32,155 nt of DNA, taken from the NCBI GenBank assembly GCA_902763655.1, contig CACWSW010000012.1:1-32155 (forward strand), given 5' to 3'. A program made the position numbers and the translations under genes. The number at the start of each line of letters is the position of its first letter. Positions within the stretch are counted from its first letter, which is position 1. Source of the DNA: an uncultured bacterium (GTDB lineage: Bacteria; Verrucomicrobiota; Kiritimatiellia; RFP12; UBA1067). The notes below the pieces were generated by a model. That model was not told the origin of the DNA, did not search any database, and saw nothing but the letters and a program-made list of their open reading frames with translations. Below, piece after piece: positions 1 to 32,155 of the stretch.

Positions 1-254
1 GTCCTGCAGGAACTTCGACACCTGCTCGCCGCCGAAGTACTTGCCGTTGCCCCACGGGTCGATCACGCACTTGAGCCCCAGCTCGTGCGCCTTCTCGACA
101 ATCTTCGGGATGTTGGGCCGCCAGAAGTCGAAGTCGAACTCCGTGACGGCGAGGATCACGCACGTCACCCCGTGCGCCTTCATCTCGGCGAAGTCCGCCG
201 CCGCATGCTCCACGTAGTTCAGCCCGTAGTAGCTGATGCTTGTCTGCTCGATCA
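1..254 (-). CDS. TIM-barrel-like protein, N-terminal 84 residues only (runs off the left edge)
   Basis: The reading frame opens with ATG at 254 and continues to base 1 without a stop, so only the first 84 residues are visible. The peptide begins MIEQTSISYYGLNYVEHAAA, then has a pattern typical of the first strands of a (beta/alpha)8 barrel: a segment near residues 33-38 (CVILAV) and another near 61-65 (LKCVID), separated by a helix. There is no signal peptide. A good Shine-Dalgarno (AAAGGA) lies 7 nt upstream. It is the last visible gene of the minus-strand glycan operon, 44 nt after the GH20 gene, so a role in carbohydrate breakdown is likely by context. No family can be named from this fragment; a glycoside hydrolase or a sugar isomerase-type barrel are both possible. 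Confidence 0.7.
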
Positions 255-298
255 TGGTTGTCCTTTCTTGGTTTTCTTAAGTTTTTCGCCTGTCCGCC

Positions 299-1810
299 TC
301 AGTTGCTCCACCACGCCGGCGGAATCTGGTTGTTGAGGTGGCCGGTGTCGAGGTAGTCCGTCACCTTCATGTCGTGCCCCACGAGGCGGAGCGAACGCTG
401 GAACGACACGCCGTGCGACACGGGCGAACCCCACGCGGCGTACCCGGCGCCCATGTACATCTTCTGCCAGTCCTTGCCGTACAGGTGGTGCCAGGTCGTC
501 GCGATGAAGCCGAACCCGCCGATCTTCACGATGTGGTCGGCCATCGGCTTCATCGACGTGTCGTTCATCCACGGACAGCCGGCCACGGCGAATCCCCGTT
601 CCTTGAAATACGTCATCGTGGGCCAGGTGCAGCGGACGCCGCCCTTCGCCGTGTGGTCGCCGTACTGCCAGTCGCAAATCACGATGTCCTTCGGCAGGCG
701 GTCGAGGATGGACGCCGCCTCGGCGTCGCCGCACACGGTAAAGCCCTTCCAGTGGGGATCCTTCTTGTCGAGCAGCATGTCATGCCACATCATCGCGCGC
801 GCGCCGCGCGACCTCACGAACTCCGCAAGGCCCGTGATGTGCCGCAGCACCAGCTCGCTGTTCGGCGTCTTGACGCAGTCGGGACAGGTCTGCCGGTCTG
901 CCTCGTCGCAGCCGATGTGGAAGTAGGGCGGATTGCCGAAGTTCTCGTGCATCTCCGCGATCAGCTCGCGCAGGACGCGCTGCGTCTCGGGATTTGAGAG
1001 GCACCAGTTCCACCCGCTGCTCCATCCGTCCGGCTCGAAGAGCGGCTCGTACTCGGGGTGGAGGTCGAGCGCGCTGTGCTTGAGCGAACGTCCGCGCGCG
1101 GACGTGGCGTGCCCGTAGCAGTTGATCTGCGGGATGAGCGTGATGCCGAGATCGCGTCCGACCGCCACGAGACGGCTCACCTCCGCCTTCGTCATGTTCG
1201 CCTGCGGCCAGCACCACCACGGGTGCTTCTCGCTCTTGTACATGCCCCACGGCTCGATGATCGCGTAGTTGAACTTGAGGAGCGCAGCCAGGCGGATCGC
1301 GCGCTCGATCTGCTGCGGGCGTACCTCCGGAAACCAGCACAGGTGCACCGCGCGGAACGCGAGGTGCGGACGGTCCGAAATGGTAAGCGCAGGAATGATC
1401 CATCCCTCGGTCTTGAACGTGCCGCGCTTCGCGATCGCAAGCTGCCGCAGCGTGTACGCCGCCCACCGCACGCCCGCGAGCGTGCGCGCCGCGATCTTCG
1501 CGCCGTCCGCTCCCGTTTCCGCCGCGTACGCTTCGTCCCCGGAAGGGACGCGCTCCTGCGCGTCCGCGGTCGCGCGGTCGCGCGCCCCTCCCGCCGCCAC
1601 CACCTTCGGCGCGTACGCGCCGTACCACTCCGCGAAATGCGACTCGAGCCATTTGACGGCGGCAGGGTCCGGACACTCCACCGTGACCGTCGTCGTATTG
1701 TCGAACGGCACGTAGTTCTTCTTGTCCATCTTGAACGTCTGGTAGGGCGCGGCCGTAACCGCAAGACACGCCGCCAGAACGGCGCAGCAGATGATTTTGA
1801 CCTTCAGCAT
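299..1810 (-). CDS. Secreted GH20-type beta-N-acetylhexosaminidase
   Basis: This 503-residue protein should remove terminal beta-linked GlcNAc or GalNAc from glycans outside the cytoplasm. Residues 1-21 form a signal peptide (MLKVKIICCAVLAACLAVTA). Residues 23-140 resemble the small GH20b-type domain. From about 145 the catalytic barrel follows, with HIGCDE at 298-303; Asp302-Glu303 is the expected catalytic pair of substrate-assisted GH20 enzymes. GHAT near 234 and the Trp-rich segment near 198-201 also fit. The start is well supported: AAGGAGG lies 7 nt upstream and overlaps the stop codon of the preceding GH89-like gene, so the two are probably translationally linked. Residues 82-90 (ADAQERVPS) come from an inserted hairpin repeat in the small domain and have no counterpart expected in the family. 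Exact linkage specificity cannot be told from the sequence. Confidence 0.82.
   Translation of the reverse strand: MLKVKIICCAVLAACLAVTAAPYQTFKMDKKNYVPFDNTTTVTVECPDPAAVKWLESHFAEWYGAYAPKVVAAGGARDRATADAQERVPSGDEAYAAETGADGAKIAARTLAGVRWAAYTLRQLAIAKRGTFKTEGWIIPALTISDRPHLAFRAVHLCWFPEVRPQQIERAIRLAALLKFNYAIIEPWGMYKSEKHPWWCWPQANMTKAEVSRLVAVGRDLGITLIPQINCYGHATSARGRSLKHSALDLHPEYEPLFEPDGWSSGWNWCLSNPETQRVLRELIAEMHENFGNPPYFHIGCDEADRQTCPDCVKTPNSELVLRHITGLAEFVRSRGARAMMWHDMLLDKKDPHWKGFTVCGDAEAASILDRLPKDIVICDWQYGDHTAKGGVRCTWPTMTYFKERGFAVAGCPWMNDTSMKPMADHIVKIGGFGFIATTWHHLYGKDWQKMYMGAGYAAWGSPVSHGVSFQRSLRLVGHDMKVTDYLDTGHLNNQIPPAWWSN
1544..1567 (+). repeat. Interspersed hairpin repeat, family A, in frame inside the GH20 gene
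   Basis: The core at 1546-1565 is a perfect inverted repeat, GGACGCGC - TCCT - GCGCGTCC (8-bp stem, 4-nt loop). The same 24 bases occur at 9453-9476 inside an unrelated gene. On the coding strand it reads as DAQERVP in both genes. Confidence 0.85.
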
Positions 1811-1817
1811 ATTCGTC

Positions 1818-1824
1818 CCTCCTT
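1818..1824 (-). promoter_or_regulatory. Strong ribosome-binding site of the GH20 gene, overlapping the upstream stop codon
   Basis: On the minus strand the sequence is AAGGAGG, 7 nt before ATG at 1810. The TAA of the GH89-like gene (1825-1823) is part of the same TAAGGAGG string. Ribosomes terminating on the first gene would sit on the binding site of the second, which suggests coupled translation. Confidence 0.75.
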
Positions 1825-4096
1825 AGCGCAGCGAAACGATCTTTTCCGCACAGCGGGCAAGTTCGCCCATCACGCGGCGCCAGTTCTCCGGCGTACGCGG
1901 AAGCGTGGGACGCATCTCGGCGAGCGGACGGTGCAGGCTGCGCTCGCGGTAGCGGTCCGGGAAGAGCGTCGGCAGCGGCGACTTGTCGCCGGCGGCGGCG
2001 TGCTCGGCGAGCTGCGCGGCGAGGTCCGCCATCGCTGGCGCGGCCCACCAGCGCGCGACTTCGTACTGGTGCGAACGGCAGTAGCCGCATGACGCGTTGT
2101 CGTAGAGCACGTGCTCGAAGTCCGGGTTGCGGATCTTCTCGACGGCATCGAGGCGCAGATAGGATTCGTAGAGCGAGTAGTCCGTGTGGAGCGCGAGGAG
2201 ATCGGCGAAGACGCGGCCGAGGGCGGAGTAGGCGGTGGCGACGGATTGGACGTCGGTGGCGGTCGCAATAAATTGCGACCCTCCCGATTTCCAACTATGG
2301 TAGGTAGAAAGGAGCTTGATGCGGGCGGCGGAGATGAGACGGTCGGCGGCCGTGCGGGCGAGGTCCACGGCGTCGCGGCGGCCGAAGTCCCCTTCCCAGT
2401 CGAGCGCGGCGAGCGCATCAAACAGACGTGGCGTGCAGGCGAGTTCGGCGGGGAACTGCTTCTTCCACGCGGCGGGGTCGTTGCGCTTCGGGCAGCCGTC
2501 CACGGCGTCCGTGATGCATCCGCCGCCCCAGCCGAGCAGGCGGGAAAGCGGGATCACGTCCTTCCAGCAGGCCGCGAAGGCGTCCGCCTGCTTGCCGTAG
2601 CGGTCGCGGCAGAACTCCGCGAGGAGCGCATCGACGTCCATCTTGTCCGCGCGCCAGGCGTTGGCCGTGAAGTAGCGGAGCAGGAGAATGTCGGTGTGCG
2701 AGGACTCCGGCCAGAAGATGTACCCCTTGCAGAACGGGTCGTTCTGGATCGCGCGCTGGCGCTCGAGGATGAGCGGATAGTTCGCGCGGACGTCGAGCGC
2801 CTTCTCGTAGGCGATGAAGAGACCGAACGTGTAGGGGAACTTGCCGACCACGTCCCAGCGCGTGAAGTTGTTCGCGCCCTTGATTTTGTTGCCGAGCAGG
2901 TCGTTGCTCACGGCGTCCACCTCGTAGTCCCACACGATGGTGGACTTCGGGTCGAGCTCCTTGAGAAGCGCGGAGACCTCTTCCGGATGCCAGGTGAGGT
3001 AGAAATCCCAGCCGGCGAGGAGAACGCGGCTGTCGGGGTAGTGGGATTTCGCCTTTGCGATGAGGCGCTTCAGCACATCGATCTTCAGCTGGAGGTTCGC
3101 CGCGCGGTCCTTGTAGCAGAGGCGCTCGCCGAGTCCGATCGTGTGGAGGAGGTCGGGCTTGCCGTAGGCGGCGATCGAGGCCTCGGTGAGCTTCCAGTAG
3201 GCGTCGAGCCACTTGTCCTTGCGCACGTCCCACACGCGGTCGGTGGGATGTCCGTAGCATCCGCCCTCCTGCGGGAGGAAGTCAGGCTTCACCGTATCAA
3301 GGAACTGGTACGGCGTGCGGGAGTACCAGTGGCTCATCGTGCCGAAGTCCTCGGGCACCATCAGGCCGCGGTCGAAGGCGTAGTCGAGCACCGACTTGCG
3401 CAGCAGGCCGCGGAACTGGAGCGACCAGAAGAGCGAGCGGTTGTTGTAGCCGGGCATCGCCTCGGGGAGCGGCTTCGCGGGGTCGGGGTAGTCCACCACG
3501 TCGGGATACGCCTTCTGGAACGCGTCGTCCATGCCGATGCGCGGCATGATGAGGTTGAGGCGGCGCTTGACGCACCAGTCGATCTCCTTCTTCCAGTCCT
3601 CAAGCCCCCAGTGCTCGGCCTGGAAACGCGTAAGACCGCGGTGCGCGAAGTAGCGGAGGCCGCGGAACTCGAAGGACGAGCGCTCGTCCACGTCGAGCCC
3701 CGTAATGTCGGGCGCGGCGCCCTTCGGCACCACGTCGCCGTCCCAGAACCAGCGGCAGCCGCCGCGCCGCTCGAGAAAGTCGTAGACGGCGTAGAGCGCG
3801 CAGCGCCCGTTGACGACAGCGAGCTCGAGCCCATTCGCATCCGACTTCATCCGGTACGCGTCAAGGCCGTCCTTCACCGGCGGCAACGCCACGAAGCGGA
3901 TCGCCTTCGCCTCCGTCGCCGCCGGAACGATCGCCAGCTTCTCGCCGCAGATTTCCTGCCAGTAGCGCGCCAGCTCCTGCGCGGCGATCCGGTGCGCCTT
4001 CTCGCCGCACGCGGGCGGCAGCACGATTTGCATGGCCTGAATCCTTTCGACGAAGAAAAGACTCGCGAAAAGGGCTAAGAGCATTTTACTTTTCAT
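1823..4096 (-). CDS. Secreted GH89-like glycosidase (alpha-N-acetylglucosaminidase type)
   Basis: This 757-residue protein probably cleaves alpha-linked N-acetylglucosamine. The chosen start is ATG 4096: AAGGA lies just upstream, it is 1 nt from the preceding stop, and it gives a signal peptide (MKSKMLLALFASLFFVERIQ). Residues 22-135 form an N-terminal domain with ALYAVYDFLERRGGCRWF, a pattern shared by GH67/GH89/DUF4838-type proteins. Residues 145-480 look like the barrel: HWGLEDWKKEIDW near 162-174, GLGE at 321-324 as a possible catalytic Glu, and LLAGWDF near 359-365. The C-terminal part is helical, as in NAGLU. The peptide GGSQFIAT (605-612) is encoded by an inserted palindromic repeat. 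An alternative start at 4183 lacks a signal sequence at its N-terminus. The family call rests on overall pattern, and GH67- or DUF4838-like enzymes remain possible. Confidence 0.6.
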   Translation of the reverse strand: MKSKMLLALFASLFFVERIQAMQIVLPPACGEKAHRIAAQELARYWQEICGEKLAIVPAATEAKAIRFVALPPVKDGLDAYRMKSDANGLELAVVNGRCALYAVYDFLERRGGCRWFWDGDVVPKGAAPDITGLDVDERSSFEFRGLRYFAHRGLTRFQAEHWGLEDWKKEIDWCVKRRLNLIMPRIGMDDAFQKAYPDVVDYPDPAKPLPEAMPGYNNRSLFWSLQFRGLLRKSVLDYAFDRGLMVPEDFGTMSHWYSRTPYQFLDTVKPDFLPQEGGCYGHPTDRVWDVRKDKWLDAYWKLTEASIAAYGKPDLLHTIGLGERLCYKDRAANLQLKIDVLKRLIAKAKSHYPDSRVLLAGWDFYLTWHPEEVSALLKELDPKSTIVWDYEVDAVSNDLLGNKIKGANNFTRWDVVGKFPYTFGLFIAYEKALDVRANYPLILERQRAIQNDPFCKGYIFWPESSHTDILLLRYFTANAWRADKMDVDALLAEFCRDRYGKQADAFAACWKDVIPLSRLLGWGGGCITDAVDGCPKRNDPAAWKKQFPAELACTPRLFDALAALDWEGDFGRRDAVDLARTAADRLISAARIKLLSTYHSWKSGGSQFIATATDVQSVATAYSALGRVFADLLALHTDYSLYESYLRLDAVEKIRNPDFEHVLYDNASCGYCRSHQYEVARWWAAPAMADLAAQLAEHAAAGDKSPLPTLFPDRYRERSLHRPLAEMRPTLPRTPENWRRVMGELARCAEKIVSLR
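2260..2286 (+). repeat. Interspersed hairpin repeat, family B, in frame inside the GH89-like gene
   Basis: The sequence is a 9-bp perfect inverted repeat, GGTCGCAAT - AA - ATTGCGACC, followed by CTCCCG. All 27 bases recur exactly at 5899-5925 in the MFS transporter gene. In both genes the coding strand is read in the same frame, giving GGSQFIAT. Confidence 0.9.
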
Positions 4097-4097
4097 A

Positions 4098-5219
4098 TCA
4101 GTTCCTTGTATTTCCAAAATGCGTGAAATGCACGAGAACCGCACCTTTGGACACGAGGACGTACTCCCCGTTACGTTTGGCATAATGCGGTTCGCTGTAC
4201 TCGATCGTCACTTGAATATCGCCGATCCTGCCTTGGCACACGAAGAACCGGTTGCTGCCGCCGAGATCCGGGTCGTCGCCCGGAACCGCAACGCCATGAT
4301 TCCTCCGCGCAAACATTTTTCTTAAATAATCGGAGGTGCCCGGAACCTTCACGCCGGCTTCTGTCTCGATTCGTTTCAGCACGGCCGTCGCCGCGGTCTT
4401 GAGTTCCTCATTGGAGACATCTCCGTCAAACACCCGGCGCAACTTTGCCTCAAACAGCCGGCTTGGACGTCCTGGCATGCCCGTGAAAAGCAACTGGCGC
4501 TCGCTCAATCCCTCCACAGGCTTCGCCAGCTTGACCCATGAGTGTGGCAAAGGACGTCTTTCGTCGGGTTGCACGCAATTAAAATCCACGTCAAACAGGC
4601 GCTTCAACGCCGAACTAAGCCCTTGGCTCTGCGTTGCGCGGAAAGGTTCGTCGCGTCGTTCCGCCTCGCGGGAAATCACATTGAGATGCAAGTCGGTCAC
4701 AAGCGGCCCGTTCTTTTTTCGAATTGCGGAACTGACCATTATCATGACGCGCACGCCATTCGTCGTGTTCCCGATCAACCACTGGGACTTGATGTCTTTC
4801 GGCGTCTGTAGAGTATCCTTGAACTTGACGTCGAAGTCCCGTTCCAGCCGTTCTCTAAGGGATTTGGCACGCTGCGTGTATTCGTCAAAACGGTCTCCCT
4901 GGACGTGCGCGCTCGCAGAAACTGAAGCGATCCGCTTGGTCTCCGTCAGCTGGAGTTCGACTGTCTCGAAGCCGAACCATTCGTTTGTCACAACCGCGAC
5001 AAAAGGCCTGTTTCCTGTGGGATAACCGGGCGTAAAGGCCCGAAGCTGCGTGCACGACCCGTTCCAAACATCCCCCCACTTGAGATTGTTCGGCAGAGGA
5101 ATGTCTTTTGCCCACGCGGCAACGGCAGAGATCGTCAGAAGGACGATTCCCCACCTTCTGAAAGAATGCGTCGATGTGTTCGCCATCGAGGCTTGTCTTT
5201 TCTGCCGTTGATTTAACAT
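4098..5219 (-). CDS. Secreted or membrane-anchored protein of unknown function
   Basis: I do not recognise this 373-residue protein. It has a polar N-terminus followed by a hydrophobic segment (GIVLLTISAVAAWA, about residues 24-37) that would act as a signal sequence or anchor. The rest is soluble, with two segments that look like a loose internal repeat: both contain a short block near F-x-V-x-F followed by a basic stretch (about residues 95-130 and 205-240). The start at 5219 has AAGGGA 6 nt upstream and overlaps the MFS stop by 7 nt; Met12 (5186) is a weaker alternative. It lies between the permease and the GH89-like gene and ends 1 nt before the latter, so it is surely co-transcribed. By eye its base composition is less GC-rich than its neighbours, which may indicate separate acquisition. 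Confidence 0.75.
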   Translation of the reverse strand: MLNQRQKRQASMANTSTHSFRRWGIVLLTISAVAAWAKDIPLPNNLKWGDVWNGSCTQLRAFTPGYPTGNRPFVAVVTNEWFGFETVELQLTETKRIASVSASAHVQGDRFDEYTQRAKSLRERLERDFDVKFKDTLQTPKDIKSQWLIGNTTNGVRVMIMVSSAIRKKNGPLVTDLHLNVISREAERRDEPFRATQSQGLSSALKRLFDVDFNCVQPDERRPLPHSWVKLAKPVEGLSERQLLFTGMPGRPSRLFEAKLRRVFDGDVSNEELKTAATAVLKRIETEAGVKVPGTSDYLRKMFARRNHGVAVPGDDPDLGGSNRFFVCQGRIGDIQVTIEYSEPHYAKRNGEYVLVSKGAVLVHFTHFGNTRN

Positions 5220-6583
5220 GCCGGTCCCTTCTTCTTTGACTCAAACAGTCTCTCCAGCTCGTCCAGCGACTTGCCTTTCGTCTCGGGGATGAAGCAGGCC
5301 GTGACGAAGTAGAGGACGCCGTTCGCGGCGAAGAAGAAGAACATCGACGACCAGCCCCAGGCCTCGACCCACGGACGGAACGTGGAGGCGAGCCCGCACG
5401 CGGCGAGCTGGTTCAGGAAGAGCGCGATCGCCATGCCGTTCGCGCGGATACGCGAGGGCATGAGCTCGGAGAGGACGAGCCACACGCAGATGCCGGGCCC
5501 GAGCGCATAGAACACCTGCATGAAGAAGAACGCGAAGAGCGTGAGCAGCCCCGTAAAGTTGTTCGCCTGCACGCCGAAGCGCTCGATCGCGAGAAACACG
5601 CTGCCGATGGCCGCAAGCCCGAGCGTCATGCCGCCCGTGCCCACCTTCAGGAGCCACGTGCGCCCCTTCCTGTCGATGAGCGCGGCGGCGACGAGCGTCA
5701 CGAGCATGTTCGTGAGCTTCACCGCGAGCTGTCCCCAGTTGGCGAAGATACCGTCGAAGCCCGCCTGGTGCAGGATCGACACGAGATAGCTCGTGAACGA
5801 GCTCATGCCCGTCGTCTTGTTGAAGGTCAGCACGAGGCACGCGAGCAGGAAAGGGATGACGTAGCGGCGCCGGAGGAGGGATTGCGTTCCTCCCGTTTCG
5901 GTCGCAATAAATTGCGACCCTCCCGTACTGGGACAACGGGCATCTTGCCCGTTGCACTGGGACAACGGGCGTCTCGCCCGTTGCAGCCACACCGGACTCT
6001 CCGGCAACCGCAGGCTCCCGAAGAACAGCACCGCCACGGGCGCCATCGTCCACCAGAAGTTGGCGCGCCAGGCGGCGGCCATGCCAGCCGCATTGATGTC
6101 CGACGCGTCCGACGCGCCGTAGTACGTCGCGACGAGGCACCCTGCGCCGGCGGCGATCACTAGACCGAAGCCGAGGAAGAACTGGAACACGCCGGTGCCG
6201 CGTCCGCGGATCGCGGACGGGAGCGTCTCGGTGAGGTACATCGGCATGACCACGGCCATGTAGCCGGCGCTCATGCCCTGGAGGATTCGGCCCGCGAACA
6301 GGACAGGGAAGCAGTCGAGCGCGAGGCACACCACGGGAATCGCCAGGAGGAACATCGCCGACGCCGCCACGATCATCTTCTTGCGGCCCAGCCAGTCGCA
6401 CAGCACGCCTGCGGTGAGAGACGAGATCAGGCCGCCAAGCATCACCGCGCCCACCACGAGGCTGACGCGCGTGCCGGAGTAGATGCCGAGAGCCATCAGG
6501 TACGGCTCGGCCGCGGCGATCACGCCAAAGTCGACCCCGTACAGCAGCCCGCCCAGACCGGCGATTATGATGATGAGCTTCAC
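5213..6583 (-). CDS. Sugar-porter-family MFS transporter
   Basis: This 456-residue inner-membrane permease probably imports a sugar released by the neighbouring glycosidases. The family is clear from GGLLYGVDFGVI in TM1 (11-22), DWLGRKK (63-69), PMYLTETLPSAIRGRG (114-129), PESPVWL (194-200) and PETKGKSLDELE near the C-terminus. About 12 hydrophobic segments are visible. The start is GTG at 6583, needed to keep TM1 complete, with only a weak ribosome-binding site and a 10-nt gap to the upstream gene. Residues 201-235, in the central cytoplasmic loop between TM6 and TM7, are a composite of several inserted repeats (QRARRPLSQCNG..., GGSQFIAT, GGTQSLL). The insert is in frame and at the loop most tolerant of length change, so the protein may still work. 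The substrate cannot be read from the sequence. Confidence 0.88.
   Translation of the reverse strand: MKLIIIIAGLGGLLYGVDFGVIAAAEPYLMALGIYSGTRVSLVVGAVMLGGLISSLTAGVLCDWLGRKKMIVAASAMFLLAIPVVCLALDCFPVLFAGRILQGMSAGYMAVVMPMYLTETLPSAIRGRGTGVFQFFLGFGLVIAAGAGCLVATYYGASDASDINAAGMAAAWRANFWWTMAPVAVLFFGSLRLPESPVWLQRARRPLSQCNGQDARCPSTGGSQFIATETGGTQSLLRRRYVIPFLLACLVLTFNKTTGMSSFTSYLVSILHQAGFDGIFANWGQLAVKLTNMLVTLVAAALIDRKGRTWLLKVGTGGMTLGLAAIGSVFLAIERFGVQANNFTGLLTLFAFFFMQVFYALGPGICVWLVLSELMPSRIRANGMAIALFLNQLAACGLASTFRPWVEAWGWSSMFFFFAANGVLYFVTACFIPETKGKSLDELERLFESKKKGPAC
5875..5893 (+). repeat. Small hairpin, probable variant copy of family B, in the MFS gene
   Basis: GGAGG (5875-5879) pairs with CCTCC (5889-5893). 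On the coding strand the unit CGGGAGGAACGCAAT mirrors the start of the adjacent family B copy, CGGGAGGGTCGCAAT, differing at two bases. It looks like a diverged neighbour copy. Confidence 0.5.
5899..5925 (+). repeat. Interspersed hairpin repeat, family B, second copy, in the MFS gene
   Basis: All 27 bases are identical to 2260-2286. The stem is GGTCGCAAT/ATTGCGACC. It encodes GGSQFIAT in the TM6-TM7 loop of the transporter. It is flanked on one side by a variant half-copy and on the other by two tandem family C units. Confidence 0.9.
5927..5984 (+). repeat. Two tandem 29-nt hairpin units, family C, in the MFS gene
   Basis: The units 5927-5955 and 5956-5984 are identical except for two bases in the loop. 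Each begins ACTGGGA and then forms CAACGGGC - loop - GCCCGTTG, an 8-bp stem with loop ATCTT in the first and GTCTC in the second. Both are read through in frame by the transporter gene. Confidence 0.88.
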
Positions 6584-6593
6584 GGGATGGATC

Positions 6594-8306
6594 TTACCTG
6601 GTGCCGCACCAGACGGGGCGGATCACCTCGATGCGGTCGGAGAGGACGAAGTCGACGCCGAGGGCGAGAAGCTCCTTCGCCTTTTCCGGCTTGTCGCACT
6701 TGAAGTATGAGACCTTCACCCCGGCGGCGTGCATCATCTCCACGTCCGCGCGCGAGCAGGGGTAGAGCAGCTGGAGGAACTGGCACTTGTTCTCGACCGT
6801 CTGCTTCGCGTAGAGCGTGCTCTTCTCCGGCGGCCAGGGCTTGTGGTAGGCGTCGAGGCCCTTGACGGTCCGGCTCATGTTGCAGGTGAGGATGTCGGGG
6901 ACCGCCTTGCGGGCCTCGGCGATGGCGGGAAGCGACGAAGCCACGAACGCCTGGTGCAGGCGCCCTTTCGCCTTGATCTTCTGCGCCACCTCCACGGCCA
7001 CGTTCCCCGCGCTGTGGCAGTTGATCCACACGCCCTCGGTGGGCAGGCAGTCGATCGCCTCGTCGAAGGTGGGCACCTTCACGTTCGCGTCGGGATGTCC
7101 GGGCCACTTGATGGTGAGCTTGCGGATCTCGTCGAAGGTGAGGGCCGACACGGCGCCCTTTCCGTTCGTCGTGCGGTCGACCGTGCCGTCGTGCATGATC
7201 ACGAGCTCGCCCGTCTTGCAGCGCTTGACGTCGAACTCCACCATCGCGGCGCCGAGGGCGACGGCGTTGGTGAACGCCACGACGGTGTTGGCGGGCTTGC
7301 CGCCACCGTTGCCCTGGTGGGCGCAGACGCCGCGCGACGGCATGGGCGGCGCGTCGAACGTGCCGCACACGAGGCGCAGGGTGTGGCCGGTGTCCTCGAT
7401 CTCGAAGAGCTTCATGCGCTCGGCCTCGCCGGAGTTCGGCTGGTGGAGGGTGAGGAGCAGCTTGCCGTCGAACGTGCGGAAGAGCATGCCGTGTCCGCCG
7501 TTCTTCCCGTAGAGGATCTCGTCCTTCGTCCAAGGGCCGGCGATCTTTCCTGTGGTCGACTTGCGCAGCAGCACGCAATACCCGTGCCCCTTGACGAAGT
7601 TCGACCAGATCATGTAGAGGTCGCCGTTCTTTGGCGAGCGGTAGAAGAACGGCCCGTCCGTGACGTGGCTCGCGCCGGGCATCGCGTCGCGCGCGGCGAA
7701 CATCGTCTTCGGCGGCGCGGTGAACGAGGCGAAGTCCTTCGCGAGGGGCGCGTAGCACATCCGGCCGTTGTCGACCTGGCACCACTCGTGGCAGAACACC
7801 ATGTAGGGCTGGCCGTCCTCGACGTAGAGCGTGCCGTCGAGCGTCATCCACTCCTTGGGCGGGATCGGCCCCATCTTCACCGGCTTGAACGGCCCGAGCG
7901 GACTCTCCGACTTGAACACCCACGTGCCGCGCGGCGTGAGGTGCCCCTCCTTTGCCTTCGGGTCCATCGCCTTGATCGGCGCGGATCCCTTCTTCTCCGT
8001 GAGGGTGGTGAAGAGGTAGTAGGCGCCCTCGTGCTTGTGGACCTCAGGCGCCCACACGGCCGTGACGGGCACGCCTTCGGGCACGATCATCGCGGGCATC
8101 TTCTCGCTCCAGTGCTCAAGGTCTTTGCTCGTACGGACGGATACGCCCTTGCCGCCGAACCACGGCTTGGACTCGTAGAGATAGTAGGTGCCGTTGTCCG
8201 CGAGGACGAACGGATCGCGGATGCGGAAGTCTTTCCGAAGCTCCGCGTATGCCGAAAAGGCGCATGCGCCGGCCAGGACGGCGGCAAGGGCTATCTGTGC
8301 TTTCAT
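6594..8306 (-). CDS. Secreted GH43-type glycosidase fused to a glycerophosphodiester phosphodiesterase (GDPD) domain
   Basis: This 570-residue protein has a signal peptide (1-21, ending AYA) and two catalytic-type domains. Residues 25-320 match a GH43 five-blade propeller: RDPFVL with Asp31 as likely base, WAPEVH (85-90), TLDGT with Asp157, VTDGPFFYR (215-223) and GGHGMLFRTFDG (270-281). Residues 326-566 match GDPD: HQG (330-332), PANTVVAF (338-345), the metal-binding MVEFDV with Glu357/Asp359, MHDGTVDRTTNGKG (371-384), and a late FVLSDR segment. The usual GDPD HRG and PENT are HQG and PANT here, so activity may be altered. It is the first gene of the glycan operon, with an extended -10 box 7 nt before its ATG. 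Known GH43 enzymes release arabinose, xylose or galactose; the substrate here is unknown. Confidence 0.82.
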   Translation of the reverse strand: MKAQIALAAVLAGACAFSAYAELRKDFRIRDPFVLADNGTYYLYESKPWFGGKGVSVRTSKDLEHWSEKMPAMIVPEGVPVTAVWAPEVHKHEGAYYLFTTLTEKKGSAPIKAMDPKAKEGHLTPRGTWVFKSESPLGPFKPVKMGPIPPKEWMTLDGTLYVEDGQPYMVFCHEWCQVDNGRMCYAPLAKDFASFTAPPKTMFAARDAMPGASHVTDGPFFYRSPKNGDLYMIWSNFVKGHGYCVLLRKSTTGKIAGPWTKDEILYGKNGGHGMLFRTFDGKLLLTLHQPNSGEAERMKLFEIEDTGHTLRLVCGTFDAPPMPSRGVCAHQGNGGGKPANTVVAFTNAVALGAAMVEFDVKRCKTGELVIMHDGTVDRTTNGKGAVSALTFDEIRKLTIKWPGHPDANVKVPTFDEAIDCLPTEGVWINCHSAGNVAVEVAQKIKAKGRLHQAFVASSLPAIAEARKAVPDILTCNMSRTVKGLDAYHKPWPPEKSTLYAKQTVENKCQFLQLLYPCSRADVEMMHAAGVKVSYFKCDKPEKAKELLALGVDFVLSDRIEVIRPVWCGTR

Positions 8307-8313
8307 GGGAGCT

Positions 8314-8322
8314 AGTATATCA
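8314..8322 (-). promoter_or_regulatory. Extended -10 promoter of the glycan operon
   Basis: On the minus strand the sequence is TGA-TATACT, a TGn extended -10 box, followed by 7 nt and the ATG at 8306. No convincing -35 is seen. The implied transcription start lies at or next to the start codon, so the mRNA would have almost no leader. It sits in the 27-nt gap after the transglutaminase-like gene. Confidence 0.55.
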
Positions 8323-8333
8323 AATTCCGCGTG

Positions 8334-11300
8334 CTAGCGCTTGCGGACGGTTAGCGTGCGGCAGGCGCGCGAGGAGGCGCGGCGGTTCCAGTCGCGCAGG
8401 AACTGGAAATAGTCCGCCGTGAGCTGCGTGGCCCGAGCGCGATGCGCGCGCCGGCGCACCGTCACGTGGAGCCGTCCGTCCACCACCTTGTGCGAAACGT
8501 CGTGCGTCATCCAGACGTTCGATCCGTCCGCAGGGTTCACGAGGCGCAGGTTTTCCGGCAGGTGCTCGATCTCCGTGTAGCCTTTCGGCAGCACGATCTC
8601 GTACGTGTCGATCGCCTCCGCCTTGCCCATCACGGCCAGAGGCGACTTCCGCAGGGGGCCGCCAACGGAGAACAGGTTGCCGGAGAAGTCGGGGATGGTC
8701 AGCGTCAGCATCCCGTCCTGCAGGACGGCAAAGTCGGCCACGTATGCCGAGAACGCGACGTACGCGGGATATCCCTTCGTCTCGGTGACGAGGTCGGACG
8801 TGGCGGTGGCGTTTTCGGAGAGCTTGCCGACGAGCTGCTGGAAGAAGCGGCTGCGCATCTCCGGACGCATCTCCTCGAACCTCTTGCGGATGCCGCCCAC
8901 GCCCGCGCCGTACGTGAAGTTGGTGATGTCGAAGTCCGCCGACCCGTTATCGCGCACCGTTATCCTGCACCACGAGTCGTCGCGGCTGCGCCATGGGGAG
9001 TCCAGCGGTACGTCGACGATGCCGAACGTGTCGGTGGCCGGATCGTAGAAGTCGTCGCCCTCGCGCGACGTCGTCTCGGGCGGCGTGTACTCGTTCTCGC
9101 CCGCCACCCAGAAAAGGCGTCCGCTCGCGTCGCGCGCGCGAATCACCAACGCGTCGAACGACGACGGGCGCGGCACGCGGCGGCGTTCCTCCTCGGTGAG
9201 CGTGAAGCCGTGCACCGTGTCGGCGGCGAAGACGAACGAGCAGTCGAAGCCCGCTCCCTCCAGCATCGCGAAGAGCAGGTTCATCCTGTCAGCGCCGGAG
9301 GCGTAGCCGTCCGCCAGCGCGCGGTCGGGCGTGGAGAAGGCCCGATCGAACGGCAGCTCGAAGAGGCCGGGACCCGTCACGCGCAGGTTGTGCGCGAGGT
9401 ATTGGCGGATGGCCGTGATTCTCGCCGCCGAGACGGCGGCTCTCCATGCGGGAGGGACGCGCTCCTGCGCGTCCGCCAGCTCGCGGCCCTTGCGGCGGGC
9501 GGCATCCGAGCCTCTCTCCCGCGCGTGCGCGAGCGAATTGAGGAAAGAGGAGCCTTGCCCCTTCCAGTCGGCGGCAGACACGGTGAAGGCTGGCCGCCAG
9601 TGGGAGAGCGGCGGGCGCGAGGGCTCGTCGGGCACGCGCGGCGGGCGCGTCGCCGTCCAGCGGTAGACGCCGGCCTTAGGGTCCTTGACGACTTTAAGGC
9701 CTTTAAGGTCATTAGGGTCAATGGAGGCGTTGGAGCTTTCAAGGTCGTCAAAGTTCTCGAACACCTTGAAGACATTCCGCATGGTGGGCGGCACGTGGTA
9801 CTCGTAGCTCTCCAGGCCGTAAGGCTCCTCGCCGCCAAAGGTGACGACGCCGTTGAACGCGGTCGGCGCGTTCGTGACGACCCGTGCGATCGTCGTGCGG
9901 ATCACGCTGCCCACCTCAACGCCCGGCAGGTTCACCACGAGGATCTTCGACGCGGGATAGCGTGGCGCGTTTGCCGCCCAGCCGCAGTCCATCGTGTTGA
10001 TCTCCTTCGGCGTCACGGAGAACACCTTGCCGTTCCTGTTCGACACGGTGGCGGAGACAACCTCGACCGACCGCGTGCTTGGCGCGTAGCCGAACTTCAT
10101 CTCGGCGTTCGACTTCTTGCCGCGGTACGTGAGTATCTCCTTCTCGACCGTGTTCGTCGAGACCCAGCACGTCGGCGAGGTGAAGTGCACGACCGTGCGC
10201 GAGGACACGATCTTCACGTGCGCATTGTCGTCGGCGCGGGCGGCGAATACAGGTTGCGCCCGCTCGGCGGTCTCCACCTCCTTGCGCGCGTTCCGCAACG
10301 CGTCGTAGTCCTTCACTTCGAAGTTGATGTCCGTGACCTTCATCGTGCGCGAGGCGGCAAGGACTCCGTTCGTCACCGCCACCATGCGCGCGAACATGTA
10401 GCCGGCGGCGTTGGTGACGCAGCACGAGGGCGGCAGCGACCGCACGCCGCCAAGCGCCTCCTCGCCGAGCGCTAGCGAGATCGTCTCAGCGGTGCCGGCC
10501 GTCGAGGCCAGCACGAGCGGGAAGCGGCGCGTCTCGAGCGCGGTATTCTCGTCAAGTAGCGCGTTAGCCACGCTAAGCCCCTCCGTGACAAACGGCAGCG
10601 AGAGCGTATCGCGCGTCTCGCCGCGCAGGACTGCCTCCGGGAGTCGCGCAACGGTCGTTGCGGTCAGGCGCGAGTCCGTGTCGCGAAGGTCGACGGGGAG
10701 AAGCTCGAGCGACAGCAGCTCCGCGCCCGGCGCGACGTTGCGCACGAACGACTCGAACGCGCGGCGTCTCTCGTCCGGCGTACGCTTCAGGAGCGTATGG
10801 CGGACAGCGGTGTCGTTGATGCCGTCGAAGGCGAAGCGGCTTGTCAGCAGGATGCCGCCGTCCGCCGAGAGCGTGCCGGTGGAGTCGATGCGGAGCATGT
10901 TCTCGTCCACGGGCTTAACTGGCGACGTGCGAAGCATCTCCCCCTCCGGCGTCGCAACGAGATACGACATGTCGGAAAGGTACGACGGGAGCAGATCCCG
11001 GCTTGACTCGTCCGTAGGATCCATGAGGGTGAAAGGTGAAGCTTCCACCGCCACGACGGCGTGGTTGAAGTATGGGATCGGGACGTCGGGATCCATCTTC
11101 GCGCCGGCGTGGATGAGGACGGGGTAGGCCGTGATGCCGGCGATGCGGAAGAGCGCGACCAGAAGCACGGCCTTGTCGCGGCAGACGCCGTAGCGGTTGT
11201 CGAAGGTGACGTTCACGTCGTGCGGCTCGTAGCCTGGCGCATCGTCCTCCAGCGTGAGGCCCATGTAGCGGATCTCCTGCGAGACGAACTTGAAGAGCGC

Positions 11301-12212
11301 GCGGATCTTCGCGTCGCGCGTCGCGCAGTCCTTCACGACGTCGCGCACCAGGTTCGTCATGGCGGGCGTGGTGGCGGAGAGGTGCGGCTCGCACAGCTTC
11401 CAGTACCATCGCGAGACGGATGGCCAGTCCTTCGCGGTGGACAGCCACAGCGCCTGCACGCAGCGAGAGAGCGGCGGCATGTTGGGCTCGGCGAACGCCT
11501 GCGGCACGTCGCGAGCCGTCCAGCGCAGCAGCGTGCGTCCGCTACCGAGCGGCACGTCCGCAGCGCGCGCGACGGTGTTGCTGAAGGCGTGGCGGAGGAG
11601 GGCGTGGCGGACCGGGTTCTCGGAGGGCTGGTCGACGGTGACGACGGTCGAAAGGATGGGCGCGGTGTACTCGAGGATGTTGCAGTCGGCCCACGTGCCC
11701 TTCATGCGCGGCTTGCGGGTGCGGCGCGCATAGCGCACGTGGCGGATCTCGCCCGCGGCTAGGCCAGGGATGGCGCAACTCATGCGGCGCTGGAGGGGAT
11801 CGACGATGTTCGAGCCCATGCTGGAGTTGTCCGTCGCCGTCTTGAGCGTCCGCGCGAAGTCGACCGTGCGCACCTGCCCGTTCGTCCCCACGATCTCCAC
11901 GCAGAAGATGGCGGCGTCGCCGTAGCGCGCGTTGAAGGTGACGGAGAGCGACGCGTGGGAGCGGCGCCCCTTCTCGGTGAGCACCTTGACCCACTCGTCG
12001 TCCCAGGTGCAGTCAGAGCCGTCGGGCTCGTAGGCCGTGTGGAGACGGTCGTCCAGCATCACGGAGTCGGCGTCGGGAAACCGCTCCGGTGTGGCCGCTC
12101 GGGCGGCGGCGATGACGTCTGACGGGACGGCGCGATAGGCCGAAGGCATGTCGGGGATTCCATCGGCCTGCGCAACCAGCGCGGCCAGCCAGATCAGGTG
12201 CCAGAATTTCAT
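8334..12212 (-). CDS. Large secreted protein with two DUF3857/transglutaminase-like modules, the second degenerate
   Basis: This 1292-residue protein starts with a signal peptide (about 1-18). The first module has a DUF3857-like region (about 65-250), then a transglutaminase-like domain with a complete papain-type triad: YGVCRDKA (Cys344), FNHAVVAV (His384) and LMDPTD (Asp398). A second DUF3857-like region (about 660-860) precedes a second transglutaminase-like domain (about 930-1045). Here the Cys position reads ASGADR, the His position SSFDAL and the Asp position FWVAGEN, so no triad remains. Proteins of this architecture in other phyla are periplasmic or surface-bound and of uncertain role. 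Two foreign-looking inserts sit in the second half: a KDL-type 9-nt repeat (residues about 831-847) and a hairpin repeat (about 912-932). It is transcribed from its own promoter, divergent from the acyl-CoA synthetase gene. Confidence 0.8.
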   Translation of the reverse strand: MKFWHLIWLAALVAQADGIPDMPSAYRAVPSDVIAAARAATPERFPDADSVMLDDRLHTAYEPDGSDCTWDDEWVKVLTEKGRRSHASLSVTFNARYGDAAIFCVEIVGTNGQVRTVDFARTLKTATDNSSMGSNIVDPLQRRMSCAIPGLAAGEIRHVRYARRTRKPRMKGTWADCNILEYTAPILSTVVTVDQPSENPVRHALLRHAFSNTVARAADVPLGSGRTLLRWTARDVPQAFAEPNMPPLSRCVQALWLSTAKDWPSVSRWYWKLCEPHLSATTPAMTNLVRDVVKDCATRDAKIRALFKFVSQEIRYMGLTLEDDAPGYEPHDVNVTFDNRYGVCRDKAVLLVALFRIAGITAYPVLIHAGAKMDPDVPIPYFNHAVVAVEASPFTLMDPTDESSRDLLPSYLSDMSYLVATPEGEMLRTSPVKPVDENMLRIDSTGTLSADGGILLTSRFAFDGINDTAVRHTLLKRTPDERRRAFESFVRNVAPGAELLSLELLPVDLRDTDSRLTATTVARLPEAVLRGETRDTLSLPFVTEGLSVANALLDENTALETRRFPLVLASTAGTAETISLALGEEALGGVRSLPPSCCVTNAAGYMFARMVAVTNGVLAASRTMKVTDINFEVKDYDALRNARKEVETAERAQPVFAARADDNAHVKIVSSRTVVHFTSPTCWVSTNTVEKEILTYRGKKSNAEMKFGYAPSTRSVEVVSATVSNRNGKVFSVTPKEINTMDCGWAANAPRYPASKILVVNLPGVEVGSVIRTTIARVVTNAPTAFNGVVTFGGEEPYGLESYEYHVPPTMRNVFKVFENFDDLESSNASIDPNDLKGLKVVKDPKAGVYRWTATRPPRVPDEPSRPPLSHWRPAFTVSAADWKGQGSSFLNSLAHARERGSDAARRKGRELADAQERVPPAWRAAVSAARITAIRQYLAHNLRVTGPGLFELPFDRAFSTPDRALADGYASGADRMNLLFAMLEGAGFDCSFVFAADTVHGFTLTEEERRRVPRPSSFDALVIRARDASGRLFWVAGENEYTPPETTSREGDDFYDPATDTFGIVDVPLDSPWRSRDDSWCRITVRDNGSADFDITNFTYGAGVGGIRKRFEEMRPEMRSRFFQQLVGKLSENATATSDLVTETKGYPAYVAFSAYVADFAVLQDGMLTLTIPDFSGNLFSVGGPLRKSPLAVMGKAEAIDTYEIVLPKGYTEIEHLPENLRLVNPADGSNVWMTHDVSHKVVDGRLHVTVRRRAHRARATQLTADYFQFLRDWNRRASSRACRTLTVRKR
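9424..9476 (+). repeat. Composite hairpin repeat (family A plus a GCCGCC hairpin) in the transglutaminase-like gene
   Basis: Two hairpins are adjacent. GCCGCC - GAGAC - GGCGGC spans 9424-9440. The family A core GGACGCGC - TCCT - GCGCGTCC spans 9455-9474; its 24-base unit 9453-9476 equals 1544-1567 in the GH20 gene. The coding strand reads through both as DAQERVPPAWRAAVSAAR. Confidence 0.85.
9673..9720 (-). repeat. Degenerate 9-nt tandem repeat (AAGGACCTT type) in the transglutaminase-like gene
   Basis: On the coding strand the units read AATGACCTT, AAAGGCCTT, AAAGTCGTC, AAGGACCCT, encoding NDL-KGL-KVV-KDP. The same unit type makes an eight-copy array in uvrA at 16145-16216. The two genes are unrelated, so the shared unit points to a dispersed repeat and not to a shared protein domain. 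Confidence 0.7.
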
Positions 12213-12218
12213 GGCGCT

Positions 12219-12227
12219 ATTTTACCA
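12219..12227 (-). promoter_or_regulatory. Extended -10 promoter of the transglutaminase-like gene
   Basis: On the minus strand the sequence is TGG-TAAAAT followed by 6 nt and the ATG at 12212. No clear -35 hexamer is present. The expected transcription start coincides with the start codon, implying a leaderless transcript. No Shine-Dalgarno is visible before this ATG, which agrees. Confidence 0.55.
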
Positions 12228-12261
12228 TAATCTTATTTTTCCCGGCACCGGCATGGCGCAC

Positions 12262-12290
12262 TTGATATGACGGAACGGATTTGGTAAAAT
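12262..12290 (+). promoter_or_regulatory. Sigma70-type promoter of the acyl-CoA synthetase run
   Basis: TTGATA (12262-12267) and TAAAAT (12285-12290) are separated by exactly 17 nt, with TGG directly before the -10. The transcription start would be near 12297, giving a leader of about 20 nt that contains GAAGAGAG ahead of ATG 12317. It is the only promoter seen for the plus-strand run of four genes. Confidence 0.7.
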
Positions 12291-12316
12291 GTGCGGCGAA
12301 GAGAGATGCTTGCGCG

Positions 12317-13978
12317 ATGACAATTCGTTCATATCTTCAAATTTTTGCCGAAAAGACGCCGCAAAACGTGGCGTTGAAGTATTTTCAAGGCAAAAACTGG
12401 TACGCGTGCACGTACGCGGATTTCCTTTCGGACGTCCGACGGACGGCCGAAGCCTACGGAACGACCTTTTCGCTGAAGCCGCGCGAGGAGAACGTGGCGC
12501 TGATTCTTCCGAACTCGCCGACGTGGATGGAAGTCTACCTCGCGTGCAGCGGGGCGGGCGTTTCGGTGGTGCCGATCGACCCGAAGCTCCACAACGACGA
12601 AGTGGCGTACATCCTCGGGGATTCCGGCGCGGCCGTGGTGACGACGGATCGGTCGCATCTCGACATGATGCGAGCGATCGTGCCGAGCCTGCCGTCCGTT
12701 CGCGCCGTGGTCCTCGTCGACGGCGAAGGCACGTACGAGGCGATCGGAACCGTGCGCGTGCACGCCCTCGCGGCATTGCGCGCGGACGTGCGCGACACGT
12801 CGTGGTACGACGCGCACGTGGCGGCGACGGAAGACGTCGCTTCAATCATCTACACCTCAGGAACGACCGGCAAGCCGAAGGGCGCGATGCTCACGCACGG
12901 CAACTTCACGGCCGACGCGGAGGGCGCGCTGGAGGCGTTCGGCGAGTCTATCACAGCGGACGACTCCTTCCTCGTGGTGCTGCCGCTCTTTCATGCGTTT
13001 TCGTTCTGCACGAACTTCGTCGTGCCGCTCCTGACGGGATCGGCGATGTTCTTCGTGCGCTCGCTCTACACGATCGGGGAGGACGTGAAGGCGCTGCGCC
13101 CCACGGTGGTGATGGGCGTCCCGCTGCTGGCGGAGAAGATCTACGACAAGATCGACGCGAAACTCAAGGCGTCGAAGAAGGCGCGCCTCCTCATGAAGCT
13201 CGGGCTGCGGAAGCTCGTGTTCGGCGCGGTGAAGAAGGGCCTGGGCGGACGGCTGCGGTTCATGATCGTGGGCGGCGCGCCGTGTCCTCGGCACGTGCTC
13301 GAGGGCTTCAAGAAGCTCGGCATCACGGTGCTCGAAGGGTACGGGCTCACGGAGTGCGCGCCGGTGGTGTCCATCGCCGGCCCGAAGTGCGCGCGCATCG
13401 GCACGATCGGCGCGAAGATCGCGAACATCGAGATCCGGCTTGCGGACCAGAACGCGCAGGGCGTCGGCGAACTGCAGGTGAAGGGTCCGATCACGATGAA
13501 GGGCTACTGGCACAACGACGCCGCCACGGAGGAGGCGTTCGACGGGGAATGGCTCAAGACGGGCGATCTAGCGTCGGTGGCCGAGGACGGCCTCATCACG
13601 ATCTGCGGCCGCAAGAAGGCGCTGATCGTGAACCGCGAGGGCAAGAACATCTACCCGGAGGAGGTCGAGAACCACCTCGCCACCGATCCGCTGATCGCCG
13701 ACTGCGTGGTGATCGGCTACACGACCGGCGGCGTGCCGGGCGAGAAGGTCGGCTGCGTGGTCCACCCGAACATGGACCTGCTCGCCGAGCAGAACGGCGG
13801 ACAGCCCGTCGAGTGGGACAAGGCCGAGAAGCTGGCCAAAGACCACATCCACAAGCGCTGCCAGGAGCTGGCGGACTACAAGCGCATCCGCAAGATCGTC
13901 GTATCCCGCGAGCCGCTCGTCCGCACCTCCATCCAGAAGGTCAAGCGCGTCGCCTACAAGGGAACTCTCGATGAATAG
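12317..13978 (+). CDS. AMP-forming acyl-CoA synthetase (long-chain fatty acid-CoA ligase type)
   Basis: This 553-residue enzyme should activate a carboxylic acid, probably a fatty acid, to an acyl-adenylate and then to acyl-CoA. The signature motifs are all present: YTSGTTGKPKGAMLTH (P-loop, about residues 179-194), YGLTE near 350, TGD near 416, the hinge GRKKALIVNREGKNIYPEEVE and the C-terminal IQKVKR with the catalytic-type Lys. ATG 12317 is preferred over an upstream TTG (12281), because the TTG lies inside the promoter and the ATG start matches the usual beginning of the family. The last 8 nt overlap the next gene, a membrane protein, suggesting coupled translation. The exact acyl substrate cannot be told. 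No inserted repeats are seen in this gene. Confidence 0.9.
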   Translation: MTIRSYLQIFAEKTPQNVALKYFQGKNWYACTYADFLSDVRRTAEAYGTTFSLKPREENVALILPNSPTWMEVYLACSGAGVSVVPIDPKLHNDEVAYILGDSGAAVVTTDRSHLDMMRAIVPSLPSVRAVVLVDGEGTYEAIGTVRVHALAALRADVRDTSWYDAHVAATEDVASIIYTSGTTGKPKGAMLTHGNFTADAEGALEAFGESITADDSFLVVLPLFHAFSFCTNFVVPLLTGSAMFFVRSLYTIGEDVKALRPTVVMGVPLLAEKIYDKIDAKLKASKKARLLMKLGLRKLVFGAVKKGLGGRLRFMIVGGAPCPRHVLEGFKKLGITVLEGYGLTECAPVVSIAGPKCARIGTIGAKIANIEIRLADQNAQGVGELQVKGPITMKGYWHNDAATEEAFDGEWLKTGDLASVAEDGLITICGRKKALIVNREGKNIYPEEVENHLATDPLIADCVVIGYTTGGVPGEKVGCVVHPNMDLLAEQNGGQPVEWDKAEKLAKDHIHKRCQELADYKRIRKIVVSREPLVRTSIQKVKRVAYKGTLDE

Positions 13979-14744
13979 ACATGCATACCTGACTGGGCCG
14001 GTCGTGTTCGTGGCCGGGCTGCTGGCCCTGCTCGCGACGTGGCTCGTCATGGAGCCGGCGGCGCTGCACCATGCATTCGACCAGGACGGCTACTCGCCGT
14101 TCGAGCTAGCCACCATCCCCTTCTACGCCGTCCTCATCCCGCTGGTCTGGTGGAAGTGTCCGTTCACCGGCTCCCGCACGCGCCGGACGATCCTCTGCCT
14201 TGCCGTCTCGTGCGTCGCGTTCATGGCCGTGGTCAAGGAGATGGACCTTCACGTCATGGCGATGCACAACCTGTACCCCGATGTGGTCAAGGCGGACGGC
14301 AGCGTGTACGGCCTGGTGAAGCCCGACGGGCAACCGCTCACCGGCACGCCGTTCAAGATGCGCTTCCTCACGAACGGCGGCGCGCCGCTCGGCGCCAAGG
14401 CGATCGCGATCGCCTACTTCTCGCTCTTCTTCGGAGTGTTCGGCGTCACGCTCGCGTACTTCGCCAAGGACCTGATCGTCGGATTCTTCAGGAAGGTTCC
14501 GCCCGCCTGGTCGATGTGCTGCTTCGGCACCGCCGGCGTGATGGTGCAGCTCTGCGACCGCATGCCCGCCTGGATCCGCCATATCCGCCACCTCCCAAAG
14601 CCCAAGGGCAACGAGATCGACTCCATATCCTCGCTCTTCACGGCGCTAGAGGAAGGCGGCGAGATGCTGATCGCCATCTTCGCGATTCTAGCCATACTCC
14701 AGGCTCACGCCCTCTTCAACCGTCCGTCCGCACAAGCCACCTGA
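13971..14744 (+). CDS. Multipass membrane protein of unknown function
   Basis: This 257-residue protein has about five hydrophobic segments at residues 9-28, 46-61, 73-89, 143-165 and 232-249. Acidic and histidine residues sit near the membrane: VVKEMDLHVMAMH at 87-99, and ALEEGGEM (225-232) just before the last helix, an EE-x-x-E pattern seen in several poorly known integral membrane families. No enzymatic family is recognised. The ATG overlaps the end of the acyl-CoA synthetase gene by 8 nt (ATGAATAG), so the two are probably made together; a link to lipid or membrane metabolism is only inference from that. The stop lies 14 nt before uvrA. Confidence 0.75.
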   Translation: MNRHAYLTGPVVFVAGLLALLATWLVMEPAALHHAFDQDGYSPFELATIPFYAVLIPLVWWKCPFTGSRTRRTILCLAVSCVAFMAVVKEMDLHVMAMHNLYPDVVKADGSVYGLVKPDGQPLTGTPFKMRFLTNGGAPLGAKAIAIAYFSLFFGVFGVTLAYFAKDLIVGFFRKVPPAWSMCCFGTAGVMVQLCDRMPAWIRHIRHLPKPKGNEIDSISSLFTALEEGGEMLIAIFAILAILQAHALFNRPSAQAT

Positions 14745-14758
14745 CCACCCAACCACCT

Positions 14759-17689
14759 ATGGCGACGGACATCATCATAGAGGGCGCGAAGGTACACAAC
14801 CTGCGCAACATCGACGTACGCATCCCGCGCAACTCGCTTGCCGTCGTCACGGGCCTCTCCGGCAGCGGCAAGTCCTCCCTCGCGTTCGACACTCTCTACG
14901 CCGAAGGCCAGCGGCGCTACGTGGAGTCGCTCTCCGCATACGCGCGCCAGTTCCTCGACCAGATGCAGAAGCCCGACGTGGAGCGCATCGAGGGCCTATC
15001 CCCAGCCATCGCCATCGAGCAGCGCACCTCCGGCGGCAACCCGCGGTCGATCGTCGCCACCGTCACGGAGATCCACGACTACCTGCGCCTCCTCTACGGC
15101 TCCGTGGGCGTCGCCCACTGCCCAAAGTGCGGCAAGCCGGTTCGCCGCCAGAGCGCGGAGCAGATAGTCGAGACGATCCTGAAGTTTCCCGGCGGCACGA
15201 AGTTCATCATCTACGCGCCAGTCGTCAAGGGGCGCAAGGGGCGCCACGAGGAGACGCTCGCCGACATCCGCCGCGCCGGGTTCGTGCGCGTGCGCGTGGA
15301 CGGCGCCACCTACCCCATCGAAGAGGTGCCCGACCTCGACAAGAAGAAGAACCACTCCATCGACGTTGTCATCGACAGATTGGTCATTCCCAAGAGCGAA
15401 GAGGGAAGCACAACTATTCACTCTTCACTATCAACTATTAACTCGCAGTTCGTCACCCGTCTCACCGACTCGGTGGAGCTCGGGCTCAAGACCGGCCACG
15501 GGCTCATCTCGGTGGATCGGCTCGGCACCGGCGAGACCACCTACAGCGAAAAGAACGCCTGCCCCGACTGCGAGCTTTCCTTCGACGAGCTGAAGCCCCG
15601 CTCGTTCTCCTTCAACTCGCCATTCGGCGCATGCCCCACCTGCGGCGGACTGGGCTCCATCTACTTCTTCGACGAGGACCTCGTCGTGCCCGACAAGACC
15701 CTTCCGCTCCGCGAGTGCATACACCCCTGGCGGCGCGCAGGCCACATGGCGATCATGTACTACAACGAGATCCTCGCCAGGATCGCCAAGCAGTACAAGG
15801 TGAAGCTCGACACGCCGTACGAGAAGCTGCCAAAATGGTTCCGCCACAAGCTCATGCACGGCTTCGACGACGACCTCATCCTGCCCTGGCGTCGCGAGGA
15901 CAAGCCTTTCGCGGGCGTTCTAGACTCGGTGAAGCGCATGATGGAGAACGCCGAAAGCGACGAGAGGCGAGAGAAGTTCGAGGCGTACCAGAGCGACCGC
16001 CCCTGCCCCGCCTGCCACGGCTCGCGCCTCAGGCCCGAGTCCCGCGCCGCCACCGTCGCAGGAAAGACCATCGTCGAGGTCATGGCGATGCCGGTTAAGG
16101 ACTCCCTCGCCTTTTTCAAGGAGCTTCTGGACATCAGCCTTTCTAAGGACCTTAAGGATTTTAAGGACTCTAAAGACCTTAATGGCCTTAATGACTCTAA
16201 GGACCTTAAGGACCTTAATCTTGAGCCGATGAAGGACGTTTTGAAGGAGATCGTCAAGCGGCTGGGGTTCCTCAACGACGTCGGCCTCGACTACCTCACC
16301 CTCGACCGCTCCTCAAGCTCGCTGTCCGGCGGCGAGATGCAGCGCATTCGCCTCGCCTCCCAGATCGGCAGCGGCCTCGTGGGCGTCCTCTACGTCCTCG
16401 ACGAGCCGACCATAGGCCTCCATCCGCGCGACAACGAGCGCCTCATCGCCATGCTCAAGGCACTGCGCGACCGCGGCAACACTGTCGTCATCGTGGAGCA
16501 CGACGGCGAGATGATGCGCACCGCGGACTGGATCGTGGACCTCGGCCCGGGCGCCGGCCGCGAAGGCGGCCGCGTCATGTACCAGGGCGACTACAAGGGG
16601 CTTCTGAAGGCCGGCACGCTGACTTCCGATTATCTGAACGGGAAGAAGGCAATAGCCGCATCTGCAGCACCTCCAGCCACGATGGCCGAACTGTGTTCGA
16701 CCAAGAAAGGCAAGTGGCTCACCATCAGCGGGTGCACGGAGCACAACCTCAAGAACATCACCGTGCGCTTTCCGCTCGGCACGTTCACGGTCGTCACCGG
16801 CGTCTCGGGGAGCGGCAAGTCCACACTAATCGACGAGACCCTGAAGCGCGAGCTGATGCGCCGCTTCTACCACTCCAAGGCCGTGCCAGGCAAGTTCCGC
16901 AAGCTCGTTGGCGCGGAGCACATCGACAAGGTGATCGAGATCGACCAGTCGCCAATCGGACGCACCCCGCGCTCGAACCCGGCCACCTACGTAGGCTTCT
17001 TCTCCGACATCCGCGAGCTCTTCGCCAAGACCGAAGGCGCCAAGGCGCGAGGCTACACCGCCGGACGCTTCAGCTTCAACGTCAAGGGCGGCCGCTGCGA
17101 GACGTGCGGCGGAGACGGCGTGCGCAAGCTCGAGATGAGCTTCCTGCCGGACGTCTACGTCACCTGCGAGCAGTGCGGCGGCAAGCGCTTCAACAAGGAG
17201 ACGCTCGAGGTGACCTACGGCGGCAAGACGATCTCCGATGTCCTAGACATGACCGTGGCCGAGGCGTACGAGTTCTTCGCCAAGGTGCCACGCCTCGCCG
17301 CGAAGCTGAAGACGCTCGTCGACGTCGGTCTCGGCTACATCGGCCTCGGCCAGCCCGCCACCACCCTCTCCGGCGGCGAAGCCCAGCGCATCAAGCTCGC
17401 TACCGAGCTTTCGCGCCGTTCCACAGGCAAGACGCTGTACCTTCTCGACGAACCTACCACCGGCCTGCACTTCGACGACATCGCCAAGCTGATGAAGCTG
17501 CTTCTAAAGCTCCGCGAGAGCGGCAACACCGTCATCGTCATCGAGCACAACGTGGACGTGATGCGCTGCGCCGACTGGATAGTGGACCTCGGTCCGGGCG
17601 GCGGCGACGCCGGCGGCAACCTCGTGGCGGAAGGCCCGCCATCCGAAATCGCCAAGAATCCCGCCAGCCTCACCGGCCGATTCCTGTGA
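14759..17689 (+). CDS. uvrA: UvrABC system protein A (excinuclease ATPase) with two in-frame inserts
   Basis: UvrA is the damage-recognition ATPase of nucleotide excision repair. This copy has 976 residues, against about 940 in typical bacteria. The first ATP-binding site has GLSGSGKSS at 32-40, and a first zinc module has CPKCGKP at 121-127. Further cysteine pairs occur at 268-271, 292-295 and 416-419. [20 protein letters not shown] (521-540) and [11 protein letters not shown] follow, then a second Walker A (GVSGSGKST), the CETCGGDG zinc finger and a second [12 protein letters not shown] signature. Two segments do not belong to the family: residues about 212-229 ([18 protein letters not shown]) and about 460-487, a KDL repeat. 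Together they account for the extra length. All catalytic motifs remain intact. ATG 14759 has no Shine-Dalgarno; it is chosen because it matches the usual UvrA N-terminus. Confidence 0.95.
15411..15444 (+). repeat. AT-rich inserted segment in uvrA (ACTATTCACT type)
   Basis: A stretch built from variants of CAACTATTCACT, TCTTCACTATCA and ACTATTAACT stands out in an otherwise very GC-rich gene. It encodes [12 protein letters not shown] between the conserved VIDRL and RLTDSVE segments, where other UvrA proteins have only a few residues. Similar low-complexity motifs occur as dispersed repeats in other bacterial genomes. Confidence 0.7.
16145..16216 (+). repeat. Eight-copy 9-nt tandem repeat in uvrA
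   Basis: The units are AAGGACCTT, AAGGATTTT, AAGGACTCT, AAAGACCTT, AATGGCCTT, AATGACTCT, AAGGACCTT and AAGGACCTT, encoding [15 protein letters not shown] triplets. The period of 9 keeps the frame open. The site lies just before the segment leading to the LSGGE signature. Confidence 0.92.
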
Positions 17690-17703
17690 AGGGAAGGACA
17701 CAC

Positions 17704-18873
17704 ATGGGGCTTTTCATCAAGAATGCGCATGCGGTGACGCCGGGGAAGGACCTCGGCGTGGCCTGCGTGCGGGCGGAGGACGGGTACATCGTGTCCGTCG
17801 GCCGGGATGTGCGGCCAGCTGCAGGCGACCGGATAGTCGATGCCGATGGACTCACGCTCCTGCCCGGCTTCGTGGACATCCATTCCCACGGACGCAGCGG
17901 CTGCGACTTCTGCGACGCCACCGACGCGGCGTTCGAGACGATCGGCCGCGACAAGCTCAAGGACGGCGTGACCGGGTTTCTCGCGACCGGCCTGACGCGT
18001 CCTGAGGAGGAACTTGCCGAACTGTGCCGCTGCGCGGAACGGTACAAGGCGCGCGGCGAAGGCGCAACCTGCCTCGGCGTGCACCTGGAGGGCCCGTTCT
18101 TCAACGCGGAGATGGCCGGCGCGCAGAACCCAGCCTACCTCATGAAGCCGGATGCCGCGCTCGTGAAGCGCCTACATGCGATCTCGCCGATGCGCAAGGT
18201 GTCGCTGGCGCCCGAGCTTGAAGGCGCGGAGGCGTGCATACGCGAGCTCGCGGCGGCGGGGATCGTCGCCTCCGGCGGACACTCCGCCGCCGACTACGCC
18301 ACGTTCGAGCGCGCCCGCCTCGCCGGCATGACTCACCTAACCCACTTCTGCAACGCGATGATCCCCATCCACCACCTGCGTCCCTCGATGGTGACCGGCG
18401 GCCTGCTGGCGGACGACGTGTTCGTGGAGATCATCACCGACGGCGTCCATCTCTCCGACCCGATGATCAAGCTCATCGCCAGAGCCAAGGGGCCGGACAG
18501 GGTGATGGTCATCACCGACGCCATGTGCGCGGCAGGATGCCCGGACGGGATCTATTCGCTCGGCGGACTGCGCGTGAACGTGGCGAACGGCAAGGCGACG
18601 CTCGCAGACGTGCCGTACGATCCGAAGGCGGTCGTCTCGAACGTCGCAGGATCGGTGGCGCTGTTCTGCGACTGCTTCCGTCGGTTCGTGCGCGTCACGG
18701 GCTGGCCGCTGGAGGAGGCCGTAAAGGCCGCAGGCTACAACCAGTGCCGCTCGCTCGGAATCATGGATCGCGGCGAAATTGCGCCAGGGCAGGTTGCAGA
18801 CCTGGTTCTGCTTGACGAAGACCTTGTGCCGCAGGAAACCATCCCCTCTAGATGCACGAAACCGAGACGTTGA
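17704..18873 (+). CDS. nagA: N-acetylglucosamine-6-phosphate deacetylase
   Basis: This 389-residue enzyme removes acetate from GlcNAc-6-phosphate to give glucosamine-6-phosphate, the entry step of amino-sugar catabolism and wall recycling. Amidohydrolase motifs are all visible: PGFVDIHSHG (54-63, with His60 and His62), HLEGPF with Glu129, GGHS with His193, THLTHFCNAM with His211/His214, EIITDGVHL (242-250) and VITDAM with Asp272. The length fits the family. The start at 17704 has GGAAGG 6 nt upstream and follows uvrA by 14 nt. It would serve the GlcNAc released by the GH20 and GH89-like enzymes, though it is on the other strand 12 kb away. The last residues (PSRCTKPRR) diverge from the usual family end and are encoded by a hairpin that contains the stop codon. 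Confidence 0.93.
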   Translation: MGLFIKNAHAVTPGKDLGVACVRAEDGYIVSVGRDVRPAAGDRIVDADGLTLLPGFVDIHSHGRSGCDFCDATDAAFETIGRDKLKDGVTGFLATGLTRPEEELAELCRCAERYKARGEGATCLGVHLEGPFFNAEMAGAQNPAYLMKPDAALVKRLHAISPMRKVSLAPELEGAEACIRELAAAGIVASGGHSAADYATFERARLAGMTHLTHFCNAMIPIHHLRPSMVTGGLLADDVFVEIITDGVHLSDPMIKLIARAKGPDRVMVITDAMCAAGCPDGIYSLGGLRVNVANGKATLADVPYDPKAVVSNVAGSVALFCDCFRRFVRVTGWPLEEAVKAAGYNQCRSLGIMDRGEIAPGQVADLVLLDEDLVPQETIPSRCTKPRR

Positions 18874-18889
18874 AGATGACGTCTCGGTT
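18860..18889 (+). terminator. Hairpin spanning the nagA stop codon, possible terminator
   Basis: AACCGAGACGT (18860-18870) pairs perfectly with ACGTCTCGGTT (18879-18889), an 11-bp stem with an 8-nt loop that starts with the TGA stop. No U-tract follows, so it is not a standard intrinsic terminator. It sits between convergent genes and could slow polymerase or protect the 3' end. It may also be another member of the hairpin repeats. Confidence 0.5.
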
Positions 18890-18958
18890 CGAGCAACAAG
18901 TTTAACCATTTGTTGGTATGCGGCCGCGTGACACGAATGACAAAGATTTTTTATTTTT

Positions 18959-19570
18959 TCACAAATGTTCCGCGCTGGCAGCCATCTCGCGACCGATGGC
19001 AGCAATCCGCTTCTCTATGCGGGTCTTGATCTGACTGACATTATTGCGAGTCAAGCGGAATTTCTCTGCCGTTTCTTCAATTGTATGCTGTTCCTGCACA
19101 TAAAAGCTATAAACGTTCCGGTCACGTTGCGACAAGGCAGTCTTGTTCAGTACATGCTCAACGGCGGCTTGAAGAACCGCTCGGCGCCAATCTTCTTCGA
19201 TCTCCCCTGACGAAGGAGCGGCCAGGCTCTCCGCCATCGTCTCGTCAAGCGGCACATGCGCATCAGACTTTCGCACCTCGTCCTTGCGGTGCTGCATGTG
19301 AACCTCATTGTATATCATAGTGGCCAGATAGGAATGGAAACTCCCCTTGGACGGATCGAACTGTCCGCTCCGCAAGACATCGACAAGCTTCCCGAATACC
19401 GTCATGACTATGTCGTCTGCATTGTTCACGCCACCTTTAAAAATGGCAAACGCACGCATGGCCGGCGCATAAAGTTCCCAGAATCTGGTCCAGGCTGCAC
19501 CATCCTCGCCAGGGGGCAGCTCTCTGATCTTCGCGATCAGCGTGAAGGATGTGGGCGGGAAAGTACTCAT
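18959..19570 (-). CDS. ECF-like RNA polymerase sigma factor, coupled to a Ser/Thr kinase
   Basis: This 203-residue protein should direct RNA polymerase to a special set of promoters. Residues 24-96 fit sigma region 2: FWELYAPAMRAF, then NNADDIVMTVFGKLVDVL (49-66), then SFHSYLATMIYNEV. Residues 146-190 fit region 4, with a helix-turn-helix: TIEETAEKFRLTRNNVSQIK (163-182). There is no anti-sigma gene nearby. The ATG overlaps the kinase stop (ATGA), so both proteins are probably made in linked amounts. Known kinase-partnered ECF factors (for example EcfP with PknT in Vibrio) are activated by phosphorylation of a Thr in region 2.2; Thr57 lies in the corresponding helix here. That parallel is an inference. 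The exact ECF group cannot be set from reading alone. Confidence 0.8.
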   Translation of the reverse strand: MSTFPPTSFTLIAKIRELPPGEDGAAWTRFWELYAPAMRAFAIFKGGVNNADDIVMTVFGKLVDVLRSGQFDPSKGSFHSYLATMIYNEVHMQHRKDEVRKSDAHVPLDETMAESLAAPSSGEIEEDWRRAVLQAAVEHVLNKTALSQRDRNVYSFYVQEQHTIEETAEKFRLTRNNVSQIKTRIEKRIAAIGREMAASAEHL

Positions 19571-20943
19571 CTTCCAGCACCGTTCACGATGTTTGAAGCA
19601 GCGGAATTCAAAAGATATGCAAGGGGCATTCCCTCGCCAAGCTGGTTATACAAGTCTAACGAACTGAAAAGCGACAGATCGTCGTCGGCCGCCATCTTTG
19701 CCAGACGATGCAGATCGTCCGACGCCTTTTCCCTAGTGATCTTTCCAGTTTTGAGGTCTGCGAATATGTCATGCGTAAGCACCCATGCGTCAATACGCGC
19801 CATCTCGAATTGGCTGCGCGTGGGCAATTCTCCTTCTTCGCCAGATTCATTTTCTGGGGCATTGTCAGGTATCCTCACCGCAGAGTCAAAATCTGGAAGT
19901 ACCTCCTGCGAGACTTTCTCGCTTCCCATCGAAAAGAACACGGCGGCTCCAGATGCCACAGCCGCAAACATGGCCGCAAACCAGGCGTTTCTGCGTCCGC
20001 GGACTGCCTCATGCCGCTTGGAACGCAATATCTCCAGCTCCGTTTCCAGCCGATATACGACATCCTCCCGATGTGCCTTCTCGAGAGCGTTCCAGTCTGG
20101 GCACTCGCGACCGGCCGGATTCGCATGCAACAGTTTTGTCAGGACATTGCGCCAGACCGGGTTGAACGTCTCAAGGTCTCCGACGATATCTGTGCGTGAA
20201 TCGCACCAGATTCCCGTAAGGAGACGGAAGATTATCACGCCTAGAGCATACCAGTCGCTCTCTTTCGAGGCCGCCACGCCCATTTCGACCTCTGGAGCCA
20301 TATAGCCCACGCTACCCATCACGGCCTTTTGGCCACCCTTTACCGCAATCAGTGTCTGCTCCAGCGCGAGGCCGACATCGGTACGGAGACCGGGATTGAA
20401 TATCTTCGCAACGCCAAAGTCGGAAAGGACCGCATGCCCATCGGCCCCAATGAGAACGTTCTGCAGCTTCAGGTCGCGATGAAGAATGCCCCTCGAATGG
20501 ATATAGGCCAGCCCAGACCTCAGATCCTCATACCAGATTGCCACCTGATCCTCATCGACGCCGCTTCCGTCGGCATCCGCAAGCGTTCTTGGATGGCCTT
20601 CCGGATCCAGCACGAGATCCATCACGAAGAATGGCCTCCCGGACCCTTGATCCTCACCGATGTCATACACGCGTACAAGTCGCGGATGATCAAGCTTAGC
20701 CAACAGGCGGCCTTCGGCAAAGAAACGCGCCTTTGCCGACTCGACTTCGCTACGTGCATAGGTGAAAAGCTTCAGCGCATACCGGGAACCGAGCGAGACA
20801 TCCTCTACCTCGTAGACCTCGGCCATGCCACCTCTGCCGAGCAGCCCGACGATTCGCCATTTCCCTATGACCATTCCAGGCGCCAATGCGGGCGAAGTGT
20901 CCCCGTCATGAGACGTGCCAGAATCTGAATGATTATTTCCCAT
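19567..20943 (-). CDS. Membrane-anchored Hanks-type Ser/Thr protein kinase
   Basis: This 458-residue kinase phosphorylates Ser or Thr in partner proteins, probably the sigma factor encoded next. The kinase domain spans about residues 28-275: GRGGMAEVYEVED (36-48), the lysine in YALKLF (Lys58), HRDLKLQN (155-162, Asp157), SDFGVAK (174-180) and GYMAPEVE (213-220). A single transmembrane helix lies at about 317-338. The 120 residues outside are acidic at first and then helical, with no recognised sensor fold. ATG 20943 is preferred over ATG 20991: the promoter TGGTATAAT lies between them, and the shorter form starts with the usual polar leader before the kinase fold. The stop overlaps the sigma-factor start by 4 nt. 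Confidence 0.93.
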   Translation of the reverse strand: MGNNHSDSGTSHDGDTSPALAPGMVIGKWRIVGLLGRGGMAEVYEVEDVSLGSRYALKLFTYARSEVESAKARFFAEGRLLAKLDHPRLVRVYDIGEDQGSGRPFFVMDLVLDPEGHPRTLADADGSGVDEDQVAIWYEDLRSGLAYIHSRGILHRDLKLQNVLIGADGHAVLSDFGVAKIFNPGLRTDVGLALEQTLIAVKGGQKAVMGSVGYMAPEVEMGVAASKESDWYALGVIIFRLLTGIWCDSRTDIVGDLETFNPVWRNVLTKLLHANPAGRECPDWNALEKAHREDVVYRLETELEILRSKRHEAVRGRRNAWFAAMFAAVASGAAVFFSMGSEKVSQEVLPDFDSAVRIPDNAPENESGEEGELPTRSQFEMARIDAWVLTHDIFADLKTGKITREKASDDLHRLAKMAADDDLSLFSSLDLYNQLGEGMPLAYLLNSAASNIVNGAGR

Positions 20944-20950
20944 GGCAAGG

Positions 20951-20959
20951 ATTATACCA
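20951..20959 (-). promoter_or_regulatory. Extended -10 promoter of the kinase-sigma pair
   Basis: On the minus strand TGG-TATAAT is a near-perfect extended -10, with 7 nt between it and ATG 20943. No -35 is seen. The transcript would be leaderless or nearly so. The kinase and sigma factor could thus be expressed apart from the giant-protein genes upstream. Confidence 0.65.
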
Positions 20960-21035
20960 AAAAAGCAGCGCATGCCGCCGAAGAAAATCATTTCTCCCCG
21001 GTAATGGCATCAAGATCCGTCTCAAGTCCGCTCGT

Positions 21036-22574
21036 TCAATTCCCAAGGGTCGAAACAAGCCGTATCTGTACGTTCGTTCGTGTATGCGCACTGTCTGAGC
21101 CGACAACCACAACTTTGACGATGTTCGTGCCAGGCTCGTCTGCGCCGATGGTCAAGTCCCCTGAATGCATATTGAGCCGCAAGTCTCCCGGCAGTTCTTG
21201 ATCATCCTCAAAATCGAACGTGACAGGCTTGCTTTCCTCCGCGACGTCGATCTTGTATTTGATCGGACTTCCAATCCTAACGACAAGCGTGGTCGTGGCA
21301 GGCGTTAGAAGGATCGGAGGACGGCAGTCTGCTTTTCTCTTGAAACGTCCTACATAGCATCCGCCAGGCATGCAACCAGATACGTTCAAGGTTGGTTCGT
21401 ACCCGACAATCGCCCCATCTGGTCCGTGCCAATCGACAAAGAGCGAGTCCTTTCCCGGATCCGCTTCCAGCGTTACCGTGCCGCCATCCGGCAGAATCCC
21501 GTCCTTGGGCTTGACGGATATCTTTCCGTTCGTGCCATTCTCGTCTGCCCTGCATGTTATAGTTCGAATGCTGTCCTTAAGTATCTCCTTGGGCGTCCGA
21601 TGCCTTGGAAGACCGGCGACGTAGTCTGAAAGCGCCGAATCCAATGCCGTCATGAATTCTAGAACGAGGGGTTTTTCGGGCTTGACGACCTTCATCAGGC
21701 CTGTCCGTCCAGAGAAAGCAAGGCGGTTCGTAATCCCATTCTCGCGAGGCCAGTAGATGCCTACACGAGGCGTCTTCAGCGTATTGGTGGCATACGAGTT
21801 GACGAAATCGATTGCCAGACGCCCTGAATCGGATATCCCACCCTTCGAAGATTCAAACACGTATGCAAGAAGCGGCTGCCGTTCTTCGCGCCACTGCCGG
21901 AATGCCTCGCCAGAAATCGCCTTCTTGAGCCGTGCGCAATACCCGCAACGCACCGAGGCATGGATAAACACCATTGGTCTATGCGTCTTATCCGCCTCTG
22001 CCTGCACTGCCGCGAAATTGCTGTTCCATTCGCCCGGACGCACAGGCCCATCCGAGACATCAATCTCCACAGCACCCGCTACCACCGCACATGACATCAC
22101 CGCAAGCATGGAAACCGCGCGCGCCCTACAGAAGGAAAGCAACCACGAGTTGCGCCTCTTCGCAAGCCACACGGCGGGGACTAGTAGTCCGACATCGCGA
22201 GCGATCGCCAGAATCAGATCAAACCGCCCGGCCTTCTCCGGCATTCCAAAACAACCGCACGAGATGTCCAACCCGCGCACTTCGGCCTGAAGGAGGGCTA
22301 TAATAAACATCACAAGCATCGCTACCACCAACAGCGCAGACTCGCGCGACCATTTCGAACATACCAATGCCACGCCCGCAACCAGCTCAAGCATAGGAAG
22401 CGTCAACGAGAACAATCCCACCAGAAATTCCGGCAGAAGCCGATATCGCGTCACGGCGTCGGCAAATATGCCCGGATCCTCAATCTTGGCGATGGCGGAA
22501 TATGCAAAGAAACCGCCAAGCCCCAGGCGACAAAGGCACGCCACAACTTGCACAAGCAACTCCTTCCCTCTCAT
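21036..22574 (-). CDS. MauE/DoxX-type membrane protein fused to a thioredoxin-like domain and surface-repeat domains
   Basis: This 512-residue protein joins parts rarely seen together. Residues 1-140 hold about four transmembrane helices with DISCGCFG (103-110), the cysteine motif of MauE-like thiol redox membrane proteins. A further hydrophobic segment (about 152-168) leads to an extracytoplasmic thioredoxin-like domain with RCGYC (209-213, CxxC) after MVFIHAS. Residues about 345-412 resemble an InlB-type repeat (GTVTLEADPGKDSLFVDWHG), and about 420-507 resemble a He_PIG Ig-like repeat. These last two fold types are the ones that build the giant protein encoded upstream in the same operon. 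The start ATG 22574 overlaps the stop of the 55-residue gene (TCATGA), with GGGAG upstream. A role in forming or repairing disulfides in the giant protein is plausible but inferred. Confidence 0.78.
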   Translation of the reverse strand: MRGKELLVQVVACLCRLGLGGFFAYSAIAKIEDPGIFADAVTRYRLLPEFLVGLFSLTLPMLELVAGVALVCSKWSRESALLVVAMLVMFIIALLQAEVRGLDISCGCFGMPEKAGRFDLILAIARDVGLLVPAVWLAKRRNSWLLSFCRARAVSMLAVMSCAVVAGAVEIDVSDGPVRPGEWNSNFAAVQAEADKTHRPMVFIHASVRCGYCARLKKAISGEAFRQWREERQPLLAYVFESSKGGISDSGRLAIDFVNSYATNTLKTPRVGIYWPRENGITNRLAFSGRTGLMKVVKPEKPLVLEFMTALDSALSDYVAGLPRHRTPKEILKDSIRTITCRADENGTNGKISVKPKDGILPDGGTVTLEADPGKDSLFVDWHGPDGAIVGYEPTLNVSGCMPGGCYVGRFKRKADCRPPILLTPATTTLVVRIGSPIKYKIDVAEESKPVTFDFEDDQELPGDLRLNMHSGDLTIGADEPGTNIVKVVVVGSDSAHTRTNVQIRLVSTLGN

Positions 22575-22738
22575 GACTGGTCGCTCCCATCTTCTTCCGC
22601 AGGAACAACGGGACCTCCGAACCAATGAACCCTGCTGTCCTCGTCAACGCGCAGGTTGTTGAGGACGCCGAGCATGACAGCTAGAAGCAACATCCCCGCA
22701 AGGACAACAATATTGAAATTTTTGAACTCGGCTTTCAT
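22571..22738 (-). CDS. Small single-pass membrane protein, 55 residues
   Basis: This short gene lies exactly between the giant protein gene and the MauE-thioredoxin gene. Its ATG (22738) shares one base with the giant gene's TGA (TGATG), and its own TGA overlaps the ATG of the next gene. The protein begins MKAEFKNFN, has one hydrophobic helix at about residues 10-26 (IVVLAGMLLLAVMLGVL), and ends in an acidic tail (PAEEDGSDQS). It is probably an inner-membrane protein with its N-terminus inside. No family is recognised. The exact overlaps on both sides argue that it is a real gene and not chance; it may anchor or help export one of the neighbouring products. Confidence 0.72.
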   Translation of the reverse strand: MKAEFKNFNIVVLAGMLLLAVMLGVLNNLRVDEDSRVHWFGGPVVPAEEDGSDQS

Positions 22739-25700
22739 CACTCCACCGTCACCTTGAAGAACCTCGCCGCATCGGACGGCATGTCGAGCGTGAGCGTTGC
22801 GCTCTCCGCGTCGGCCTCTATCACGACATCAGAAGACGCAACCGGCTTGAACGGCTCGCCAAGCGCGGACGTGCCATGAAGCACGAGCGTACCGTTTATC
22901 ATGTCAAGCGAGAAGCAGTCCTTAGTCCGGACGACCGTCAGCGTCAAAAGGCCTTTCGCCGCATCCTGTGCGATCCCGGCGATCGCGATCCCGCCGCCAG
23001 CGCCAGGTTCCTCATTCAGGAGATAATCGTCGTAACTTGACGGGAAATCTGCCATTGAGACAGAATTCGACACGGCCCATTCCGCAGCAAGGCCGGCGTC
23101 CACGCTTATTCCATCAAGCGTGACCTGCGTGCCCTGCGCGTATTTTTCACCGCTGAAAGCAACGGCCATGTCACCCGCGACCGCAATCGTAAACGTCGCC
23201 GCTTGATCGGAATCGCCAGCGTTTCGTGCGGCGATCTCGTCCGAACACGTCGGCAGATACCAATCAATCGCCGTGACCGTGAGTGCCACGTAGCCTTTCA
23301 CAGCCTCCAACACAGCGCCGTTAGCAACCGTCTCGTCTCCGCATTTCACGGACGCGATGGTTTCGTCAAACGTCACGGTCAGGAAATCCGCGCCCGGCTC
23401 ACGCACTATGATTTCCTGCGTAAACTTGCGCGATGTCGTTACCGTCTGGTTATAGACGGAGAAGGTGACGGTATTCGTGCCAACCTTCGTAGGAGTTCCC
23501 CTGATGGTGAACGTGTTGGAGTCGAACACAAGTCCTGTCGGCAGACCAGATGCGGTCACGGTCGGCTTCGACAGCGAATCCACCTTCACCGCCAACGCGG
23601 CAATCTCGTTGCTGACCACATACCCCACCGCCGGAGGCGTGCAAATCAGCGACAGATTCGTGTCAGCCGCCTTCGGCACGAACCTCGCGTACCAAGCCTC
23701 GCTCATCTCGGCGTTGACCGTGAGCGACTGCGAGGCCGTGCGGTAGTCGTACTTGCCCTGCCCGTCCACGGCGGGGACTTTGCACGCGCTGTCCGCGTAC
23801 CAGCCCGCGAACACGTTGCCCGAAGCGGCCGAAGCGCCCAGGCTCAACGTTGCCGCAGGGTTCGCCACGTTGCCGCCAGCTGTCGAAGACGCGCCGCCGC
23901 TCACCGTGCCAAGCCCATCGCACCCGTCTGCCACCGCGATCGGCAGCCAGGCGCTGCGCGTGTCAGCCACGTACGCGTAGAACACGGTCTGCGTCGTCGC
24001 CGTGCCGATCCTGCCGGAAACAGACACCGTGTACTTCCCTGCGCGGGAGGGAAGCCCGTATGCACGATACTCCGTCACCGACTGACCCTTGTCGTCCTTG
24101 CCAACCACCGTCTTGAGCGTCAGGCCCGAAGGCAGACCGCTCACGCTCGTCACACCCTGCTGGGCCGTACCCGTGCCGACGGACCGACCGATCAGGAACT
24201 CGTCCGCAGAGACCACGTCGCCCACGAGCATGCCGTCGAACGCGCCCGCCTCGACGTAGGCCCCCAGCCCGTCCATCGGCGCGACCACGAAGAGCGCCGT
24301 CGCCTTCGCGGAGCCGCTCGTCGCCGTCACGGTGAAGTTCCCGGCGGAGGTCGGCATGCCAGTCACCACCCCCGTGGACGCGTTGCGCGTCAGACCGGAC
24401 GGAAGCCCGCTCACGCTCGCTGGGTTGGCAGGCAGGCGTATGCCGTCCGCCTCCGTGACAGGAACGCCAACCCTCAGGTCGAAGCGCCCGGACTCGGGCC
24501 TGTCTATGGCCACCGTCCCGGTCGAATCCACGATGTCCGTCACGCGCACCTCGACGAACCGGGTCATCGCGTAGCCGGAGAGGTTCTTCGCGGTGACGGT
24601 CAGCTCGTACAGGCCGGGCGCCGTGGGAACGCCCGTGTACCTGAGCAGCTGGGAATCGTACGTCAACCCCGAGATCGAGCCGGAGATCGTCAGCGTGGGA
24701 AGCGAGCGGGACACGAAAAGCGCACCGAGGAACGACGAGAGCGGCGAGTTCGTCACGTTCCGGTTCACCTCGAACACCACCGGAGACACGACATCCCCAG
24801 GCGCCATCGCGTCCTGCGCCTTGTGCACGAACACAGCCGTCAGCGTGGTGTCCTCCGCAGGCATCACGTATGTGAACGAGGCCTGGCGGTAGTCCTTGGC
24901 GTAGCCCGAGAGCGGCTCGCCATTCTCATGCCCCCCAGCGTCGTACCAGCCGGCGAACACGTAGTCGGTCGGCGCCGTCGCGCCCAGAGTCACCGACTGG
25001 TTCGCCTTGTACGTGGCGCTAGCGCCCGTCGCCCTGAACGCCGACACGTCCGCGAGGCGGCCGCCGTCCGCGCCGTAAGCCTCGACAGCGAGCGTCAGCA
25101 CCGGGCAGGCCTGCACCGTGAACACCGTCGTCGCCGTCTCGCTCCCCTTCTTGAACCACACCGTCGAGCTTGTCGCAACGGCGGAAGCGGTCGACGGTGT
25201 GCCCGATATCACGCCAAGGGTGCTGTTGAACGAAAGGCCAGAAGGCAGGCCGGACACGCTCCAGCCCACAAAGTTGGCGTTCGTCCACGCCACGGGGACT
25301 CCGGGGATAAACGAATCGTAGAGATCCTCAAGCTCCGGCAGCTGAGCGCTACGGAAGTTGTTGATCTTGATTTGTACAGACGTTGTCACGTTCGTCGTCA
25401 CCGAGAGATTACGCGACGAGATCGTGACCGTGTACAGGCCAGGTGTCGTAGGCGTGCCGGTGATCATGAGCGAAGAAGTGTTGAAGGAGAGACCGCTCGG
25501 AAGTCCCGAAACGGAAACCGTAGGCTGAGAGAGCGACTCAACCTTGATCGGTAGCGGAGAAATCTCCTTGCCGGGTTCATATCCATCAGGATTTGGCGTA
25601 CAGGTCGCACTGACGACAGTGTCTGCCGCCTTCGCCACAAATCTCGCGTACCACGCCTTGCTCATCTCGGCGTTGACCGTGAGCGGTTGCGAGGCTGTGC

Positions 25701-28700
25701 GATAGTCGTACTTGTCTTGTCCATCGACAGCGGGAACCGTACACGCGCTGTCCGCGTACCAGCCCGCGAACACGTTGCCCGAAGCGGCCGAAGCGCCCAG
25801 GCTCAACGTTGCCGCAGGATTTGCCACGTTGCCGCCAGCTGTCGAAGACGCGCCGCCGCTCACCGTGCCAAGCCCTTCGCACCCGTCTGCCACGGCGATC
25901 GGCAGCCACGCGCTGCGCGTGTCGGCCACGTACGCGTAGAACACGGTCTGCGTCGTCGCCGTGCCGATCCTGCCGGAGAACGTCACGGTGTACTTTCCTG
26001 CACGCGACGGAAGTCCGTATGCACGATACTCGGTGACCGTCTGCCCTTCGTCGTCCTTGCCCGCCACCGTCTTGAGCGTCAGGCCCGAGGGCAGACCGCT
26101 CACGCTCGTCACGCCCTGCTGGGCCGTACCCGTGCCGACTGACCGGCCGATCAGGAACTCGTTCGCAGAGACCACGTCGCCGACAAGCATCCCGTCGAAC
26201 GCCGCCGCATTGACATAGTCGCCCAAGCCGTCCTTCAGCGCGGCCGGAGCGGTACCGCCGTTGCCCACGCACACGTTCACGAACCAGGTCATGGTGTAGC
26301 CGGAAAGGTTCTTCGCGGTGACGGTCAGCTCGTAGGAACCAGGCGTCGTAGGCGTGCCCTTGTACAGGAGCGTCTGGGAGTCGAACGACACGCCGGACAT
26401 TGTGCCGGACACCGTGAACGTAGGCAGCGAACGGGAAGAAAAAAGCTTCTTCAGAACCACAGCAAGAGGCGAATCCGCCGTCAACGCCTTGCCGGCAGGC
26501 GCTTCAACTTCCGACCATGCCGGATTGAGCGTCATGGCGTCGATCGCCTTGTGCACAAATACGGCGGTCAGCGTCGTGTTCTCTGCCGGCATGATGTACG
26601 TAAACGACGCCTGGCGATAGTCTTTCGCGTAGCCCTCGAGCGCAAAGCCCTTTTCGTAACCGCCCGCATCGTACCATCCCGCAAACACGTAGTCGGTCGG
26701 CGCCGTCGCGCCAAGGGTCACGGACTGATTTGCCTTGTAGGTGGTGCCGGCACCTGTCGCTCTGAACGTCGACACGTCCGCCAACGGCTCGCCGTCCGCA
26801 CCGTATGCCTCAATCGTAAGCGTCAGCACCGGGCAGGCCTGCACCGTGAACACCGTCGTGGCCGTCTCCGTTCCCTTCTTGAACCACACCGTGGAACTTG
26901 TGGGGGAAGTGGGTGTCGCAGACGGCGTGCCAGATATCACGCCAAGGGTACTGTTGAACGAAAGGCCCGAAGGCAGGCCGGACACCGACCAACCCACGAA
27001 GTCGGCGTTCGTCCACGCCACGGGGACTCCGGGAATGAACGAATCGTAGAGGTCGCCGAGCTCCGGCAGCAGACCGCTACGGAAGTTGTTGACCTTTATC
27101 TGGACCTCCTTCGTGACGGACGTGGAGACGGACAGGTTCCTGGCCGAGAAGACCACGGTGTACAGGCCCGGAGTGGTCGGCGTGCCGGTGACGGAAAGCG
27201 TATTGGCGTTGAAAGTCATCCCGGCCGGAAGACCCGTTGCGCTTACAGTAGGCTTGGAGTGCGAAGTCACGACCACCGGAATGGACTTTACGGCCACGCC
27301 AGGCTCGTAGCCGTCCGCATCCGGTTCGCATGATATGTCGATGGAGGCATCGTCCTCCTTCGTCACGAATTTCGCGACAATCTCCGTGTCTGTACGCCCG
27401 GTAGTGTACGAAAGCGGCGTCGTACGGTAGTCGGCGGAAGCCGTAGAGTAGGGCTTGCCGTCCTTGTACCATCCCGCAAACACGTAGCCGGTCTTCGCAG
27501 TCGCGGAGAGGGAAACCGTCTTGCCAACGGCATATCCGCCTGTTCCCGTGGCCGTGCCGCCTTCGGCGGGTTCGGGCGTCACGGTCAACTGCGGATAGGG
27601 CGCGATCACGATATTGAAGTTCTTCGTCACGGCCGTCGAGACGGAGAGGTTGCGGGCTGAAACTGACGCCTTGTACGTGTTCGGCTGCGGAACGGACGTC
27701 ACGGTAGCCGGATCGTAGCGCAGCGCGAAGGCGCCGTCGACGCTCGCGGAGTCCTTCGTGACGCCGCTCGGCAGGCCGGAGAAGGAAAGCGTCGGGAGCG
27801 ACACGGAATCGACGATTACCCAGAACACGCTTTCAGACATCGAAGCCGTGTCGATATTCCACGTCTCCCCCACCTCGACATCCAAGCGATCCTCTCCCTT
27901 CTCGACGAAATGAGCATACCATGTCGGACTCATGTCGTCGCAAACGGTCATGGACTGCGACGCCGTACGGTAGTCGTACTTGCCTGAAACATGGAAGGCC
28001 TCTTTTGCCGCGCCGGAGTCTTCGTACCACCCGGCGAACACGCATCCGGACTTCGCGGTGGCGTTGATCGTCATTGTGCCGCCCGCAACCATCACGCCAC
28101 CGCCCGTCACCGACTGCTGAAGTCCGTCGCCCGCATCCGTCACGCCTACGGTGATCCAGCGCGATTCCACGTCCTGCACATAGACGTAGGCGACCGTAGT
28201 TGCCGTCGCCGTGCCGATGCGTCCGGTAAGGGTAACCGTGTATTTTCCGGCTTTCGTCGGCATGCCGGAAAGTACGTACGCGGTCGTAACGTTCCCATAG
28301 TCGTCAGTGGTCTTCACCGTGGTGGCCGTTAGCCCTGTCGGCAACCCGGAGATGCTCGTGACACCCTGCTGCGACGAACTGGCTCCTTCGTTCCAGGCAA
28401 TAGTACGCCAATCGCCGTCAATCGTCATGCCGACGTACATATTGCCCAAAATGCCCAAGTCGCAATATTCGCCGAGCTCGTCCTTCGGCGCGACGACAAA
28501 CAGTGCGGACGCCTTCACGCTCTTGCCGCCGATGGTCTGGGTCGCAACAACAGTAAAGTTGCCGGCCGCCGTTGGCGTGCCTGTGACAAGGCCGGTAGTC
28601 GCGTCGCGGGAAAGTCCCGATGGAAGCCCCGTCACCGAGGCTGGATTGGCCGGGAGATAGAAACCGTCCTGCGCAGTTACGGGTACGCCAACCTGGGCTT

Positions 28701-31700
28701 CAAAGCATCCACCCTCCGGCACCTCAATCACCAGCGCATGCGTCTCGTCCACGAAGTCGTCCACGCGGACGGTGATGAATCCAGAATACGAATAGCCCGA
28801 AGCGTTCTTTGCCGTAACGCCGATCTCGTAGAGCCCCGGGGTCGTGGGCGTGCCGGTGAACGCAAGCGTCTGCGAATTGAAAGTAAGTCCCGGAACCGAA
28901 CCGGAGAGGGTAACCGTCGGCAGGGATCTGGACACTATGAGGTCCTGCACCGCAAACGCATCGGTTTCGGCGGTGAGCGGCTCGTTTACGTTGAACTGGA
29001 GATAGTCGTACGCTTCGTTGAATTCGAGATAGTCCTTTGACTTATGGACGAACTGCGCCGTAAGCTCGGTGTCTTCGGCCGGCATCAGGTACGTGAACGA
29101 CGGCTGGCGGTAGTCCTTCGCATAGCCGGTCAGCGGTTTGCCGTCCGGCCCGAACCATCCGGCGAACACGTAGTCGGTCGGCGCTGTCGCGCCGAGCGTC
29201 ACGGACTGGTTCGCCTTGTAGAGCGCTCCGGCGCCGGTTGTCTTGAACGGAGAAAGATCCATCTCGCCATCTTCGTCCTCTTCGCCCGGACCTTCGACAT
29301 CTGCCACGATCGAAAGCACCGGGCAGCGCTGCACGGTGACGAACGTGGTCGCAACCTTGTCCGTCCCGTTCTTGAACCACACGGTGTACGTCGTCGCGTT
29401 TGTGGACGCTGACGACGGCGCACCGGATATGACGCCGGTCGTGCCGTTGAAGGAAAGGCCCGGCGGCAGGCCGGTCAAGGTAGAGCCGATGTAGGCCGCA
29501 TTCGTGATCGCCACGGAGACGCCCGGAATGAAATTGGTGTAACTGTCCTGCAGATCGTCGAGGTAGCCGGCCGTACGGATGTTCGGCACCGTGACCGTGA
29601 CCTGGCTCTCGACCGAGTTCCGCGAGAGGTTGACGGCCTTGGCCGTCACCGTATAGACGCCCGGCACAAGCTTGGAGTGGCCGGTGGCGTAAGTGTACAC
29701 AAGCCTCTGTCCGGCGGCGGAGTATTCTATGCCGGCAGGGAGTCCCGTGCAGGTGACGGTCGGGAGGGTCGGGCTTGCGACGTTGAGCGCCACGAAATCA
29801 GTCTCTGCCTCCGTCGCAACGGTCCAGGCCGTCTTGTCTGGCGTCATCGAAATCTCGGCGTCCTCCGCCGCGTTGACGAACCGCGCATACACGACCTCGG
29901 GAGTCGTCTGCTCGGGGCGCATGACGAGCTTCGCCGACGCCGTACGGTAGTCAAGGCCATCATAGCTGGCGAGATCCGTGAACTCCATGCCATCGCTGCA
30001 TGCTTCGTCAAGATACCATCCCGCAAAGTAGTATCCTGTCGCGGCGGTGGCGGAAAACGAGACTGTCGCACCGGCGGCATACACACCGGAGCCAGTAACG
30101 GTACCGCGCCGCTCATCGGAGCTTACCACTTCAAGATAGGCGCTGCCGGCATCACCCACGCACACAACATGCTGGGCCGAGGCGGTCTTTCCGTTCGTGT
30201 AGGTCACGTTCACCGCGACCGTGTATTTGCCAGTCTTGGTAATCGTGCCCGAAAAACGAAGCTTCTGACTTCCATTGGCTTCGGTATGAAGGACGCCGGT
30301 CAGCCCTGTCGGCAGTCCGGAGAACGTGACGCTCTTGACGCTGCCAGTTGTTGCAACATCCAGTTCCCCAGCGGCATAGCAATGACCGGTCAGCAGCGAG
30401 TCGAGTTTTGAAAGGTCGATGCCCGCCGTGTTCGTCTCGGCTGCCCTTGCCGGCTCCGAACCGTCGGCATTCAGCACCACAACAGGATAGACGCCCGAGA
30501 ACGAGTAGCCACCGGCATTTTTGGCCGAAACAGTCACATAATACCATCCGGCCGTCGAGGGCGTACCGGTGATGCGCAACGTCGTCGCGTTGAAGGACAG
30601 GCCCGACGGCAGGCCGCTGATCGTCACCGTAGGCAACGATGCGGACTCCACCGTCACAACGGATGCGGCGTCGTTCGTCGTGATGGCCACGCCGCGCGCA
30701 TAGCGCATCGTCATGAAACCTTCCGCAAGGACCAGATAGTCTTCGGAGACTCGGACGAACTCTGCGTCAACATCAGTGTCATCCTCGGTGGCCACAATGG
30801 TGAGGGAAGGATTACGATAGTCAACTGCGCCCGTCTCGACTCCGCTCCATCCGGCAAACACCCATCCGCTGGCCGCCGACGCCTTAAGCGAAACGCTCTT
30901 GCCGGGCTCGTAGGAACCTGCACCAGTGACTATGTTACCGGCAGAATCTGCTGAGGAATCGACGTTCACCGTCACAGAAGGATACGGCGCAATTGTAATC
31001 GATGCCGTCACGTTCACCGTCGTCTTCGACGTACCACCCGCAAACACCGAAGCCGCGATCTTTACGGTGTAGAAGCCCGGCGTCGTCGGTGTCCCCGTTA
31101 TGAGTCGGGTGGAACTGTTCCACGTCAACCCGGACGGAAGTCCCGAGACCGAAGATATCGTCTCACCCGCCGCAAAGTCGACGGCATTGGAGAAAGATAT
31201 GGGAGTGATTGCAACCTTCGGCTCAAAGGTTCCCAGATCCTCGTCCACTTTCACGTATTGGCTCTCGACGTTGGCTACCTTGAAGTAGATCGTCTTTGTC
31301 ACGGTCCTTCCTGAAACGTTGGCCGCCTTGAGCGTACAGGTGTACGTTCCTGCCGCCGGAGGCGTGGTGACGGTTGAGGGGTCGTAGTCTATCCAGTAGC
31401 CTTCGGTAGCCGATTCTCGGTAGGCGCTGACCTTGAATCCGGTCGGGAATCCGGTATAGGTCATCGTCGGCAATGACGCCGAAACAACGTCGAAATACAC
31501 CGAAAGACCCCACTCGTCCGCAGGATCAAGCTCGAAAAAGTCGCCATCCTGTATTCCATCGAAGGATAGCGCCATGTCGTCCGCCTTTTTCACGAACCGC
31601 GCACACCATTCCGTGGCCATGTCGTCACAAACGACGATTGACTGGCTCGCCTTGCGGTAGTCGGCCGCGTCAAGGCAATGCCACACGGGATCGCCGTCGG

Positions 31701-32155
31701 GGCCGTCGTACCAGCCGGCGAACACCCATCCCGTCTTGGCCGTCGCGCTGAGCGACACCGTAGCGCCCGGCCTTACCACGCCACCGCCCGTAATCGTGCC
31801 GCCAGCCTCGCTCGTCTCGTCGAAGAAACCTGTCGCAAGATACCAGGAAGGCACATCCTCGATTATGACCGTCTGATAGAGCGTCTTTGTCTGCGTGCCT
31901 ACACGACAGCCTACGGAAACCTTGTACGCCCCGGCCTTGGTCGGCATCCCGTATGCGCTCCACGAGACCGTTCCATCGTCCTCCGTCGTCTTCTGCACCG
32001 TAAGCCCCGTCGGCAGGCCCGAAATGCTAGTGATGCCAACGCCATTCGTCTCCGTTACGCCGAACGAACCGAGATCGCCTGGCTGAAACCGCTCACCGAC
32101 ATGACGTCCCTCAAGTTCGGAAAGGTCTATGCCGTAGGCGGCAAGATCGTCCTCG
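22738..32155 (-). CDS. Giant surface protein of alternating FAGW (InlB-like) and He_PIG Ig-like repeats, N-terminus missing
   Basis: The frame is open from base 32155 to the stop at 22738, so at least 3138 residues are visible and the start lies beyond the right edge. The protein is a chain of two repeat types. One has SGLPSGLSFN...ITGTPTTPGxYTV, the He_PIG Ig-like type, about 21 times. The other has YVFAGWY...DYRxAS...YARFV, an InlB/Listeria-Bacteroides-like type, 10 times. Such repeat proteins are usually exported and act as adhesins or surface fibres. There is no LPXTG motif; the C-terminal 200 residues are not of the repeat type and end ARFFKVTVE, which may serve as a sorting or cap domain. 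Several repeats carry cysteine pairs (ADGCEGLG with DSACTVP). Near-identical DNA blocks show recent internal duplication. Confidence 0.88.
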   Translation of the reverse strand, partial: EDDLAAYGIDLSELEGRHVGERFQPGDLGSFGVTETNGVGITSISGLPTGLTVQKTTEDDGTVSWSAYGMPTKAGAYKVSVGCRVGTQTKTLYQTVIIEDVPSWYLATGFFDETSEAGGTITGGGVVRPGATVSLSATAKTGWVFAGWYDGPDGDPVWHCLDAADYRKASQSIVVCDDMATEWCARFVKKADDMALSFDGIQDGDFFELDPADEWGLSVYFDVVSASLPTMTYTGFPTGFKVSAYRESATEGYWIDYDPSTVTTPPAAGTYTCTLKAANVSGRTVTKTIYFKVANVESQYVKVDEDLGTFEPKVAITPISFSNAVDFAAGETISSVSGLPSGLTWNSSTRLITGTPTTPGFYTVKIAASVFAGGTSKTTVNVTASITIAPYPSVTVNVDSSADSAGNIVTGAGSYEPGKSVSLKASAASGWVFAGWSGVETGAVDYRNPSLTIVATEDDTDVDAEFVRVSEDYLVLAEGFMTMRYARGVAITTNDAASVVTVESASLPTVTISGLPSGLSFNATTLRITGTPSTAGWYYVTVSAKNAGGYSFSGVYPVVVLNADGSEPARAAETNTAGIDLSKLDSLLTGHCYAAGELDVATTGSVKSVTFSGLPTGLTGVLHTEANGSQKLRFSGTITKTGKYTVAVNVTYTNGKTASAQHVVCVGDAGSAYLEVVSSDERRGTVTGSGVYAAGATVSFSATAATGYYFAGWYLDEACSDGMEFTDLASYDGLDYRTASAKLVMRPEQTTPEVVYARFVNAAEDAEISMTPDKTAWTVATEAETDFVALNVASPTLPTVTCTGLPAGIEYSAAGQRLVYTYATGHSKLVPGVYTVTAKAVNLSRNSVESQVTVTVPNIRTAGYLDDLQDSYTNFIPGVSVAITNAAYIGSTLTGLPPGLSFNGTTGVISGAPSSASTNATTYTVWFKNGTDKVATTFVTVQRCPVLSIVADVEGPGEEDEDGEMDLSPFKTTGAGALYKANQSVTLGATAPTDYVFAGWFGPDGKPLTGYAKDYRQPSFTYLMPAEDTELTAQFVHKSKDYLEFNEAYDYLQFNVNEPLTAETDAFAVQDLIVSRSLPTVTLSGSVPGLTFNSQTLAFTGTPTTPGLYEIGVTAKNASGYSYSGFITVRVDDFVDETHALVIEVPEGGCFEAQVGVPVTAQDGFYLPANPASVTGLPSGLSRDATTGLVTGTPTAAGNFTVVATQTIGGKSVKASALFVVAPKDELGEYCDLGILGNMYVGMTIDGDWRTIAWNEGASSSQQGVTSISGLPTGLTATTVKTTDDYGNVTTAYVLSGMPTKAGKYTVTLTGRIGTATATTVAYVYVQDVESRWITVGVTDAGDGLQQSVTGGGVMVAGGTMTINATAKSGCVFAGWYEDSGAAKEAFHVSGKYDYRTASQSMTVCDDMSPTWYAHFVEKGEDRLDVEVGETWNIDTASMSESVFWVIVDSVSLPTLSFSGLPSGVTKDSASVDGAFALRYDPATVTSVPQPNTYKASVSARNLSVSTAVTKNFNIVIAPYPQLTVTPEPAEGGTATGTGGYAVGKTVSLSATAKTGYVFAGWYKDGKPYSTASADYRTTPLSYTTGRTDTEIVAKFVTKEDDASIDISCEPDADGYEPGVAVKSIPVVVTSHSKPTVSATGLPAGMTFNANTLSVTGTPTTPGLYTVVFSARNLSVSTSVTKEVQIKVNNFRSGLLPELGDLYDSFIPGVPVAWTNADFVGWSVSGLPSGLSFNSTLGVISGTPSATPTSPTSSTVWFKKGTETATTVFTVQACPVLTLTIEAYGADGEPLADVSTFRATGAGTTYKANQSVTLGATAPTDYVFAGWYDAGGYEKGFALEGYAKDYRQASFTYIMPAENTTLTAVFVHKAIDAMTLNPAWSEVEAPAGKALTADSPLAVVLKKLFSSRSLPTFTVSGTMSGVSFDSQTLLYKGTPTTPGSYELTVTAKNLSGYTMTWFVNVCVGNGGTAPAALKDGLGDYVNAAAFDGMLVGDVVSANEFLIGRSVGTGTAQQGVTSVSGLPSGLTLKTVAGKDDEGQTVTEYRAYGLPSRAGKYTVTFSGRIGTATTQTVFYAYVADTRSAWLPIAVADGCEGLGTVSGGASSTAGGNVANPAATLSLGASAASGNVFAGWYADSACTVPAVDGQDKYDYRTASQPLTVNAEMSKAWYARFVAKAADTVVSATCTPNPDGYEPGKEISPLPIKVESLSQPTVSVSGLPSGLSFNTSSLMITGTPTTPGLYTVTISSRNLSVTTNVTTSVQIKINNFRSAQLPELEDLYDSFIPGVPVAWTNANFVGWSVSGLPSGLSFNSTLGVISGTPSTASAVATSSTVWFKKGSETATTVFTVQACPVLTLAVEAYGADGGRLADVSAFRATGASATYKANQSVTLGATAPTDYVFAGWYDAGGHENGEPLSGYAKDYRQASFTYVMPAEDTTLTAVFVHKAQDAMAPGDVVSPVVFEVNRNVTNSPLSSFLGALFVSRSLPTLTISGSISGLTYDSQLLRYTGVPTAPGLYELTVTAKNLSGYAMTRFVEVRVTDIVDSTGTVAIDRPESGRFDLRVGVPVTEADGIRLPANPASVSGLPSGLTRNASTGVVTGMPTSAGNFTVTATSGSAKATALFVVAPMDGLGAYVEAGAFDGMLVGDVVSADEFLIGRSVGTGTAQQGVTSVSGLPSGLTLKTVVGKDDKGQSVTEYRAYGLPSRAGKYTVSVSGRIGTATTQTVFYAYVADTRSAWLPIAVADGCDGLGTVSGGASSTAGGNVANPAATLSLGASAASGNVFAGWYADSACKVPAVDGQGKYDYRTASQSLTVNAEMSEAWYARFVPKAADTNLSLICTPPAVGYVVSNEIAALAVKVDSLSKPTVTASGLPTGLVFDSNTFTIRGTPTKVGTNTVTFSVYNQTVTTSRKFTQEIIVREPGADFLTVTFDETIASVKCGDETVANGAVLEAVKGYVALTVTAIDWYLPTCSDEIAARNAGDSDQAATFTIAVAGDMAVAFSGEKYAQGTQVTLDGISVDAGLAAEWAVSNSVSMADFPSSYDDYLLNEEPGAGGGIAIAGIAQDAAKGLLTLTVVRTKDCFSLDMINGTLVLHGTSALGEPFKPVASSDVVIEADAESATLTLDMPSDAARFFKVTVE
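23662..24239 (-). repeat. Long internal duplication in the giant gene, copy 1 of block A
   Basis: About 578 nt match 25621-26198 at a constant offset of 1959 nt (653 codons) with scattered substitutions and no visible indel. It covers a FAGW repeat (NVFAGWYADSAC) and the Ig-like unit with GLPSGLTLKTV. Confidence 0.85.
24930..25340 (-). repeat. Long internal duplication in the giant gene, copy 1 of block B
   Basis: About 410 nt match 26658-27068 at an offset of 1728 nt (576 codons). It covers the unit YVFAGWYDAGG and the following SGLPSGLSFNSTLGVISGTP unit. A more diverged third copy with the same start lies near 29160. Confidence 0.82.
25621..26198 (-). repeat. Long internal duplication in the giant gene, copy 2 of block A
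   Basis: Partner of 23662-24239. Identity is very high; for example the 38 bases from 23981 and from 25940 match throughout. The two copies are read in the same frame. Confidence 0.85.
26658..27068 (-). repeat. Long internal duplication in the giant gene, copy 2 of block B
   Basis: Partner of 24930-25340. The offset to block B (1728 nt) is 231 nt shorter than that of block A (1959 nt), because one Ig-like unit of 77 residues is present between A and B in the first copy and absent here. Confidence 0.82.

Follow-up and report, generated by a model that had tools for sequence, protein, structure and literature searches.

A GGGAG-tagged palindromic repeat, probably of the REP/RAYT kind, residing in frame in unrelated genes of Kiritimatiellae

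The repeated palindrome and its carrier genes

The window analysed here (32,155 nt) is the entire contig C12 of G000, a 4.5-Mb Kiritimatiellae metagenome-assembled genome (MAG; 92% complete) of a rumen-type bacterium. Four of its genes carry short palindromic units in frame (Table 1). Direct comparison within the window confirmed that the NAGLU-like gene and the MFS gene contain an identical 27-mer, at the coordinates given by an initial annotation made from the sequence alone. The 9-bp hairpin that this annotation described is likewise present (core GGTCGCAAT-AA-ATTGCGACC, with 9-bp arms), and both genes read it in the same frame, yielding the peptide GGSQFIAT; the predicted tryptic peptides bearing the unit are SGGSQFIATATDVQSVATAYSALGR (NAGLU-like gene) and CPSTGGSQFIATETGGTQSLLR (MFS). 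Both genic copies reported at the time are real, but three further in-frame copies in the window had been missed, bringing the number to five units in four genes, all of which obey the frame rule described below. The two units of the GH20-like gene are head-to-head partners, 27 nt apart from start to start. The MFS copy, which alignment places in the loop joining the two protein halves, makes up only a part of a composite insert: it is flanked on one side by two ACGGGC-type palindromes, and a decayed unit lies on its other side.

Table 1. Carrier genes, units and associated palindromes in the window
Feature	Position	Strand	Remarks
GH20-like glycosidase (carrier gene)	299..1810	-	
Type B unit, GCTCCTGC core, tag last on gene strand	1541..1565 (25-nt core)	+	ADAQERVPS, GH20-like gene
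Degenerate unit, tag first	1568..1592	-	AGGARDRAT, GH20-like gene
NAGLU (GH89)-like glycosidase (carrier gene)	1823..4096	-	dN/dS 0.15 vs G004
Type A unit, GGGAG tag first on gene strand	2260..2286	-	In frame (S)GGSQFIAT(A), NAGLU/GH89-like gene
MFS sugar transporter (carrier gene)	5213..6583	-	dN/dS 0.22 vs G003
Decayed unit CGGGAGGAACGCAATCCCTC, adjoins MFS copy	5876..5895	-	Peptide TGGTQSL; read from sequence
Type A unit, identical to 2260..2286 copy	5899..5925	-	In frame (T)GGSQFIAT(E), MFS transporter
Other palindrome, ACGGGCATCTTGCCCGT type (ACGGGC-type), two 29-nt copies	5927..5985	.	Same in-frame MFS insert
DUF3857/transglutaminase-like protein (carrier gene)	8334..12212	-	
Type B unit, tag last	9450..9474	+	ADAQERVPP, DUF3857 gene

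First-order Markov shuffles of the window gave 0 repeated 20-mers, while the 20-nt core occurs in G000 in 13 exact copies and in 167 copies within 3 mismatches, compared to 0 for a reversed-pattern control, and the repeat in the window is therefore not due to chance.

Copy number and distribution

Genome-wide pattern searches found 348 units in G000, 505 in G006, 402 in G003, 368 in G023, 154 in G004 and 104 in G005. The reversed-pattern control gave 0 in G000, and the controls gave 0 or 1 throughout, so that in copy number the family resembles REP elements. In other relatives the same searches found far fewer units. The named records carrying the element are MAGs of Kiritimatiellae/Lentisphaerae, many of them from goat, roe deer or RUG assemblies. 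One short contig filed as Selenomonadaceae (L097) also holds a unit, and is probably mis-binned Kiritimatiellae DNA.

Unit architecture

On the minus strand, the consensus of the unit reads YGGGAG-GGNCGCN8GCGNCC-G. A pyrimidine precedes the tag in 84-87% of the copies and a G follows the stem in 96-99%, whether the copies are genic or intergenic, because of which the unit is taken to be 27 nt long. This amounts to nine codons, stop-free in most frames, and falls within the 20-40 nt of REP stem-loops. Pairing of the stem is kept through paired changes in the arms (GGT..ACC, GGA..TCC, GGG..CCC; AAT/ATT, AAC/GTT, AGT/ACT), the loop is short, and as a single strand the hairpin is predicted to be stable (-8.9 kcal/mol, z -4.65). 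The unpaired tag is GGGAG, not GTAG, and was present in 80 of the 83 units of the first sample, the search pattern having been built around it with one mismatch allowed. Three core types can be distinguished: A (AATTTATT and kin), B (GCTCCTGC and kin) and C (GCYYYRTC).

Many units are single or head-to-tail. Among the paired arrangements, head-to-head (tags outside) was the commonest with 47 cases, followed by 39 head-to-tail and 17 tail-to-tail pairs, and a 60-nt head-to-head dimer can be folded into one long hairpin (-23.7 kcal/mol). Head-to-head pairs do not appear to be bound to join different arm subtypes: for the cores the effect was not significant (P 0.16), and for identical units it was marginal (P 0.04; 0 pairs with identical members versus 3.0 expected, a weak difference).

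Residence in genes and codon phase

Reading frames were counted on stretches of 16 MAGs, with genes called by our own dicodon gene finder. Since these sampled stretches were picked for holding units and are not complete genomes, their coding density provides no fair expectation for the genic share. The 308 sampled units comprise 165 within 80 genes (median 667 aa), 116 in intergenic DNA and 27 at gene edges, a distribution that departs from the extragenic location of REP elements and agrees with the in-frame residence in unrelated genes known from Rickettsia palindromic elements (RPEs). At the RAYT gene discussed below the genic share is, if anything, underestimated, because the gene finder missed that gene.

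In 140 of the 165 genic units the first base of the 25-nt core falls on codon position 3. Of these, 74 are tag-first (GGSQFIAT, GGSQLVAT, GGSRSCAT) and 66 tag-last (DAINCVPP, VATSCDPP, DAQERVPP). Units within one genome are not fully independent events; when one unit per gene (at least 200 aa) was counted, 61 of 78 followed the rule versus 28.7 expected if all stop-free frames are equally likely (z 7.7). The excess is seen separately in G000, G003, G005, G006, G023 and G016, some of which contributed few units, and G061, a genome of another family, has 3 of its 4 genic units in the rule, few units for testing it. Misannotated starts do not account for the rule, given the balanced orientation of the units and their scattered positions within genes.

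It could be argued that the phase is set at insertion, either because the enzyme targets one codon phase of GC-rich genes or because in-frame cassettes spread from gene to gene. The strength of the rule in both orientations, the conserved bases on either side of the palindrome, the recurrence of composites such as GGSRSCAT..DAQERVPP as blocks and the difference in genic residence between subfamilies would all fit such a mechanism. However, intergenic copies show the same conservation of the flanking bases, which may thus be part of the unit, and the other 25 genic copies occupy other phases. Moreover, the distance in nucleotides between neighbouring units is divisible by three for 65 of 67 neighbours sharing a gene, but for far fewer (23 of 41) in intergenic clusters. 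Altogether, we consider a phase imposed at insertion rather unlikely.

The subfamilies differ in where they reside. In G023, none of 40 type C units lies in a gene, compared to 17 of 25 type A units (P 6e-10), although type C has the same tag and equally open frames, which counts against pure tolerance of neutral peptides; tolerance alone may therefore not explain the genic pattern. Coming from one genome and partly from tandem arrays, the contrast hints that residence in genes is a trait of certain subfamilies, but does not prove it. In G061, 1 of 18 type C units lies in a gene (loci L252-L271). Some of the type C units in G023 (L272-L291) and G061 (L252-L271) form tandem arrays of ~97 or 120 nt.

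Orthologous sites

Carrier genes evolve under purifying selection, with dN/dS values of 0.15-0.24 for nine gene pairs compared with their orthologs. That the units would be an artefact of assembly or binning is hardly credible: every genome involved is indeed a fragmented MAG, but the family and its frame rule recur in MAGs of separate series (RUG, goat RGIG), and the carriers are full-length genes under such selection.

At the NAGLU site, G004 and G014 are without the unit, G005 has the same unit displaced by one codon, and three units of type B are found in G006; the net difference at this site is about +12 nt, the two best sites differing by about 12 nt net. Other close ortholog pairs differ by 33-36 nt, corresponding to a unit plus spacer, and it follows from these ortholog differences that the gain and loss of units change the length by multiples of three. 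The unit at 1541..1565 is absent or replaced in orthologs of the GH20-like gene. In a GH92 gene (L023), compared with the solved structure 7zgm, one unit lies at a seven-residue gap and another in a 28-residue insertion; its closest relative, in G003 (94% identical), lacks the first and shares the second. Judging from such alignments, the units seem to sit in protein loops.

The central loop of the MFS transporter (window 5860-6000; orthologs L172-L188) has a different filling in each congener examined, several of these fillings consisting of short iterated or inverted repeats, and is a hot spot for many kinds of repeat DNA. Repeated refilling of the same loop in different species might be taken to mean that genic copies have been co-opted for a role at the protein or mRNA level, such as that of a regulatory hairpin or of a linker under positive selection. 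This seems very improbable, as in relatives the MFS loop is filled by unrelated repeats, the balanced orientation and the spread along genes are unlike those of a regulatory element, and the window has no Rfam match.

Clean empty sites were sought at the NAGLU-like and MFS genes, and orthologs proved to have replaced loops instead; likewise, none of the ortholog sites compared provided a clean pair of empty and filled sites with a target-site signature. The idea of an inserted 27-nt element thus stands in so far as orthologs without the unit exist, but not as a clean 27-nt insertion at either of the two sites. The broader proposal of a dispersed palindrome adding in-frame peptides to unrelated proteins is supported by the copy number, the predominance of one codon phase and the orthologs that lack the unit or hold others. 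Its sequence and host are also new as proposed, further copies abound, and distant homologs do not carry the peptide at the same place. We infer that the palindrome is mobile.

A candidate mobiliser

A first search with Pfam model PF01797 seemed to indicate that no transposase is linked to the units: 16 Y1 loci were found in the unit-rich genomes, none with a unit beside the gene. This reading was overturned by a match of the NCBIfam RAYT model NF047646 (80.1 bits versus a cut-off of 80) at G000:C163, where the coding region spans 8304-8906. The HUH (MPDHIHFF) and tyrosine (ESYTQKWEYVRNNP) regions are both present, a pair of units lies upstream and an array downstream, and four units reside in frame in one internal loop. 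The G000 protein has ~73 residues in a region for which the E. coli TnpAREP structure 4er8 has ~16, though the alignment is weak. G003, G006 (both type B) and G023 (type A) have orthologs whose corresponding loop and flanks likewise hold units, so that, as in known REP systems, a RAYT gene is flanked by repeats. The flanks of other RAYT-like genes in these genomes are without units of the GGGAG family. By its sequence context, the RAYT at C163 is likely the mobiliser of the units.

PF01797 detected one other Y1 gene in G000, a longer Y1/RAYT-like gene on C278 (L016), which is flanked by a different palindrome (AAACAGGTCAGACCTGTTT) and adjoins an integrase-like ORF. The RAYT-like genes L299 (G000:C45), L304, L310, L292 and L297 hold other tagged palindromes in frame (GTAG-GGACGGCGTTCCATCGCCGACC, GTAG-GGTCACGCGTCCCGCGTGACC, GGGAG-GGCGAGCGTCCCCGCGAGCC and GTGG-GGCGAGGCGTCCCGCCGAGCC), and in-frame residence may be a general trait of this lineage.

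Relation to known elements

REP elements and their RAYTs have been described as the GTAG super-family and as REPtrons (Di Nocera et al. 2013, PMC3733652; Nunvar et al. 2010, PMC2817692); a REP of P. putida, too, begins with TGTGGGAG (PMC2817692). The present family shares with them the short, apparently tagged palindrome, hundreds of copies, complementary arm subfamilies, mostly head-to-head dimers and a RAYT flanked by units. It differs in its tag, its Kiritimatiellae host, the roughly half of sampled copies that are genic, the single codon phase per orientation and the in-frame units inside the RAYT. An extragenic site is typical of REPs, though not strict, and intragenic REPs exist, above all in the verrucomicrobial O. 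terrae (PMC3733652). For REPs, we found no earlier report in the open-access literature of such a genic share, of one codon phase per orientation or of units inside the RAYT; nor did the open-access subset of the literature contain a description of the GGGAG family or of such elements in Kiritimatiellae.

RPEs are palindromes found between genes and, read in frame, within many conserved genes that are unrelated to one another (Ogata et al. 2000, reviewed in PMC2229807), and at least one carrier protein, Gmk, has been shown to be made and active (PMC2229807). The similarity in residence, intergenic copies included, could suggest that the units are a close functional and evolutionary counterpart of RPEs, i.e. 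a selfish coding palindrome without a transposase of its own. We regard this as improbable, since RPEs measure 105-146 bp (PMC2229807) and their short forms in Rickettsia are CGTC-tagged (PMC3733652), compared to a GGGAG-tagged unit of 27 nt in another phylum, and since RPEs have no known transposase, whereas a RAYT with GGGAG units is present in the genome. Of the likeness to RPEs noted in the initial annotation, in-frame residence holds; no other feature tested is shared, and REP/RAYT fits instead. Membership of the RPEs is therefore disfavoured, while the analogy in working stays.

Head-to-head doublets that can fold as one long hairpin are also reminiscent of REPINs (PMC3116915), from which the family differs in its many single or head-to-tail units and, as a weak indication, in head-to-head members never being identical. 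With MITEs that have open frames, such as ERIC and the 107-bp Correia element (PMC2229807), the units share being short, non-autonomous and fused in frame; such MITEs, however, are 100-200 bp long, end in terminal inverted repeats and are often accompanied by TA target duplications, features that were not seen here. As far as sequence comparison can tell, the element appears to belong with REP/RAYT and to work like the Rickettsia elements, and what seems new is its host, its coding share and its frame rule.

Proposed mechanism and meaning

We think it probable that the units make up a REP family with a GGGAG tag, which belongs to a REP/RAYT system and is copied by the RAYT, with subsequent selection for in-frame copies in loops. 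The RAYT would copy the hairpins as single-stranded DNA, after which these could land in intergenic as well as genic sites. With nine codons that are stop-free in most frames, an insertion can leave the gene open, and selection would mainly keep copies that add a multiple of three nucleotides in loops. The retained frame, one per orientation, would yield a peptide rich in glycine or proline and almost without charge (GG[STAP][QR]..AT or DA..[CR]VPP), and units would later be gained and lost within loops already holding repeats. We infer that the peptides are translated and that a selective filter leaves the tolerated frame.

More tentatively, some REP subfamilies might be a protein-coding mobile unit of nine codons, with a preferred frame per orientation, that can accumulate in genes and even in the gene of its own transposase, whereas a sister subfamily that shares the tag and has frames just as open remains extragenic. 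If this rather speculative reading is true, genic residence is a property of the element and not only of host tolerance. Until now, protein-coding palindromes have been a curiosity of the Rickettsiales, and REPs within genes have been listed as exceptions. The present system combines copies in the hundreds, a candidate transposase and a sharp codon-phase rule with several related genomes for comparison, and the seeding of new peptides by short mobile DNA becomes directly testable. The family also explains odd recurrent peptides (GGSQFIAT, DAQERVPP) in the proteins of these bacteria, which can mislead annotation and homology searches.

Other repeats in the window

A second class of in-frame repeat filling consists of tandem 9-nt repeats (TAAGGACCT type), which lengthen UvrA (window 16142-16218; uvrA, 14759-17689) and also occur in the DUF3857 gene (9675-9715). 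At 22738-32155 lies a very long ORF (>3000 aa) with diverged repeats of several hundred bases, which probably encodes a surface protein.

Follow-up and report, generated by a model that had tools for sequence, protein, structure and literature searches.

How does the gene of a sugar transporter come to hold a packed cluster of short repeats in the middle of its coding sequence, and what kind of repeats are they? The window, by which we mean the whole 32,155-nt stretch that was analysed, is contig 12 of a 4.5-Mb assembly in 465 contigs, and it encodes an MFS sugar porter in which an earlier note, made from the sequence alone, had described such a cluster. We take the hairpins found there, families B and C, to be two REP-like families tied to RAYT-type HUH transposases, which persist in tolerant loops and share the porter loop with other repeats that have refilled it repeatedly, a reading to which we give a probability of roughly 0.7. 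It builds on what we observed of the hairpins' structure, copy number, clustering, in-frame residence and turnover, and of RAYT neighbourhood in sister genomes.

Direct reading of the sequence confirmed the composition given in the note, namely a half copy and a full copy of family B followed by two tandem 29-nt copies of family C. The cluster occupies positions 5881-5984, the note's start at 5871 being about 10 nt too early, and where at least three repeat types had been announced we found two families, one of them also present as a fragment. The full B unit consists of the palindrome GGTCGCAATAAATTGCGACC at 5900-5919 plus its head CGGGAG, and the two C copies, spaced at 29 nt, are 93% identical to each other. 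Read in the coding direction, the order is ...PESPVWL, two C, one B, truncated B, LLRRRYVIPFL, and the minus-strand frame (456 aa) has no stop across the whole cluster, in line with the claim that the repeats are in frame. The assignment of the host to the MFS sugar porters, backed by its Pfam match (Table 1), and the placing of the repeats in the central loop also held: in the AlphaFold2 model (13 sequences, mean pLDDT 78.1) the repeats lie between the two transporter halves, with residues 206-234, at pLDDT below 50, predicted to sit between a short helix (197-204) and helix 239-258 and to join these halves. The 30 nearest porter orthologues in named records belong to MAGs titled Kiritimatiellae, Lentisphaerae, Verrucomicrobia or uncultured bacterium, and those with a sample in the title come from ruminant rumen, omasum, duodenum, colon or rectum; the window's own genome is likewise a MAG that falls among rumen or gut Kiritimatiellae.

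Table 1 Repeat units and host gene in the window, with array sites from the related genome G003 (last three lines, positions within the named sequence)
Feature	Position	Strand	Remarks
MFS sugar porter gene, host of the cluster	5213..6583	-	Pfam Sugar_tr, E 7.8e-65; orthologues in the clade
98-bp segment	5885..5982		no counterpart in the closest orthologue, which has a 116-bp heptamer array between the same borders
REP-like family C unit	5956..5984	+	head ACTGGGA, then CAACGGGC-N5-GCCCGTTG; antisense to the porter gene
REP-like family C unit	5927..5955	+	in tandem with the unit at 5956..5984
REP-like family B unit	5899..5925	-	head CGGGAG, then GGTCGCAATTTATTGCGACC; sense to the porter gene
Truncated family B unit	5881..5895	-	head CGGGAG and first arm only (GAACGCAAT); oriented as the full B unit
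Family B unit	2261..2285	-	in frame in the neighbouring NAGLU-like gene; site empty or otherwise filled in sister species
Family A unit	1564..1592	-	within the GH20-type gene 299-1810
Family A unit	9450..9478	+	within gene 8334-12212
G003 array family site, L162	near 13525		compared with L171
G003 array family site, L072	4642..4834		compared with L100
G003 array family site, L087	15587..15756		compared with L174

Both families are hairpins of 25-29 nt with a one-sided GGGA(G) head. Within 722 kb of the window's own genome the B consensus (53 copies) is CGGGAG-GGWCGCAAYTTRTTGCGWCC-G, with the head on one side only and arms that vary in pairs, and the C consensus (15 copies) is CAACGGGCgAGAcGCCCGTTG-TCCCAGT, that is, a head ACTGGGA on the opposite strand. 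The paired arm variants include GGT..ACC, GGA..TCC and GGG..CCC as well as AAT..ATT and AAC..GTT. Two further families of like build occur alongside them, A (GGGAG + GGNCGCG...CGCGNCC) and D (GGGA + GCCGCC-N5-GGCGGC). The window's own genome holds 162 copies of the B pattern GGNCGCAAN4TTGCGNCC and 21 of the exact C hairpin, against 0 for each reversed-pattern control; when up to two mismatches were allowed, C rose to 31 copies (control 3) and GGTCGCAATNNATTGCGACC gave 160 (control 0). Their distribution is patchy. Exact C is present in 17 of the 59 genomes, with up to 115 copies, and B in 18 of them, with up to 162; C including its head was found in 23 of the 161 genomes of the order and in 13 of the 16 of the window's genus, the C-richest genomes being G009 (115 copies) and G011 (92).

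Short hairpins of 20-40 bp in many dispersed copies, with arms conserved through paired changes, are features of REPs, and B (162 copies) and C (21 copies) have both of them. The GTAG (or CGTC) tetranucleotide is absent from the foot of the stem, where B has CGGGAG and C has TGGGA, and the elements are not mostly extragenic: in 53 stretches unselected for hits (1,060 kb of G000 and G003; G000 stretches chosen for hits left out, except contig 1) there are 87 A-D elements, 45 of which lie inside genes as called by our own codon-score script, 40 between genes and 2 at an edge. Since the GTAG and extragenic features are missing, B and C are not classical REPs and were filed as REP-like; in our reading they are a non-GTAG kind of REP-like element. 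By area 82% of the elements would be expected in genes, and thus intergenic DNA is favoured per base, though half of the copies are intragenic.

The porter locus itself was compared across species. The aligned flanks of the site in the window and in G003 are 93.5% identical over 645 bp and 89.5% identical over 602 bp, and what they enclose is 98 bp of B and C in the window, 116 bp of GTTTGA/TCAAAC inverted heptamers in G003. The loop measures 39 residues in the window and 23-45 in its clade, whereas orthologues outside the clade have a conserved loop of about 48-55, so that the ordinary loop was lost, with repeat DNA now in its place. The suggestion that extra length is tolerated here is not supported, the window's loop being shorter than the ordinary one. 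Neither was the loop of ordinary length and conserved sequence across the family, an outcome that the earlier note had named as fatal to its claim: 38 gap-containing columns fall in the loop versus 6 in the rest of residues 20-435 (33 proteins, the partial L055 excluded). Some loops of the clade hold inverted heptamer arrays, whose units are of many kinds, others 9-mers (TCCGGAAAA), and others no visible repeat. When the loop was left out of tree building, the window and L190 came out as sisters (95% identical over 414 columns), and on this tree repeat classes assigned by eye imply at least 14 changes of loop class over 33 proteins (again without L055), or 8 if only repeat versus plain is scored. 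Sister species carry quite different repeats in this loop, which thus acts as a place where repeat DNA lands or grows time and again; arrays of other kinds also occupy such places, hence the hot spot is more general than REPs, and since the repeats in most sister loops are non-REP, the biology of REPs alone is insufficient to account for the site.

That heptamer families are elements dispersed over whole genomes was considered and rejected: 240 kb of G003 lacked the heptamer motif of its porter loop, and of nine motifs whose copies were counted in samples from 14 genomes, B and C alone were dense (in G000 and G003). The heptamer arrays look locally made, because period 7 is the most frequent short tandem period in the samples. 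G003 nevertheless has an intergenic family of inverted heptamer arrays with TTGGTGC / GCACCAA arms and a shared core near GCGAAAGCA, at sites that in G000 are empty (130 bp against 0) or taken by other arrays (Table 1).

Turnover of this kind extends to other genes. Five sequences cover the site of the B unit in the neighbouring NAGLU-like gene (L290 lies outside it): two are empty (G004 and G014, plain at this codon), two carry B (G005 among them) and one, G006, has three tandem A units of 30 nt. B substitutes about 15-18 nt at this site and is not a pure addition. Three sites in uxaC behave likewise. The C pair that G003 holds at site 1 is matched by plain sequence (GGCGACGC or close to it) in G006, G004, G000 and G001. 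Site 3 is occupied by three C copies in G003, by plain residues in G006 and G004, and by other repeats in G011 and G014. Site 2 carries a RAYT plus C in G003 and G014, and short tandem arrays in G004 and G000. Ten of the element-bearing genes from our own gene calls were scanned, eight of which gave a Pfam match at 1e-5, one of these doubtful, the clear hosts being methionyl-tRNA synthetase, CTP synthase, GH92, GH20, melibiase, FtsX and a PYC_OADA/biotin protein. Among 24 sense copies of B, 18 share one frame, a figure inflated by duplicated clusters. Peptides such as GGSQFIAT or CNGQDARCPS in the predicted proteins of this group are translated repeats, which calls for caution in annotation, and the same codon found empty, singly occupied, tandemly occupied or replaced offers a natural test bed for how hairpins enter proteins and how proteins respond.

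In sister genomes the hairpins lie beside RAYT genes. PF01797 matches occur in 45 of the 59 genomes, so co-occurrence with B and C is weak evidence, and RAYT presence was discarded as a predictor of B and C, being too common to be informative. Around 7 of 11 RAYT loci of the genus (a subset of those detected there) the surrounding 2.2 kb contains 4 to 13 GGGA-head hairpins, the other four having 1 or 2, against a background mean of 0.23, with 1.0% of 477 windows reaching 4. On contig 98 of G003 all 12 C copies of a 19.6-kb stretch surround one RAYT, on the plus strand on one side and mostly on the minus strand on the other; the ORF of this RAYT scores 28.1 bits for Y1_Tnp (cut-off 23) and 69.1 bits for REP_Tyr_transpos (below the cut-off of 80). 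The RAYT on contig 9 of the same genome is flanked on both sides by A and D elements, with B confined to one side. The hairpin beside the RAYT differs between loci, being C on contig 98 of G003, D in G013, GGGGAAGCGACACTCTTGTCGCTTC in G010, G012 and G015, and GGGGGAAGCGGCGTCTCGCCGCTTC in G004. The window's own genome has a single RAYT (contig 278), with one A and one B about 0.6 kb beyond its ORF and no C copy within 2.5 kb. Close relatives of the C-flanked RAYT were seen only in G003 and G014, and none in the C-rich G009 and G011, where gaps in the MAGs may hide them. The proteins have the Y1_Tnp domain and the HUH motif of RAYTs, the latter visible as NHFHLL / NHVHVL: two exceed the PF01797 cut-off of 23 bits (L084, 29.8; L092, 28.1) and L106, at 22.5, falls just under it. 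The NCBIfam NF047646 equivalog cut-off of 80 bits is reached by none of three proteins (64.1, 69.1 and 42.2 bits).

The C-flanked RAYT of G003 contig 98 lies within a 722-aa frame (L092, 12501-14669), the rest of which is glucuronate isomerase (UxaC E 4.1e-71, Y1_Tnp 2.5e-6). A 768-aa frame of like UxaC and RAYT make-up is found on contig 39 of G014 (L266), a separately assembled genome, and other members of the genus, such as G006, G004, G011 and G001, have uxaC without a RAYT. Between G003 and G014 the RAYT part has a dN/dS of 0.11 at a dS of 1.11, similar to the UxaC parts (0.05 to 0.39), so the frame has long been maintained across the RAYT. The UxaC-RAYT fusion may well be made and work, and one is led to ask whether host enzymes can carry a transposase as one of their domains.

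The elements are strongly clustered, as had been proposed: 128 of 207 have a neighbour within 60 nt, compared with 8.4 on average, and never more than 18, in 500 random draws in which elements were not confined to tolerant places. The 86 close pairs comprise 48 tandem, 22 head-out and 16 head-in, and B-B pairs are head-out, the REPIN kind, in 16 of 26 cases. B beside C, for which a search elsewhere had been recommended, occurs on contig 153 of the window's own genome (C at 3259 and B at 3303 of L085). In the suggestion of a nesting hot spot the recurrence of repeats at the site, the class turnover and the clustering all stand, and an active preference for existing repeats becomes one of two options: either repeats prefer existing repeats, or they just persist and multiply at places that a protein can tolerate. 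Most simply, disordered loops would permit repeats to survive, and the survivors would then duplicate or attract others. Separately, L081 contains at 8569-9176 a row of near-identical head-out B pairs, the last two 90 nt apart (9034 and 9124), resembling an amplified array of REPINs.

Comparison with known systems, as described in the accessible portions of the cited papers, places these elements nearest to REP/RAYT (TnpA_REP), in which RAYTs are flanked by inverted REPs (Nunvar 2010, PMC2817692). Dispersed short hairpins, paired arm changes, a one-sided head, clusters or inverted pairs and copies around an HUH tyrosine transposase are common to both (PMC2817692, PMC3733652, PMC8266576), and some of the Pseudomonas REPs of Nunvar have a similar head (GTGGGAGGGGGCTTGCCCCC; PMC2817692). 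Unlike REP/RAYT as presented there, the head here is CGGGAG or TGGGA instead of GTAG or CGTC, roughly one copy in two is intragenic, the transposase scores under the NCBIfam equivalog cut-off and one RAYT lies in frame in uxaC. Intragenic REPs are known, Opitutus terrae being the richest among the GTAG types (Di Nocera 2013, PMC3733652): there and in others REPs sit in known genes as single units, dimers and groups, in Opitutus likewise in a verrucomicrobial host, and different REPs occur at about one recB site in two Xanthomonas species (PMC3733652). In contrast to those cases, turnover is traced here over 33 orthologues and in further genes, with the same sites also found empty or filled by non-REP arrays. 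The A-D elements, read in frame within coding genes, recall the Rickettsia palindromic elements (PMC3733652), from which ours differ in having an associated transposase; the likeness drawn here is one of description. The frequent head-outward pairs of family B resemble REPINs (Bertels and Rainey 2011, PMC3116915), yet in P. fluorescens gene overlap is confined to 14 of the most abundant 16-mers (1,067 occurrences), whereas here about half of the elements are intragenic and tandem pairs are commoner (22 of 86 pairs over all families are head-out). A literature search with thin coverage of subscription journals and partial access to sources returned no report of REPs in Kiritimatiellae or of an in-frame RAYT embedded in an enzyme; the site-by-site turnover and the embedded RAYT look new.

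Mobile REP-like hairpins would explain the build, the spread, the RAYT neighbourhood and the empty sites. B and C, presumably moved by a RAYT, would have spread genome-wide, in many cases forming clusters that are tandem, inverted or mixed; about half of the surviving copies are intragenic, where they are read in frame and would be retained mainly at places that can accommodate a short disordered peptide. One such place is the TM6-TM7 loop, which lost its ordinary segment in this clade and has been refilled repeatedly by different repeat families, REPs in the window and heptamer or 9-mer arrays in sister species. The hairpins might instead arise and spread with no transposase, by template switching, slippage and gene conversion like the heptamer arrays, the RAYT surroundings being merely repeat-rich. 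Tandem is indeed the commonest arrangement of close pairs, non-REP tandem arrays occupy the same sites in other species, the NAGLU site shows replacement and not just insertion, and there are C-rich genomes without a close C-type RAYT; but near-identical 26-nt C units scattered in 23 of 161 genomes, the opposed orientation around the RAYT, the asymmetric head and the clean empty uxaC sites are what mobile units would be expected to leave, and we consider this alternative unlikely. Far more improbable is that the mRNA hairpin itself is selected, for instance as a pause between the six-helix halves, each species keeping some hairpin. Loops with a fold z below -2 number 19 of 34 in the clade versus 0 of 17 in the outgroup (mononucleotide shuffles, which preserve base composition only; L234, with 8 stops in the used frame, excluded), as selection would predict; against it, inverted repeats fold well for any reason, the remaining 15 clade loops are not better folded and some are neighbours of hairpin loops in the tree (L206 at z 0.8 next to L202 at z -2.3; L203 at z -1.2 within the group of L199 at z -6.7), outgroups manage without a hairpin, and B and C lie in many unrelated genes.

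A purely permissive filter, in which repeats land anywhere, are seen only in unconstrained places and do not target earlier repeats, addresses the cause of the hot spot only and is compatible with REP-like elements. The deficit of intragenic elements relative to area, the presence of non-REP arrays in the same loop and the very low model confidence there, consistent with disorder, all suit it, whereas the 60-nt clustering, far above the random maximum, counts only against the filter acting alone; its chances seem to us a little short of even. Returning to mobile REP-like hairpins, their survival in permissive loops together with local duplication would make the hot spot. A bolder version, which we regard as possible but somewhat doubtful, is that this is a REP/RAYT system with coding sequence as its normal habitat: hairpins would be readable as peptide, the RAYT would be an in-frame UxaC domain under purifying selection, and repeats would rewrite the same disordered loops, so that loop sequence came from mobile or expanding DNA and not from point mutation.

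The window has some other features of its own. A single ORF at 6594-8306 joins a GH43 domain and a glycerophosphodiester phosphodiesterase domain, an unusual fusion. Within ORF 14150-17689, which by eye we take to be UvrA-like, in-frame 9-mer tandem repeats of the AAGGACCTT type run from 16144 to 16218 and read as 25 residues. The ORF at 22738-31998 encodes 3086 aa rich in internal repeats and is probably a surface protein.
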